Shown piece after piece: positions 1 through 64,000 of a stretch of 64,000 nucleotides of DNA (the stretch's first letter is position 1; every line of letters begins with the position of its first letter). The position numbers and the translations under genes were made by a program. The notes under the pieces are model-generated. The model searched no databases, had not been told where the DNA came from, and worked only from the letters and a program-made list of their open reading frames with translations. The stretch spans positions 210,018-274,017 of the forward strand of contig NZ_HE611016.1 in NCBI RefSeq assembly GCF_000236865.1, read 5' to 3'. Source of the DNA: Senegalimassilia anaerobia JC110. GTDB lineage: Bacteria > Actinomycetota > Coriobacteriia > Coriobacteriales > Eggerthellaceae.

Positions 1-1288
1 GACGGCGACGGCCCTCGCCGGCGTTGGGCCAGCGGCCCTCGCGCTCGGCGCGCTCGGCATGCTTCTCGCCGGTGCGGCGGGCGCCTGCCGGCTTGTTGCC
101 GCCGCGGCGCGTGCCGCCCTTGCGCTCGCCGCGCTTGGGCTTCTCCAGCACGGACGGATCGGTCTCGTAGCCCTCGATGGTGGTGAAGGGGATGTCCTTG
201 CCGATGAGCTTCTCGATCTCCTTGAGCGTCTTCATGGTCTCGCGCGTGACGAAGGAGATGGCGAAGCCCTCCTCGCCGGCACGGCCCGTGCGGCCGATGC
301 GGTGCACGTAGTCCTCGGCCATGTCGGGCAGGTCGAAGTTGATGACGTAGTTCACCTCGGGCACGTCGATGCCGCGTGCCAGCACGTCGGTGGCCACCAG
401 GATGTCGGTCTTGCCGCGGCGGAAGTTCTCCAGGGCGCGACGGCGGCGGCCCTGGGTCTTGTCGGAGTGGATGGACTCGGCGTGGAAACCGGCGGCCTCA
501 AGCGCTTCGGCGCACTCCTCGGTGCGGTTCTTGGTGCGGGCGAACACGATGACGCGCTCGTGGCCCTTGTCGTTGAGCACCGCTTCCAGAAGCTCCTGCT
601 TCTTGCGGTTGGCGATGGGCATGATGTACTGGGCCACGGTGGCAGCGGTCTCGCCGTTGCGGGCGATTTCGATGATGGCCGGGTCCTTCAGCAGGTTGCC
701 CAGGTTCTTCTGGATGGAGCTGTCGATGGTCGCGGAAAACAGCAGCGTCTGGCGTTCGGCCGGCGTGTGCTCCACGATCTTGGTGACGTCGGGCAGGAAG
801 CCCATGTCAAGCATGCGGTCGGCCTCGTCGAGCACGAGCACCTTGGTCTCGGACAGGTCGACCACGCCGCGGTCCATCAGGTCGTTCAGGCGGCCGGGAG
901 TGGCGATGAGCACGTCGGTGCCGCCGCGCAGCTCGCGGATCTGCGGCCCGTAGGGCGTGCCGCCGTACACGGTGGTCACGAAGTGGCCGGTTTTGCGGGA
1001 GATCTGCATGCACGTGCGGCTGATCTGCTGAGCCAGCTCGCGCGTGGGGCTGACGACGCACACGCGCGGGGCGCGGCCGCGGCCCTTCATGCGCTCGAGC
1101 GTGGACAGTGTGGGCAGCAGGAACGCTGCGGTCTTGCCAGTGCCGGTGGAGGCGGCGGCGATGACGTCGCGGCCTTCCAGGATGTAGGGGATGGACTGCT
1201 CCTGAACGGGCGTGGGGGAGTCGTAGCCCATGCGCTCGACGGCGGCGAGGGCTGCCTCGGACAGGCCCAGTTCTGCAAATGCGGTCAT
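1..1288 (-). CDS. DEAD-box ATP-dependent RNA helicase (3' end outside window)
   Basis: ATP-dependent RNA helicase that remodels RNA structure or ribosome assembly intermediates in the cytoplasm. The frame from the ATG at 1288 shows the family motifs in order: Q-motif region (Phe5, Gln29), motif I ASTGTGKT (46-53), PTREL (81-85), TPGR (130-133), DEAD in VLDEADRML (154-157), SAT (185-187) and HRIGRTGRAG (329-338). After about residue 375 it enters a basic Gly/Arg/Lys-rich tail typical of RhlE/CshA-like helicases, which probably anchors RNA. The frame stays open to base 1, so the end of the tail is missing. The next gene on the other side is divergent, so it is probably transcribed alone. The exact subfamily (RhlE, CshA, DeaD) cannot be fixed from the visible part. 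Confidence 0.95.
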   Translation of the reverse strand, partial: MTAFAELGLSEAALAAVERMGYDSPTPVQEQSIPYILEGRDVIAAASTGTGKTAAFLLPTLSTLERMKGRGRAPRVCVVSPTRELAQQISRTCMQISRKTGHFVTTVYGGTPYGPQIRELRGGTDVLIATPGRLNDLMDRGVVDLSETKVLVLDEADRMLDMGFLPDVTKIVEHTPAERQTLLFSATIDSSIQKNLGNLLKDPAIIEIARNGETAATVAQYIMPIANRKKQELLEAVLNDKGHERVIVFARTKNRTEECAEALEAAGFHAESIHSDKTQGRRRRALENFRRGKTDILVATDVLARGIDVPEVNYVINFDLPDMAEDYVHRIGRTGRAGEEGFAISFVTRETMKTLKEIEKLIGKDIPFTTIEGYETDPSVLEKPKRGERKGGTRRGGNKPAGARRTGEKHAERAEREGRWPNAGEGRRR

Positions 1289-1621
1289 GTAAGATCCGTT
1301 TCTCTTCGCGGAAGCAGCGCGCAGCAAACCAAGGCGTCCGGAAACGGGCGGCATCGGTTTCAGTCAAGCGCTTGCAACCTATGTACCAATTCATCGCACC
1401 CGCCCCAGGCGGCGTGCTTGCGCTTGACGCGAGCCGCTTTCTATATGCCTTGCGCGGTGCGTGGAAGAGCGCGCGAAAAGAAGATTAGAAAGAATTTCGT
1501 GAGAAGCAACCCGCTTATTATGATGGTGTTTTCACAAAAGGGAAGCGCTTGAGCCCGAAAAGACCGCGATTGTGCACGAATCTCCACGGCTTTCGGTCTT
1601 TTCTGCTGAAGTGGAGCAACT
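1289..1621. other. intergenic region between divergent helicase and polysaccharide genes
   Basis: About 330 bases without a convincing gene. Open frames crossing it have no recognisable protein and no ribosome binding site. It must hold the helicase promoter on the minus strand, but I do not see a clear -35/-10 pair for it. Confidence 0.5.
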
Positions 1622-1652
1622 TTGTACCCGCCCCTCCATTGCAGGGTATAAT
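1622..1652 (+). promoter_or_regulatory. candidate sigma-A-type promoter for the polysaccharide-control trio
   Basis: A consensus -10 TATAAT lies at 1647-1652, with a -35-like TTGTAC at 1622-1627. The spacer is 19 bp, longer than ideal. The start codon of the Wzz-like gene follows 38 bp after the -10. Confidence 0.55.
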
Positions 1653-1689
1653 GGTAAGGCTATTGCCCCGAGACTTGAGAGGTTTATTC

Positions 1690-2355
1690 ATGACATTGCT
1701 CGAGCTGCTTCAGCTTATGCGCAAGCATCTGAAGCTCATGATCGTCCTGCCTATCGTGTGCGCGCTTGCGACCGCCGTGGTCTGCTTCGTCGCGCTGCCC
1801 AACACGTATACCGCTTCCACCAGCATGTACGTGCTTGCGAAGCAGTCTTCGGCGAACTCCGACAATGCTGCGAACTACTCCAACCTCAACGCCAGCCAGA
1901 TGATGGCCAACGACGTGTCCACGCTGCTCAAGAGCGACCGCATCGAGGCCGACACCGCAAAGGACCTGCACCTCGAGTCGCTGAAGGGGTACTCCACCAA
2001 GGTCACCAGCGAGACCACCTCGCGCGTCATCACGCTTTCCGTCACCGGCACCGACCCGGATATCGCCGCCACCATCGCCAACGATATGGCCAGCAACGTC
2101 TCCAAGGTCGCGCAGCAGGTCATGGACGTTCAGTCGGTCAACGTCATCGACCAGGCCACGGCCCCCACGGCGCCCTCCGGCCCCAATCGTCCCATGTACA
2201 TCGCCGTCGCGCTGCTCGCCGGCTTGTTCGTCGCCATCGCCATCGTCGTGGTGTCCGATATGCTCAACACGAAGGTGCGCAACGCCGACGAGATCGAAGA
2301 CCTGCTGGGCCTGCCCGTCATCGGCCGCATGCCTGCTCTCAAGGGAGGTAAATAA
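1690..2355 (+). CDS. cpsC: Wzz/CpsC-type chain-length determinant, BY-kinase membrane activator
   Basis: Polysaccharide co-polymerase of the Wzz/YveK/CpsC family. It sits in the membrane, sets polymer length and activates the partner tyrosine kinase. The 221-aa product has an N-terminal membrane segment (about residues 15-38), an extracellular domain of about 130 residues, a Pro-containing APSGPNRP stretch, and a second membrane segment (about 168-190) followed by a short cytoplasmic tail. I chose the ATG at 1690 because GAGAGG lies 8 bases upstream; the upstream in-frame extension is not Wzz-like. The kinase gene starts 3 bases after its stop, so they are co-transcribed. The split Wzz plus kinase arrangement is the Gram-positive type. 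Confidence 0.88.
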   Translation: MTLLELLQLMRKHLKLMIVLPIVCALATAVVCFVALPNTYTASTSMYVLAKQSSANSDNAANYSNLNASQMMANDVSTLLKSDRIEADTAKDLHLESLKGYSTKVTSETTSRVITLSVTGTDPDIAATIANDMASNVSKVAQQVMDVQSVNVIDQATAPTAPSGPNRPMYIAVALLAGLFVAIAIVVVSDMLNTKVRNADEIEDLLGLPVIGRMPALKGGK

Positions 2356-2358
2356 GCT

Positions 2359-3165
2359 ATGGCTCGCAAACCTAAAGGCGGCGACGATATGGAGATGCAG
2401 AACGCCGCGAAGACCCTGATGGCCAACATCCGCTTCATGAGCGTCGATAACCCCATCCGTTCCCTGGTGTTCACTAGCTCCATCCCCAACGAAGGCAAGT
2501 CCACGGTCACGTGCAACGTCGCCCGCGCCATCGCGTCCTCGGGCATGCGCGTGTGCCTGGTCGAGTGCGACATGCGCAATCGCACGCTGGCCGGCATGCT
2601 CGGCGTGCGCTCCACGGGCGGTCTGTACTCGGTGCTCTCCGATACCATGCCCATCCAGCAGGCCATCGTCTCCACCAACACCGAGAACATGTTCCTGCTC
2701 GATGCCGAGCCGCACATCCCTAATCCCGCCGACATCCTCGCCTCCAAGCGCTTCGCCGCGCTGGCCCATAAGCTTGAGCAGATGTTCGATTACGTCATCT
2801 TCGATACGCCGCCCGTCGGCATGTTCGTCGATGCCGCCGTGGTCTCCACCATCGTCGACGCCGCCGTGCTGGTGGTGCGCGAGAACTTCACGAAGCGCCA
2901 GGCCGTGCTGCAGGCCTACGACCAGTTGAAGAAGGCCGGCGGCAACGTGGTGGGCGTCGTCATGAACTACTGCAACGTCGAGAAGTCCGAGTACTACTAC
3001 GCTTACTACAACCAGCAGGGCAAGCGCGAGAAGGGCTCCTCTTCCGCGGTGAAGGTCGATTCCCGCAACCTCGGTCCCAACGTCCCGCGCGGCGGCGGTA
3101 AGCATGGCGGTGCCGCGAACCCCGCTAACTACGGACGTCAGAACAACGGTGCTCGTAGAGGGTAG
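2359..3165 (+). CDS. cpsD: CpsD/YwqD-type bacterial tyrosine kinase
   Basis: Cytoplasmic BY-kinase that autophosphorylates on a C-terminal tyrosine cluster and controls capsule or exopolysaccharide assembly with the Wzz partner. Visible motifs are Walker A SIPNEGKST (41-49), Walker A' VCLVECDMRN (65-74), Walker B DYVIFDTPP (144-152) and a tyrosine cluster EYYYAYY (211-217). After the cluster comes a basic, Gly/Asn-rich tail of about 45 residues. The length of 268 aa is slightly above the usual 230-250 because of that tail. It lies between the activator and the phosphatase genes, with 3- and 5-base gaps, which is strong operon evidence. Confidence 0.92.
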   Translation: MARKPKGGDDMEMQNAAKTLMANIRFMSVDNPIRSLVFTSSIPNEGKSTVTCNVARAIASSGMRVCLVECDMRNRTLAGMLGVRSTGGLYSVLSDTMPIQQAIVSTNTENMFLLDAEPHIPNPADILASKRFAALAHKLEQMFDYVIFDTPPVGMFVDAAVVSTIVDAAVLVVRENFTKRQAVLQAYDQLKKAGGNVVGVVMNYCNVEKSEYYYAYYNQQGKREKGSSSAVKVDSRNLGPNVPRGGGKHGGAANPANYGRQNNGARRG

Positions 3166-3170
3166 TCGAC

Positions 3171-3815
3171 GTGCTTGACCTGCATTGCCATATCCTTCCC
3201 GGCGTTGACGACGGGGCAAGCTGCCTCGGCGAGAGCGTGCGCATGATCCATGCCGCGTACAAGGCCGGCATCACCGAGATCGTGTGCACGCCGCATTGCC
3301 GCGACCCGTACTTCGATTTCGATGCCATGTGGGATGCGTTCAACCAGCTGGCCCCGCGTTCGCCCATCCCCATGCGCATGGGCTTCGAGGTGAACATCCG
3401 CAAGCTGCGCGAGCTGGGAATGGACTGGGCGCCCTACCTGTGTTTCCAGGATTCCAAGACGCTGCTGCTCGAGCTTTCCACACACGCCACCAAACGCGAT
3501 TTCGAGGAATACGAACGTGAGATCTACGAGCTGCAGGGCATGGGGCTCGATGTGATCATCGCCCATCCCGAGCGATACAAGGCCATCCAGGAGGATACCT
3601 CCATTGCGGAGCGCCTGATCAGCTGTGGGTGCGTGTTGCAGGCATCGTCCGACTTCATCCGCGGCGGGCGTATGGGCAAAGAGCGCAAACCTGCCCAGCG
3701 TTTGTTCGAAGCCGGTTTGTACACCTACATCGCTAGCGATGCCCACTGCGTCGAACACTACGAGGCGTTTTCCGAAGCGGTGTATAAATTCGGGCATATG
3801 TTGCGAACGGAATAG
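3171..3815 (+). CDS. cpsB: CpsB/YwqE-type PHP-domain tyrosine phosphatase
   Basis: Metal-dependent protein-tyrosine phosphatase of the PHP superfamily that dephosphorylates the CpsD kinase. The 214-aa protein begins with the metal-binding HCH signature (residues 5-7) and GVDDGA. Later it has a histidine in TPHCRDPYF, HPERY, and a C-terminal SDAH, all typical metal ligands. The start is a GTG at 3171, required because the family begins immediately with the MIDLHCH-like motif; AGAGGG lies upstream. It is the last gene of the trio and a strong terminator follows. No glycosyltransferases, flippase or polymerase follow here, so the exopolysaccharide genes it serves must lie elsewhere. Confidence 0.92.
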   Translation: MLDLHCHILPGVDDGASCLGESVRMIHAAYKAGITEIVCTPHCRDPYFDFDAMWDAFNQLAPRSPIPMRMGFEVNIRKLRELGMDWAPYLCFQDSKTLLLELSTHATKRDFEEYEREIYELQGMGLDVIIAHPERYKAIQEDTSIAERLISCGCVLQASSDFIRGGRMGKERKPAQRLFEAGLYTYIASDAHCVEHYEAFSEAVYKFGHMLRTE

Positions 3816-3850
3816 CCGACGAAGGAATAGAATAGTCCACAGGTATTTCG

Positions 3851-3883
3851 GCCTGCCCTCCCAACGGAGGGCGGGCCTTTTTC
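3851..3883 (+). terminator. rho-independent terminator after the CpsB gene
   Basis: GCCCTCC/GGAGGGC stem with a CAAC-type loop, extended by GC pairs, followed by CCTTTTT. It closes the wzz-kinase-phosphatase operon. Confidence 0.85.
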
Positions 3884-3898
3884 GACAGGGGGATGAGC

Positions 3899-4942
3899 AT
3901 GCGCACCATTACGTTGGGGTCTACCGGTATCGTCACGCCGCAGAATGCGTTCGGGGCGCTGCCGATTCAACGCATCTCCGAACAGGACGCCGTGGCGCTG
4001 CTTCGCCGCGCGTTCGAGGGCGGCATGACGTTCTTCGACACGGCGCGCGCGTATTCCAACAGCGAGGAGCGCGTCGGCCTTGCATTCGAGGGCATGCGCG
4101 GTAAGGTCGCCATCGCCACTAAAACCCAGGCCCGCACGCCCGAGGCGTTTTGGGAAGATCTGGAAACGTCGCTGTGCCTTTTGCGCACCGACCATGTCGA
4201 CCTATACCAGTTCCACTGCGTCGACCAGTGCTACAAGCCAGGCGACGGCACCGGCATGTACGAGTGCATGCTCAAGGCCAAGGAGCAGGGCAAGATTGCC
4301 CACATCGGCGTGACGGCGCACAAGCTCGAGGTTGCCTTCGAGTGCGTGGAAAGCGGCCTGTACGAAACGCTGCAGTACCCGCTCAGCTACCTTGCCTCCG
4401 ACCGCGAGCTTGAGCTGGTTGCCCTGTGCGAGCAGCGCAACATCGGCTTTATCGCCATGAAAGGCCTGGCCGGCGGCCTGCTCGCTAACGCCCGCGCCTG
4501 CATGGCGTTCATGACCCAGTTCCCGGGCGTGCTGCCCATCTGGGGCGTGCAGCGCGAGGAAGAGCTCGATGAGTGGCTTGCGTTCATGACCGAAACGCCG
4601 CAGCTTGACGAAGGGATGCGCGCGTTCATCGCCTCCGAGCGCGCCGAGCTTGCCGGCGATTTCTGCCGCGGTTGCGGCTACTGCATGCCGTGCCCGCAGG
4701 AGATCGTCATCAACCAGTGCGCTCGTATGTCGCTCATGATCCGCCGCGCGCCGTCGAAGGGGTGGCTTGGCGAAGAGTGGCAGCAGCGCATGAACGCCAT
4801 CGAGGACTGCACCGAGTGCTACGCCTGCACTGTTCGCTGCCCTTACGAGCTGGATATTCCCCAGCTTCTGAAGAAGAACCTGGCCGACTACCGTGCCGTT
4901 CTGGCTGGCAACGTGGATGTGAAGGGCACAGGGGAGGAATAG
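3899..4942 (+). CDS. aldo/keto reductase with C-terminal 4Fe-4S ferredoxin domain
   Basis: Predicted cytoplasmic oxidoreductase with an AKR barrel fused to a two-cluster ferredoxin tail. The barrel shows FFDTARAYSNSE (catalytic Asp and Tyr), a lysine in IATKTQ, and YQFHCVDQ (His). The C-terminal third has CRGCGYCMPCP and CTECYACTVRCP, two cysteine sets able to bind 4Fe-4S clusters. This fused type is common in anaerobes; the substrate is unknown. Two ATGs are possible (3893, 3899); 3899 has the better spacing to AGGGGG. It is bracketed by terminators and is therefore probably monocistronic. The reductant may be NAD(P)H or reduced ferredoxin; the sequence does not tell. Confidence 0.88.
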   Translation: MRTITLGSTGIVTPQNAFGALPIQRISEQDAVALLRRAFEGGMTFFDTARAYSNSEERVGLAFEGMRGKVAIATKTQARTPEAFWEDLETSLCLLRTDHVDLYQFHCVDQCYKPGDGTGMYECMLKAKEQGKIAHIGVTAHKLEVAFECVESGLYETLQYPLSYLASDRELELVALCEQRNIGFIAMKGLAGGLLANARACMAFMTQFPGVLPIWGVQREEELDEWLAFMTETPQLDEGMRAFIASERAELAGDFCRGCGYCMPCPQEIVINQCARMSLMIRRAPSKGWLGEEWQQRMNAIEDCTECYACTVRCPYELDIPQLLKKNLADYRAVLAGNVDVKGTGEE

Positions 4943-5019
4943 CCTCAGGACAAGCTCGCCGCAACATGTCATCCCTGGTAATTTGGCTTCTTATGTGGTT
5001 ACATAATCGCTAGCAAGCG

Positions 5020-5053
5020 AAGCGGGCGCGCCCCTTTGGCGCGCCCGCTTTCA
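5020..5053 (+). terminator. rho-independent terminator
   Basis: A very GC-rich stem (AGCGGGCGCGCC pairing with GGCGCGCCCGCT) separates the aldo/keto reductase from the downstream channel gene. The T-run is short (TTTC). Confidence 0.7.
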
Positions 5054-5080
5054 CGTTCGGCGGGCTGAATAGGGGTTCAC

Positions 5081-5932
5081 ATGGAAGCTTGGCTGCAGGG
5101 GATCTTCGCCGACACGCCGGTGCTCACGGTGCCGTGGAGCATCGACTATTTCAGCGTCATCGCCGGCGTGCTCACCGGCGCGCTGTTCGCGTGCGACCGC
5201 AAGCTCGACATCATTGGCACGGTGGTGTGCGGGTTGATCACGGGTTACGGCGGCGGCGTGCTGCGCGACACGCTCATGCAGGGCACGGGCGTGTATTTCA
5301 CCTCGCATCCCGACCTTATCGTCACCTGCATCCTCATCTGCGCGTTCGTGTTCTACTTCCGCGGCATATTCAAGCATCTCGAGGCAACGGTATTCCTGGC
5401 CGATGCGCTGTCGGTGGGCCTGTTCGCGCTGGCCGGCGCTTCGAAGGCGGTTGCTTTCGAGCAGGGTATGGTGCTGTCGGTCATCATGGGCGGCATCACG
5501 GCGGTCGGCGGCGGCGCCATCCGCGACATCTGCGTCGGCGAGGTGCCCGGCGTGTTCCAGCGCAGCAACTACTATGCCGTCGCGGGGCTTGGCGGCGCGG
5601 CGGTGTACGTGGTGCTGGCGCGCTTCGGATGTCCCTTGGCGCTCGCGGGCATCGCATGCGTGCTCGCCGTGGTGGCGCTGCGTTATTGGAGCGTGTACTT
5701 CGATTGGCGCACAACCTCCGAAGCCGACCTGACGCCGCGCATCGCCCGCGGCATGCATCGCGTGGGCGAAGTGCTGTCGGGGCTTTTCCTGCATGGCGGC
5801 GACTCCGAGCGGCATCAGCGGCACGCCGGCGCGCGCATCGCCCGCGGCGCCAGCCGTGATGACGAAGCGCGCAAGGGCTCATCGGGCGGCAGCGATGCCG
5901 CGAACAGCGATTGGCCCGCCAACATGCGTTAA
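5081..5932 (+). CDS. TRIC-type / UPF0126 (YicG-like) membrane channel
   Basis: Membrane protein of the trimeric intracellular cation channel family (bacterial UPF0126, YicG/YadS). The 283-aa protein has about seven hydrophobic segments in two related halves. Each half carries a Gly-rich motif followed by RD: ITGYGGGVLRDTL in the first and ITAVGGGAIRDI in the second, the pore-lining hallmark of the family. The last 50 residues are a hydrophilic tail rich in Ser, Arg and Asp, without homology I recognise. Start at ATG 5081, preceded only by a weak GGGG. Bacterial members conduct monovalent cations, but the physiological role here is unknown. Confidence 0.88.
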   Translation: MEAWLQGIFADTPVLTVPWSIDYFSVIAGVLTGALFACDRKLDIIGTVVCGLITGYGGGVLRDTLMQGTGVYFTSHPDLIVTCILICAFVFYFRGIFKHLEATVFLADALSVGLFALAGASKAVAFEQGMVLSVIMGGITAVGGGAIRDICVGEVPGVFQRSNYYAVAGLGGAAVYVVLARFGCPLALAGIACVLAVVALRYWSVYFDWRTTSEADLTPRIARGMHRVGEVLSGLFLHGGDSERHQRHAGARIARGASRDDEARKGSSGGSDAANSDWPANMR

Positions 5933-5990
5933 GCGGTGCATGGGGGTCTTGCGGCGATTGGCGCTGTGGGAAGCCTGGGCGCGCGGCGGC

Positions 5991-5999
5991 TGGTACAAT
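5991..5999 (+). promoter_or_regulatory. candidate extended -10 promoter for rlmB
   Basis: TGG followed by TACAAT (5994-5999) forms an extended -10 about 48 bp before the rlmB start. I see no good -35 at the expected distance. Confidence 0.4.
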
Positions 6000-6046
6000 A
6001 GCGCAATCGATCTACGTTATCTTGCAGAACCGAAAGGCCCCATCAC

Positions 6047-6802
6047 ATGGCTGATTACATTGAAGGCAAGCGCCCCGTCATCGAGGCGTTCCGTACCGGC
6101 GTGCCCATGCGCCGTATTCTTATGGGCGATTACATGAAACGCGATCCCATGATCGAGGACATCATGCGCAAGGCCAAGCGCAACGGCGTGAAGGTCATCC
6201 AGGTGCCTCGCGACGAGCTTGACCAGAAGTCTGCTCGCGGTAGCCATCAGGGCGTCATGGCTGAGGCCGCGCCGTTCAACTACGTGGGCATCGGCCAGGT
6301 GGTCGACGCTGCCAACAGCTACGCCGAGGAGCACGACGGCCGCGCGCTCGTGGTCCTGTGCGACCACCTCACCGACGCGGGCAACCTGGGCGCCATCAGC
6401 CGCTCTTGCGAGGCTGTGGGCGCATCGGGCCTGATCATCCCCAACAAGCGCAGCGCACGCGTCGAGGCTTCCACGTACAAAAGCTCCGCGGGCGCCATCA
6501 CGCACGTGCCCGTGGCGCAGGTGTCCAACATCGTGCAGAGCATCCACCGCTTGCAAGAGGAGGGCTTCTGGGTGTGCGCCGCAACCGAGCACACCGACGA
6601 CCTGGTGTGGAATGCGAACCTGAAGGGCAAGATCGCCATCGTCTTGGGCAACGAGCACGACGGCGTGTCCCGCCTGGTGCTCGAGCACTGCGACATGTAC
6701 GCCAAGCTGCCGCTGGAAGGCGAAGTGGCCAGCCTGAACGTGGCGCAGGCCGCCACCGCCGTCATGTACGAGTGGCTGCGCCAGAACATCCACACCGCCT
6801 AG
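6047..6802 (+). CDS. rlmB: RlmB/TrmH-family 23S rRNA (guanosine-2'-O) methyltransferase
   Basis: SPOUT-class 2'-O-ribose methyltransferase acting on 23S rRNA (G2251 in E. coli RlmB) or a closely related RNA target. The 251-aa protein has the N-terminal substrate-binding part (IEGKRPVIEAFRTG) and a C-terminal trefoil-knot domain. The SPOUT motifs are LTDAGNLGAISRSCEAVG, VLGNEHDGVSR and LPLEGEVASLNVAQAA. AAAGG precedes the ATG. As in B. subtilis (yacO-yacP) it is followed by the NYN-domain gene, which supports the assignment. Confidence 0.93.
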   Translation: MADYIEGKRPVIEAFRTGVPMRRILMGDYMKRDPMIEDIMRKAKRNGVKVIQVPRDELDQKSARGSHQGVMAEAAPFNYVGIGQVVDAANSYAEEHDGRALVVLCDHLTDAGNLGAISRSCEAVGASGLIIPNKRSARVEASTYKSSAGAITHVPVAQVSNIVQSIHRLQEEGFWVCAATEHTDDLVWNANLKGKIAIVLGNEHDGVSRLVLEHCDMYAKLPLEGEVASLNVAQAATAVMYEWLRQNIHTA

Positions 6803-6822
6803 CAGCAACCGCACCCGTCCGT

Positions 6823-6844
6823 GAACAGGGGGACGGAGGCGTTC
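6823..6844 (+). repeat. GAAC...GTTC intergenic repeat, copy 1
   Basis: Begins GAACAGGGGG, continues ACGGAGGC and ends GTTC. Related copies are at 52476-52498 (inverted), 54077-54099 and 57035-57059. It lies between rlmB and the NYN gene. Confidence 0.6.
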
Positions 6845-6913
6845 AATCGCCCTCGCTGGTTTCAGCGGGCCTGCGGCGATTATTTTTGTATCGTATGAAA
6901 GGAGGGATGCGTG

Positions 6914-7453
6914 ATGGCAAAGCAGCGTAAGAAGATCCTGCTGGTGGACGGCTACAACGTGTTGCGCTCTGGGTCGCGTTACCAAGAGGCGTTCGCGCAT
7001 CCCGACTATACCGATGATGCGTTCAACACGGCGCGCGAGCGTCTGATCAACGACGTCATCAACTTCGCCGGCCGCGAATACAAGGCCGTCATCGTGTTCG
7101 ACGGCGGCGACAACCAGTTCTCCACCGGCGAGGTGGAGACTATCGGCGGCGTGCGCATCATGTTTAGCCCCGCCGGCACTTCGGCCGACAAAGTCATTGA
7201 GAAGCTGGCCCACGACGCGCGCGTGCGCAACGTCGAAACCATGGTGGTCACGTCCGACGCCACCATCCAGGACACCGTGTTCGGCGGCGGCATCGACCGC
7301 ATGTCGGCCAACGGGTTCTCGCGCGAGGTGGGCATGTACTACGAGGACGTGCATCTCGACGAAACGCCGAAAGTTGCGCTCAAGCGCACGCTCGGTGACC
7401 GGATTAAACCGGACGTCCTGGAAAAGCTCAAAGCCATGCGCGACGGCGCCTAA
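6914..7453 (+). CDS. YacP/Rae1-like NYN-domain endoribonuclease
   Basis: PIN-like NYN-domain protein related to B. subtilis YacP (Rae1), which cleaves mRNA within the ribosomal A site. The protein of about 179 aa begins with the NYN signature ILLVDGYNVLR, with a conserved Asp. Later it has VIVFDGGDN, VRIMFSPAGTSADKVIE and VVTSDATIQ, which carry further acidic active-site residues. A strong AAAGGAGG lies at 6898-6905; either ATG 6914 or the GTG one codon earlier could be used. Neighbour to rlmB as in Firmicutes. Function assigned by family; ribosome dependence in this organism is inference. Confidence 0.85.
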   Translation: MAKQRKKILLVDGYNVLRSGSRYQEAFAHPDYTDDAFNTARERLINDVINFAGREYKAVIVFDGGDNQFSTGEVETIGGVRIMFSPAGTSADKVIEKLAHDARVRNVETMVVTSDATIQDTVFGGGIDRMSANGFSREVGMYYEDVHLDETPKVALKRTLGDRIKPDVLEKLKAMRDGA

Positions 7454-7490
7454 CGGCTTCCCCAGCAAGCTGACCAGGGAGTTCGCGAAA

Positions 7491-7556
7491 CAAAGGGCCT
7501 TGCCCGAACCGCGCTCGAATCAGGGGCAAAGTTCAGGCAAGGCCCTTTGTTTTTTG
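7491..7556 (+). terminator. strong terminator after the NYN gene
   Basis: A 14-bp stem (CAAAGGGCCTTGCC at 7491-7504 pairing with 7536-7549) encloses a loop of about 31 bases and is followed by TTTTTT. Confidence 0.85.
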
Positions 7557-7602
7557 GGCATATGACTCCGGGCGGCGCGCGAACTGTCCACCCGGGCAAA
7601 GC

Positions 7603-7624
7603 AAGCGCCCCTTTTGGGGCGCTT
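7603..7624 (-). terminator. hairpin at the 3' end of the glycosyltransferase gene
   Basis: AAGCGCCCC/GGGGCGCTT stem just past the minus-strand glycosyltransferase stop. The T-run on the minus side is weak, so termination may be shared with the neighbouring structure. Confidence 0.5.
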
Positions 7625-7626
7625 CG

Positions 7627-8589
7627 CTATTCCTTCGTGCTGTCCAGGTGCTCTTTTGCCAGGTAGATGGGGCGGCGCTTGTTCTCGATGTAGTCGCGGC
7701 CCAGGTATTCGCCGATCACTCCTAGCACAGCAAGCTGCAGGCCGCCGAACAGCAGGATCAGGCATGCCAGCGTGGGGTAGCCCGGGGCGTTCGTTCCGTA
7801 CAGCAGGTACTCGGCCAGCACTGACAGCAGGTATATCACCGCCGCGACGGCGCAGATGCTGCCCAGCCATACCGCGATCTTGAGCGGCCAGGTGGTGAAC
7901 CCGAAGATGCCCGTGGCGGCGTAGCGGAACAGCTTCCTGAACGACCACTTGCTGGTGCCGGCGGCGCGCTGCTCGGCCTCGTAGGGAATCTCAAGCGTGT
8001 TGAAGCCGATCCAGGCGAACAGGCCCTTGCTGAAGCGCTCGCGCTCGGGGAGCGCGAGCAGCGCGTCGCGCACGGGGCGGCGGAATACGCGGAAATCGCT
8101 GACGTTTGCAGGGATGGAGATGTCGTCGGCCATGCCGTTGAACGTGCGGTAGAACGCGCGCTTGAACAGCTTCAGCACGAAGCCCTCCTTGCGGTCGACC
8201 TGGCATGCGGCCACGCAGTCGACGTCAGCGTTCTCCATGAGCAGGCGGTACATGCGCAGCGCGTCGTGGGGCGTTTGCTGCATGTCGGCATCGATGAGGC
8301 AGATATTATTGCCGCGCGCCGCCTGCATGCCTGCGTACAGCGCCGATTCCTTGCCGAAGTTGCGTGAGAAGTCGATGGCCTGTACGGCGTGCTTCCCACG
8401 TGCGGACTCCACCACGCGCCGCAAAAGCTGCGCGGTGCCGTCCTGGCTGCCGTCGTTCACGAACACGATCTCGATGCCCACGCCTGCTTGCTCGAAGCAC
8501 TCGGTGGCCGTTTTGTAGAACAGCGGGATGTTGTCCCCCTCGTTGTAGCAGGGGACCACCAGCGTCAGGTCGTACAGGGCGTCGCTCAT
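7627..8589 (-). CDS. GT2 membrane glycosyltransferase (GtrB/DPM1-like)
   Basis: Family 2 glycosyltransferase that typically moves a sugar from a nucleotide donor onto undecaprenyl phosphate at the inner membrane face. The 320-aa protein opens with LVVPCYNEGDNIP. It has FVNDGSQDGT, IDADMQQTP (the metal/nucleotide-binding acidic motif), and two C-terminal membrane segments (about 235-260 and 272-297), the standard GtrB topology. A YfhO-type membrane protein lies 199 bases upstream on the same strand. A flippase or lipid-linked-sugar user could be that protein, since YfhO proteins are linked to teichoic acid glycosylation in Firmicutes. The sugar is unknown. Confidence 0.9.
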   Translation of the reverse strand: MSDALYDLTLVVPCYNEGDNIPLFYKTATECFEQAGVGIEIVFVNDGSQDGTAQLLRRVVESARGKHAVQAIDFSRNFGKESALYAGMQAARGNNICLIDADMQQTPHDALRMYRLLMENADVDCVAACQVDRKEGFVLKLFKRAFYRTFNGMADDISIPANVSDFRVFRRPVRDALLALPERERFSKGLFAWIGFNTLEIPYEAEQRAAGTSKWSFRKLFRYAATGIFGFTTWPLKIAVWLGSICAVAAVIYLLSVLAEYLLYGTNAPGYPTLACLILLFGGLQLAVLGVIGEYLGRDYIENKRRPIYLAKEHLDSTKE

Positions 8590-8788
8590 GTGTTCGTTCC
8601 AATCTAGCTTTGCCGCCGCGCTCCCCGCCGGGCGCGGCGCTTCCTTGCGAAGTGGGCGTGCGGTAGCGCCTTAGGGCGAATCGACGCGGCCGAGCGTGGT
8701 TCGCTGCAGTGCGATGAGCCGCCTTGCAGCCGCCGTTGCGGCTTCTGGGCCATCACCGTGCAAGCATACCTGGCCGATCATCGTTCGA

Positions 8789-11680
8789 TTATTCGCCATC
8801 TTGCAACATGCTACGCCTGCGCGCTGCTATGCGCCATACGGCGAACAGCGTAACGGACGCAATGCCCACAACCGCCCCCGGGACAAGCCCGGGCGTGAGG
8901 TAGCGCAGCTCGACGACATTGTCACCGGTTTGCACCGGTATGCCCATCAGCCCGTCATAGGCCGCCTGCACTTCGACCGGCTTGCCGTTGACCGTGGCGG
9001 TCCAGCCGTCCTCGTAGGGCTGACTAATCACAAGCGTCTCATCTTGGGCGGCGTTGAACGTGGCCGCAATCCGTCCGTTCTCGTATGCCGTGAGCGCAAA
9101 ACCGGCGGAATCGATGCGCGAAAGCTGGTTTTGCAGACTGCCCACGTCAAGCACCTGGGCCTTGACCGCCTCTTCGGCGCTTGGCTGGTACAGCGCTTCA
9201 TCCACGGTGGTCGTGGAGCCGTCGTCGTGGTACGCCACCTGCGCCGTGTTGGCGGGCGTGAGCTTTACGTTAACCGTTTGACCTGCGGAAACGGTGCCGG
9301 CGTACACGATGTTGCAGGACCCACGCCGCCCGATGGTTTGCACGTTGGTCCCGTCAACGCTCAAGCTGCAGGCGATGCCGCCCTCGTAATAGATGTCGTC
9401 CAGATACAGGGTGGGGAAGAACAGCAGCAGCGGCCCGTCGGTTTGCGCCGTGATGGCGAACTGCCTGCTGACATCGTCGGCGCTTGCGCTCGCGCTCCCG
9501 TCAGCAGCTGCGTTTGTGCCGGCGGTCTCAGTCTCGTCCGCATCGCGCACGTCCGGGGCGGTGAACAGGCCCTCGGCGGCGTTTCCGTCAAGCCCGGCTG
9601 CGTCGGCGAGCATGGCGGCCTGGTTTGCGAAGGGGTCGTCGCTCCAGCTCACCTGAGCGGTTCCCGTGGTGCCCCAGCCAAGCGGCAGCGCAAGCTCGTT
9701 GCGCCAGGGGCGCCAGCTGCCTCGCGGCACTGCAGAGCCGTCGGCCTGCGCGGCCGCCGGCTGCCCGTCGTCGATGATATTGGTGACGCCGAGCAGCGCA
9801 TCGGCCACGGTGTTCGGGCTCATATAGTAGGTGCCGAATGGCGTGACCTTGCTGTAGCCCAGGTTGCGCAGCAGCTCCTGGATGCGCGATTCCTGCGTGG
9901 AGGAGTAGTGGTCGAAGGTGCTGTACGCCAGCATAAGCGCCATGTTGTCCGAGCCGTTGTCCTTGCCGCCGCCCTTCCTGCCATTGCTCCAGTAGGCGCT
10001 GGTGTTGCCCACGCGTACGAAGCCGTCCTGCCCCGCGCTGAGCGTGGAGTACGTGTCCTCAAGGCTGGTCAGGTCTTCGGCATAGCCGCTGACGGTGTGG
10101 ATACATTTCCTCAGTTGCGCTTGCGCGTCGAAGGCTTGCTCGCCTACGAACGCCGCCACCAGAAGCGCGCACAGCGCGTAAGTCGCGGCTTTGGGCGCAT
10201 CGGTGCGCTTGGCGGGGGGGACGAGCGCCCGCTGATCGCCCTTGGCAGCCTTTCCGACAAGCGCCAAAGCGGCTATCAGCACGGTGAAGCTCGCAAGCAA
10301 GATGCACTCCAGGAGAACAAGCTCGTCTTTCTGCGGCAACGCATGCTTGACGAACCGCAGAAACGCCGCGGAAACGGCAAAGGCAGCTAGCACGATACCG
10401 CCGCCGACGGCAGCGCGCACGCCCGCGGTTCGCGCAGGCAGGCGGCGCAGCGCAAGCAGGCTTTCGGCTGCCAGCATGACCAGCACCAGCAGAATCGCGA
10501 ACCCGTTGCGGTTGGTGTACGAGCTTTCGGGCACGAAACCGGCCCAAATGGTGGTAAGCGGCGGCAGGACAAGGCTTGCGAGCATGAAGCCGGCGAGCAC
10601 GCCGCCCGCCACGCGATCACGCCCGGCGATGGCCTTGTTGGCGAAGAACGTGCCCGCGCCCACAAGGGCGAACGCTGATATCACCACAGCCGGTCGGTTG
10701 GCCTGCGTGGTGATGCCGGGCGTGGTGCCGATGCCGAACAGATCGGGCACGGCGAGCGGGTTGCGGGCCAGGCCCGTTTCGAACGCAAGTGAGGCCAGTC
10801 CCGCGTGCGCGCCCTTGCCGCCCAAAAGCGACAGCGCTGTGGGCAGCAGCACCGGTATCCCGGCGCCAACGGCAAGGGCCATGACGGCGGCGAAGCGTCC
10901 GCAGGTTCGCAGGCGTCGCCCGCGCAGCTCGGTGCGGCGCGCCAGCTCGTACAGGAAGTACAGCACGCACAGCAGGCACACCATATATCCCGTGTACCAG
11001 TTAAACCAGATGGCGCCCGCCGCCGCGGCGAACAGACCGGCGCATGCGTGGCGCTGCATAAGGCGCCACACGCCCAGCAGCGCGCACGGCGCCATGATCA
11101 CGCCGTCAAGCCACATGATGTTGCTTGCATAGCCCAAAACGTAAGAAGAAAGCGCATAGGCGCAGGAAAGCAGCACCAGCGCCCCTTGGCTCGTCGTCGG
11201 CGCCGCCGCGGCCAGGGCGCGCGCCTCACGCCAGGTGGCCGCCTCGGGGGCCAGAAAGCGCCCGCGCAGAAAGCCCAGGCACGCCGCCGCGCAGGCGGGT
11301 ATCTTCAGCAACGTCAGCCACGAGAGCAGCTGCGGCACGGTTTCGGGCGTGAAAAACCACGCTAGCGTATTGAAGGGGCTCGACAGATAATAGGTGAAAA
11401 GGCTGAACATGCCGCCACCAAGGCCGGCGGCGTTGCTGTACAGCAGGTTACCTTCCCCATGCATCACCTGGATGAGCCATCCGAAGTAATCGGCGTATTG
11501 CACCGGCATGTCGTGCATCATCACCGACACGTCGCCGAACGGGTAGATGCCCAGCAGCGCGAACGTGGCAACCAGTATGCCGAACGGGATGGCAAAGGCG
11601 GAGGCGTAGCATATGGCAGGCGACGCCCACGCACGGAGCGCGGGACGTCGGGCCTTGTCGGTGTTGCAGGCGATGTCCAT
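8789..11680 (-). CDS. YfhO-family polytopic membrane protein
   Basis: Large integral membrane protein of the YfhO family, GT-C-like proteins that in Firmicutes are linked to glycosylation of lipoteichoic or wall polymers. The 963-aa product (from ATG 11680) has about 12 membrane segments in its N-terminal half. It carries DMPVQYADYFGW and the Asn/Gly-rich NAAGLGGGMFSL near residue 80. A large extracytoplasmic domain follows, and one C-terminal membrane segment (VPGAVVGIASVTLFAV) before the end. An in-frame extension to 11929 would add 83 polar residues with no homology and enter the rpoB leader, so I prefer 11680, with AAAGGA 12 bases upstream. Glycosyltransferase activity is inference. Confidence 0.85.
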   Translation of the reverse strand: MDIACNTDKARRPALRAWASPAICYASAFAIPFGILVATFALLGIYPFGDVSVMMHDMPVQYADYFGWLIQVMHGEGNLLYSNAAGLGGGMFSLFTYYLSSPFNTLAWFFTPETVPQLLSWLTLLKIPACAAACLGFLRGRFLAPEAATWREARALAAAAPTTSQGALVLLSCAYALSSYVLGYASNIMWLDGVIMAPCALLGVWRLMQRHACAGLFAAAAGAIWFNWYTGYMVCLLCVLYFLYELARRTELRGRRLRTCGRFAAVMALAVGAGIPVLLPTALSLLGGKGAHAGLASLAFETGLARNPLAVPDLFGIGTTPGITTQANRPAVVISAFALVGAGTFFANKAIAGRDRVAGGVLAGFMLASLVLPPLTTIWAGFVPESSYTNRNGFAILLVLVMLAAESLLALRRLPARTAGVRAAVGGGIVLAAFAVSAAFLRFVKHALPQKDELVLLECILLASFTVLIAALALVGKAAKGDQRALVPPAKRTDAPKAATYALCALLVAAFVGEQAFDAQAQLRKCIHTVSGYAEDLTSLEDTYSTLSAGQDGFVRVGNTSAYWSNGRKGGGKDNGSDNMALMLAYSTFDHYSSTQESRIQELLRNLGYSKVTPFGTYYMSPNTVADALLGVTNIIDDGQPAAAQADGSAVPRGSWRPWRNELALPLGWGTTGTAQVSWSDDPFANQAAMLADAAGLDGNAAEGLFTAPDVRDADETETAGTNAAADGSASASADDVSRQFAITAQTDGPLLLFFPTLYLDDIYYEGGIACSLSVDGTNVQTIGRRGSCNIVYAGTVSAGQTVNVKLTPANTAQVAYHDDGSTTTVDEALYQPSAEEAVKAQVLDVGSLQNQLSRIDSAGFALTAYENGRIAATFNAAQDETLVISQPYEDGWTATVNGKPVEVQAAYDGLMGIPVQTGDNVVELRYLTPGLVPGAVVGIASVTLFAVWRIAARRRSMLQDGE

Positions 11681-12052
11681 AGAAGGAAAGGGTCCTTTCG
11701 GGTAGCGGCCCTTCGTGGGGCCGCAGTCGATATTACTTGGAGTCAAGTCGGGGAACAACCCCAAGCGGGCGGATACCACATAAGGCAAAGTGTGAGCAGC
11801 GCTTGGCTGCTGCTTGTGGGAATCGCCCTTGCCTTCGCGCCCCTCGTGGCTCCCCGTCGGCGAAGGCATCGCCGCGACCGCGGCGGGACGCACGCCGCCG
11901 CCTGATGCTGCAATATAACGCTTTCCCACGCGCTAGGGCTCCCATGCCGTCCGCCGTGCTAAAATGCTTTCCGCACGAGAAAAGTCATATCTGCGTTTCC
12001 CCAGGTGAAGCGGCGAAAACCAACAAATTTCCACAGCTCGTGAAAAAATTCC
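11681..12052. other. divergent intergenic region, yfhO-like to rpoB
   Basis: About 370 bases with no supported gene. It holds the leader of the minus-strand YfhO gene, including a short hairpin AAAGGACCCTTT next to its start, and the upstream region of rpoB. rplJL are not adjacent: rpoB has its own promoter here. Confidence 0.5.
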
Positions 12053-12081
12053 TTGACGGACTTGACATTTCGCCGTATTCT
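12053..12081 (+). promoter_or_regulatory. rpoBC promoter
   Basis: TTGACG (12053-12058) and TATTCT (12076-12081) are separated by 17 bp. A second TTGACA follows at 12062-12067 but has no -10 at the right distance. The rpoB GTG start is 57 bp downstream. Confidence 0.65.
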
Positions 12082-12137
12082 AGCAAATTGCAACTTTTTC
12101 GCAGTTTTGCGGATGCACCTGAAGGAGGAAAAGCCTC

Positions 12138-15100
12138 GTGGCCCAAGACAAAAATGCTGGTCAGACAGTACTTTATCGCAATCGCCGCTCGTTTGCGAAG
12201 ATTCCTGACGTCATGGACGTGCCCAACCTCATCGCCATTCAAACGGATAGTTTCAAATGGTTCATGAGCGAGGGTCTCGACCAGGCGTTCCAGGACATCG
12301 CTCCGATCGAGAACAATACGAAGGACATGTGCGTCGAGTTCGGCGACCATCGCTTCGGCGACCCGAAGTACACCGTCGACGAGTGCAAGGAAAAGGACGT
12401 CAGCTATCAGGCGCCCCTGTACGTCGAGATCCGTTACATCAACCGTGAGACGGGCGAGATCAAGGAGCAGGAGGTGTTCATGGGCGACTTCCCGCTCATG
12501 ACCAACCGCGGCACCTTCATCATCAACGGCACCGAGCGCGTCGTGGTGTCCCAGCTCGTGCGTTCCCCGGGCGTGTACTTCGGCTCCGAGCGCGACAAGG
12601 CATCCGACAAAACGCTGTATAACGCAAAGGTCATCCCCAGCCGCGGTGCATGGCTGGAGTTCGAGACCGACAAGCGCGACATCCTGTCCGTGCGCATCGA
12701 CCGCAAGCGCAAGCAGCCTGCTACGCTGCTCGTCCGCGCCCTCGGCCTGGCCGAGACCCGCGAGGAGATCATCGACCTGCTCGGCAGCGACGAGATGGTC
12801 CTGCGCACCCTCGACCGCGACCCCGCCACCACCAAGGAGGAGTCGCTCATCGAGCTGTACAAGCGCTTCCGTCCCGGCGAGCCGCCCACCATCGACTCCG
12901 CCCGTACGCTGCTCGAGGGCCTGTTCTTCAACCCGCAGCGCTACGACCTGGCGAAAGTGGGCCGTTACAAGATCAATAAGAAGCTCGGCTTCGATCAGGA
13001 GGAGTCTACCTGCTCCACGCTGACCGAGGAAGACATCACCAAGACCATGCAGTACATCATCGGCCTGCATGCCGGTGCCGAGGGCGTCAAGGTCGACGAC
13101 ATCGACCACTTCGGCAACCGCCGCATCCGCACGGTCGGCGAGCTGATCCAGAACCAGTTCCGCATCGGCCTGTCCCGTATGGAGCGCGTGGTGCGCGAGC
13201 GCATGAGCATGCAGGAGCCCGACGAGATCACCCCGCAGTCGCTCGTGAACATCCGCCCGATCGTGGCGGCCATCAAGGAGTTCTTCGGCTCCTCCCAGCT
13301 GTCTCAGTTCATGGACCAGGCCAACCTTGCCGCAGGCATCACGCACAAGCGCCGTCTGTCCGCACTGGGCCCGGGCGGCCTGTCCCGTGAGCGTGCAGGC
13401 TTCGAGGTCCGCGACGTCCACAACTCCCACTACGGCCGCATGTGCCCCATCGAGACGCCTGAAGGCCCGAACATCGGCCTTATCGGCTCGCTGGCAACCT
13501 TCGGCCGCATCAACCCCTACGGCTTCATCGAGACCCCGTACCGTCGCGTGGTCGACGGCAAGGTGACCGACGACATCGACTACCTGACGGCAGACGAGGA
13601 AGAGAACCACACGATCGCCCAGGCCAATGAGAAGTTCAACCTGGAGACCCGTGAGTTCGGCACCACCGACGAGAACGGCAACTTCGTGAAGGCCGCTCGC
13701 GTTCTCTGCCGTACCAAGGACGCCGACGGCGTGTTCGGCGAGCCTGGCGAGGTGCTGCCCGAGCAGGTCGACTACATGGACGTTTCCCCGCGTCAGATGA
13801 CGTCGGTCGCAACGTCGCTCATCCCGTTCCTCGAGCACGACGACGCAAACCGCGCCCTCATGGGCTCGAACATGCAGCGTCAGGCTGTGCCGCTGCTCAA
13901 GCCGCACGCCCCGCTTGTAGGCACCGGCATGGAGCACCGCATCGCGGTCGACTCCGGCGAGATCCTCATCGCGCAGAACCCCGGCGTGGTCGACTACGTT
14001 GACGGCCAGACCATCATCGTGCTCAACAACGACGGCGAGTACGACGAGTATCTGGTTCCGAAGTTCCAGCGTTCCAACCAGTCCGGCTGCATGAACCATC
14101 GCCCCATCGTCCGCAAGGGCGACGAGGTGGCGGCCGGCGACGTGCTGGCAGACGGCCCGTCCTGCGACGGCGGCGAGCTGGCGCTGGGCCAGAACCTCAT
14201 GGTCGCGTACATGCCCTGGGAAGGCTACAACTACGAGGACGCCATCATCGTGTCCGAGCGCGTGGTGTCCGAGGACCTGCTGACCTCCATCCACATCAGC
14301 GAGTACGAGCTTGACGCCCGTGACACGAAGCTGGGCCCGGAGGAGATCACCCGCGAGATCCCGAACATCTCCGACGACATGATCGGCGACCTGGACGCCG
14401 ACGGCATCATCCGCGTGGGCGCCGAGGTGTTCCCGGGCGATGTCCTGGTGGGCAAGGTCACCCCGAAGGGCGAGACCGAGCTGACCGCCGAGGAGCGCCT
14501 GCTGCGCGCCATCTTCGGCGAGAAGGCCCGCGAGGTCCGCGACACTTCCCTGAAGGTGCCGCACGGCTCTGGCGGCCGCGTCATCGACATCCACCGCTTC
14601 AGCCGCGCCGCCGGCGACGAGCTGGCGCCCGGCGTCAACGAGCTCGTCCGCATCTACGTGGCTCAGAAGCGTAAGGTCCAGCAGGGCGACAAGCTCTCCG
14701 GCCGTCACGGCAACAAGGGCGTCATCTCTCGCGTGCTGCCGGTCGAGGACATGCCGTACCTGGCCGATGGCACGCCCATCGACGTCATGTTGAACCCCCT
14801 GGGCGTTCCGTCCCGTATGAACGTCGGCCAGCTGCTTGAGAACCACCTGGGCTGGGCCGCGAAGTGGGGCTGGAACGACGACCCGAACTCCGACGAGCCC
14901 GTCGAGGGCCCGCAGTTCGTGGCAACCCCGGTATTCGACGGCGCCACCGAGGAGGAGATCTCCGACGCCATCGACGCCGCCAACCGTAACCTCATCAACT
15001 GGAACCATAAGAAGTACGGCGACCTGGCGCGCGACGAGTTCGTCCCGCAGCTGTCCCGCACGGGCAAGGCATGGCTGTACGACGGCCGCACGGGCGAGAA

Positions 15101-15692
15101 GTTCCGCGAGCCCATCACCGTCGGCCAGACCTACATCCTGAAGCTGGGCCATATGGTCGACGACAAGATCCACGCCCGCTCGACCGGCCCTTACAGCCTG
15201 ATCACGCAGCAGCCCCTGGGCGGCAAGGCGCAGTTCGGCGGCCAACGCTTCGGCGAGATGGAGGTGTGGGCCCTGTACGCGTATGGCGCGTCCAACGTGC
15301 TGCAGGAGATCCTGACCGTGAAGTCCGACGACACGTCGGGCCGCGTGAAGTCCTACGAGGCCATCGTCAAGGGCGAGAACACGCCGGCTCCCGAGGTGCC
15401 CGAGTCCTTCAAGGTTCTGGTGAAGGAAATGAAGTCGCTGTGCCTCAACGTCGAGCTCGAGGGACACGACCATCAGACCATCGACGTCACCCATGACCCC
15501 GATCTGGACGACGTGAAGCGCGACAACGCCGATACGGCCCTGTACAACGCCATCGCCGACGATGCGCGCAAGACCGAGGCCGAGGAAGCCGGCGCTCTCG
15601 ACGACATCGCCGCAGAGCTGGGCGAGCTGATGGCTGATACCAAGCAAGAAGAAGACGACAACGACCTGATCGGCAAGGAGGACGAGCGATAA
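12138..15692 (+). CDS. rpoB: RNA polymerase beta subunit
   Basis: Catalytic beta subunit of RNA polymerase. 1184 aa, of the compact Gram-positive size. It starts at a GTG with GAAGGAGG upstream. The rifampicin-region motif [13 protein letters not shown] (382-394) leads into [20 protein letters not shown]. Further hallmarks are [25 protein letters not shown] and the C-terminal [21 protein letters not shown]. The loop ANLAAG (395-400) departs from the common NNPLSE/TNPLAE. The last 50 residues form an acidic tail. The rpoC start codon follows the stop directly. Confidence 0.99.
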
Positions 15693-20105
<4,413 letters not shown>

Positions 20106-20115
20106 CGCCAGCTGA

Positions 20116-20146
20116 AAGGGGCGCGCATCGGCGCGCCCCTTTTTTC
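20116..20146 (+). terminator. terminator after rpoC
   Basis: AAGGGGCGCGC / GCGCGCCCCTT stem with an ATCG loop and six Ts. Confidence 0.9.
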
Positions 20147-20204
20147 GTTACGGTGGGCCGAACGGCTGTAGAGCCCGCGCCCGCTAACGTTTGAAAGGCT
20201 TTTC

Positions 20205-20684
20205 ATGAGCGATAAAACTTACATCCCCGAGGGGGAGCAGGCTCCCGCATCACAGATCGGCGCCACGCTCGAGGCGCTGGCGGGAACCATCCATGCTCGC
20301 CGTGAGGCAGGGGAGGGCAGCTACACGTTCCGCCTGCTCACGGGCAATGCCGACTCGCCGCTGAAGAAGGTGGTCGAGGAGTCCAACGAGGTGGCCTTGG
20401 CCGCCAAGGACGTGGAAGCGGCGAAGATGATGCTGGCGGGCCTTGCCGGTTACGAGGGGTCGCACGCGGGCATGGCCGTTGCGTTCGCCGCCAAGGCCGA
20501 CGCGGCCTGCGACCATCTGCGCTATGAGGCCGCTGACGTGGTGTATCATCTTCTCGTCGTGCTTGAACGTTACGGCATCGGCATCGACGAGTTCGCTGCC
20601 GAGCTGAACAACCGCATGACCGACGAGGAGCGCCCCCAAGGCGCCATCCGTCTTTTCGATGAGCATGTGAAAAGGGGTAAGTAA
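20205..20684 (+). CDS. hisE: phosphoribosyl-ATP pyrophosphatase (HisE)
   Basis: Hydrolyses phosphoribosyl-ATP to phosphoribosyl-AMP and pyrophosphate, the second step of histidine synthesis. The all-alpha MazG-like fold is seen in SPLKKVVEESNEVALAAKD and HLRYEAADVVYHLLVVL, with the metal-binding Glu and Asp residues (EExxE and EAAD). The N-terminal 20 residues and an insert around residues 70-100 make it longer (159 aa) than the usual 90-110. It stands apart from other his genes and is followed one base later by glmM, so the two are translated from one transcript. GAAAGG precedes the ATG. Confidence 0.9.
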   Translation: MSDKTYIPEGEQAPASQIGATLEALAGTIHARREAGEGSYTFRLLTGNADSPLKKVVEESNEVALAAKDVEAAKMMLAGLAGYEGSHAGMAVAFAAKADAACDHLRYEAADVVYHLLVVLERYGIGIDEFAAELNNRMTDEERPQGAIRLFDEHVKRGK

Positions 20685-20685
20685 T

Positions 20686-22020
20686 ATGGCACGTCTTTTC
20701 GGTACTGATGGGGTTCGCGGCGTTGCGAACAAGGAGCTTACGTGCCAGATGGCCTTCCAGCTGGGTCAGGCTGCTGTGGCCTTCAAGGGCCGCACTATCC
20801 TGATCGGCAAGGATACGCGCCTGTCGGGCGATATGCTGGAGTCGGCCGTTGCCGCCGGCATCATGTCCATGGGCGGCACGGCGCTGCTGGCAGGCATCAT
20901 CCCCACGCCGGCTATCGCCCTGCTCACCCGCGAGCTGCATTGCGACGGCGGCATCGTCATCTCCGCCTCGCACAACCCGCCGGAGTACAACGGCATCAAG
21001 ATCTTCGACGGCCAGGGCTTCAAGCTGCCCGACTCCGTCGAGGACGAGATCGAGGCCTTCATGGCGCGCGGCGGCGCCGCAGCCGACGAGCTGCCCCGTG
21101 GCGACGAGGTTGGCGTGGCCGTGCCCGTCGAGGACGCTTGCGAACTGTACATCCAGCACGCGGTGCAGAGCGTGGAGAAGCAGGGCATCGACTTCAAGGG
21201 CTTGAAGGTGGCGCTTGATACGGGCCACGGCGCATCCTGCATGACCAGCGCCGAGGCGCTGCGCCGTCTGGGCGCCGACGTCACCGTCATCAACGACGAT
21301 TACTGCGGCACGGACATCAACGTCCAGTGCGGCTCCACGCACCTGGAGCCTCTGCGCGCCCTGGTCGCCGAGTGCGGCGCCGATGTGGGCATCGCGCACG
21401 ATGGCGACGCCGACCGCGTCATGCTCATGGACTCCGAGGGCAACGAGATCGACGGTGACATGGTGGAAGCCGTGTGCGCCATCGACCTGAAGCAGCGCGG
21501 CCTGCTGGTCGGCGACACCGCCGTGTCCACCGTCATGGCGAACCTGGGTCTGACGCATGCGCTGCGCGATGCGGGCATCAACCTCATCCAAACGAAGGTG
21601 GGCGACCGCTACGTGCTCGAGGCCATGCGCGAAGGCGGTTACGTTATCGGCGGCGAGCAGTCCGGCCACACCATCTTCCTGGAGCACAACTCCACGGGCG
21701 ACGGCCTGGTCACGGCGCTGCAGTTCCTGGCCGCTTGCAAGCGCGCCGGCAAGTCCGCTGGCGAAGCGGCGAAAGCCATGACCCGCTTCCCGCAAACGCT
21801 CATCAACGTGCGCGTGAAGGACAAGCATGCGGCTGATGGCAACCAGGCTATCGCCGATGCCGTGGCAGCTGCCGAAGCGGCGCTCGGTGAGGACGGTCGC
21901 GTCCTGCTGCGTCCGAGCGGCACCGAGCCGGTCGTGCGCGTGATGGTGGAGGCCATGGACGAGCAGGCTGCCGAGCAGCATGCGAAGGCCATCGCTGAAG
22001 TTGTCGAGCGCGAGATCTAA
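20686..22020 (+). CDS. glmM: phosphoglucosamine mutase
   Basis: Converts glucosamine-6-phosphate to glucosamine-1-phosphate for UDP-GlcNAc and peptidoglycan synthesis. The 444-aa protein starts MARLFGTDGVRG. It carries the phosphoserine loop ISASHNPPEYNGIKIF (Ser95 expected as the phosphorylated residue), the metal loop HDGDADRVM, GGEQSGH for sugar binding, and RPSGTEPVVRVMVE for the phosphate site. These distinguish GlmM from phosphomannomutases. Its start lies one base after hisE. Confidence 0.97.
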   Translation: MARLFGTDGVRGVANKELTCQMAFQLGQAAVAFKGRTILIGKDTRLSGDMLESAVAAGIMSMGGTALLAGIIPTPAIALLTRELHCDGGIVISASHNPPEYNGIKIFDGQGFKLPDSVEDEIEAFMARGGAAADELPRGDEVGVAVPVEDACELYIQHAVQSVEKQGIDFKGLKVALDTGHGASCMTSAEALRRLGADVTVINDDYCGTDINVQCGSTHLEPLRALVAECGADVGIAHDGDADRVMLMDSEGNEIDGDMVEAVCAIDLKQRGLLVGDTAVSTVMANLGLTHALRDAGINLIQTKVGDRYVLEAMREGGYVIGGEQSGHTIFLEHNSTGDGLVTALQFLAACKRAGKSAGEAAKAMTRFPQTLINVRVKDKHAADGNQAIADAVAAAEAALGEDGRVLLRPSGTEPVVRVMVEAMDEQAAEQHAKAIAEVVEREI

Positions 22021-22036
22021 GCGAGCGTGGTGAAAT

Positions 22037-22077
22037 GAAAAGCCGGTAACCGGTCTACACCGGTTACCGGCTTTTGT
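22037..22077 (+). terminator. terminator between convergent glmM and glucosaminidase genes
   Basis: A 15-16-bp stem (AAGCCGGTAACCGG and its complement) has T-rich flanks on both strands (CTTTTGTT on plus, CTTTTCATTTC on minus), so it can serve both genes. Confidence 0.85.
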
Positions 22078-22079
22078 TA

Positions 22080-23489
22080 TTACAGGATGTCGTCTTTAGA
22101 CCAGTCTTTTATTGCCTGATCGACCGACCATGCTGCGGTGTCATCTTGGCTGGCGGGTTCATTGCCCGATGCGTGCGCGCCTGTTGCGGCGTGGGCGGCG
22201 TTCTCGCCTTCGACCTTACGGCGCCAGTACAGCCAGAAGCCCAACGCTCCTGCGCCTGCTGCGACAAGGGCGGCAAGCAGCCCCGCTACCACGGGGTTCG
22301 TCTGTCGCTTGGGAAGGCCGGCCTCGGGCACGGTGATGCCGAAGTCATCGGAGTCGGTTTTGAACGATGCCTGCGAGGCGGTGGGCTTGAGCACGGATTC
22401 AAGCGTTGCGGTCTCTGCCTTCGCTTGCTCGCTCGGGACGTCGAACTGGGTCAAATCGTATGTGTCGATATAGGCTTTCAGCGTGCGCGAGTAGGTGGTG
22501 CTGGTGGCGTAGTGCCCCTGCAGGTAGTTGCACGCATCCTCGTAAGTGCTCGTGTTCGACTTTTTCACCGGAGCGTACAGGGAATCGGCGGTGAGCAGGC
22601 CGACGTAGTCCTTGAGCGATTCCGTCAGGCTGGGGTAGCGGCGGAACTCGGCGACGATGGTCTCCAGATTGCCCTTGCCGTCGTCTTCCTGCGTTTTCAT
22701 GCGCACGCTTTTGCCCTCGTAGGCGCCTTTGATGCCGAACAGGTTGTTATAGGGTTCGCACGAAAGCCCCGAGGAGCCGGATGCCGACTCCACTACGGCC
22801 TGCGCGATCATGACCGAGGCGTATAGGTCGTTTTCCTGGCACAGTTCGCGGGCCTGCTCGCCGATCTGGCTGATGAACTGCTCGGTGGTCAGGTTGCGCG
22901 AGACGTAGACCAGCTCGTCCTCGTCAAGGGTGGCGCTTTCCTGAACCATGTCCTCGGGGGCGTCCTCCACGTCCTCGGCGGGCTTCTCCGCGGCGGCGCC
23001 TTTGCCGGCGCTTTCGGACGGGGTGCTGGACCCGGCGGGTGCGGTCGGGGTTTCGGCGGGCTGCGCGGGCGTGGCGGGCTCGGGTTTTGCCTCAGGCTCG
23101 GAGCTTGCGTTGGAATCGGCGATGGCCTTCTGCGTCTGCTTGACTAGTTTCGCCAGGTCGGCGTCTATGGTTGCAAGCGCGTCGACGTCGATGGTGAGGA
23201 AATCCGCTGCAGCTACGGTTTCGCCGGAAAGATACGCCTTCAGCGGCTTCAGGCCGACGAGTTTGGCGGCTTCGGCCTTGTCGAGGATGGCTTTGTTCTC
23301 CGCGTCGGTTGCGGTCCAGTCGCCGGTGTTGGCAACGCTTTCGATGGGCGTTGCCTGCGCCGCGTACGCAACGCCTGCCGGGGCGGTACCCGGCGTATGC
23401 GCGAGACCCGCCAAGGCGGGGGCCGTTGCCATGGATGTTGCCAGCACCGCGGCAAGCGCGGCGTTCGTGAAAATGGTGCCCTGCTTCAT
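22080..23489 (-). CDS. secreted, membrane-anchored GH73 glucosaminidase
   Basis: Peptidoglycan hydrolase predicted to cleave GlcNAc-MurNAc bonds at the cell surface. The order is: Sec signal peptide (hydrophobic to about residue 27, Ala-rich cleavage region); a helical N-terminal domain with a short duplicated pattern (residues 50-125); a Pro/Ala/Glu linker (130-190); and the glucosaminidase domain (about 200-350). That domain has AQAVVESASGSSGL (catalytic Glu), YNNLFGIKG, FRRYPSLTESLKDY and YATSTTYSRTL. A C-terminal membrane anchor (about 398-420) is followed by a cytoplasmic tail of about 45 residues. The N-terminal domain is not one I can name. Convergent with glmM. Confidence 0.88.
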   Translation of the reverse strand: MKQGTIFTNAALAAVLATSMATAPALAGLAHTPGTAPAGVAYAAQATPIESVANTGDWTATDAENKAILDKAEAAKLVGLKPLKAYLSGETVAAADFLTIDVDALATIDADLAKLVKQTQKAIADSNASSEPEAKPEPATPAQPAETPTAPAGSSTPSESAGKGAAAEKPAEDVEDAPEDMVQESATLDEDELVYVSRNLTTEQFISQIGEQARELCQENDLYASVMIAQAVVESASGSSGLSCEPYNNLFGIKGAYEGKSVRMKTQEDDGKGNLETIVAEFRRYPSLTESLKDYVGLLTADSLYAPVKKSNTSTYEDACNYLQGHYATSTTYSRTLKAYIDTYDLTQFDVPSEQAKAETATLESVLKPTASQASFKTDSDDFGITVPEAGLPKRQTNPVVAGLLAALVAAGAGALGFWLYWRRKVEGENAAHAATGAHASGNEPASQDDTAAWSVDQAIKDWSKDDIL

Positions 23490-23897
23490 TACGCTATCGT
23501 ACCGTCTCTCCTTGTTCGACTTAGTAAGCCTAGTATAACTTATAGTCCCTCCCTTTACCGTTCATCACGATAATCATCACGTCGTCTCCCTGCAATGTCA
23601 GGGCGGCAACCGTTTGCCAATCGTCGCGATTCCTTCATGTTATCCGCCGCTGAACAGGGCAAAACCCGCGAAATCGTTGCTTGGCACGCTAAGGTGCGGG
23701 TTACATGAGGAAGGGGGCTGCCAGTTGCCGCACCGCCTGAATCGTTGCACGCCGGCGACTCATCAGCCGGCGTGCGAACGGCGCGGCCTCTGCCGAATCG
23801 CATCGGTCTGTAACCGAAATGCCTACTATGTCTAGAGACAACCGTGATAAGATGGGGCAAGACATATAGGCGCTCACAGACGAGAGAGCGAGGCATC
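23490..23897. other. divergent intergenic region with a structured leader before the acetyltransferase
   Basis: About 400 bases without a supported gene. The main visible structure is a strong hairpin (GCACGCCGGC at 23747-23756 with GCCGGCGTGC at 23766-23775), about 120 bp before the acetyltransferase start. The G-rich segment 23708-23720 lies upstream. I could not match it to a T-box, SAM or cobalamin riboswitch. Confidence 0.4.
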
Positions 23898-24815
23898 ATG
23901 CTGGACAAGGATCAATTGAACGACATCGTTGCAGGCATCGCGAAAAACTACAGCGAGCGCGAGGAGATCTTCTTCACCGACCCGAACAAGCATTTCCCGA
24001 ACAAGCTTGCCATCGTGAACATCGTGAAGGACCTGCGCCGCGTCATGTTCCCGCGTTACTTCGGCGACGAAACGCCCACGGGCATCAACCCCGAGTACTT
24101 CATCGGCGAAACGCTCATCCGCATCGAGGATTCGCTGCGCCGCGAGCTGCGCGAGGCGCTGCTGTTCCGCGGCGGCCTGGCAACGGAAGAGCTGGACGCG
24201 CGCGTCGATCAAATCTGCGCCACGTTCTTCAGCCGCCTGCCTGAAATCCAGCGCATCCTGCTGACCGACGTGCAGGCAGCCTTCGACGGCGACCCTGCCG
24301 CCCAGAGCAAGGAAGAGATTATCTTCAGCTACCCGGGCTTCTTTGCCATCTTCGTGTACCGCATCGCGCATGAGCTGTACGTGCAGGACGTGCCGCTCAT
24401 CCCGCGCATCATGTCCGAGTACGCCCACGGCCGCACCGGCGTCGACATCAACTCCGGCGCGACGATCGGCGAGTACTTCTTCATCGACCATGCAACCGGC
24501 GTCGTCATCGGCGAGACCACCACGATCGGCAACCACGTGAAGGTCTACCAGGGCGTTACGCTGGGCGCTCTGTCCACGCGTGCCGGCCAGGCGCTGTCCG
24601 GCGTGAAGCGCCATCCCACCATTGAGGACGACGTCACCATCTACAGCAACGCCAGCGTGCTGGGCGGCGAGACCGTCATCGGCGCAGGCTCGATCATCGC
24701 CGGCAGCGCGTTCGTCATCTCCAGCGTGCCCGCGGGCAGCCGCGTTTCCCTGAAGAACCAGGAAGTGAACGTGCGCACGCCCAACAAAGACCACGCCAAG
24801 TGCTGGGAGATCTAA
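23898..24815 (+). CDS. cysE: serine O-acetyltransferase (EpsC/SatA-type)
   Basis: Makes O-acetylserine from serine and acetyl-CoA for cysteine synthesis. From ATG 23898 (GCGAGG upstream) the product is 305 aa. A helical N-terminal region precedes the left-handed beta-helix catalytic part. The latter has GVDINSGATIGEYFFIDHATGVVIGE, split over hexapeptide repeats, with the family Asp and His of the active site. It continues with VYQGVTLGALS, HPTIEDDVTIYSNASVLGGETVIGAG and a final VPAGSRV. The sequence type is the longer EpsC-like form. No cysK is adjacent, but a trans-sulfuration pseudogene lies at 46 kb. Confidence 0.87.
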   Translation: MLDKDQLNDIVAGIAKNYSEREEIFFTDPNKHFPNKLAIVNIVKDLRRVMFPRYFGDETPTGINPEYFIGETLIRIEDSLRRELREALLFRGGLATEELDARVDQICATFFSRLPEIQRILLTDVQAAFDGDPAAQSKEEIIFSYPGFFAIFVYRIAHELYVQDVPLIPRIMSEYAHGRTGVDINSGATIGEYFFIDHATGVVIGETTTIGNHVKVYQGVTLGALSTRAGQALSGVKRHPTIEDDVTIYSNASVLGGETVIGAGSIIAGSAFVISSVPAGSRVSLKNQEVNVRTPNKDHAKCWEI

Positions 24816-24902
24816 GCGGCGAACGAAGACGCCGTTGCGCGTTCGATGCTCCCGCGCTCGTCCGAGCCTAAGGGCTGGGCGGCGAAAGAAGCAATGCCAC
24901 CA

Positions 24903-24940
24903 GGGCCGATTCCGCGATTAGCGGGGTCGGCCTTTTCGTT
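24903..24940 (+). terminator. terminator after serine acetyltransferase
   Basis: GGCCGATTCCGC pairs with GCGGGGTCGGCC around GATTA and is followed by TTTTCGTTTGTTTG. Confidence 0.8.
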
Positions 24941-25189
24941 TGTTTGTGCTTCGATCCACTTTTCTCGCCATCCATCCCGTCAAAGCATCGATACGTCTGC
25001 ATTCGAATGGGGCAGACGCCGGTGGTCGATTTGCAATCAAGCCTGTGAGCAGGAAAAACACCGATTGCTATTGAGCGACTACCAAGTAACATCCCCACCA
25101 AACGCAGACGTATCACCCTATTCGGCCACACAGGCGGCCAAGCCGCCAAGCTAGCACTCGCAACCGCCCACGTACGGCTCCCGCAAACA
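24941..25189. other. convergent intergenic region without a supported gene
   Basis: Two overlapping open frames of about 100 codons on opposite strands cross this stretch. Neither has a ribosome binding site or recognisable protein character. I see no further feature. Confidence 0.5.
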
Positions 25190-25218
25190 AAAAGAAACCC
25201 CGCGTGAGCGAGGTTTCT
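25190..25218 (-). terminator. terminator of the ppk gene
   Basis: On the minus strand GAAACCTCGC pairs with GCGGGGTTTC across a short loop (imperfect in the lower stem) and is followed by TTTTTGTTTG. Confidence 0.8.
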
Positions 25219-25257
25219 GAACCGCCTTCCGTTTCTTGGTGAGCGGGGTTCTTGGGG

Positions 25258-27861
25258 TTAGCGGATGAACTTCGCTAGGACTCGGGCGAGGAGGCTGGGC
25301 TTCTCGGGGCGTCGCTGGATGCCGGAATGGCTGGGCGCTTGCATGGGCTCGTTGATGACCTGCGCCTTCACCGGTACGGGCTGGGCTGCGGCTTCGGCGG
25401 GCTTGGGGGCCGCCTGCGGTTTCGGCGCCGGCTGCGGCTTTGCGGCAGGCTTCGCGGCGGTTTCCGCCTCGGCGGCTTTCGCGGCGGCCTCGGCCTCGAG
25501 CGCGGCCTTGTGGGCGGCTTCGGCCTCCCTGGCCGCCTCTGCGGCTGCGGCTTCCGCCTTGGCCACGGCCTCCACCTTAGCCTCGGCTTCGGCCATCTGC
25601 GCCTGACGCTGCTCGTTCATGAGCTTGCGGGAGTTCGCATTGCGTGCGGCCTTGGCCTCGGCAGCCGCCGCGCGGGCGCGCTGGGCCTCCTTGATGAGGA
25701 AGTCCTGCGACTCGAACTTCGGCTCGTCGGGCTTGGCCAGCTCGCCGAGCTTGGTGTAGGTTCCGTCGGCCTTCAGCTCGCGCAGCTTCGCCGTGTCGCG
25801 CAGGCACGTGGCGATGTAGTCGAGCACCTGGTTGCGCAGCCCCTCGTCGAGGATGGGCCATGCGATCTCGACGCGCTTCTCCATGTTGCGCGTCATGAGG
25901 TCGGCGCTGGACAGGTAGATCTTGATGTTCTCGCGCGGGCCGAAGCCGTAGATGCGGCTGTGCTCGAGCAGACGGCCCACGATGGAGACCACACGGACGT
26001 TGTCGGTGTAGCCGGGCACGCCCGGGACCAGGCACGAAATGCCGCGCACGAGCAGCGTGACCGGCACGCCCGCCTGGCTTGCCTCGGCGATCTTGACGAT
26101 GATGTCCTTGTCGGTGACGCTGTTGGTCTTGAAGAACAGGCCGCACGGCTTGCCTTCGCGTGCAAGGGCGATCTGCTCGTCGATGTTGGCGATGATGCCG
26201 GGCTTGATCTGCAGCGGAGCCACGGACAGGATGTCGTAGTTGTCCGAGGCGTTCTCCAGCTGCATGTTGCGGAAGAACTCGGTGGCATCGCGGCCGATGG
26301 TCTCGTCGGCGGTGATGAAGCTCAGGTCGGTGTAGAGCTTCGCCGTCTTCTCGTTGTAGTTGCCCGTGCCCAGCTGCGTGATGTACTGCAGGCCGTTCTC
26401 GGTTTGGCGCGTGATGCAGCAGATCTTGCTGTGCACCTTGTAGTCGCGGAAGCCGTAGATGACGTTGCAGCCGGCCTCCTCGAAGCGCTGCGACCACTCG
26501 ATGTTGTTCGACTCGTCGAAGCGGGCGCGCAACTCGAACAGCGCTGTGACCTGCTTGCCGGACTCGGCGGCGGCGATGAGCGCTTCGGCCAGGTGCGACT
26601 GGCGCGCCAGGCGGTACAGCGTGATCTTGATGGAGATGACGGTGGGGTCTGCCGCGGCCTCGCGCAGCAGCTGCACGAACGCGTCCATGGACTCGTAGGG
26701 GTAGCTGAGCAGCACCTCGCGCTCGCAGACCTGCTCGATGATGGAGCGGTTGCGGTCAAGGCATGCCGGCCACTGCGGGGTGAACGGGGGGTTGGACAGC
26801 GCCATGCGCTCCTGCTCGGGCAGATTGCTTCCAAGGCCCCAGGTCCAGCTCATGTCGAGCGGCACGCTGGTAACGTAGGTCTGATGCGGCTTGAGGTTCA
26901 GGCGATCGAGCAGAAGCTCCTGCAGCACGCTGGAAAGCGGGCGCTCGGACTCCAGGCGCACCGGGGCCAGGCGGCCGCGCTTCTTCAGGATGCGCTTCAT
27001 GTGCTCGCGATAATCCTCGTCGGACTCGTCGGTGTTCTCCGTGGCGTCCAGGTCGGCGTTGCGCGTGACGCACAGGACGTTGGTGTGCTTGACGGTGTAC
27101 ATGCTGAACACCTGGGCGGCGGTCATCTCCACCGCGTGCTCGAGCAGGATGAACTGGAAGCCCTCGCCCGGCAGCTTGATGACGCGGGCGCACTGGCGCG
27201 GCATGGGCAGGATGCCCACGGTGACGCCCTCGGCGCCCAGGTTCTCGCTTTCCTCCGCGGAAGGATGGATTTTCGCGGCCTTGACGGTTTTGCCGTCCTT
27301 GGCCTTGTCCTTCTTCTTGGATTTCTTCGGGCCCACTTCCTCGTTAAGGCGCACGATGACGTAGAGCGACCCGTTCTCCAGGTGGGGGAAGGGGTGGCGC
27401 GAATTGATGATCTGCGGGGACAGGAACGGCATGATGTTGGCTGCCGTGTAGTCGGCCAGGAAGGCGCGCTGCTCGTCGTTGAGATCGGCGGGGCGCAGGT
27501 GGCGCACGCCGTGCGCGGCCAGGGCCTGGCGCACCTCGGCGTAGGTCTGCTCCTGCACGGGGTACAGCTCGTGGCAGCGCTTATGGATGGCGGAGATCTG
27601 CTCGGCCGGCGTCATGCCCGTCTTCGAGTCGAGGACCTGCTTCTTCAGAAGCGACAGGTCGGTCAGGCTGCCCACGCGCACCATGAAGAACTCCTGGAGG
27701 TTGGACCAGAAGATGCTGATGAAGTTCAGCCGCTCGAGCAGCGGGACGGTCTCATCGGCGCCTTGGTCGAGCACGCGCTCGTTGAACGTGAGCCACGACA
27801 GCTCGCGGTTCTGCATGTAGGGAGTGGATCCTATATGCGTTGTGGATTCGTTTGCTTTCAT
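25258..27861 (-). CDS. ppk: polyphosphate kinase 1 with Ala/Lys/Glu-rich C-terminal extension
   Basis: Reversible polyphosphate synthesis from ATP. ATG 27861 (GAGGGAAGGGAA upstream) gives 867 aa. Family signs are YMQNRELSWLTFNERVL at the start, SNLQEFFMVRVGSL, the catalytic histidine region KVHSKICCI, QLGTGNYNEKTAKLYTD, and SSADLMTRNMEKRVE near the C-terminal phospholipase-D-like half. Two additions are unusual: a lysine-rich insert at about 185-215, and a tail of about 140 residues (from about 724). The tail is rich in Ala, Glu and Lys, then Pro/Ala, with a basic hydrophobic end (SLLARVLAKFIR). An upstream extension to 28014 is unlikely. ppx lies upstream on the same strand. Confidence 0.95.
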   Translation of the reverse strand: MKANESTTHIGSTPYMQNRELSWLTFNERVLDQGADETVPLLERLNFISIFWSNLQEFFMVRVGSLTDLSLLKKQVLDSKTGMTPAEQISAIHKRCHELYPVQEQTYAEVRQALAAHGVRHLRPADLNDEQRAFLADYTAANIMPFLSPQIINSRHPFPHLENGSLYVIVRLNEEVGPKKSKKKDKAKDGKTVKAAKIHPSAEESENLGAEGVTVGILPMPRQCARVIKLPGEGFQFILLEHAVEMTAAQVFSMYTVKHTNVLCVTRNADLDATENTDESDEDYREHMKRILKKRGRLAPVRLESERPLSSVLQELLLDRLNLKPHQTYVTSVPLDMSWTWGLGSNLPEQERMALSNPPFTPQWPACLDRNRSIIEQVCEREVLLSYPYESMDAFVQLLREAAADPTVISIKITLYRLARQSHLAEALIAAAESGKQVTALFELRARFDESNNIEWSQRFEEAGCNVIYGFRDYKVHSKICCITRQTENGLQYITQLGTGNYNEKTAKLYTDLSFITADETIGRDATEFFRNMQLENASDNYDILSVAPLQIKPGIIANIDEQIALAREGKPCGLFFKTNSVTDKDIIVKIAEASQAGVPVTLLVRGISCLVPGVPGYTDNVRVVSIVGRLLEHSRIYGFGPRENIKIYLSSADLMTRNMEKRVEIAWPILDEGLRNQVLDYIATCLRDTAKLRELKADGTYTKLGELAKPDEPKFESQDFLIKEAQRARAAAAEAKAARNANSRKLMNEQRQAQMAEAEAKVEAVAKAEAAAAEAAREAEAAHKAALEAEAAAKAAEAETAAKPAAKPQPAPKPQAAPKPAEAAAQPVPVKAQVINEPMQAPSHSGIQRRPEKPSLLARVLAKFIR

Positions 27862-28122
27862 GGCGTTCCCTTCCCTCGACGTCATAGATGAAGCGTGCGC
27901 CGGGCGATGCGTCTTCGTTGATTCGATGTGCGTGCGGCCGCTTGCGGGCGGCCAAGCGGAATCGATGATTGCATAACGTGCGACGCCAAGGTGGCGCGGT
28001 TCCCCAACAACCACGTCCCCTCAACTCATATTTTACTCTGTTTTGATGCTGCGACCAGCCGAATCCGCCACCGTGGCTGAAAAAATGGGGTGAAAAAGGT
28101 AACGATTCTGTTTCGGATTCGA

Positions 28123-29073
28123 TCAGTCCGCTTGCGGGGGTGCCGACACGACCCCGAGCATGCGCTCGATCAGGTACCCTTCGCGCACGCCGTGCTTGCA
28201 GATCACCAGCTTATCGGCGCCAAGGTGGCGGAAGAGCTCGGCTAAGATGACGCAGCCCGGAACCATGGTGTGCACGCGCTCGGCGGAGGCCTTCAGCGCT
28301 GCGTGCCCGAAGGCGGAGGGGTTTTCCCGGCAGGCTTCGAGGATTTGCTGCACCTGCTCGGCTTGGATCTCGCGCGGGCGAGTTTGCAGCTCGTCGAGCT
28401 GTTGGATCAGCTTGGCCGCCGCGCGGGTGGACCCGCCGACGCCGTAGAGCGTGGGGGCCTTGTAGGGCTCGAGGCTGGGCAGCCGGCGCAGGTTGCCGCG
28501 GAACTCGCAGGCTATGGCGTCCATCTCGATGGGGACGGGCAGGATGTTGCGAACGAAGCGCGCGAACGACGACAGCGAACCCTGGCCGAGGCTCACATCG
28601 TCGCTGTCGCGGCCGCCCTCGACGCGGGTGAGCTCGGTGGAGCCGCCGCCGATGTCGACGAGCGTGCCGCGCTCGAGCGGGGTGGAGCAGCGGGCGCCGA
28701 CGAACCCGAGGTGCGCCTCGTCGCGCGCGGACAGCAGCGTGACCGCCAGCCCGCAGCGCCGCTCGATTTCCGCGACGGCCTCGGTGCAGTTCACGGCGTT
28801 GCGCAGCACGGCGGTGGCGAACACGTCGACGCGCTTGCAGCCGAAGTAGCGCACGCGCTTCATATGGCTTTTCAGCACGTTGACGGCGCGGTCCACGCCG
28901 TCGGGCGTGAACACGCCATCCTCCACGAACGCGGCAAGGCCCGCCATCACCTTGTCGTTGATGATGCTTTTGAAGTCCTTGCTGGAATAGGTGCTGCGAC
29001 GATCGTCCTTCACTTCGTAGATGACAAGGCGAATGGAGTTCGACCCCAGGTCGATGACGCCGTAGGTGGGCAT
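28123..29073 (-). CDS. ppx: Ppx/GppA-family exopolyphosphatase
   Basis: Releases phosphate from polyphosphate ends, or pppGpp in GppA-type members. The 316-aa protein shows the actin-like ATPase fold motifs: GVIDLGSNSIRLVIYEV at the N-terminus, ATAVLRNA, VDIGGGSTEL (phosphate loop), and GGSTRAAAKLI. The length matches the short two-domain type without the HD domain. The start ATG has GAGGAAGG upstream. It lies 261 bases before ppk on the same strand, so both enzymes of polyphosphate turnover are together. Confidence 0.92.
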   Translation of the reverse strand: MPTYGVIDLGSNSIRLVIYEVKDDRRSTYSSKDFKSIINDKVMAGLAAFVEDGVFTPDGVDRAVNVLKSHMKRVRYFGCKRVDVFATAVLRNAVNCTEAVAEIERRCGLAVTLLSARDEAHLGFVGARCSTPLERGTLVDIGGGSTELTRVEGGRDSDDVSLGQGSLSSFARFVRNILPVPIEMDAIACEFRGNLRRLPSLEPYKAPTLYGVGGSTRAAAKLIQQLDELQTRPREIQAEQVQQILEACRENPSAFGHAALKASAERVHTMVPGCVILAELFRHLGADKLVICKHGVREGYLIERMLGVVSAPPQAD

Positions 29074-29421
29074 TGCCGTTTTCCTTCCTCGATGGCGCTG
29101 CGCGTCGGTTGCGCTTTGCGATGGCGCCGGCGTGATGCGTCGGCATGAAGTGAACCTTACCCATGATAAAGGTTGCGGGCCTTCGCTTGACGTGCGCGGG
29201 CGTCGCTGACGGCTTTCGAGAGAAGATTTTACGCTCCCTTAACGTTGCCGCTTCCGCGGCGGTTGAGCGCGGCACGGCGGCAGCTTGTGGTGGCGAAGCG
29301 GGCTCGGGGCGGCTTGCGGCGGCCGGATTCCCGTGTGGCGGGGCCCTGCCATCCCTTACAATATAAGGTATGCATTCCCTTGCGTTCCGCAGGTCGGAGA
29401 CGCAGTTGAAAGGTGCCTTCC
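29074..29421. other. divergent intergenic region, ppx to giant surface protein
   Basis: About 350 bases with no supported gene. A -10-like TACAAT lies at 29357-29362, 60 bp before the surface-protein start; its -35 is weak. Confidence 0.4.
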
Positions 29422-32400
29422 ATGAAGAGCGTCGGTATTTGCAATGCCCTTCTCCGAGTGCTGCTTTCCGTGGCGCTCGTGGTCTCGTTCACGCCCATCC
29501 CTGCCAGCGCGGGCGAGGATGCGACGGGTGCGGGTGGGTCCCCCTCCGCGTCGGTTGGCGAGCAGGGTTCAGCGTTGTCGGAGGGCTCGGGCGAAGCGGC
29601 GTTGACCGGCGGCGCCGCCGTCGAGGTTGTTGGCGCCGCGGCGGATGCCGGGGGCGCGTCTTCGGGTTCCGATGCCGAGTCGCCTGCTGGCGAAGACGGC
29701 GACGACACTGCCACTGATGCTTCGTCGCCTGCTGGCGAAGGTGCCGATTCCGCATCGTCGGCCGACAAGGGTGCTGGCGAAGGTGCCGATTCCGCATCGC
29801 CCGAAGGCGGCGAAACGGGCCCCAAGGCCGCCGGGGAAGCCGCCGATGTAGCGGACGACCCGGCCGAGCGTGCCGCCGGCGATGAGCCGGCGCAGCAGGG
29901 GGTCCTGTACCCGTTCGGCAAGCTCATGGCCAACGGGTACGTGTACGCCTGCGATGAACAGGGCGATTTGACGAAGCCCGTCGACGAGGACGACCCCGAG
30001 CGCAACGCCATCTCCGCGCGCGACGTCACGAACCTCATCGTCGACTATCACGCTGCCAACATCCCCAAGGGTCTGTGCGAGAGCTCGACGAGCTTGACGT
30101 CGGTGCGCTTCGAGAACGACCGTCTGGATTCCATAGGCGATTTCGCCTTCGCCGCCTGCGCGAAGCTCTCCTTCATCAGCTTCTCGGATATGCATATCGG
30201 CTCGATCGGCGCGCAGGCGTTTGCCGGCTGCTCCTCGTTGACCAGCCTTTCCATTAAGAAGCCCGCTGAAATGGGCGCTTTGGGGGAAGGCTGCTTCCTG
30301 AAAAGCGGCCTTGAGTCCACCGGTTTGGGGAATGTGAAGGGGCTGACGTCCATCCCCACCGACGCGTACGAGGGTTGCCAGAACCTTTCCGACACGGGCC
30401 TGGGGCAAAACCAGCAGATCGCCTCGGTCGGCAACTGGGCGTTCGCCAACTGCCCCAACCTGCACGTGACGGGCCTTGAGACGAACACGTCGGTGAGCCA
30501 GCTGGGCGACGGGTGCTTCTCCGGGTCGAACCTTGACGGCGGCTTGATCTTGCCGAGTGGCTCGCAGATCGAGGAGCTGCCCAGTCGGACGTTCGCCGAC
30601 ACGAACTTGGACTACGCGTACTTCCGGTGCGACCATGCGGTGCTCATCGACGTCGATACGTTCCCCAAGCGCGGGATGCAGGTGATGGTGCCGTCTGACT
30701 TGGTCGGCCTGTATCGGTCGGGTTTCCCTGAGCTGAATTGGGACGGCTGCAACGGCGCAACCCCCGTCAGCGTTGCCGAGTGCTTGAAGGACCTTCGAAT
30801 CGAGCACGACCCTAACGTCATGGAGTACGCCGAGGATGATAAGGTTTCCCTTGCCGGCATGAAGGTCACGTTCGACCACGGGTACGGCAGGAGCTCGTTC
30901 GCTTATGAGGACTTGAAGAACTGCGCGTTCGCCCAGTTCATCGAGGTGTACCCCGATGACGGGTACCTGTTCCGCTCAAGTTTCCACGGCCAGCGCATCC
31001 ATATGACCTACGACGACGGCGAGGTGTACCTTGACGCGTACTCTGCCGAGCCCATGCGCGAAGGAGGCAACACCGACTTGGCGGTGGATATCCGCTATGA
31101 CGGCGCGCTCTCCTCCGGGGACAGCGCCACCGGCGCGGGTCAGTACAAGCCCGGCGAAACCTGCGTGGTGGTGGCCAACGCCACCACGCCCGGCAGGACG
31201 TTCGCCTACTGGACTGACGAGGAAGGAAACATCCTTTCCGAGGACCAGTGGTACGAGTTCACGGTGGAACGCGACACGCTGCTGACGGCGGTGTTCGCCG
31301 ACAAGGCGCAGGTGGCGCCGGAGGTCCACTTGGGCAGCGCCGACGGGCGGCAGGTTATCGGCGCAAAGGCCAGCGTTGTGGTCGACGGGCGCGACATGGG
31401 CAGCAGCTTCACCACCTATGCGGGCAAGTATGTGACGCTGACCTGCGAATACGATGCGGCGAAGTACCATTTCGACCATTGGGAGAGCTCGCTTGACGGG
31501 CACTATCTGGGAAGCCGTCCCGGTGACACCATCGAATACGAAGCCGTCGCCGGCGAGACGCCCATCGCCGTGCTGATGGAGTACGGGCAGGTCAACGTGT
31601 CCGCGAAAAGCGCGTCCGGCCTGGCGCTCGGCCAGGTGAGCGGCTCGGGCACATATGAGCTGGGTCAGACCGTCAAGCTTTCGGCGATCCCGGCGAAGGG
31701 GTGCCGCTTCCTGGGTTGGATGCATCGCGGCGAGCTGATGTCCACCGAGGCGTCGTACGCGTATCGGGTCCAGGACTTCGACGAGGTGACCGGCTGGTTC
31801 GCATTCGACTTCTCGCAGACGTGGGTGGCCGTGCGCGCCGCGTCGGCGCAGCCCGATCGGGGCAGCGTTTCCGGTGCCGGCATGTATGAAGAAGGGACTC
31901 AGGTCACGCTTGCCGCAACGCCGAACGCGGGCTTTGCCTTCTCCGGCTGGTTACGCGACGGCGAACCCATCGAAGGCGGGGAGAGTCTGGTTGTGACCGC
32001 CGAAAGCGCCGATCAGACTGACGCACTGGTAAAGCGGTCACCGCTTTACACCGCTACGTTCGAGCCGATCCCCTGCAAAGTGAGTTACGAGCAGACGCTC
32101 GACACGGGCGGCCGGACGCTTATGGAAGGGGTGGAAGTCCCGCAGGTGACGGGCAACCTAACCTCGGAAGGCGGCCAGGTGGTCACGCTTGACGCAAAGG
32201 CCCTGGCCATGCGCGATGACGACACGGTCTTCACCGGCTGGCTCGATGCCGTCACAGGCGAGCGTGTGTGCGAATCCCCCGTGTACGAGTTCACGCCCGC
32301 AGGCGATACCACGCTGCAGGCGCGATTCTCCCTGAAGGAAGTGGGGGTGCATATCAACCCTGCTCAAACAACCGATCATTCCGAAGCGTACGCCCATCTG

Positions 32401-35400
32401 CAGGTTGATGCGGTGAGCTGCTACCGCAACGTCGGAGAAACCGTCCAGCTTTCCGCGACGCCCGACAACGCGCAGTTCGTGGGCTGGTACGCGGCTGATG
32501 GCGACGATTCCGTGGCCATCAGCGATCAGGCAACCTGCGAATACGAAGTCGCGAAGCCCGCGAACGAATCCGCGCAGATAGAGATGACGCCCTGGTACTC
32601 GGCGATCCCGGCGAGCGTGGTGCTGAGCGTCGCCGGCACCGACGAGGACGGCAACGCCCCGGGCTACTTCTTGACCTCGGGCCTGTACGGCATCGGCCAG
32701 CAGGTAACGGTGAATGCGGTGCCCGAGCCGGGCTACGTGTTCGACTACGCTACCGATGCGCTTGGCAACACGGTTCCCGCAGCGTCCGATGGCTCGTACA
32801 CGTTCCTGCTGACCGGCGACACCGAGCTGGTGGCGCATTTCCGCGTGGCGGAAGATGAGTTCGAGGCGTTCGAAGCGCTCCAGATCGCGCTGCTTGCGGT
32901 GCTGGGCACGGTGGGGATCGTCGCCGCCGTATACGGCTTGGGCGAGATCGTGGATCCCATCATCGCGCAGGCCATGATCGACATCGCCGGCGCCGAGACC
33001 ATCGAGGAGCTGGCCCAGATCGGCAAGAACGTCCTCAAGGAAATCAAGGACATCTTCGATGATCACAAGCACGACAACGATCCGAACAAGCCCCACGGCG
33101 ACCATTCGGTCGAGATCGTGGCCACCGCCCATCCCGCGGAGGGCGGCATCGTGCGCGGCGGCGGCATCCATTTCGAGGGCACCATCGCCGAGCTCGAGGC
33201 TGTTCCCAACCCGGGCTATCGCTTCGTGTGCTGGAAGGAGGACGGCGTCGAGCGCTCCGTGTCGCAGCGCATGCAGATCCGCATCACCGACGCAACGCCC
33301 GAGGTGGTGGCCATGACGGCCGTGTTCGAACGCAACGTGCGCATCACCACGTCCGCCGAGGTGACGGGCGTCGATGCCGGCATCCCCACCGGCTGCAACG
33401 CCACGCCCGATGTGCAGACGCCGCGGCAGGGCCAGGAGGCGAAGGTGATCGCCACGGAAGGCGAGGGCTACGCGTTCGTCGGCTGGTTCGAGGACGGCAT
33501 AGAGGTCTCGAAGGCCCCCGTGTACGTGTTCCCCGCCGAGATTGATAGGCACCTGGTGGCGAAGTTCCGCAAGGCCGACCGCACCATCGTGGTGGGCGCC
33601 GACCCCGACGAGGGCGCGCAAGTGCTCTGCGACGGCGTGCCCGTCGAGGGCGGCGTGGTCAGGGCGGCCGATGGCGATATCCTCACGTTCACGGCGGTGC
33701 CTGCTGCGCGCGTCGACGACCCGGAAAAGAAGTACAAGCTGGTGGAGTGGCGCAAAAGCGACGATTCGGGGCGCACCGTCATCGACCGCGGCGATACATG
33801 CGAGTATCGCGTGGACGGCAACGGGCGCGTCACGGCCGTGATGGACGGCAAGGATGAGCATTCCGTCCGCGCCGCCGCCGACCCCGTGGAGGGCGGGATG
33901 GCTACGCTCAAAAACGGCGAAAGCGTCGGCGAGGTGCTCGATGTGCCCGAAGGGGAAAGCGTCACCGCTACGGCGGAGGCCCGCGAGGGCTATCTGTTCG
34001 ACGGCTGGTATATCAGCTACGGGGCGGCCGATGTGGCACCCACCTTCGCTTCGCATGATCAAACCTATACGTTCGCGCCCGTGGCAGACTGCACGGTGAC
34101 CGCCCGCTTCCAGCGTCTGTGCAAGGTGAGCGTGGTGGCCGAACCCGTCGACCAGCTAGCCGGCAAGTATACGGTGACCGGCGACGGCTACTGCGAAAGC
34201 GGCAAGCCCGTCACGCTTTCCGTGAAGCTTGCCGACGACGTGCGCGACAAGTTCACGTTCAAGGGCTGGTACCTCGGCGATTCCGGGGTTCCCATGGGAA
34301 CGGACCCCGACCACCTTGAGTTCACTCCCGAGCAGGACACGGTGGTGCGCGCGGTGTTCGCCGCTAAACGTTACCGCATAAGCGTGGAGACGAATTCGCA
34401 CCTGGTCGAACGCGGCTCCGTCGAGATCGAGGGACACCCCGGCGTCGACGCGGTCATGGCGGAATACGGAAGCACCGTGACCATCAAGGCGAACCCGAAC
34501 GAGGGCTTCCGGTTCGCCCATTGGAAGGACGGCAGCCGCAAGAAGCACCCCGAGCAGCAGCTGACCGTGCGCGTGACGGAGGATCAGACGTACAAGGCGG
34601 TGTTCAAGGGCGCGGAGCCCGAGGTGGTTATCGCGGCCGACACGTGGCTCGGCGGAACGGTCACCTGCAACGGCATCGAGGTCACCCCGGCGACGGATTC
34701 GTTCTCGCTGGGCCAGACGCTGCACCTGAAGGCCGAGCCGAAGACAGGGTATTTCTTCTGGGGCTGGTACGTGAACGGCATCTTCACCAGCCTTGATATG
34801 GAATGCGATGTGGTGGCGAAGGGGTTGACCGCCAAATCGGAGCGGTGCACGGTCACGGCGGCGTTCAAACCCTACGAAGTGGTCTGCCTGCCTGTGGCAA
34901 GCCCCGCCGACGGTGGGTCGGTGCGGGCCAGCCGCGTGTTCACCGAGCGCGGCGCGGAGGTTGCGCTCAAGGCGCAGGCGTCGCCCGGCTACGAGTTTGC
35001 GGGCTGGTATTCCGCTACCGGCGAGCTGGAGTCCTTCGAACCCGAGTTCACATGTCGCCTGATGCGCAGCCACGTGCACGTGGCGCATTTCGAGGAGCGC
35101 TCGTACGAGGTTTCGGCGGTGCCTGCGGTGGCCGACGGCGACGGGAGCTTGGTAGAGAACCGGTCGGCCGGCTGGGTGGAAGGCGCCGGGACGGTGGGCG
35201 CCGGCTATTCGTCAGCCCTTTCCGCACATGCGCTTTCGGGTTATGCGTTCGAATACTGGGCCGATGCCAAGGGCAACGTGGTGAGCCGCGATGCGGACTA
35301 CCGCTTCGTACCCTCCAGCGATACGAAGCTGTCCGCCGTGTTCGCCGCCAAGCAGTTCACCGTGAACGTTTCCGCAGGTGAAGGCTATGGCAGCGCCACG

Positions 35401-38400
35401 GGCTCGGGCACCTACGCCGCAGGCGAGGTAGCGTGCGTCAGCGCCATCCCGGCAGCCGGGGCGCATTTCGTCGGCTGGTTCAGCGGCGGCGTCTGCCTGT
35501 CAACCGACGCCACATACCGCTTCCCGGTGAGCGCGGATATCGACCTGGAGGCCGTGTTCGGCATGGGCTCGTTCACGGTGACCACCATCGCCTCCCCGGC
35601 GGAGGCGGGCTACGTGAGCGGCTTCGGTGGCTTCGACGAGGGGCAGCGCACCACGCTGTCGGCCACGGCCAAGCCCGGCTTCACCTTCGATTGCTGGCGC
35701 GACGCGCAGGGTGCGCAGGTCAGCGGCCTTCCCGAGTGCACGGTGACCGTCACGGGCGATGCCGCGTACACCGCGTGCTTCACGCGCAACTCCTATGGCG
35801 TGTCGCTCAGCTCGAACGTCGAGGGCATCGGCGAGCTGTCTGGCGAGGGCGTGTACGAGTTCGGCCAGGTGGTGCACATTCAGGCGCGGCAGACCGACGA
35901 CCGGCGCTTCGTCGGCTGGCAGTTGGTGGGCGCGGACGGCTCGAAGACGCATTTCGCCGACGATGCGGATACCTGGTTCGTGCTCGACGAGGACCTGGTC
36001 GAGTCCCTGGACGACGGCGTGCTGGAGCTTGAGGCGCAGTTCGCCGACCCGTACGAGGTGGCGGTCAAGGCGACCCCGGTGGTGAAGGGCAAGTCCACGA
36101 ACCGCCGTTGCCGCGTGCAGGGTACCGGCGCTTACGAGGCGGGAGAGACCGTCACGCTCAACGCCGTCGCGGGTCTGGGCTACCGGTTCGTCGGGTGGAC
36201 CTCCGATCGGGAGGGGCATGCCGTGGTCAGCACGGACGAGGTGCTCGGCTTCGAGGCCGAATCCGACGTGATGTACTACGCGCAGTTCGAGGCGGACGGG
36301 CAGGTCACCATCACCGCGTCCCAAAGCTCCATATTGCGCGGAAAGGCATTTCTGACCAGCGGAAATGGCTTGACAAGCGCTACGAAGACCTGCGACAAGG
36401 GCGACCCGTTCGTTGCCATGGCCATCCCGTGGTCGACCTACCGCTTCTCGCATTGGATTAACGATGCGGGCGCCGTCTTGAGTTACAACGCCGTGTACGT
36501 GGGCATCGCCCAGCAGGACATGCAGCTGACGGCCGTGTTCTACGACGCTGGTTTCGACCTGCAGGTGGACACGTATCCGGCTAGCGCGGGCTTCTCCACG
36601 GTGGTCCCATTCACCGGCGACGGCTACCTGACGGCGACGTGGATGGTGACCATCCCGTTCCCCGGTTGGAGGTTCCGCTACTGGATCGATGAACGCGGCG
36701 CGCCGGTGGGCTTCAGCCCGGTCATCGTGCGGCCGGCGGTGGCGAACAAGACCTACACGGCGTATTACGTAAGGGATTCGTGGAACGTCGTGGCGGTCGA
36801 CCCGCGCGACGGCGGGCATATCGATGGCTCGTCGGAAAACGATGAGTGGGGATGCGCCCTGGTCGACAAGGTGGAGAATGGCTCCTCGTGCACGTTGCGC
36901 GCCGTGCCCGATGAAGGCTACGTTTTCGATGGCTGGTATGCGATCGGGAAGGACGGCGCCGCGGGTTCCAGGCCGGTGAGCACGGATGCGGCTTGGACGT
37001 TCACGCCTGAAGACGACGTGACGGTGGCGGCGCGATTCGCGGAGACGCCGAAACTTGAGGTGAAAGCGTCGGCGGTCAACGGCATGGTTGATCCGGCCAG
37101 CGCTGCCGTGCCCCAGGGCGGCAGCGCCTCGTTCACGGCGACGCCTTATGACGGGTGCTACTTGGAGCGAGCGACCGTGGTCGACGTGCGCGACGGCTCC
37201 ATCTCGGATTCCGTTGAGCTGGACATCGCAGATTACCAGGGCGGAAGCTACCGCGTCACCTTGAACGATATCGATGCGCCGCAAAGGCTGGCGTTCTCGT
37301 TCGCTCGCGCGGGCCAGCCCGTGGTGAAGGCCCAGCCGCAGGGCGCCAGCGTGCATGAGGGCGAAGCGGCAACGCTTTCGGTTGCGGCCGATGCCGCCGA
37401 GGAAGTCCTTGCCCACGAGGAGGTCTCGTGCGGGGCCGCGGCGTCGCACGAGCTGGGCTACCAGTGGTTCCGCGTGTTCGATGGCGGCGAGGACGTGGCG
37501 CTTGAGGGCGAAACATCTGCTTCGCTGACGTTCGATCGCGCTGCGGCGGCGGATGCGGGTTCGTACTATTGCCGCATCACGCAAACGTATCTGGGTACGG
37601 CGACGTCCGTCGAGACCGATCGGGCCGAGGTGTCCATAGCCAAGCGGGAAGACCTGGCGTTCAACGCATGCGGGTTGCCCGTTGCGACCGCTCATAGCAA
37701 ATACGTTGGGGCAATCAAGCCCGCCACCGGCGGCACCGCGCCTTATACATATGCGGTTGCGCCTGACAGCGCGTTGCCTGAGGGCTTGCACCTGGAGGTT
37801 GCCGAGGACGGCGCGGTGCGGATCACGGGAACGCCGGAGAGCGCGGGAGTGTTCGGCTTCGACATCACGTGCTCCGATTCCGCTGATCAGACGTGCGTTG
37901 CCCGCTTCGCGCTAACGATGGCGCCGCAGAAGGCGGATTTGTCGTTTGCCGAGGCGAACTTCGTGTACGACGGCCAGCCGCAGGCCCCCGAGCTTAAGGG
38001 CGTTCCGGACGGGTGCGCAGGCTCCGTCAAACTGTCTTTCACGGGAACGGGCGACACCCGCTATTCCAGCAGCACCGCTCCCACGGATGCGGGCACGTAC
38101 CGGGTGGTGGCAGGACTGGCAGCAAACGGGTACGTCGGGCGCACCGTCGCCGAGTTTGCGATTGCGCAAAAGCCCGTTTCCTTCGACATCGCGGCGGTTG
38201 ATTGCGTGTACGACGGGAATGCCCATGGTGTGCAGGTGGATGCGCACGAGCTGAGCGAGCGGGATTATTCCGTGACGTACGAGGGCGCCGATGGCACCGA
38301 TGGCACCGTGTACGGCCCGACCTTCGAAGCTCCGCGCGACAGCGGCAGCTACGTTGCGACGGCGCGCGTTGAGAACCCGAACCTGGTCGGCGAGCAGAAG

Positions 38401-39777
38401 GCCTCGTTCGCCATAGCGAAGGCGCCGCAGGCTATCACGGGCCCAATGTCGTATTCGGGCGTGTTCGGCGGCCCGGGCATCGTTTTGCAGAACACGGCGA
38501 AGACTCCGGTGACGTTCGAGCTTGTGCAGGATGCCGGCGGCGACGCGCCCGTTTCGCTACAGGGCCGCTATGCCACGATCAACGCCGCCGGTACCGCGCG
38601 CGTGATCGCTCGGGCGGCCGGGAGCCGCAACTACCTTGCGGCCGACGATGTGGAGCTGACCCTTTCGGTGGCGCCTGCCCAGCTTCTGGTGGCGGTGGAC
38701 GACGCCGAGCGTATGGAAGGGGAGAGCAACCCCGCCTTCACCAGCAGCTTGGTGAGCCGTGCGAACACGGGTGGGGTCGAGGTTCGCTATTCGTGCGATG
38801 CCGACGAGAAGTCGCCGGCTGGTGACTACATTATTAATGCAGGTGTCGACGACCCCAACTTCGCCGCAACCATCGTGCCGGGCACGCTCACGGTGAAGGC
38901 GAAGCCGGAGCCCGATCCCGGGCCGGGACCCGTGGACCCGGACAACCCGGAGCCGGGTCCCGACCCCGACAACCCGGAGCCGGGTCCTGACCCCGACAAC
39001 CCGGAGCCGGGTCCGACCCCCGATCCCGACAACCCGGAGCCTGGTCCCGATCCTGACCCTGACAACCCCGAACCGGGTCCGGTTGATCCGCCGAATCCGC
39101 CCGATCCGGGTCCGGGACCCGATCCCGATAATCCGGACCCCGGTCCTGGTCCCGACCCCGACAATCCCGAACCCGGGCCGGGGCCCGAGCCTGGGCCGGA
39201 TAATCCGGATAACCCCGAACCTGGACCGGGGCCTGGCCCTGAACCGGGTCCGGGGCCGTCGCCCGACCCTGGTCCGGTGAACCCGCCTGCCCCGGGACCT
39301 GATCCCGATCCGCCGAATCCGCCTGACCCTGGTCCGGGTCCTGGACCAGGGCCCGAGCCCGAGCCTGGGCCTAACCCCGGGCCGGATCCGGTGGATCCCG
39401 GCAAGCCAGATCCCGGGCCTGGCCCGAGCCCGGACAACCCGGATGGTCCCGATAACCCGGACAACCCGGATAACCCGAACGGACCTGACAACCCGGATAA
39501 GCCGGACCCGTCCGATCCGTCTAAACCGGGCTCGGACTCCGACAACCCCGGACCTGGTTCCGGCAACTCGGACGACTCGAATTCGGACAATTCGGGCGAC
39601 CCTGGCGACCCGGATAACCCGGACGGCTCCGCTAACGCTTCTGTAGCCGCAGCGCTTGGGCAAACGGGTGACGCTGCCGCTAAGACCGGCGCCGCGGCAA
39701 CCGGTGTCGCGGCGCTCATTGCGGCGGCGGTGGCTGCCCTTGCGGCCGCCCTCGCGACGCGCCGGCGTCGCAGGTAA
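29422..39777 (+). CDS. giant multidomain cell-surface protein (LRR, InlB-type repeats, Ig/MBG, Pro-rich stalk, sorting signal)
   Basis: 3451-aa predicted wall-attached surface protein, probably an adhesin or stalk. Order: signal peptide ending near ASA-GED (residue 29); low-complexity Ala/Gly/Ser/Asp region (30-160); BspA-like leucine-rich repeats (about 165-440, e.g. IGDFAFAACAKL and IGAQAFAGCSSL). About 25-30 divergent InlB/bacterial repeats follow (about 545-2545), each with a F-x-GW core such as YRFVGW. Next come an Ig-like domain (2630-2740, with SYYCRI), a He_PIG-like domain, MBG-like domains (2835-3160), a Pro/Asp/Asn/Gly stalk (about 3160-3405), LGQTGD (3412-3417), a hydrophobic helix and a five-Arg tail. 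LGQTGD resembles an LPXTG variant. A hydrophobic helix also lies inside the repeat array (about 1155-1180). AAAGG precedes ATG 29422. Confidence 0.9.
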   Translation: MKSVGICNALLRVLLSVALVVSFTPIPASAGEDATGAGGSPSASVGEQGSALSEGSGEAALTGGAAVEVVGAAADAGGASSGSDAESPAGEDGDDTATDASSPAGEGADSASSADKGAGEGADSASPEGGETGPKAAGEAADVADDPAERAAGDEPAQQGVLYPFGKLMANGYVYACDEQGDLTKPVDEDDPERNAISARDVTNLIVDYHAANIPKGLCESSTSLTSVRFENDRLDSIGDFAFAACAKLSFISFSDMHIGSIGAQAFAGCSSLTSLSIKKPAEMGALGEGCFLKSGLESTGLGNVKGLTSIPTDAYEGCQNLSDTGLGQNQQIASVGNWAFANCPNLHVTGLETNTSVSQLGDGCFSGSNLDGGLILPSGSQIEELPSRTFADTNLDYAYFRCDHAVLIDVDTFPKRGMQVMVPSDLVGLYRSGFPELNWDGCNGATPVSVAECLKDLRIEHDPNVMEYAEDDKVSLAGMKVTFDHGYGRSSFAYEDLKNCAFAQFIEVYPDDGYLFRSSFHGQRIHMTYDDGEVYLDAYSAEPMREGGNTDLAVDIRYDGALSSGDSATGAGQYKPGETCVVVANATTPGRTFAYWTDEEGNILSEDQWYEFTVERDTLLTAVFADKAQVAPEVHLGSADGRQVIGAKASVVVDGRDMGSSFTTYAGKYVTLTCEYDAAKYHFDHWESSLDGHYLGSRPGDTIEYEAVAGETPIAVLMEYGQVNVSAKSASGLALGQVSGSGTYELGQTVKLSAIPAKGCRFLGWMHRGELMSTEASYAYRVQDFDEVTGWFAFDFSQTWVAVRAASAQPDRGSVSGAGMYEEGTQVTLAATPNAGFAFSGWLRDGEPIEGGESLVVTAESADQTDALVKRSPLYTATFEPIPCKVSYEQTLDTGGRTLMEGVEVPQVTGNLTSEGGQVVTLDAKALAMRDDDTVFTGWLDAVTGERVCESPVYEFTPAGDTTLQARFSLKEVGVHINPAQTTDHSEAYAHLQVDAVSCYRNVGETVQLSATPDNAQFVGWYAADGDDSVAISDQATCEYEVAKPANESAQIEMTPWYSAIPASVVLSVAGTDEDGNAPGYFLTSGLYGIGQQVTVNAVPEPGYVFDYATDALGNTVPAASDGSYTFLLTGDTELVAHFRVAEDEFEAFEALQIALLAVLGTVGIVAAVYGLGEIVDPIIAQAMIDIAGAETIEELAQIGKNVLKEIKDIFDDHKHDNDPNKPHGDHSVEIVATAHPAEGGIVRGGGIHFEGTIAELEAVPNPGYRFVCWKEDGVERSVSQRMQIRITDATPEVVAMTAVFERNVRITTSAEVTGVDAGIPTGCNATPDVQTPRQGQEAKVIATEGEGYAFVGWFEDGIEVSKAPVYVFPAEIDRHLVAKFRKADRTIVVGADPDEGAQVLCDGVPVEGGVVRAADGDILTFTAVPAARVDDPEKKYKLVEWRKSDDSGRTVIDRGDTCEYRVDGNGRVTAVMDGKDEHSVRAAADPVEGGMATLKNGESVGEVLDVPEGESVTATAEAREGYLFDGWYISYGAADVAPTFASHDQTYTFAPVADCTVTARFQRLCKVSVVAEPVDQLAGKYTVTGDGYCESGKPVTLSVKLADDVRDKFTFKGWYLGDSGVPMGTDPDHLEFTPEQDTVVRAVFAAKRYRISVETNSHLVERGSVEIEGHPGVDAVMAEYGSTVTIKANPNEGFRFAHWKDGSRKKHPEQQLTVRVTEDQTYKAVFKGAEPEVVIAADTWLGGTVTCNGIEVTPATDSFSLGQTLHLKAEPKTGYFFWGWYVNGIFTSLDMECDVVAKGLTAKSERCTVTAAFKPYEVVCLPVASPADGGSVRASRVFTERGAEVALKAQASPGYEFAGWYSATGELESFEPEFTCRLMRSHVHVAHFEERSYEVSAVPAVADGDGSLVENRSAGWVEGAGTVGAGYSSALSAHALSGYAFEYWADAKGNVVSRDADYRFVPSSDTKLSAVFAAKQFTVNVSAGEGYGSATGSGTYAAGEVACVSAIPAAGAHFVGWFSGGVCLSTDATYRFPVSADIDLEAVFGMGSFTVTTIASPAEAGYVSGFGGFDEGQRTTLSATAKPGFTFDCWRDAQGAQVSGLPECTVTVTGDAAYTACFTRNSYGVSLSSNVEGIGELSGEGVYEFGQVVHIQARQTDDRRFVGWQLVGADGSKTHFADDADTWFVLDEDLVESLDDGVLELEAQFADPYEVAVKATPVVKGKSTNRRCRVQGTGAYEAGETVTLNAVAGLGYRFVGWTSDREGHAVVSTDEVLGFEAESDVMYYAQFEADGQVTITASQSSILRGKAFLTSGNGLTSATKTCDKGDPFVAMAIPWSTYRFSHWINDAGAVLSYNAVYVGIAQQDMQLTAVFYDAGFDLQVDTYPASAGFSTVVPFTGDGYLTATWMVTIPFPGWRFRYWIDERGAPVGFSPVIVRPAVANKTYTAYYVRDSWNVVAVDPRDGGHIDGSSENDEWGCALVDKVENGSSCTLRAVPDEGYVFDGWYAIGKDGAAGSRPVSTDAAWTFTPEDDVTVAARFAETPKLEVKASAVNGMVDPASAAVPQGGSASFTATPYDGCYLERATVVDVRDGSISDSVELDIADYQGGSYRVTLNDIDAPQRLAFSFARAGQPVVKAQPQGASVHEGEAATLSVAADAAEEVLAHEEVSCGAAASHELGYQWFRVFDGGEDVALEGETSASLTFDRAAAADAGSYYCRITQTYLGTATSVETDRAEVSIAKREDLAFNACGLPVATAHSKYVGAIKPATGGTAPYTYAVAPDSALPEGLHLEVAEDGAVRITGTPESAGVFGFDITCSDSADQTCVARFALTMAPQKADLSFAEANFVYDGQPQAPELKGVPDGCAGSVKLSFTGTGDTRYSSSTAPTDAGTYRVVAGLAANGYVGRTVAEFAIAQKPVSFDIAAVDCVYDGNAHGVQVDAHELSERDYSVTYEGADGTDGTVYGPTFEAPRDSGSYVATARVENPNLVGEQKASFAIAKAPQAITGPMSYSGVFGGPGIVLQNTAKTPVTFELVQDAGGDAPVSLQGRYATINAAGTARVIARAAGSRNYLAADDVELTLSVAPAQLLVAVDDAERMEGESNPAFTSSLVSRANTGGVEVRYSCDADEKSPAGDYIINAGVDDPNFAATIVPGTLTVKAKPEPDPGPGPVDPDNPEPGPDPDNPEPGPDPDNPEPGPTPDPDNPEPGPDPDPDNPEPGPVDPPNPPDPGPGPDPDNPDPGPGPDPDNPEPGPGPEPGPDNPDNPEPGPGPGPEPGPGPSPDPGPVNPPAPGPDPDPPNPPDPGPGPGPGPEPEPGPNPGPDPVDPGKPDPGPGPSPDNPDGPDNPDNPDNPNGPDNPDKPDPSDPSKPGSDSDNPGPGSGNSDDSNSDNSGDPGDPDNPDGSANASVAAALGQTGDAAAKTGAAATGVAALIAAAVAALAAALATRRRRR
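38905..39640 (+). repeat. tandem DNA repeats encoding the Pro-rich stalk
   Basis: Degenerate units encode PDPDNPEPGP, then PGPGP and finally NPDNPD runs. The first copies (38935-39075) are nearly identical at DNA level, so length variation between strains is likely. Confidence 0.85.
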
Positions 39778-39933
39778 AGTCAACGGTTGGTTACGATTCC
39801 CCGTCGCCGCCGTTCCCGCTTCGGCGTGTGCTAGCATGAAAGGAAGGATTCCTGCCATGCTGCACGCGTCGTTGCGCTGCTCGGGGCCGCTAGCCGTGTG
39901 GGATGGTATCGATTGCGAAGGGGAGGGCCGCCT

Positions 39934-41673
39934 ATGCTGGAGACCGTCGATTTCTCTGAGGAACCGCTTCCGAAGGAAGAATACAAGGCACGCCGTGATG
40001 CGCTGACCGAGCGTTTGGTGGTGCTACAGCAGGAAGCGCGCGCCGCCGGCGTGGGCCTTGTGGTGCTGTTCGAGGGCTGGAACGGCGCGGGCAAGGGCAG
40101 CCGCATCTCCGACCTTATGTACAACCTTGACGCCCGCGCCACCAGCGTGTACGTCACCGAGAACTTCAACGCCGTCGATGCGGCGTCGTTCCCGGGCGCG
40201 GAGCACGGCGTAGGCGGCTTCTATCCCATGATGCAGCAGTTTTGGAAGGCGCTCGGCGGCCGTGGCACCATCACCTTCTACGACCGCGGCTGGTACACCT
40301 CGGCCGTGCAGCGCATGCTCTACACCCAGTTCGGCGAGGTGAAGATCAAAAACGGCAAGGTCCTCCACCCCCGCGCCACGGTTGCGCGCGCCGTGCGCGA
40401 GGCCGCCGAGGAGCGCCATATCGACGCGCTGCGCGGCGCACTTGCCAGCTCTGCCGACTTCGAGAAGCAGCTCACCGACGACGGCTACGTGGTGGTCAAA
40501 TTCTTCGTCCACGTGACGAAGGAGGCGCAGCGCAAGCGTCTGACGCGCCTGCGCCGCGACCCCGCCACCGCCTGGCGCGTGTCCGACGGCAAGATGGCCA
40601 CCATCGGCGAATACGAGGAGGCGTACCGCCTGTACGACAATCTGCTCGAGGGCAGCGACTTCTCGTACGCGCCGTGGCACCTGATCAACGGCGAGGACAA
40701 GCGTCGCGCCAACCTCAAGATCACCGAGACGCTGGTCGACGCTCTCGACAAGGCGCTTTACGCGAAGAAGGACCCCGCCGCCCTTGCGGCGGCCGCGAAG
40801 GCGCAGGCCAATAGCGCCGGTGCGGCCGAGGAGGTGCCGCTGGAGGGCCGTTCCCCCGAGCAGCAGCTTGCCGTGGTGCAAGCCGCCGCCGAGCAGGCTG
40901 CCGCGCAGGCCGCTCACGCCCCGCGAGCGAGTCGCTTCCGCATCGTGGACAGGGTTCCCAGCCTTGACCAGGTCGATCATGGCCTGGTGCTCGATCACGA
41001 AGAGTACAAGGATCGCCTGAAAAAGCAGCAGAAGCGCCTGAACAAGCTGGAAATGGAGATGTACCAGGCGCGCGTCCCGCTCGTGCTCATGTTCGAGGGT
41101 TGGGACGCGGCGGGCAAGGGCGGCGCCATCAAGCGCGTGGCCCAGGCCCTCGATGCGCGCGCCTACACCATCTTCCCCAGCCCGGCGCCCACCAAGCCCG
41201 AGCTCGCCCATCCTCACCTGTGGCGCTACTGGACCCGCCTTCCGAAGGCGGGTCACGTGGGCATCTACGACCGCAGCTGGTACGGCCGTGTGCTGGTGGA
41301 GCGCGTGGAGGGCTTCGCCACCGACGCCCAGTGGGCTCGCGCCTACGACGAGATCAACGAGTTCGAGCAGGAGCTGGTGCGCTGGGGCGCCGTGCTGCTG
41401 AAGTTCTGGGTGGACATCAGTCAGGACGAGCAGCTCGCCCGTTTCCGCGCCCGTCAGGAAGACCCCGCCAAGCAGTGGAAGATCACCGACGAGGATTGGC
41501 GCAACCGCGACAAGTATCCGCAGTACAAAAGCGCTGTCGAGGACATGTTCCGCCTGACGTCCACGCCGTTCGCGCCGTGGATCGTGCTGGAGTCCGACGA
41601 TAAGCGCTTCGCCCGCGTCAAGGCGCTCGAGGTCATCAACGATGCGCTCGAGGCGCGGTTGCACGGCGAGTGA
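39934..41673 (+). CDS. pap: two-domain PPK2: polyphosphate:AMP phosphotransferase
   Basis: Uses polyphosphate to phosphorylate AMP (class II PPK2). The 579-aa protein has two PPK2 domains. The first has FEGWNGAGKGSRI (Walker A about 48-56) and FYDRGWYTS; the second has FEGWDAAGKGGAIKRV (about 387-400) and IYDRSWYGRVLVERVEGF (Walker B/lid). The duplication matches characterised PAP enzymes rather than single-domain PPK2. A linker of about 70 residues rich in Ala and Glu joins the halves. ATG 39934 has GGGGAGGG upstream; an earlier GTG at 39898 lacks one. It forms a polyphosphate set with ppk and ppx, separated only by the surface-protein gene. Confidence 0.92.
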   Translation: MLETVDFSEEPLPKEEYKARRDALTERLVVLQQEARAAGVGLVVLFEGWNGAGKGSRISDLMYNLDARATSVYVTENFNAVDAASFPGAEHGVGGFYPMMQQFWKALGGRGTITFYDRGWYTSAVQRMLYTQFGEVKIKNGKVLHPRATVARAVREAAEERHIDALRGALASSADFEKQLTDDGYVVVKFFVHVTKEAQRKRLTRLRRDPATAWRVSDGKMATIGEYEEAYRLYDNLLEGSDFSYAPWHLINGEDKRRANLKITETLVDALDKALYAKKDPAALAAAAKAQANSAGAAEEVPLEGRSPEQQLAVVQAAAEQAAAQAAHAPRASRFRIVDRVPSLDQVDHGLVLDHEEYKDRLKKQQKRLNKLEMEMYQARVPLVLMFEGWDAAGKGGAIKRVAQALDARAYTIFPSPAPTKPELAHPHLWRYWTRLPKAGHVGIYDRSWYGRVLVERVEGFATDAQWARAYDEINEFEQELVRWGAVLLKFWVDISQDEQLARFRARQEDPAKQWKITDEDWRNRDKYPQYKSAVEDMFRLTSTPFAPWIVLESDDKRFARVKALEVINDALEARLHGE

Positions 41674-41767
41674 AGGCGCGGTAGTATTGCTTGATAACCA
41701 CATTGGGTGCAGGGCGCCGGCCGGTCGGAGACAGCCTGCGCATATATAAAGGAAAAGGGGTTGCGTT

Positions 41768-41869
41768 ATGGTTCCAAGTTGGACGATTCCGGTCATAGTC
41801 GCGGTCATAGTCATCGTGATCATCGGCTTCATCTTGAAGGGCTTTCTCGACGAGATGAAGAAGAAATAG
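41768..41869 (+). CDS. 33-aa single-span membrane peptide
   Basis: Small open frame of 34 codons including stop. It starts with ATG 41768 after AAGGGG at a proper distance. The peptide begins MVPSWTIPV, has a continuous Val/Ile hydrophobic segment (residues 7-23) and ends with a charged tail (GFLDEMKKK). The composition fits a genuine one-helix membrane protein with a positive inside. It lies 94 bases after the PAP gene on the same strand. No function can be assigned. Confidence 0.6.
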
Positions 41870-42221
41870 GCCTAACGCGGAATGCCTAGTGGCAGTCCGA
41901 GGCGGGGGAGCGCGTCGTGCATCGTGCACGGTGCGCTCCCTTGCGTTTTGGCGCGCGATGCATCCGCCCGTCGCGCATCGCATGCGGCTTTTGCGGACTG
42001 CGAGGGGTTCGAGCGCGTAAAGGGCGTCCTTTGAGGGGGAGGCTTCTTGGATGCCCCGTTGGGCGGCTGTTCGCGGCTGCGCCACGCGGGTGCTGGGCGT
42101 TTTTTCGAACATCCTGCGTTGATTTGCGGTATTTCGCGGGCGGCATGTCCCCCGACCTGGGGATGTTTCGTACTATGTCATAGGTAGATGAGGTTTCCGA
42201 GCTACTGCGGAGGCGTCTTGC
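41870..42221. other. intergenic region with hairpin before the sortase gene
   Basis: About 350 bases. A strong hairpin at 41908-41942 (GGGAGCGC with GCGCTCCC, inner CGTGCA/TGCACG) is followed by TTGCGTTTTGG and probably terminates the PAP/small-peptide transcript. No gene is supported in the rest. Confidence 0.55.
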
Positions 42222-43214
42222 GTGTTTTTCGCGCTTCGACGCTTGGGAAGGCGTGAATTGTCCGAATACCAGCATAACCGCGTGCAATCGCGCGGCGCGC
42301 ACGCAGCCCCGCAAGGGCAGGGTCCCGTGCGGCCCGTTTCCGTTTCCCAAGGTAGGCGCAAGCCCAAACGCTCGGGCGGCGTGTGGCGCGTGGTGTTCAT
42401 CATCTCCCTCATCGTGTTCGTATGCGCCGCGGGCGCGCTGGCCTTCATCGGCTACGGCTATTGGCACGGCCAGCAGAACAACAAGCAGCTCGAGCAGATC
42501 GGTTTCAACGCTCCCGATGCCGCTGCGCTTCAGCGTATGGACCTTGCAAGCTTCACCGTCGATTGGGACGCTTTGCGGGCCATCAACCCCGACGTGGTGG
42601 GGTGGATCTACGTTCCTGGCACCACCGTCAACTTCCCCATAGTGCACGGCACCGACGACGAGCATTACCTGAAAACCGACTTCTACGGGCAGACCAGCTG
42701 GGTGTCGTTCGGCAGCATCTTCCTGTCCGCGACCAATGCCGCCGATTTCTCCGATGCGAACAACATCGTGTACGGCCATCATATGAACGACGGCTCCATG
42801 TTCTCGCCCTTCGCCGATTTCGGCGACGCGGACACGTTCAACGGCCATCGCACCGTGTACGTGTTCACGCCCACGGCGAACTACCAGCTCACCACCTTCT
42901 CCATCGTGCATTGCGCGGCAGACGATCCTTTGGCTCAAACGGCGTTCGCCAGCGAGCAGGAGCGCCAGGCCTACGTGCAGGACAAGGTCGACCGTTCCGT
43001 CGTCACGGTGGCGGGGCTTCCCTCTGCCGCCGACATGAAGCACGCGTTCGCGTTCTCCACCTGCGATAACCTGGCCAGCAACGGCCGGTGGGTGCTGTTC
43101 GCGTACGAATCCGGTTCAACAGCAGCGGCCAGCAGCGTCGTTGCCGATGATAGCAACATCAACCCCGAGGACGTGGCCGCCGTCAGCGAAGCGGCAAAGG
43201 AGACAGCAGCATGA
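42222..43214 (+). CDS. class B sortase
   Basis: Membrane-anchored transpeptidase that attaches surface proteins to the wall or polymerises pilins. The protein of 330 aa has a basic cytoplasmic N-terminus, one membrane segment (about 55-85) and the extracellular sortase domain. The catalytic triad is visible: H187 within YGHHMNDG (186-187), C281 in FSTCDN and R289 in NGRWVLF. VVGWIYVPGTTVNFPIVHG is the class B signature. The start is a GTG with GGAGG 9 bases upstream. It overlaps purF by 4 bases (ATGA), so it is co-translated with a purine gene, an odd pairing. A substrate candidate in the window is the giant surface protein 2.4 kb upstream. Confidence 0.92.
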   Translation: MFFALRRLGRRELSEYQHNRVQSRGAHAAPQGQGPVRPVSVSQGRRKPKRSGGVWRVVFIISLIVFVCAAGALAFIGYGYWHGQQNNKQLEQIGFNAPDAAALQRMDLASFTVDWDALRAINPDVVGWIYVPGTTVNFPIVHGTDDEHYLKTDFYGQTSWVSFGSIFLSATNAADFSDANNIVYGHHMNDGSMFSPFADFGDADTFNGHRTVYVFTPTANYQLTTFSIVHCAADDPLAQTAFASEQERQAYVQDKVDRSVVTVAGLPSAADMKHAFAFSTCDNLASNGRWVLFAYESGSTAAASSVVADDSNINPEDVAAVSEAAKETAA

Positions 43215-44716
43215 GCACCTCGATTCTGCCGGGAGAGCGCCCCGACCGCTTGGAGGAGGAGTGCGCCGTGTTCGGCGTGTTCGCCCCCGGCGAGGACGTT
43301 GCACGTATGACGTGCTTCGGCCTGCAGGCGTTGCAGCACCGTGGGCAGGAGTCGGCCGGCATCGCCGTGGGCGATGGCGAGACCATCATGGTGTCGAAGG
43401 ACCTGGGCCTGGTCACCCAGGTGTTCGACGAGTCGCGCCTGGCCGCGCTCGAAGGCTATGTGGCCGTGGGCCACGCGCGCTATTCCACCAGCGGCGCCGC
43501 GGCGTCGTGGGAGGCCGCGCAGCCGCATATCTCGGCTATCGACGAGATCCTCATCGCCTTGGCGCATAACGGCACCCTGGTGAACACCAACAGCCTGCGC
43601 GCCCGCCTGATCGACGAGGGTATCCAGCTGCGCGCTGGCACCGACTCCGAGGTGGCCGCCAAGGCCATCGGCAGCGTCACGCAGAAGACGCACCACCTGC
43701 GCGAGGGCATCCGCTACGCCATGCAGTACATGGAGGGCGCCTACGCCATGGTGCTGGCCAGCCCCGACACGCTGTATGCGTTCCGCGACCCCAACGGCAT
43801 CCGCCCGCTGTGCATCGGCAAGCTGCCCGAGGGTCGCGGCTGGGTGGTTTCCAGCGAAACCTGCGGCCTGGACATCGTGGGCGCCGAATACGTGCGCGAC
43901 GTCGAGCCCGGCGAGATCGTGCGCTTCAACAAGGACGGCGTCACCTCCGAGCAGGGCGTCGAGCCGCGCAAGCGCGCCAGCTGCATCTTCGAGTACGTGT
44001 ACTTCGCCCGCCCCGACTCCGTCATGGACGGTCAGTCGGTCTATCAGGCACGCCGTAACATGGGCCGCATCCTGGCCCGCGAGGCGCCGGCCGACGCCGA
44101 CCTGGTGCTCGGCGTGCCCGACAGCGGCATCCCGTCGGCCATGGGCTTCGCCTTCGAAAGCGGCATCCCATATTCGGACGGCATCGTGAAGAACCGCTAC
44201 GTTGGCCGCACGTTCATCCAGCCCACGCAGGCCATGCGCCAGCTGGGCATCCGCCTGAAGCTCAACCCGTTGCCTTCCGTCATCCGCGGCAAGCGCCTGG
44301 TGGTCATCGACGACTCCATCGTGCGCGGCAACACGTCGAAGAAGCTCATCGAGATGCTGCGCGACGCCGGCGCCACCGAGGTGCACATGCGCATCGTCAG
44401 CCCCGAGGTCATGTGGCCGTGCTTCTACGGCATCGACACCGACACGCGCGACCAGCTGATCGCCGCGAACATGACCAACGACGAGATGTGCGAGTGGATG
44501 GGCGCCGACTCGCTGGCGTTCATCAGCCTGCAGGGCCTGCGTGACAGCCTGCCCGACGTGCGCACGCCGGGCTACTGCGAGGCATGTTTCTCGGGCGAGT
44601 ACCCCGTGGACATCCCCGCCTACACCGCGCGCAACAGCTTCATGACCAAGGCCGACTTCGCCGCCGCCTACGAAAAGGAAGCGCAAGAAGCAGAAAACAC
44701 CCAAGTCAGCGTCTAG
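43211..44716 (+). CDS. purF: amidophosphoribosyltransferase (PurF)
   Basis: First committed step of purine synthesis: PRPP plus glutamine gives phosphoribosylamine. The 501-aa protein has a 17-residue propeptide before the catalytic Cys18 (EEECAVFGVF), which must be exposed by processing. It has LQHRGQESAGIAV, the PRPP-binding motif VVIDDSIVRGNTSKK, and the Bacillus-type cysteines in SCIFEYVYFARPDS, PCFYGID and CEACF, consistent with a 4Fe-4S cluster. The ATG overlaps the sortase stop. purM lies 126 bases downstream with a hairpin in between. Confidence 0.97.
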   Translation: MSTSILPGERPDRLEEECAVFGVFAPGEDVARMTCFGLQALQHRGQESAGIAVGDGETIMVSKDLGLVTQVFDESRLAALEGYVAVGHARYSTSGAAASWEAAQPHISAIDEILIALAHNGTLVNTNSLRARLIDEGIQLRAGTDSEVAAKAIGSVTQKTHHLREGIRYAMQYMEGAYAMVLASPDTLYAFRDPNGIRPLCIGKLPEGRGWVVSSETCGLDIVGAEYVRDVEPGEIVRFNKDGVTSEQGVEPRKRASCIFEYVYFARPDSVMDGQSVYQARRNMGRILAREAPADADLVLGVPDSGIPSAMGFAFESGIPYSDGIVKNRYVGRTFIQPTQAMRQLGIRLKLNPLPSVIRGKRLVVIDDSIVRGNTSKKLIEMLRDAGATEVHMRIVSPEVMWPCFYGIDTDTRDQLIAANMTNDEMCEWMGADSLAFISLQGLRDSLPDVRTPGYCEACFSGEYPVDIPAYTARNSFMTKADFAAAYEKEAQEAENTQVSV

Positions 44717-44730
44717 CAACCGCAAACACG

Positions 44731-44764
44731 CCAGACAGTTTGGGGACGTAGGATTAACTGTCCG
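44731..44764 (+). other. hairpin between purF and purM
   Basis: GACAGTT (44734-44740) and AACTGTC (44755-44761) can pair around 14 bases, followed by CGGGTTTTGG. It could attenuate transcription or protect an mRNA end. Confidence 0.45.
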
Positions 44765-44842
44765 GGTTTTGGAAGGTTAACGGTGCGGGAGCGCTGGCCG
44801 CAGGGTCGGTCGGGTTCCCGCCTATCAGATAAGGAGCATCCA

Positions 44843-45925
44843 GTGACGAAGCAGGAAGTTACGTACCAGGCAGCAGGCGTGGATACCGCCGAGGGCGCGC
44901 GCGCCGTTGACGCCATCAAGGAGACGGTGCACTCCACGTATCGCCCGGAGGTCGTCGGCGACATCGGCGGCTTCGGCGGCCTGTTCAGCATCGCGGCGGC
45001 CAAGGACATGGCCGAGCCGCTGCTGGTTTCCGGCACCGACGGCGTGGGCACGAAGCTCAAGGTTGCCCAGCTGGCCGGCAAGCACGGCACGGTGGGCATC
45101 GACTTGGTGGCCATGTGCGTCAACGACATCCTGGCGTGCGGCGCCGAGCCGTTGTTCTTCCTGGACTACATCGCCATCGGCAAACTGCGCAAGGAGCACG
45201 TGGCCGAGGTCGTTGCCGGCATCGGCGAGGGTTGCCGTCAGGCGGGCTGCGCGCTCATCGGCGGCGAGATGGCCGAGCACCCGGGCGTCATGGACCCCGA
45301 CGACTACGACCTGTCCGGCTTCACCGTGGGCGTTGTCGACAAACCGAAGATGCTCGACCCCGAAAGCGTGTCCGAGGGCGACGTGCTCATCGGCCTGGCA
45401 TCCTCGGGCTTGCACTCCAACGGCTACTCCCTGGCCCGCAAGGTGTGCGTGGAGGGCAAAAGCCGCGAAGAGCTGCTCGCGCCGGTGGAGGCGCTGGACG
45501 GCCAGTCCGTGGCCGACGCGCTGCTCACGCCGACGCGCATCTACGTGAAGCAGGTGCTCGGTACGCTGAAGGCATGCCCGGGCGCCGTGCGTGCGCTGGC
45601 CCACATCACGGGCGGCGGCATCTCCGAGAACCTCAACCGCGCGCTGAACGAGCGCGTGGACGCGCAGGTGAACCTGGGCACCTGGCCCGTGCCGGCCGTG
45701 GCGAAGTACGTGTGCGACGCCGCCGAGCTGTCCGAGCCGCAGGCGCTCAAGACGTTCAACATGGGCGTGGGCATGATCTTGATCGTGGACCCCGCGCGCG
45801 CCGAGGAAGTCGAGGCCGCTCTGGCCGAAGCCGGCGAGAAGACCTATCGCGTCGGCCGCATCGTGTCCGGCACCGGCGAGGTGCAGTACACGGGCGAAGG
45901 CAACCTGTACGGGTATCAGGGGTAA
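44843..45925 (+). CDS. purM: phosphoribosylformylglycinamidine cyclo-ligase (AIR synthetase)
   Basis: ATP-dependent ring closure of FGAM to AIR in purine synthesis. The GTG at 44843 has AAGGAG 6 bases upstream; the product is 360 aa. Family motifs include YQAAGVDTAEG at the N-terminus, SGTDGVGTKLKVA, HGTVGIDLVAMCVNDI, GGEMAEHPGVM, LASSGLHSNGYSL and HITGGGISENLNR. It follows purF in the usual purine order and ends in a strong terminator. Confidence 0.97.
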   Translation: MTKQEVTYQAAGVDTAEGARAVDAIKETVHSTYRPEVVGDIGGFGGLFSIAAAKDMAEPLLVSGTDGVGTKLKVAQLAGKHGTVGIDLVAMCVNDILACGAEPLFFLDYIAIGKLRKEHVAEVVAGIGEGCRQAGCALIGGEMAEHPGVMDPDDYDLSGFTVGVVDKPKMLDPESVSEGDVLIGLASSGLHSNGYSLARKVCVEGKSREELLAPVEALDGQSVADALLTPTRIYVKQVLGTLKACPGAVRALAHITGGGISENLNRALNERVDAQVNLGTWPVPAVAKYVCDAAELSEPQALKTFNMGVGMILIVDPARAEEVEAALAEAGEKTYRVGRIVSGTGEVQYTGEGNLYGYQG

Positions 45926-45956
45926 ACTCCGGCATCTCCGTTACAACTTGCATGAC

Positions 45957-45986
45957 CGAAAGGACCGCGTTTGCGGTCCTTTTTGA
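45957..45986 (+). terminator. terminator after purM
   Basis: AAAGGACCGC / GCGGTCCTTT stem with GTTT loop and TTTTT tail. Confidence 0.9.
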
Positions 45987-46027
45987 TTAATGACTTCAGT
46001 CTAGCGCGCGCGTAGCCGCGCCAAGTA

Positions 46028-46284
46028 AACTTCGAGACGCCCACGAACCCGCTCATGAAGGTGACGCATATCGCCGGCGTGAAGCGCACGGTGGGAGAGG
46101 GGATGCGCGTGGAGCGCCACTGCGCCAACGCGCTGGCGGTGGCCCGCTACCTGGAGGGCGTGCCGTGCGTGAAGCGCGTGCTGTACCCCGGGCTGGAAAG
46201 CTCGCCGTATCACGAGCTGGTGAAAACCCAGATGAGCGGCCTGGGAACGGGGATCCTGTCCTTCGAGCTTGCCGACGACGTTAA
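46028..46284 (+). pseudogene. trans-sulfuration PLP enzyme remnant (Cys/Met metabolism family)
   Basis: No usable start, no catalytic lysine region. The frame from 46028 reads [17 protein letters not shown], a hallmark of the cystathionine gamma-synthase / gamma-lyase / O-acetylhomoserine sulfhydrylase family. It then jumps to [19 protein letters not shown] and [19 protein letters not shown], the later part of the same family. The intervening PLP-lysine section is deleted, and the 5' two thirds and the 3' end are missing. Ends in a hairpin at 46287. Non-functional by inspection. Confidence 0.75.
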
Positions 46285-46286
46285 TG

Positions 46287-46315
46287 GTGTGGGGGCCTCG
46301 GCCCGAGGCCCCACA
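46287..46315 (-). terminator. hairpin at the 3' end of tetR
   Basis: GTGTGGGG-CCTCGG pairs with CCGAGG-CCCCACAC, directly after the tetR stop. There is no T-run, so it may rather stabilise the mRNA end. Confidence 0.55.
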
Positions 46316-46888
46316 CTAGCGCATGAGCGGGGCGGCGCCATGGCAGGTGATGGCGCCGAGCAGCGGCGCCGCTTCTTGCGGGTCGACGCGTTTGCCGCGA
46401 CGCACCCATTCGCGGTAAAAGTCCAGCGCCGTGGTGCGGATAAAGTTCAGCACCAGCTCCTCAGCGTCGGCGTCCATCCATGCAAAAGGGTCCTGCCCAG
46501 CGGACTTATAGCGCATCATCTGCTCACGATAGATATGGTTGCCAAAGTCGTAGGGTCCGGGCGAACAGATAAGCTTCTCAATGGTAGGAGTTTGCCCGAC
46601 AAGGAACATAAAGAAACGCTGCGCATGACCGTCAAGGTCTTTTGGCTGGTCGGCAGTGGTTTCGTAATTATCGAAAAAGTCGTTCATAACTTCATTCATC
46701 ACGCTGTCGTACAGCGCTTCGATAGATTCGAAGTGCAGATAGAACGTCTTGCGGTTGATGCCGGCGCGCTCGGTTAAATCCTTCACCGTGATTCTTGCCA
46801 CGCCCACTTCGCCCACCATATCCATGAACGCATCGCGTATGAGTTTGCGCGTGCGCACGACGCGCAAATCTGTTTTGCTTTCGGTCAT
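46316..46888 (-). CDS. TetR-family transcriptional regulator
   Basis: DNA-binding repressor, 190 aa. The N-terminal TetR helix-turn-helix is visible ([34 protein letters not shown]). The C-terminal part is a helical ligand-binding domain (about 65-190) with a TetR_C-like WVRRGK region. ATG 46888 has GGGGGAG upstream; an in-frame start at 46942 would place the coding region over an inverted repeat and is less likely. It is divergent from the oxidoreductase operon and probably controls it; the inducer is unknown. Confidence 0.88.
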
Positions 46889-46921
46889 GATCTCCCCCCG
46901 TACCTTGGCTGCGCCCATGCG

Positions 46922-46953
46922 TTTCGCCACAGAAAAATGCACGTGTGGCGAAA
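46922..46953. promoter_or_regulatory. 10-bp inverted repeat upstream of tetR
   Basis: TTTCGCCACA (46922-46931) and TGTGGCGAAA (46944-46953) are perfect complements separated by 12 bases. Candidate TetR operator or leader hairpin, 34-65 bp before the regulator start. Confidence 0.6.
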
Positions 46954-47104
46954 TCCCCTTCGTTCGAAATGTGTCGATTATACCCCGATTCCTTGCGTTC
47001 GTTGCCTAAGCACCATATCGCGAAGCTGGGCAGTGAACGAGGTTTCCATACCCTCCATAATGCAGGTGCGAAACGGGTCCAGTATAAATCGGTCATCGTA
47101 ATTA

Positions 47105-47132
47105 TATCCCTTTTACCTAGGAAAACGGGATA
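47105..47132. promoter_or_regulatory. 28-bp near-perfect palindrome before the oxidoreductase gene
   Basis: Centred on CCTAGG, with TATCCC...GGGATA ends and TTTT/AAAA inner arms; 24 of 28 positions are symmetric. It ends 20 bases before the ATG at 47153, just ahead of the ribosome binding site. Likely operator for a dimeric regulator. Confidence 0.65.
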
Positions 47133-47152
47133 TGCGGAACGAAGGAGAGGAT

Positions 47153-49558
47153 ATGGAAGGTAGCAAAAGGATGCGTGCGGTGCTTAATCGTCGTAGCTTC
47201 CTCAGGCTAGGTGCTGCCAGCGGCGCACTTGCTGCTGTGGGCGGTATGGCCACCACGCAGGGCTGGCTGGCACCTGCGCAGGCAACAGCGGCGCCTGAGG
47301 AGCGCACGGCGTTCACCTACCACAACGAGCATTGCCTGTGTAACTGCATGTTGCAGTGCACGGTGCGTGACGGACGCCTGGTCATGGTGCAACCGCGCCC
47401 GAATAGTGACAAGCGTTTCCAAAACGTGTGCCTTAAGGGCATTTCCGAGATTGAGCACATCTATGGCGAAGCGCGCATTCAATCGCCTATGCGTCGCGTG
47501 GGAGAACGTGGCAGCGGTCAGTTCGAGGTGATCAGCTGGGACGAGGCGTTTAAAATCATCGCCGAGAATTTTCAGGCCACCATCGACAAGTACGGTTCGC
47601 AGGCGTTGTGGATTCAATACTCCACGGAGGCTTCGCAGCGCTTCAGTCCGCTACTAGCTTCCATTTTGGGCGCGCAAGCTGGCGGTTTGAACGGCTACGA
47701 CATGGGCCAGGGCAACGGTCAGGGTCAAGCGTTCGGCTGGTCGGGCATGTTCGCGCTCAACACCATATGGGAGTGGAAGCAGGCTAACGTGGTGCTTATG
47801 GCCAACTGCAACGTGCTGGAAACGGGCATGATGTGGTCGCGCGCTTTCCTTGATGCTCAGGCTGCTGGCACGAAGATCATCGTACTCGACCCGCGTTTCA
47901 CGGCAACGGCAAGCAAGGCAGACCAGTGGGTTGGGCTGCGCGCGGGTACCGACCCGGCGTTTTTCCTGGGAATGGTGAAGTACCTGCTGGACAACGACTT
48001 GTGCGATCGCGAGCACATGCTGGCGCACACGTCGTTCCCCTTCCTTGTGAACGCGAAAACCGGTGAGGTCCTCGGCGAGATGCACGATGCGGTGGATAAG
48101 GAAACTGGCAAGCCGAAGCAAGTGAAAGCCCCGTATGTGTGGGACAGCGCAACGGGTGCGGCTGTGCTGCATGATACGCCGGGCGCACAGCCTGCGCTCG
48201 AAGGCACCTTCACGGTGGACGGTGTGCAATATATCACCGAGTATGACTTGCTCAAGCAGCAGATGGCCGACTACACGCTCGACTGGGCCGAGGGCGTTAC
48301 CGGTGTGCCGGCCGATACTATCGCCCAGGTGGCGCGCGAGTATGCAAAGGGTCCGTCTATCATCTGCAATGGCGTGGGCGGTATCGATAAGTTCTTCAAC
48401 AACGACATCGCCGGCCACTGCTATGCGCTTATCGCCTCGCTAACCGGCAACTATGGCAAGCGCGGCACCGGTTGCGGTATCTACCACTACCACACTGTCC
48501 TGTCCGAGGCCAAGTTGGGCGCCTGGAAGCTGCCTGAGAACAGAAAGCCCACGCCTAGCAAAAAAGGCTTCTACGACATTGTGAACACCGACGACGTGCA
48601 CGCGGCCATGTTCTTCGGCGATATTCCCACGCAGAAGGCGGCGAACTGGGCAAAAACGCAGCGTTGGTTGGATTCGCTGGACTTCGTGTGCCTGGCAGAC
48701 ATCTATCACAGCTCGGTTGTTGACTACGTTGACCTGGTGCTTCCCGTGTGCAGCAAGTTCGAGTGCGCCGACAGCGTGGGCGGCGTGAAGAACGCCAACG
48801 GCTATATTCTGGAGAACCAGAAGGTGCTTGACCCGTTGTTCGATTCCAAATCCGACTTCTACATTGAGAAGGGCATTGCCGAAGCCATGGGGCTGGGCGG
48901 TTTGTATCCGGAGAATGGCGAAGAATATGCTCGCGCTATCTTGACCACGGACGACCCGTCGTGTGAAGGTATCACACTTGAAGCGCTGAACAGGGAAAAC
49001 GGTGCCTGCAAGCTGGTGCTGGATTGGGACGATACCGTCGGCGAGGAAGTGGGCATGACCTACGCAACGCCTTCGACCAAGCAGGAGCCGTACTACGAGA
49101 ACATGCTGGCGTGGGGCCAGGCGTTCCCGCAGTGGGAGCGTCCTAACGAGGCGTACCCGGAAAACCCGCTGCGCGAAAAATACCCGCTGCAGTTCAGCCA
49201 AGCTCGTTCGCGCTTCCGCGTGCATTCTGCCTATTCGGGTGCGAAGTGGATCCAGCAGCTGTTCGAGCCGCATATCGAGCTGAACCCGTCCGATGCCGCT
49301 GCGCGTGGCCTTGTCGATGGCGACGAGGTTGAGGTGTACAACGATCGCGGTTCGTTCCGCACGAAGCTGCGCCTGAACAACGCCGTGCAGCCTGAAAGCG
49401 CGTTTATGGCCGAAAGCACGTACCGTCAGTATCTTAATGGGACGCTGATGCAAAGCGTATCCAACGATACGATGAACCCGCGCGGTTACGACATGATGTT
49501 CGGTCCCATGATTCCGTATAACGACACGCTCATTGAGATCAAAAAGGCAGGTGAATAG
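47153..49558 (+). CDS. Tat-exported DMSO-reductase-family molybdopterin oxidoreductase
   Basis: Catalytic subunit with a bis-MGD molybdenum cofactor and an N-terminal 4Fe-4S cluster, acting at the outer face of the membrane. The 801-aa product has a twin-arginine signal (NRRSFLRLGAASGALA), then the Cx3Cx3C set in HCLCNCMLQC and a fourth Cys in NVCLKG. It has WDEAFKIIAEN, the dinucleotide-binding LMANCNVLETGMMW, and the C-terminal molydopterin domain (GLVDGDEVEVYNDRGSF). The substrate cannot be read from sequence. ATG 47153 has AAGGAGAGG at 4-9 bases; ATG 47132 has none. It leads an operon with the ferredoxin and NrfD subunits. Confidence 0.93.
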   Translation: MEGSKRMRAVLNRRSFLRLGAASGALAAVGGMATTQGWLAPAQATAAPEERTAFTYHNEHCLCNCMLQCTVRDGRLVMVQPRPNSDKRFQNVCLKGISEIEHIYGEARIQSPMRRVGERGSGQFEVISWDEAFKIIAENFQATIDKYGSQALWIQYSTEASQRFSPLLASILGAQAGGLNGYDMGQGNGQGQAFGWSGMFALNTIWEWKQANVVLMANCNVLETGMMWSRAFLDAQAAGTKIIVLDPRFTATASKADQWVGLRAGTDPAFFLGMVKYLLDNDLCDREHMLAHTSFPFLVNAKTGEVLGEMHDAVDKETGKPKQVKAPYVWDSATGAAVLHDTPGAQPALEGTFTVDGVQYITEYDLLKQQMADYTLDWAEGVTGVPADTIAQVAREYAKGPSIICNGVGGIDKFFNNDIAGHCYALIASLTGNYGKRGTGCGIYHYHTVLSEAKLGAWKLPENRKPTPSKKGFYDIVNTDDVHAAMFFGDIPTQKAANWAKTQRWLDSLDFVCLADIYHSSVVDYVDLVLPVCSKFECADSVGGVKNANGYILENQKVLDPLFDSKSDFYIEKGIAEAMGLGGLYPENGEEYARAILTTDDPSCEGITLEALNRENGACKLVLDWDDTVGEEVGMTYATPSTKQEPYYENMLAWGQAFPQWERPNEAYPENPLREKYPLQFSQARSRFRVHSAYSGAKWIQQLFEPHIELNPSDAAARGLVDGDEVEVYNDRGSFRTKLRLNNAVQPESAFMAESTYRQYLNGTLMQSVSNDTMNPRGYDMMFGPMIPYNDTLIEIKKAGE

Positions 49559-49561
49559 TCC

Positions 49562-50176
49562 ATGACGAAACTGGCTATCGCAATAGACCTGCACCGCTGC
49601 ATCGGGTGCAACACGTGCTCGATCGCTTGCAAGATGCAGAACAACGTCCCTGATGGCATGCTGTGGAACCGCGTGCTTACCGAGGGCGTGGAGATGTTCG
49701 ACGACGCTGTTGGCGTGTACCCCAACCTTTCGCGTACGTATCTGCCGGTTGCTTGCCAGCACTGCGAGAATCCTGCATGCATGAAGGTGTGCCCGACCGG
49801 CGCCACATACAAAGATGAGCAGGGTCGCGTGGAGATTGATTACGACCGCTGCATCGGCTGTCGTATGTGCATGGGTGCCTGTCCGTATAACGCCCGCGTG
49901 TTCAACTGGAACGAGCCTGTGCGCGCGACAGGTTTCCACTATGGCGATGCCGACGTGCCGGTTCGCCCGCGCGGCGTGGCCGAGAAATGCAGCCTGTGCA
50001 AGGAGCGTACCGATCGCGGCGACGAGCCTATGTGCGTGCATTGCTGCCCGGGCGATGCCCGCGTGTTCGGCGACCTGGATGATCCGGATTCGGCAGTGTC
50101 GAGGCTTTGGCGTCGTGGCGGTCATGTGCTGCTCGAGGAAAAGGGCACGCGCCCGCAAGTGTTTTACGTGAACTAG
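49562..50176 (+). CDS. DmsB-like four-cluster ferredoxin subunit
   Basis: Electron-transfer subunit between the membrane anchor and the catalytic subunit. The 204-aa protein has the four-cluster layout: CIGCNTCSIACKMQN (first), CQHCENPACMKVCPTGA (second), CIGCRMCMGACPYNARVF (third) and CSLCKERTDRGDEPMCVHCCPGDAR split around a loop (fourth). It has no signal peptide and would be carried out with the Tat-bearing partner. The start is 3 bases after the catalytic subunit stop. Confidence 0.94.
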   Translation: MTKLAIAIDLHRCIGCNTCSIACKMQNNVPDGMLWNRVLTEGVEMFDDAVGVYPNLSRTYLPVACQHCENPACMKVCPTGATYKDEQGRVEIDYDRCIGCRMCMGACPYNARVFNWNEPVRATGFHYGDADVPVRPRGVAEKCSLCKERTDRGDEPMCVHCCPGDARVFGDLDDPDSAVSRLWRRGGHVLLEEKGTRPQVFYVN

Positions 50177-50187
50177 GGGGTTGATGG

Positions 50188-51369
50188 ATGGATAAGCGAA
50201 AAGCCCTGTTCAGCGGGCGAACTATGGCGGTTGTCGTCGTGTTGGCGGCGGTGGTTTTAGCCGCGGTGGGCTGCTGGGTTGCCCAGCAGACGTACGGCCT
50301 GGGTATCACGGGCATGAACAACTCCAACTCATGGGGTCTGTACATCATGGCGTTCATGTTCTTCGTCGGCCTGTCGGCTGGCGGTCTGATTGTGGCAAGC
50401 TCGGCGCACGTGTTCGGCATAGAGTCGTTTAAGCGCGTGTCGGTGCCGGCGGTCATCACGTCCATCGTATGCATCTGCTGTGCTGGCGCGTTCGTGCTCA
50501 TCGACCTTGGCGGCGTGGCGCGTGTGTGGCGCATGTTCGTGGGGTTGAACTTCGTCAGTCCGCTTGCGTGGGACATGATCGTTATCACGTGCTACCTGGT
50601 TATCAACGTGCTTGACCTGGTGTGGTTGGTGCGCGGCGACGAGCGCAAGGTGGCAGTGCTCTCTCGTGTGGCGCTGCCGGTTGCCATCCTGGTGCACAGC
50701 GTGACGGCATGGATTTTCGGCCTGCAGATTGCCAAGGCGTGGTACTCGGCGATCATGGCTCCCATTTTTGTGGCATCGGCCTGCGATTCGGGTCTGGCAT
50801 TGCTGCTTATCTGCCTTTTGGCGCTTGACCGTGCGAAGTTGTTCAAGTTCGACCGCGATTTGATGAAGTCGCTGGCGGGGCTGCTTGCGGTGTTCGTGGC
50901 GGTGGACGCGTTCTTCATCGGCTGCGAGTGCCTGACCATGGGTTACCCGGGTGCGGGCGAGGCCGAGGCGCTGGCTATCATGACCACCGGCAAGACGGCG
51001 CCGTTCTTCTGGTTTGAGGTTATCGGTGGCTTGGCTGTGCCGTTCTTGGTACTCGTGTTCGCTCGGAATCGCGAAAATCCGGCGTGTGTGGTGCTGGCGA
51101 GTGCGCTGATAGTGCTTGGTGTGTTCTGCAAGCGTGCGTGGCTGCTGTTCACCAGCTTCACCGTGCCGAACGTCTATGGCGGCAACGGCATTACGTTGGG
51201 TACGGCTGCCGCTCAGGTAGGCGATGCCGGCGACGTGTGGACTACGCTGGGCGTATATGCGCCTACGCTGCCGGAGGTCGTAGTGTTTGCGGGCGTGGTG
51301 TGCGCGGGTGCGCTGGCGTACATGATCCTATCGAAGTGCGTGCTGCCAAAATGCGGTGGTGAACAATAG
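50188..51369 (+). CDS. NrfD/PsrC-type membrane anchor and quinol-oxidising subunit
   Basis: Integral membrane protein of the NrfD family, 393 aa with about 9-10 hydrophobic segments. It anchors the complex and exchanges electrons with menaquinol. Family pattern: GLYIMAFMFFVGLSAGG in the second helix, then DLGGVARVWRMF, where a conserved acidic/Arg pair lies, and SPLAWDMIVI. GGGGG precedes the ATG. Third gene of the operon, 11 bases after the ferredoxin gene. Confidence 0.92.
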   Translation: MDKRKALFSGRTMAVVVVLAAVVLAAVGCWVAQQTYGLGITGMNNSNSWGLYIMAFMFFVGLSAGGLIVASSAHVFGIESFKRVSVPAVITSIVCICCAGAFVLIDLGGVARVWRMFVGLNFVSPLAWDMIVITCYLVINVLDLVWLVRGDERKVAVLSRVALPVAILVHSVTAWIFGLQIAKAWYSAIMAPIFVASACDSGLALLLICLLALDRAKLFKFDRDLMKSLAGLLAVFVAVDAFFIGCECLTMGYPGAGEAEALAIMTTGKTAPFFWFEVIGGLAVPFLVLVFARNRENPACVVLASALIVLGVFCKRAWLLFTSFTVPNVYGGNGITLGTAAAQVGDAGDVWTTLGVYAPTLPEVVVFAGVVCAGALAYMILSKCVLPKCGGEQ

Positions 51370-51381
51370 CTATGGCGTGTA

Positions 51382-51417
51382 GGAGTCGGTTGCAATCGGT
51401 GACCGGCTCCCTTTTTC
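51382..51417 (+). terminator. terminator between the NrfD gene and TorD
   Basis: GGAGTCGGT pairs with ACCGGCTCC around 11 bases, followed by TTTTT. It would lower or separate expression of the chaperone gene. Confidence 0.7.
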
Positions 51418-51437
51418 GTGAGAGGTAGCGGATTGCG

Positions 51438-52199
51438 ATGATGGTGGATAGGGAAACGTTTGTGCAGGTGGCGCCCTGGCTGGCGATTGCCGGCAACGCG
51501 CTTTTGACGCCGCCCTTGCAGGCAGGTGTGCAGAGTGCGGCTATATTTGATGCTTGCCTATGGGAAGTGCTTGCGGCGTGCGAAGACGCCGAGGTGGCGA
51601 ATGCGGCAGATAAGCTGGTGAAGTATCTTGACGGGCGCGAAGAGGCGGCGGCCGCGTCGCGGGAAGCGCAAACCGGTGTTTGTGTTTTAGACGCCAGGGA
51701 TGGCGCGAGTAATCTTGATGATCGAGTGCAACGCGCATCGGTGGAGTTCGCGCATCTGTTCGTGGGGCCGCCGAAACCGGCTGTTGCCCCGTGGGAGACG
51801 TTTTACTGCCAGCAGGGTTGTGCCGTCGGGTTCGGCGAGGCGACTCATCAAATGCGCGCGGCCTTGCGCGACAACGGTTTGGAGTTGGCGCAGGCGGGAA
51901 GACAGTACGAGGACCATATGGGCATCGAGCTTCTGCTGGCAAGCGAATTATGCCGCCGAGTAGGTGAAGGCGAGGATTGGGGAGCAGATGCAGGGTGTGT
52001 TCCCTCTGCTGCGAGCGAAGGCGCGGATGCGAATACGCAAAACGCCCTGAGCGCGGCGCAGCATGCTGTCGACTTCGTGCGCACCCGCCCGCTTTCCTGG
52101 ATGCCAGCCTTGCGCGAAGCGGTAGAACGTGAATCCCCCAACGGTTTTTACGCATCTCTGTTGCAGCTAACCCAAGCGTTGTTGGAACTGGTTGCGTAA
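51438..52199 (+). CDS. TorD/DmsD-family redox enzyme maturation chaperone
   Basis: Cytoplasmic chaperone that guards the Tat signal and helps cofactor insertion into the partner reductase. The 253-aa protein has the family core EFAHLFVGPPKPAVAPWETFY followed by the helical bundle; the middle region has YEDHMGIELLLASELC, and the last helix FVRTRPLSWMPALREAV replaces the usual Hx2WxP motif. An insert of about 30 acidic residues (residues 65-90) is not typical. The start may be ATG 51438 or 51441. Fourth position after the dms-like genes supports the role. Confidence 0.82.
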   Translation: MMVDRETFVQVAPWLAIAGNALLTPPLQAGVQSAAIFDACLWEVLAACEDAEVANAADKLVKYLDGREEAAAASREAQTGVCVLDARDGASNLDDRVQRASVEFAHLFVGPPKPAVAPWETFYCQQGCAVGFGEATHQMRAALRDNGLELAQAGRQYEDHMGIELLLASELCRRVGEGEDWGADAGCVPSAASEGADANTQNALSAAQHAVDFVRTRPLSWMPALREAVERESPNGFYASLLQLTQALLELVA

Positions 52200-52296
52200 G
52201 GAGGGGATATGTCGTCAGCGGTAACATAGCTGATAGTGTTTGAGGTTTGCGCCCTACTGCCCGTTCAAGACGATGCTCGTATAATCCTGGCTTACG

Positions 52297-52500
52297 TTGC
52301 GTGCAATCCGGAACCTCGAAAACGGCGATAGCGCGGCAGCGGCGGCGGATTTGAGGCGCACTGAAACGTGCTTGCGCCAGCACATGCTGGCCTGGTTTCC
52401 TGATTTCTCTGAGCGAACCATGCAGCTTGTCCAGACCCGTTTCTATCGCGGTGTTTTGCGAATGACCATTCGCGAGAACGCGCCTCCGCCCTCTGCTCGT
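52297..52500 (+). pseudogene. C-terminal remnant of a second TorD-like chaperone
   Basis: The frame reads LRQHMLAWFPDFSERT and FYRGVLRMTIRE, which fit the last helices of TorD proteins better than the intact gene does. It has no proper start, is less than a third of the normal length, and runs into the GAAC repeat and direct repeat. Probably the remains of a duplicate or of a replaced chaperone. Confidence 0.6.
52476..52498 (-). repeat. GAAC...GTTC intergenic repeat, copy 2 (inverted)
   Basis: Reverse complement of the copy at 54077-54099 with four mismatches in 23. It sits directly before direct-repeat copy 1. Confidence 0.55.
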
Positions 52501-52580
52501 CCTTGCGCCCGAGAAGCGGCAGGCGGCTCAAAAGGCCGCGTTGCAATCTTTTTTGCGATGCCGAAACGCTAGTGCGGGTC
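52501..52580 (+). repeat. direct repeat flanking the HipA-like gene, copy 1
   Basis: 80 bases similar (about 85%) to 54109-54189. It contains CGAGAAGCGGCAGGCGGCTC, a GCGGC/GCCGC hairpin with TCAAAAG loop, and a CTTTTTTGCGATG tail. It lies 14 bases past the stop of the minus-strand kinase gene. Confidence 0.8.
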
Positions 52581-52594
52581 TCGGCTTTCGAAAA

Positions 52595-53914
52595 TCACAG
52601 ATGGCGCTCTGCCTGCTTCGCTGCTGCGTTCGACGCGGTGCCCATGTCGGGCACGGTGAAACTGCGTTCGCGGCAGACCTTGCTGGCATGCTTGGTCAGC
52701 GCCATGGCGCGCAGGTCGATGGCGGCTTTGATCTTGTCGATCCTGCCGGGTTCGTTGGCTATGAAGGGGTTGCCGAGCAGGATGTCGCAGGCCTGCTCGG
52801 AGAAGCCCTTGAGCTTGGACGGGTCGAGCCAGGAGAGGTCTTGGCAATGCCGTTCGACCTGGTCATCGATTCTGCGGGCGAAGGGTCGCATCATGCCGGC
52901 GCGCGGCGTCGTGTAGCCGCCGAAGGGCTGGGCGAGCTCGCGGTTGCACCAGAGGGCTTCGCCGGTGTCGAACACCGGCGCCGCGCGGAGCCATTCCCTG
53001 CTCTCGCTGTCGATAAGCACGCCGAAGTTGTTCCAGTGCCTATCGAAGTTCGCCATGAGGTAGTCGACGACGAGCATCTTCTCCACGTCCTCGCGTACGT
53101 TGAGCCCGTGAGCGGCGCAGGTGGATACGTAGAAATCGTACAGCCCGAGGTCCGAGGGGCGTTTCGATGAGCAAAGCAGCGCATACGCCGGGACGAACTC
53201 GGTCGTCTGGTCGGTCATGGGCTTGCAACGGGAGGCCCACTTCATGAAGCCGCCGTCCTCGAGTTCGTAGGAAACGTAGTCGTCCATGCCGAGCAGTCGC
53301 GAGCACAGCACGCTGGCGATCTTCTCGTTGAACGGTTCTTGGAACCTGCCAGAGGCGCGCCCCGACTTGACCAGCACCCGCTGTCCGCCCTCAATCGTCC
53401 AGCGCTTCGGCAGGTTGCCGTTCAGGGCCGCATCGGGCGAGGAGGCGAGGATGTTCGCGTTGCTTCTGATCTTCTCGATGAGGGAGGGGACCGATGAGGC
53501 GTCGTGCGGAAGCAGTAGCTTGCCGAGCTCTTCGCTGAAATCGTTCTCGAAACAGTTGACGTCGCTCCATGTGGAGATCGAGCCGGTCGGGCGAATCCAG
53601 TATTGGTCGGACAGCGATGCTCCGAAACCGGAGGCCATGAGGGAAGCGGCCGAGGGAAAGCCGACGGCGCGCAGCCGCTCGACGGCATCGGGGCGGAAGT
53701 CGGGGATGCCCCTGTTCTTGAACCATATCGAGAGCCTGTCTCGCGTGATGTTGCCGTATGGGTCGACCGACATGAGCGGCGCATGGCCTGCATCGAAGAC
53801 ATGGGTTTTGCCGGTGACGGCCTGGCGGTCGTGGTTCCAGGTGAACTCGGCGACCTCGTGGTCGCGGCACATGAGGGTGAGCCGTGATAGTTCTGGCGGT
53901 CTGACGTCCATCAT
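52595..53914 (-). CDS. HipA-like kinase-fold protein
   Basis: 439-aa protein with features of the HipA/phosphatidylinositol-kinase-like fold. NFDRHWNNFGVLID (about 287-300) matches the HipA catalytic loop with Asp, His and Asn. PVFDTGEALW (about 312-321) fits the metal-binding DxG. A glycine-rich phosphate-binding loop is plausible at VLVKSGRASGRFQEPFNE. The N-terminal 150 residues have no homology I recognise. ATG 53914 (or 53911) has AAAGGAGCGGAG upstream. There is no HipB-like antitoxin gene next to it. Role as toxin, anti-phage kinase or regulator is open; flanking direct repeats suggest acquisition as a unit. Confidence 0.7.
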   Translation of the reverse strand: MMDVRPPELSRLTLMCRDHEVAEFTWNHDRQAVTGKTHVFDAGHAPLMSVDPYGNITRDRLSIWFKNRGIPDFRPDAVERLRAVGFPSAASLMASGFGASLSDQYWIRPTGSISTWSDVNCFENDFSEELGKLLLPHDASSVPSLIEKIRSNANILASSPDAALNGNLPKRWTIEGGQRVLVKSGRASGRFQEPFNEKIASVLCSRLLGMDDYVSYELEDGGFMKWASRCKPMTDQTTEFVPAYALLCSSKRPSDLGLYDFYVSTCAAHGLNVREDVEKMLVVDYLMANFDRHWNNFGVLIDSESREWLRAAPVFDTGEALWCNRELAQPFGGYTTPRAGMMRPFARRIDDQVERHCQDLSWLDPSKLKGFSEQACDILLGNPFIANEPGRIDKIKAAIDLRAMALTKHASKVCRERSFTVPDMGTASNAAAKQAERHL

Positions 53915-54076
53915 CTGGCTCCGCTCCTTTCGTCTGCCGGCAACGACGTGCTGTCATTCTACCGCATGGTCGCTAGCCACGCGCAAACCTGCTCAAAGGC
54001 CGCATCCGCTCCAAGCGCCTAACGGCGTCGACTTGGTGCTTGCTGATAATCCGCTGCTCGCAATGCCTCGACATGC

Positions 54077-54099
54077 GAACAGGGGACGGAGGCGTGTTC
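54077..54099 (+). repeat. GAAC...GTTC intergenic repeat, copy 3
   Basis: Begins GAACAGGGGACGGAGGCG and ends GTTC. Nearest relative of the copy at 6823. Confidence 0.6.
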
Positions 54100-54108
54100 A
54101 TGCAACGC

Positions 54109-54189
54109 CCTTGTGCCCGAGAAGCGGCAGGCGGCTCAAAAGGCCGCGTATGCAGCCTTTTTTGCGATGCTCAGACACTCGTGCGAATC
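54109..54189 (+). repeat. direct repeat flanking the HipA-like gene, copy 2
   Basis: Counterpart of 52501-52580 in the same orientation, 1608 bases away, with the same hairpin and T-run. It lies about 195 bases upstream of the kinase start. Confidence 0.8.
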
Positions 54190-54522
54190 GGGGTATTTTC
54201 TTAAAAACCCATCACCATTTTTGGGTTATATGGGTATCTGACCTGCGGAAACGACATGTTACCCCGATTCGCCGCTTGCGAGGAAATCGGCGCTCAGGGG
54301 TGTTTTCTTCTTGTGGCGTGCGCTACAATCCCAATCGTTGCGAAAGCAATCTGCTCGTTCGAGCGTATCTGATTTTCCCCATCGGGCATGCGTTATGCCT
54401 CGATGCTCTATATGTTTCCCCATTGTTGTGGTTATCGTCGCGAAGTGGCGACGTTGTCCCCTATGCCGTATGCGTCGGGGCGGTTTCATCGTGCGCAGAT
54501 TGCGCTAGGAAGGGAAGAGGAA

Positions 54523-55257
54523 ATGCTCGTTTCGCAGTTCACGAAAGAACGTCTTGGCGCGGCGTCGGTCGTTGCCGCTTCGCTGGAGTGTCGTTTCGGC
54601 ACCTCCTATGCCGCTTCCGACATCGTTATGGCCAGCGGGGTCGACAGCGCCATCAACGCGTTTATGGGCGCGGTGCTCAAGCCCGAAGACGAAGTGATTG
54701 CGTTTGCGCCTTGCGGCCAGACGTATCGTGCGCTTGTTGAGGGTCGAGGCGCTCGCCTGGTTGAGGTTTCGCTTGATGAGGAAACGATGCTGCCCGACTT
54801 CGTCGCGCTCGAGTGTGCGCTCACCCCGCGCACGAAGCTGGCAATCGTGAGCATGCCGAACGATCCGATCGCTATGGCGTATCCGGAAGCTGTCGCCGAC
54901 GGCATCGCCGGCGCGCTGTTCCGCGCCCAGCGCGCGTTCGGCCGTACGATTCTGCTGCTTTCCGATGAGGCGCATAGTGATATGGCGAACGATGAAGCGC
55001 AAAACCCTTGGTGGCCTGCTTTCTATCGCAATTCCGCGGTTGTGCGCACGTCCGACGTGTCGGCTTCCGTTGCCGGGGAGCCTGCCGAGTATGTCGCGTT
55101 GACGCCGGAGATGGCCGACCGCGGCGATGTCGTTGCCGGCATCCGTCGCGCACTTCGCGAAGCCAATGTCGCGTACGCACCTGCCATGGCGCAGCGCGTG
55201 ACGGTTCTGCCCTCGGCCGCATCCCCTGTCTCGTTCGCCGCTCGCTTCGCCTCGTAG
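54523..55257 (+). CDS. aminotransferase-like protein, truncated and lacking the PLP lysine
   Basis: 244-aa product resembling the central part of fold-type-I class I/II aminotransferases. Recognisable are ASGVDSAINAFMGAVLKPEDEV (helix after the PLP-phosphate loop), LPDFVALECALTPRTKLAIV, SMPNDPIAMAYPE (the NPxNPTG-like segment) and LLLSDEAHSDM (DEaY-like). Where the SKSxSxxGxRxGY lysine should be, the sequence reads RTSDVSASVAGEPAEYV: lysine and arginine are lost. The C-terminal small domain is mostly missing. GGAAGAGG precedes ATG 54523; a longer in-frame start exists at 54388. Either a decaying gene or a non-catalytic derivative. Confidence 0.6.
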   Translation: MLVSQFTKERLGAASVVAASLECRFGTSYAASDIVMASGVDSAINAFMGAVLKPEDEVIAFAPCGQTYRALVEGRGARLVEVSLDEETMLPDFVALECALTPRTKLAIVSMPNDPIAMAYPEAVADGIAGALFRAQRAFGRTILLLSDEAHSDMANDEAQNPWWPAFYRNSAVVRTSDVSASVAGEPAEYVALTPEMADRGDVVAGIRRALREANVAYAPAMAQRVTVLPSAASPVSFAARFAS

Positions 55258-55268
55258 CGCACAAGGTT

Positions 55269-55298
55269 GCGCTAGGGGCGGGAAGCCCCTGATAGCGC
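55269..55298 (+). terminator. hairpin after the aminotransferase-like gene
   Basis: Two nested stems: GCGCTA with TAGCGC, and GGGGC with GCCCC. No T-run, so it is a weak terminator or an mRNA end. Confidence 0.5.
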
Positions 55299-55404
55299 TA
55301 ACCGCGGCTTCGAGGGTGTCGGGCTTGCAGCGAATATTGCTATGGCCGTCTCCCTTACCTTTCTGTTCATTACTGGATAGCATCTTTCGTTTAGGTTTGC
55401 ACAC

Positions 55405-55499
55405 GTCAGCATTTTCAGGTTCAGTTAGCTTTTTCAGCATGCGTCAGCTTTGTTAGGTTCCGTTAGCATAGTTAGCAATCGTCAGTTCCAGTGCATTAG
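55405..55499 (+). repeat. spaced GTTAGC/GTCAGC motif cluster
   Basis: At least six occurrences of GT(T/C)AG(C) within 95 bases, separated by AT-richer spacers of 3-20 bases, directly before a terminator. Unit spacing is irregular. Confidence 0.4.
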
Positions 55500-55503
55500 C
55501 TAT

Positions 55504-55532
55504 AGGGCTGCCAAGAGTGCTTGGCAGCCCTT
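55504..55532. terminator. strong terminator-type hairpin
   Basis: AGGGCTGCCAAG / CTTGGCAGCCCT, AGTG loop, then TTTCTG. Usable in either direction. Confidence 0.75.
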
Positions 55533-55794
55533 TCTGTATTGAGCGTTGCTCGCTAACGGTTCGTAACAAGCGGAAAGCGAGACAGGACGGCTTTCGCCCG
55601 TTCATCCCGCGCGTTCTCGGTGGAAAAAACTAGGGCGCATCCGACCTCGCGGACACGCCCTTGCAAAACCAAGTGGTTTTTCCAGCAGAGAACAATCATG
55701 GCCGCTTAGGCGTTTGCGTGTCAATAAGCTTGAGCAGAAAACGTGGCGCACGAAACCCGACGGCGATCTTCTCGATTGCAGGCTTAGGGGCCCA

Positions 55795-55990
55795 TGTACG
55801 CTCCAGCAAAGAAGGCTGCGACATTTTTTTCAAGAATGCGTTCTCTATCTCGAGTTTGCGGATGCATCTTCTTGCCTCGTGCAAGCGCGCGGTTCTCGGC
55901 CTTCGAGTCAGGCTCGCTTGTGAGTTCGTTCCTTTGCGGGAACTACGGGTCGCCCGGCAAGCACGGGCGGGGTGGCGGACGGGCAACGTT
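55795..55990 (-). pseudogene. IS3-family transposase OrfA remnant
   Basis: On the minus strand three frame pieces line up with the end of IS3 OrfA: SKAENRALAR, then RKLEIENAFLKK after a frame change, then NVAAFFAG after a further change at a run of seven As. The LKK..AAFFA pattern is typical for OrfA, and the A-run is where IS3 elements shift frame. No OrfB or terminal inverted repeats are seen. The assignment rests on short motifs only. Confidence 0.4.
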
Positions 55991-56003
55991 ACCGAACGCC
56001 CAT

Positions 56004-56032
56004 TTGATATACTAATTAACTGTTGGTATACT
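56004..56032 (+). promoter_or_regulatory. promoter of the Abi-like gene
   Basis: TTGATA (56004-56009) and TATACT (56027-56032), 17-bp spacer. Close to consensus. Confidence 0.75.
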
Positions 56033-56042
56033 ATATGGCAAT

Positions 56043-56081
56043 GGCCCCGGGAATGACCTCTGATTCAAGTCACCGGGGCTC
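56043..56081 (+). ncRNA. structured leader hairpin before the Abi-like gene
   Basis: GCCCCGG and CCGGGGC pair, with an inner TGAC/GTCA stem and an 11-base loop. It starts near the expected transcription start and ends about 24 bases before the TTG start codon. Rfam describes structured 'abiF' RNAs upstream of Abi_2-family genes; whether this one belongs there needs a covariance search. Confidence 0.5.
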
Positions 56082-56104
56082 GATTTGTATCTATAGGAGT
56101 TTTC

Positions 56105-56860
56105 TTGGCTGACGAGCAATGCAACCATCAGACGAAACGCGCCTGCGTCAACGGCATGAATATCCTCCCGTGGGTTGAGAGGTGGCTTTCCCCTGAACGT
56201 CTTGCCCCTTACCTCGAAGCTAGCGAGTGCGATGCCGAGAAGGCGCTCGAGCTGTACCGCTGGAACGTTGCGCTCGGGCAGTTCCTCATGCGCGACATCT
56301 CGTACTTCGAGGTGGCTCTCCGCAATGCTTACAACGATACGATGGAGGCTCGTTGGGATGGCGAGTGTCACTGGCTTCTCGATGGCGACTCTCCTGTGCG
56401 CAGGCCTGTCATGAGGAAGTCAGGCAAGGGCACGGTGGACGTCAACCGCATCAATCGGAAGATCATCGACGTTGCCGTGAACGGGCTTCCCGAGGGGTTT
56501 TCGAGCGGTGACCTTGTCTCGAATCTGACACTTGGCTTCTGGGTTCATCTTACGGACCGCAGCCGCGAGGCTGTCATCTGGCGAACAGGACTTTATGCCG
56601 CCTGGCCGAAGGGCACGAGGCGCGTTGCGCTCCAGAACCGGCTTGACGGCATCCTGCGCGTGCGCAACCGTATCGCGCACAACGAGCGGCTCTTCAACCC
56701 GAAGTGCGAGCAGCTATCCCCGATGCGCGTGAACGCTGATGCTCTGGCGCTTCTCGGGCAGCTCTGCCCCGAGGCGGCGGCGTACGTTCGAGGGTCAGAC
56801 AAGGAGACTATTGAAGATTTCCTTGCGCGCAACCCTGCGCCTGTGAACGTGAGGCTTTAG
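56105..56860 (+). CDS. Abi_2/AbiD-AbiF-family abortive-infection protein (HEPN-like)
   Basis: Predicted phage-exclusion or toxin protein, 251 aa. The N-terminal half has RWLSPERLAPYLEA and LYRWNVALGQFLMRDISYFEVALRNAYN, the Abi_2 pattern. The C-terminal half has LTLGFWVHLTDRSREAVIW and RVRNRIAHNERLF (about 184-196), an R-N-x3-H motif as in HEPN ribonucleases. The start is a TTG at 56105 with AGGAG at the right distance. It has its own consensus promoter and a hairpin leader. Similar genes protect against phage; the trigger here is unknown. Confidence 0.85.
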   Translation: MADEQCNHQTKRACVNGMNILPWVERWLSPERLAPYLEASECDAEKALELYRWNVALGQFLMRDISYFEVALRNAYNDTMEARWDGECHWLLDGDSPVRRPVMRKSGKGTVDVNRINRKIIDVAVNGLPEGFSSGDLVSNLTLGFWVHLTDRSREAVIWRTGLYAAWPKGTRRVALQNRLDGILRVRNRIAHNERLFNPKCEQLSPMRVNADALALLGQLCPEAAAYVRGSDKETIEDFLARNPAPVNVRL

Positions 56861-56910
56861 CTACTAGCCCCGTTCAGCATATTGCCGCTCATCGTTATGA
56901 GCATGTGAGC

Positions 56911-57000
56911 TACAATTCAGTTAGTGAAACAGTCCTTGCGGACTCTACGTGAGGCAAGGACAAAGGAGGGTCGCTGGAACAACCAGCGGCCCTTTGATTT
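56911..57000 (+). ncRNA. candidate small RNA locus downstream of the Abi-like gene
   Basis: TACAAT (56911-56916) could be a -10. It is followed by a segment with two competing pairings: GTCCTTGC (56932-56939) with GCAAGGAC (56954-56961), or a local AGTCC-TTGC-GGACT. A terminator follows, AGGGTCGCTGG / CCAGCGGCCCT at 56967-56993 with TTGATTTT. No peptide is convincing. It may also just be the Abi terminator region. Confidence 0.45.
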
Positions 57001-57034
57001 TGCTAGGGGATCGCGCGTCATTTGTTTTCGAACG

Positions 57035-57059
57035 GAACAGGGGAGGCGGAGGTGCGTTC
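57035..57059 (+). repeat. GAAC...GTTC intergenic repeat, copy 4
   Basis: GAACAGGGGAGGCGGAGG with the GTTC end, two bases longer than copy 3. Confidence 0.5.
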
Positions 57060-57083
57060 GTGTAGTGGCGCGGGCTGATTGGG

Positions 57084-57131
57084 AACCTCTCGGACCTCAT
57101 CTCAATTGATACGGGAAAGCTCCGAGAGGTT
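57084..57131. repeat. 11-bp inverted repeat
   Basis: AACCTCTCGGA and TCCGAGAGGTT, perfect complements 26 bases apart, between the repeat copy and the Mrr remnant stop. Function unknown; perhaps a terminator of the former gene. Confidence 0.45.
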
Positions 57132-57172
57132 TGTCGTCCTGTGCGGTTGTTGACGCTTGCTAATGCTTTTCT

Positions 57173-57457
57173 TTACGCTGGCAGCCAGACGCGGGTGAGC
57201 GGGAGAATCGCGCGGTCGTTATCGTTGACTTTGTCGTAGACCTCAACGTAGTTACGCACGAAGGAGTCAAGGTCGAGCAGACGAACGGGGACGTAGGCGT
57301 GATCGGCTTCATAGCGAGCTTCCTTGGTGGAGCCGCCGGTGGAAACGTAGAGCTCGCGGTCTTCTGGTCGAAGCCTGGCAATGAACGATCTGATTGCAAA
57401 CGCACTCACCATGGCGCCCTTGCGGTGTTTGACCTTGGCGATAATGCGTGGGCTATC
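57173..57457 (-). pseudogene. Mrr-type restriction endonuclease, C-terminal remnant
   Basis: The last about 95 residues of an Mrr/Mrr-like methyl-directed endonuclease remain: AKVKHRKGAMVSAFAIRSF (an altered QVKH catalytic strand), RELYVSTGGSTKEARYEA and LPLTRVWLPA at the end. The upstream part of the frame is unrelated sequence that overlaps the MFS remnant, so the gene lost its N-terminal two thirds. The usual QVK has become AKVK, so catalytic residues are also changed or gone. Confidence 0.7.
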
Positions 57458-57504
57458 TTTGATGAGAGTGCGGCTACGGCATTGTCTGCTCGTTCGGGTT
57501 TCGA

Positions 57505-57832
57505 GCAGCCGACGATGTCGGTCCGGTTTGCGACCGCGTTGGTCGCAAACCGGTGCTTGTCGGCGGGCTTGTGGCATTTTCGGCGGGAAGCGTGGCCTGC
57601 GCAGCGATCTGGAGCATCGAAGCGCTTATCCTGTTCCGTTTGATCGAGGCTACGGGTGCGGGCGCGGTGTGTGCGGTTTCAACTGCGATAATCAAGGATT
57701 GCTTCAAACCTGAGCGCCGCACCGCCTTGTTTTGGTTCTGCAGGTGATCATGGTCATCGGTCCTGTGGTGGCACCCTGTGGGCCTACCTGCTCACTTCGC
57801 GCAAAGCGCATATCAAGGAGCTGGAGAAGTAA
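57505..57832 (+). pseudogene. MFS drug-efflux transporter (Bcr/CflA-like) remnant
   Basis: The frame around 57517 reads GPVCDRVGRKPVLVGG, MFS motif A between helices 2 and 3, then a hydrophobic stretch to a stop at 57745. In the next frame the reading continues as LQVIMVIGPVVAP, the following helix, then jumps to a C-terminal-like end, WAYLLTSRKAHIKELEK. Thus a frameshift and a large internal deletion have destroyed it. It meets the Mrr remnant head to head. Confidence 0.65.
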
Positions 57833-58009
57833 AACGGCGGGATTTTTCGATCGCGTATGGATTTGCGCCATTTTGTTGGATGAGGTGCGCGGTTTTGCCG
57901 ATGGGCATTATCGAGAACGTAACGAAAACGAGCTTGTTTCAGCGCTTTGAGCATGCTATGAAAAGCGACCGCGTTTAATGATTTTGCAAAAAAGGCACGC
58001 GCTGGTGAC

Positions 58010-58125
58010 GCTGTTCTGCTATATCAACATGAGTCCCAACACCACTTGCTTGCCCGCTGGCACGCTGGCCAGCGGCGCGAAGCTGCCGACAACATCGTAC
58101 CTGTTCGGACCGGAATTCGTCATGA
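58010..58125 (-). pseudogene. MetE-like methionine synthase remnant
   Basis: From an ATG at about 58123 with AAAGG upstream, the minus strand reads MTNSGPNRYDVVGSF, the N-terminus of MetE-like cobalamin-independent methionine synthase family proteins. It then goes straight into PLASVPAGKQVVLGL, which resembles a C-terminal part of the same family, and stops. About 300 residues are deleted in between. Confidence 0.5.
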
Positions 58126-58728
58126 GGGCGCCTTTCGTCAGGGGTTTCCTTAGCTTTGTTGGCCGCTGTCCTTATAGGTGCGGCGTCTATTGCGCGTCCG
58201 GGTGCCGTGCTTCGCGAACGCAAGCGGTATAAAATCGATTTCATGAGCAAGCAGTATGCCTTGCTTTTGGCGGTTCAGGAACTCACAAAAATGACCACTG
58301 TTGGACAGAAAGTTGAGACCTTGAACGATAAAAGACTTCTCATATGCTTGATTAGCCTGAATCCGTTCACCTATTCCATGAATTCCTTCGTTGAGTACAT
58401 ATTTGGATACTCATTTGCGCCCTGACGGTGACTGGTAAAACGCTCATTCGGTATCCTCACAATTTGTCCTAAATTCCTTCAGCTTCTCGGGATATTGCCC
58501 AACAGTGGCCACTTTTTCGAAAAGATGAGCATCATATGCTGCGCTCGTCTCCCTTGACGCCTGACTGCTTGATTCGCAGTTTTTGCACGCCCTATAGCGA
58601 AAGGGCCCTTGGGGCCGAAGTCGCTAAAGGAAAGGACTGCATATGCGAACGCCAAACGCTTCGCAGCCAAAAGCGCGGGAAATCAAAGCTGAGGAAACTT
58701 TCGCGAGTTCATCGCCGAATCCTGCTTG

Positions 58729-58747
58729 CTGTTCAAGCGTTGAACAG
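58729..58747. promoter_or_regulatory. palindromic candidate operator before the MerR gene
   Basis: CTGTTCAA-GCG-TTGAACAG: perfect 8-bp arms with a 3-base centre, 27 bp upstream of the ATG. Suits autoregulation by the dimeric MerR protein. Confidence 0.6.
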
Positions 58748-58774
58748 ATTTGCTGGAACTCGGGAGGGCGGCAC

Positions 58775-59518
58775 ATGAACAACGCACACGAACACGGTGG
58801 CTGGACGATTTCCGAGGTTGAGCGCCTGACAGGATTGCCGCGGCGCGACATCCAGCGCTGCTGCTACAACGGGAAAGGAGGGTTGGGTATTGTACAACCC
58901 CAGAACAGCACATGGGGAAGGAGAACTTATAGCGCACGTGAAGTCGCAACGCTGTTCGTGGTCCGCCTGGAAAAGCAGCAGGGACTGAGTCTCTCCGAAA
59001 TCGGTGAAAAGCTGCGCAAGCACCCAGCAACTGGAAGTGAGGCAGAACCCGGGCTGCTGGCGGTACACATAGAAAGACTCAAAGAACGACAAGAAGAGGT
59101 TGCGGGGCAGCTCCTGGCTGCGCGAGCGTTGCTGATGGCTTCGCAGGGTGAAGAACCGATGTTGGCTGGCGAGCTTATCGAGAACGAAATCGATGCGCAG
59201 GTGGTCGAAGCCTTTCACAAGATGGTAGATGAAGAAGCAAGGCAGGACGGTATGAGTGCTGACTGTGCCGCCCATCGCGGGTGGCTTGCCCGCTCTTTTG
59301 CACCGCTTGTGGAGAACGCTGATTCTTCTGAAGCATCAGCGTGCGCCGCGCTTGCGCTTGCCGGCGCGATTGACGACATCCATGGACGTTACAACGTGTC
59401 GCATGTTGCTGCAAAGGCAATTCTGAACTGGGCATTTAATGCACCCGGCATGTCCGTTGTTGTTGATGTATGGCTTGGGCCGGGAGCCTACGAGCTGCTT
59501 TTGCGGACGCTTCGTTAG
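58775..59518 (+). CDS. MerR-family transcriptional regulator
   Basis: 247-aa regulator. The N-terminal winged helix-turn-helix has WTISEVERLTGLPRRDIQRCCY, the wing region RRTYSAREVATLFVVRLEKQQGLSLSEIGEKL, and then a coiled-coil dimerisation helix (IERLKERQEEVAGQLLAARALL, split). The C-terminal 120 residues form a helical domain, possibly a TipAS-like or other ligand-binding part; cysteines suited for metal sensing are few. ATG 58775 has GGGAGG upstream; a longer in-frame start at 58643 would translate across the palindrome. The lipoprotein gene lies 37 bases downstream, probably the regulated partner. Confidence 0.82.
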   Translation: MNNAHEHGGWTISEVERLTGLPRRDIQRCCYNGKGGLGIVQPQNSTWGRRTYSAREVATLFVVRLEKQQGLSLSEIGEKLRKHPATGSEAEPGLLAVHIERLKERQEEVAGQLLAARALLMASQGEEPMLAGELIENEIDAQVVEAFHKMVDEEARQDGMSADCAAHRGWLARSFAPLVENADSSEASACAALALAGAIDDIHGRYNVSHVAAKAILNWAFNAPGMSVVVDVWLGPGAYELLLRTLR

Positions 59519-59555
59519 TTCGCGGCTATATGGAATACGACCGAAAGGAACCATT

Positions 59556-60407
59556 ATGAAACAGGCGATCATCGTTGCAGCAAGCGCCGCAATGTTTGCC
59601 TTAGCTCTTGCGTTTGCTGGTTGTGCCGCACCTCAAGACCAGCAATCAAACGTCGAGCAGAAAGGTAGCGAGGCCCAGCAGGAAACGGCTGTTCAGCAAA
59701 GCGAACCGATTAAGCCTTCTCCCGATAAGCATACGTGGTACGTCAAAGACTACCGCGGAATGAACGCGGCATCTGTTGGCTATACCGCTTTAGACGAGTT
59801 GCGTCACGACCGGTATGGTAGCGGCACCTTGGGGATCGTCTACGTCAGCGCTGAAGGAGCGTATATTAACCCGACGGACGAAGAGAGTCTGAAGCAGTAC
59901 GTTGTTTACGACCAAAATCTGAAACCCAATACAGAAATCAAGCTTGAGTTTTTGAGGCAGGAAGATGGGACCGAATACGATAATCTTGTGGCAAGCGAGT
60001 CTCAGGAAGAGATAGTGCTTGCAGTAAAGAAAATCGGGGAAGTTGACGGTACGGCACCGTGCATGACCGCAATCGATTCCTCGCCAGATAAGTACACGCG
60101 TGCGTTGCGGGATTACGTTGGGCGCAATCTGGCTTCATGCGGATATATCAGTATGGCGGGCTCGCTTGCCGACCATTATGGTAGCGGATACATCACGATG
60201 AATGTGCTAGCCAGCGATGGAAGCTATATCGAGCTCGATGACAAGGATTCGTTGGCTGACTATGTGGTAGTTGGGCAAAGCATGCAACCGAACACCATGA
60301 TTACCATGGAGTTTAGCAAGAAAGCCGACGGCACGGAATACGATAACCTTGTGAGCAGCCAAAGTGTGAAATCGCTAGACCTGAAAGTGGCCAAGCTGAA
60401 ATCCTGA
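59556..60407 (+). CDS. lipoprotein with a duplicated domain of unknown function
   Basis: 283-aa lipoprotein with lipobox LAFAGC (lipidated Cys23). After a Gln/Glu linker come two homologous domains (about 54-165 and 172-283). Each contains an opening like PDKYT...LRDYVGRN, then a YGSG turn, a GxYI(N/E) strand, a PNT turn and the shared end DGTEYDNLV. Identity between copies is obvious by eye. I do not recognise the domain. The start ATG has AAAGGAA upstream. Located outside the membrane, with the MerR gene before and a terminator after. Confidence 0.82.
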   Translation: MKQAIIVAASAAMFALALAFAGCAAPQDQQSNVEQKGSEAQQETAVQQSEPIKPSPDKHTWYVKDYRGMNAASVGYTALDELRHDRYGSGTLGIVYVSAEGAYINPTDEESLKQYVVYDQNLKPNTEIKLEFLRQEDGTEYDNLVASESQEEIVLAVKKIGEVDGTAPCMTAIDSSPDKYTRALRDYVGRNLASCGYISMAGSLADHYGSGYITMNVLASDGSYIELDDKDSLADYVVVGQSMQPNTMITMEFSKKADGTEYDNLVSSQSVKSLDLKVAKLKS

Positions 60408-60456
60408 TGCTTGTGCAATTCGAGAAGCGCCTACTAGTTAGCAAGTCTTAGATGCG

Positions 60457-60482
60457 GGCCGATGCGAAAGCATCGGCCTGAT
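60457..60482 (+). terminator. terminator between lipoprotein and xre genes
   Basis: GGCCGATGC-GAAA-GCATCGGCC, perfect 9-bp stem, then TGATTT. Confidence 0.7.
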
Positions 60483-60545
60483 TTGGCTCGGTTAGCGTGT
60501 GCGGAGCCTGTTGGGTATGCGCGGAATTATCGAGGTGGGTGCCGG

Positions 60546-60761
60546 CTAGAAGTCGATCAAGTCGCGTACGTTAACTTCGAGGGCATCGGCGAGGCGGCAC
60601 AAAATGTCAAGTCCCACGTTCACGGTGCCGTTCTCGATTTGCCAAATGTGCGTCTGGCTCGAGCCAATCATGAGGGCAAGCTTGCGCTGGGACAGCCCCT
60701 GCTGCTCCCGTAACGTCTTGATGCGCGCGCCCATCCGCTTTCTTCGCTCGTCTGTGCTCAT
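60546..60761 (-). CDS. small XRE-family HTH repressor
   Basis: 71-aa helix-turn-helix protein made up almost entirely of the Cro/C1-type domain: IKTLREQQGLSQRKLALMIG, then SSQTHIWQIENGTVNVGLDIL. No effector domain, so it may respond to concentration only. It is divergent from the membrane-protein gene, and the palindrome at 60793-60812 lies between them and overlaps its own -35. Confidence 0.88.
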   Translation of the reverse strand: MSTDERRKRMGARIKTLREQQGLSQRKLALMIGSSQTHIWQIENGTVNVGLDILCRLADALEVNVRDLIDF

Positions 60762-60779
60762 AAGCGCATCGTAAAAGCT

Positions 60780-60808
60780 ACAATAGAAAAGGTGACTTGC
60801 TATAGCAA
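60780..60808 (-). promoter_or_regulatory. promoter of the xre gene
   Basis: On the minus strand TTGCTA (60808-60803) and TATTGT (60785-60780), 17-bp spacer. The -35 lies inside the palindrome, consistent with autorepression. Confidence 0.6.
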
Positions 60809-60812
60809 GTCA
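60793..60812. promoter_or_regulatory. perfect 20-bp palindrome, candidate XRE operator
   Basis: TGACTTGCTATAGCAAGTCA is fully self-complementary. It lies 32 bp upstream of the xre ATG and about 73 bp before the membrane-protein ATG. Confidence 0.75.
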
Positions 60813-60884
60813 GCAGTCGAAACCGCAGATGATAGGTACAGGGAAGCGAGCGCGAACACCCGCGCCAAAAGGAAGGACAACGGG

Positions 60885-62705
60885 ATGGAACTTCTGCCCG
60901 GGAACACCAAGCCGAAAGCGGACGCACGGTTTTACACACGATACGCAATAAGCGCGTTGGCGCTGCTAGCCGTGTTGTTCTGCTTCGCAAAGTTCGCAAG
61001 CACCATGTCGATTATCGTGTTCGCATTTGTGCTTGCTTTGCTGACCGCAATAGCCACACCTACCTTCGCCTATGTGCTGTTCACCTCCAAACTACATGAC
61101 CGCACCTTGCTTAGCGAAACGGGATATATCGCGAAAATCACTCGAGGCAAAATCCTGCGCATCCTCGTCTCGTTCGTGCTTTCTGTTTTTGCGATAGCCA
61201 GCTTGCTGTTGTCGGTTGTTCGATGGGGACAACTGGAATGGGTAATCGCGATTGTTGGCGTCATCATTTGCCCGTTCGCGTTCATGCTGGCGAACAAAAT
61301 CTCGGCACACGAGTTCAAGCTTGTTTTCGAGAAAACCGGAACACTGCTGCTTGGAGGGTTGCTTCTGATGGCGGCTCTTGGCATCGCTTCGGCCGTCGTG
61401 GTCGTGAACACCGCTGCGCCTCAGGTCAATAGCGTTCTCGAATGTTTCTTAGCTCACGAGAATCCCTTCGGCGAATCCTCGTCGACATTGTTGGCAGATG
61501 CCGGTTTAGTGACGACATACACCGACACGGTGATGTCTTGTTTGCTATCCCATATCGCCGATGCATCGTGGAGCGGATACGTTGGCCTGCAGATCGCCCT
61601 GCTAGTTTGTTCGCTTGGCGGCTTCGTCAACCTGCTATGCACCTGCATGATGCCCGATTGCGTTATCGAGTTGTTCTTGCCGCTTGCCGACGTGGGCGAA
61701 CCAGAGGAACGCATTCAGCAGCGCAAGTTACAACCTGGACTGATTGCGCTTGCAGCCATCCTGGCAGTAGCCCCTATAGCAGCGGCATTGTGGGCCGACG
61801 CGAAAGCTAAGGAGATAGAGTCGATTGACGGCGTTTCGCAAGGAAAGCAGCTTGTGCGGGATCAAATCGGTAAAGCAGTTTACGTCATCGACGGAAAGAC
61901 GTACGACCAAGAAGCTGTCGAGATGGTGCTGTCCGACCTGTCGGGTGAAACCTCGCAGTTAACCAATCGCGTGCAAAACACGCTTGTGCCTTTGGTTAAC
62001 GCTGCCTTCGATAAGCGGATCGAGAACATTGATAACTATCTTGATTGGTATTACTCGCTTCCGGCTGACTACGAACGAGTGATTCGCGTATTCACCGGTA
62101 GTCTAGAAGAAGGACTGCGAAACCAACTCTCAACGTCGCTTTCCCAGGGCATCGATGATTCGGGGCTCAACGATGAAATGCAAGCCTGCGCTGAGCAAGC
62201 AGCACAACTGCAGGAAAAGCTCAAGAACAGGCTTGCGGATTGCGAGGTGACCAACGTTCCTGATTGGCTTCAAAAGCCAGCAGAGTTCAACCCTCAACGA
62301 TTGACGGAAATCCAAAAGCCTTCTGAACAACTTATGGAAGACAGCCAGCGAATCGCTACCAGCGTCGGGGCAGGCGCGGTCGGCGGCTTCGTTGCAAAGA
62401 AAGTTGTCGATCGAGTTGTTGGAGAAAAAGCATTTGCGAAGATGACGACGACGCTTGCGAGGTCATTGGGACTGAAAACCGCGTCATCGGCAATCGGCAG
62501 TGTAACAGGAAGCGTTGTGCCCGGTGCTGGTAACGTTGCGGGTTTTGTAGCCGGAACCGCAATCGGAACCGGCATCGATTTCGCCATCTTAAAAGCCGAT
62601 GAAACGCAAAACCGTCAAACCTACCACGATGAGATTGCGGAAATTATCGAGCAGCAACGAGCAGAAGCCCTAGCAGCGCTCCCCCAAGCGCCTCGGGCGG
62701 AGTAA
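60885..62705 (+). CDS. polytopic membrane protein of unknown function with C-terminal Gly-rich segment
   Basis: 606 aa from ATG 60885 (GGAAGGAC upstream). About seven to eight membrane segments occupy the first 320 residues. A predicted extracytoplasmic helical domain (about 320-470) follows, then a polar stretch with PDWLQKPAEFNPQRL. The C-terminal segment (about 480-590) is rich in Gly, Ala and Val and contains two glycine-zipper-like stretches, e.g. SVGAGAVGGFVAKKVVDRVVG and GAGNVAGFVAGTAIGTGIDF. I do not recognise the family. The Gly-zipper part could insert in membranes. Divergent from xre, which probably represses it. Confidence 0.75.
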   Translation: MELLPGNTKPKADARFYTRYAISALALLAVLFCFAKFASTMSIIVFAFVLALLTAIATPTFAYVLFTSKLHDRTLLSETGYIAKITRGKILRILVSFVLSVFAIASLLLSVVRWGQLEWVIAIVGVIICPFAFMLANKISAHEFKLVFEKTGTLLLGGLLLMAALGIASAVVVVNTAAPQVNSVLECFLAHENPFGESSSTLLADAGLVTTYTDTVMSCLLSHIADASWSGYVGLQIALLVCSLGGFVNLLCTCMMPDCVIELFLPLADVGEPEERIQQRKLQPGLIALAAILAVAPIAAALWADAKAKEIESIDGVSQGKQLVRDQIGKAVYVIDGKTYDQEAVEMVLSDLSGETSQLTNRVQNTLVPLVNAAFDKRIENIDNYLDWYYSLPADYERVIRVFTGSLEEGLRNQLSTSLSQGIDDSGLNDEMQACAEQAAQLQEKLKNRLADCEVTNVPDWLQKPAEFNPQRLTEIQKPSEQLMEDSQRIATSVGAGAVGGFVAKKVVDRVVGEKAFAKMTTTLARSLGLKTASSAIGSVTGSVVPGAGNVAGFVAGTAIGTGIDFAILKADETQNRQTYHDEIAEIIEQQRAEALAALPQAPRAE

Positions 62706-62796
62706 GGAATAAAAGTCGCTTATCGAAAAGGAAGCAAAAAGGTGCTTACGTTCCTAGATGAGCATTTGGCTCTATAGTCGCTATACGGCGCAACTT

Positions 62797-62830
62797 TTGG
62801 ACCTTCTAATGAAAACGCTAGAAGGTCCAA
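62797..62830. terminator. inverted repeat between convergent genes
   Basis: TTGGACCTTCTA / TAGAAGGTCCAA, perfect 12-bp stem around 10 bases. T-runs are weak on both sides. Confidence 0.6.
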
Positions 62831-62853
62831 TTAAGTTTAGCGGCTCGAGCGTC

Positions 62854-64000
62854 CTATCCCAGCAACCACTTCCAGGCTGGCACAACGTGAATCATGCCTT
62901 CGGGGACGTTGATGTTTGATTCTTCGTCGAGTGTTATTATGGTTGCGGCGTTCTTTTCGAAGCGCGCCATGGCTTCTTGCAGCGCGGAGACTTCGCGCTG
63001 GCGCGTAGCTTCGTTTTTCATGCTCAGAGACACTTGTATCAGCTCGTAGGCAATTCCGAACGCCTCATCGCCTTCGATGAAGTCTATCTCCTTGCCGGAT
63101 TTTAGCTTCAGCAACGCGATAGAGTCCACGCGGGAAGATGCGCGACGCCTCATTTCCAGGTACACAGCCGTCTCAAGCGCTCTGGTCAGGCCATCGCTTG
63201 TTGCAGGAGCCAGCGCGCACAGCAAACCGGGGTCTTCCGCGTACACCTTGAAGCCGCCCAGGCGAACCTTTTGCGCGGAATGGGTGAACTCGTACACCTG
63301 GTGAAGCAGATGCGCGTCTTCGAAGGCGTCGATGATGGCAGAAATGGTTGCGCGCCCGGGCGAATAGCCTGCGCTTCTGCTCATGCCGTCTATCTTGCTG
63401 ATGGAGAAATCGCGTCCGCTTGAAGCGAGCGAGATTCTTGCCAGGTTTCGCGCAAACGCCGCGTTCGAAAAACCGTGGCGCTCAACGACATCGCGAGCAA
63501 CTGTGAACTGCGCATAGCTTTGCAGCACGCTGGCGCGCTCATTGTCATCGAGCATTTGAACGCCGGGAAAGCCACCTTGCACGGGATAATCCTGACATGC
63601 CCGCTTCAGAAGCGATTGCTGTTCTTTGTCGAACATTCCTTGTTGATCTTCGAGCACGTGGTGGTAGCGGGCGTATTCGCGAAAACTAAACGGAAGCAGC
63701 TCGTAGGCGATCGATCTGCCGCGAAATTCCGCTGCTACATCGGTGGAAAGCATACGGGATGACGACCCCGTTACGTACATGGTGATTTTTTCGGTATCGA
63801 CGATGCGCCGCGCAGCAATATCCCAATTGGGAACTTCCTGGATTTCGTCGAAGAAGAGGAAAGTCCCTTGTGAGCGGCTTGATGGGTGCAGTTCGAAAAA
63901 AGTTTCCAGCACTTCGTCGATAGTAGAGGCCGTGAAGGGGCGAACGCGATCGTCGTCGAAATTGAAGTAACAGTTTTTATCAGCTTTCGCCTGAAACTGT
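62854..64000 (-). CDS. AAA ATPase with DUF4143-type C-terminal domain (5' end outside window)
   Basis: Partial P-loop ATPase of the AAA_14/DUF4143 type common in anaerobes. The visible N-terminal part has GTFLFFDEIQEVPNW (Walker B with DE) and MYVTGSSSRML (sensor region). These are followed by RGRSIAYELLPFSFREY and the DUF4143 part with a nuclease-like ALETAVYLEMRRR and SGKEIDFI. The frame stays open to the window end upstream of 63912 (reading KADKNCYFNFDD before the first Leu), so Walker A lies outside. Its role is unknown; many such genes are stand-alone in accessory regions. Confidence 0.85.
   Translation of the reverse strand, partial: QFQAKADKNCYFNFDDDRVRPFTASTIDEVLETFFELHPSSRSQGTFLFFDEIQEVPNWDIAARRIVDTEKITMYVTGSSSRMLSTDVAAEFRGRSIAYELLPFSFREYARYHHVLEDQQGMFDKEQQSLLKRACQDYPVQGGFPGVQMLDDNERASVLQSYAQFTVARDVVERHGFSNAAFARNLARISLASSGRDFSISKIDGMSRSAGYSPGRATISAIIDAFEDAHLLHQVYEFTHSAQKVRLGGFKVYAEDPGLLCALAPATSDGLTRALETAVYLEMRRRASSRVDSIALLKLKSGKEIDFIEGDEAFGIAYELIQVSLSMKNEATRQREVSALQEAMARFEKNAATIITLDEESNINVPEGMIHVVPAWKWLLG

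Follow-up and report, generated by a model that had tools for sequence, protein, structure and literature searches.

Minimal mobile elements of Neisseria are single accessory genes that occupy fixed intergenic places and are moved by host recombination. They are defined by their conserved flanking genes, unlike the unit described here, which is marked by direct repeats at the insert itself. Genes that lie between direct repeats, without a recombinase of their own, form the unconventional circularizable structures (UCS), whose excision, according to the accounts that cite them, leaves one repeat behind and was shown by inverse PCR (Palmieri et al., 2013, cited in PMC7843796, PMC5426353). The H47 genomic island of Escherichia coli is small and lacks a recombinase, and its direct repeats are short and imperfect; its deletion was proposed to be driven by the host and independent of RecA. 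The island has several genes and encodes an antibiotic activity, and its excision was detected by PCR only (PMC5426353).

The locus analyzed here, which lies in a 64-kb stretch of DNA (hereafter the window), resembles both systems in that a gene for a HipA-like kinase stands between direct repeats, imperfect as in the H47 island, and no recombinase is encoded in the unit. UCS, as far as they are described in the cited accounts, comprise resistance genes and long, near-identical repeats, whereas the kinase unit has a single gene, and the copies of its 80-bp repeat have diverged by 12%. The H47 island differs by its several genes, antibiotic activity, and PCR-detected excision. The locus bears on the open question of how individual toxin and defence genes are gained and lost when no mobile element carries them. 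No description of the repeat-gene-repeat pattern was found in the literature searched.

Organization of the Kinase Locus

The kinase gene and its surroundings comprise the following features:

51438–52199, plus strand: TorD/DmsD-like chaperone gene, the last gene of a DMSO-reductase-like operon (left flank)
52297–52482, plus strand: possibly what is left of the C-terminal part of another TorD-like gene (weak match to Nitrate_red_del, E 0.13)
52498–52577, plus strand: repeat copy 1 (80 bp, hairpin and T6), flanked by the side of the DMSO-reductase-like operon and by the kinase gene, whose 3′ end faces it
52595–53914, minus strand: HipA-like kinase gene, 439 aa, catalytic residues conserved
53915–54105, minus strand: region upstream of the kinase gene, its presumed promoter, enclosed by the repeats
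54106–54185, plus strand: repeat copy 2 (80 bp), in the same orientation as copy 1, upstream of the kinase gene
54388–55257, plus strand: truncated aminotransferase-like ORF (right flank), the match covering only positions 82–294 of 396

Pairwise alignment of the two copies gave 88% identity over 80 columns with one gap; this bears out the original prediction of same-orientation repeats about 85% identical, the coordinates of which were off by about 3 bp. The alignment score was 108, compared with a maximum of 33–34 for shuffled flanks, and the pair was the only one in the window to score at least 50 at a spacing of 0.9–3.2 kb. A search of the whole genome (2.4 Mb, 30 contigs), the gene content of which points to Eggerthellaceae, recovered just these two copies, both at the kinase locus. 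The family search detected no homologue of the repeat in other genomes of the family, and an Rfam search returned no match; in GTDB genome contigs, two matches to a core of 20 bp were put down to chance. Since the copies differ by 12%, the event is old and the order of events can no longer be read from them.

Exactly one complete gene lies between the copies together with its upstream region, as had been claimed, and the edge of copy 1 is 17 bp from its stop codon. An insertion sequence or composite transposon was rejected, because the kinase gene is the sole gene between the repeats, which are 80 bp long and non-coding. The hairpin and T-run ascribed earlier to both copies were confirmed. The exact stem GCGGCTCAAAAGGCCGC (a GCGGC/GCCGC hairpin) is present in both, with T6 about 11–13 nt downstream; on the minus strand, the T-run of copy 2 pairs into a strong stem that has decayed in copy 1. 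A strict terminator scan called neither copy, so that a terminator function of the repeat is plausible at most.

In a comparison limited to one genome per species, no empty site was found: relatives have DMSO-reductase operons in ten regions of nine other genomes, but both the 80-bp repeat and the right flank are absent from these, and genomes of the same genus lack the kinase locus. Tandem duplication of TorD with the repeat was rejected, as no TorD-like sequence was noticed by eye before copy 2. Further defence- or toxin-like genes occur near the locus (56105–63912), namely an Abi_2/AbiD-like gene (56105–56860), a short ORF matching the end of PDC-S02 (57173–57577), and a PDC-S01 ATPase gene (62854–63912). 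Elsewhere in the window, a 3454-aa ORF (29413–39777) encodes a repetitive surface-type protein with a C-terminal stretch rich in Pro-Asp-Asn-Pro.

The HipA-Like Kinase

The product of the bracketed gene scored 18.9 bits against Pfam HipA_C, below the curated cut-off of 30.5. Its AlphaFold model (pLDDT 89) matches HipA (4pu5 and 3dnu) and the Helicobacter kinase CtkA, and residues N289, D291, R292, H293, N296, and D316 are invariant across 27 relatives. PADLOC assigned it to the candidate defence family PDC-M03A. With the fold and catalytic residues of HipA/CtkA kinases, the protein is probably a Ser/Thr kinase of this type and toxin- or defence-like, its activity and toxicity being predicted from the family.

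In contrast to the HipBA module, no hipB-type antitoxin gene adjoins the kinase gene at the locus; it is an orphan HipA-like kinase. No neighbour or partner gene is conserved in 30 homologous loci. A promoter scan detected no sigma-70 consensus in the upstream region. The GC content of the gene is similar to that of the window, and foreign origin is therefore not evident. A phage or plasmid carrier was rejected, because no relative found there exceeded about 33% identity.

Recurrence of the Arrangement in the Family

The closest homologue of the kinase (57% amino acid identity), in sister genome G001, also lies between direct repeats; these are 210 bp long and unrelated in sequence to the 80-bp repeat. 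A third copy is located beyond the neighbouring DUF4143 ATPase gene, so that the ATPase gene is bracketed as well, and the whole block sits between genes for secreted proteins that were assigned by eye as TasA-like. Further single copies of the 210-bp element occur at other loci in G001 and in G002. Copies of a 200-bp element (L100 6041–6238, 7715–7923, and 9495–9704; L144 1501–1592; L139 1501–1659; L141 1501–1617) are found downstream of genes in these two genomes; the element looks structured, with hairpins and the conserved blocks CGCGCCGCCCGC and GAGACGGGCTTTGC, and has no Rfam match.

Bracketing was then counted across the family as direct repeats scoring at least 50 within 800 bp on both sides of a gene, a threshold set after the first cases had been seen. 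Eight of ~70 HipA-like genes and 10/71 DUF4143 ATPase genes were bracketed (18/141 combined), in homologues of one family that are not fully independent and in loci that partly come from draft assemblies. The true DUF4143 number is somewhat below this value, because one case (L269) represents related genes duplicated in tandem and another (L256) is weak. Among control genes, taken as mechanical ORFs from the retrieved loci rather than from whole genomes, the count was 8/367, and 1/79 for those with intergenic gaps on both sides. Thus, bracketing is about 6–11 times commoner for HipA-like and DUF4143 genes than for control genes. An association specific to HipA was rejected, since DUF4143 genes are bracketed at the same rate.

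The repeats themselves are heterogeneous, from 30 to ~470 bp long, and a repeat family common to all species was rejected because their sequences are unrelated. At three of the homologue loci tested (L161, L156, and L148), the repeat has essentially two good copies per genome, one on each side of the gene. At three others (L150, L246, and L171), the repeats are dispersed elements. The element at L150 (1731–2052, and elsewhere in G017) is 322 bp long, bears a palindrome, and is present in dozens of copies in that genome. The heterogeneity of the repeats and the dispersed elements among them suggest that one mechanism may not cover all loci.

Such dispersed, many-copy elements as that of G017 would be expected if intergenic repeats (terminators, REPs, MITEs) piled up neutrally in the same permissive gaps as accessory genes, the repeats having no role in insertion. 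The kinase locus, where a decayed gap has remains of genes to its left and right, also agrees with this explanation. However, control genes that do have intergenic gaps on both sides were bracketed only once in 79, and the 80-bp repeat and the repeats of L161, L156, and L148 flank the gene in essentially two good copies per genome. We consider neutral co-location unlikely.

At several loci, the repeats lie at the 3′ ends of genes. Next to the bracketed genes of L270, L223, and L232, the neighbouring gene ends in a stop codon at which, or no more than a few bases from which, the repeat begins, and at L148 and L285 it is a hairpin after each of two successive genes; this placement is as expected if the flank was duplicated. 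In G013, a HipA-like homologue lies inside a CRISPR array (L145 6657–11362, with the 36-bp repeat GTTTGATTACCAGTCAGAATGTCACTGCTCCAAAAC), the spacers of which are interrupted by gene-sized stretches of ~590–1310 bp containing the HipA-like gene and other ORFs. The CRISPR repeat begins with the last codons and the stop of this gene (V L E Q stop), and the stop codon of a HicB-like gene at the end of the array is likewise supplied by the repeat. A Cas12a-like gene was noticed by eye near the array.

Direct repeats at gene 3′ ends, several of them hairpins, resemble the att duplications of integrative elements. They could therefore be attachment sites for a trans-acting site-specific recombinase of the Xer, integron, or phage type. 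Yet the repeats share no common core, being of unrelated sequence and very different lengths, and neither an integrase nor a tRNA gene was found at the kinase unit; this explanation appears highly improbable.

Dispersed Palindromes Next to the Repeats

The GAAC repeat that had been reported beside both copies is real, but it is an element separate from the 80-bp repeat: a 23-bp REP palindrome, GAACAGGGGACGGAGGCGTGTTC, the two local occurrences of which are opposite in orientation, the left one being degenerate:

52474–52496, minus strand: degenerate REP palindrome (19/23, 4 mismatches), just before copy 1
54079–54101, plus strand: perfect REP palindrome GAACAGGGGACGGAGGCGTGTTC, 5 bp before copy 2

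In the genome, the palindrome had 27 matches at no more than 3 mismatches, against 0 for a reversed control pattern, and it often occurs in inverted pairs. Like known REP/REPIN elements, the GAAC motif is short, palindromic, and dispersed, and it is one of them. The 80-bp repeat is unlike them and was rejected as a REP element, since it has two genome copies and not many dispersed ones. A widespread REP-like nature, which was to count against the original prediction, thus applies only to the adjacent GAAC motif and fails for the 80-bp repeat, given its two copies and lack of a family homologue. Of the REP matches, 22/27 are on contig C3, which represents about one-fifth of the genome.

Neighbouring REP loci are spaced 0.8–2.5 kb apart in five cases in this genome, compared with 0.8 expected (P = 0.0003). 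All but one of these gaps contain genes of toxin type, namely the window kinase, two canonical HipA genes, and a SocA/Panacea and RelA-SpoT pair. The canonical HipA genes (with HipA_C and Couple_hipA domains) lie in a row at C3:113609–116528 (L281 5610–8529), each bracketed by REP/REPIN elements. At C3:390033–393721 (L134, L125), an AbiEii-like gene is followed by the SocA/Panacea and RelA-SpoT-domain pair between two REPs of the same orientation; the AbiEii-like gene and the pair look like toxin-antitoxin systems.

The excess of closely spaced REP pairs around toxin-type genes, and the REPIN palindromes that bracket a DUF4143 gene in L246, are in line with a REP-driven process. In such a process, the dispersed GAAC palindromes would be the true boundary marks, the genes would be moved or shuffled by REP recombination or by a REP-associated tyrosine transposase in trans, and the 80-bp repeat would be a passenger duplicated along with them. 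At the kinase locus, however, the REPs are opposite in orientation and the left one is decayed, whereas the 80-bp repeats are direct and better matched; moreover, no such REP was seen at the repeats of the G001, L161, L156, L148, and L270 loci. We regard a REP-driven origin as rather doubtful.

Proposed Mode of Insertion

We give an even chance to the interpretation that the kinase gene is a repeat-bracketed single-gene insertion without a recombinase. It is built on observed features, namely a repeat present in just two copies, a kinase with the HipA fold and catalytic residues, and the enrichment of the arrangement across the family. The arrangement recurs, with a different repeat at the closest homologue and with enrichment over controls, and this supports the insertion unit of the original prediction. 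Exchange of cassettes, also suggested there, is unsupported, as no alternative gene was seen between these 80-bp repeats.

The inserted unit would consist of the gene, its upstream region, and one repeat, about 1.6 kb in all, placed in the gap downstream of the DMSO-reductase-like operon. The ancestral gap most likely held a single, pre-existing terminator-like intergenic repeat, which would have been duplicated when the gene arrived. The unit encodes no recombinase; recombination was most likely supplied by the host. A putative circle with one repeat and the gene could have integrated through one crossover with the chromosomal repeat, and a crossover in the opposite direction would remove the kinase gene. 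Integration and excision by host recombination at a repeat is the simplest account, in keeping with those given for UCS and the H47 island; from established biology, loss of the gene by recombination between the 80-bp repeats is plausible.

Across the family, similar repeat-gene-repeat arrangements recur around accessory toxin- and defence-like genes, which suggests one-gene insertions that bring no recombinase with them. With the bracketed loci and the controls assembled here, precise loss, with one repeat remaining, and circle formation become testable. As a tentative and more general proposal, the family may gain and shed single accessory genes (HipA-type kinases, DUF4143 ATPases, and toxin pairs) as units free of a recombinase, each insertion duplicating an intergenic repeat or the 3′ end of a neighbour, at many unrelated sites; this would be a general, undescribed route that uses whatever repeat is there, even CRISPR repeats.
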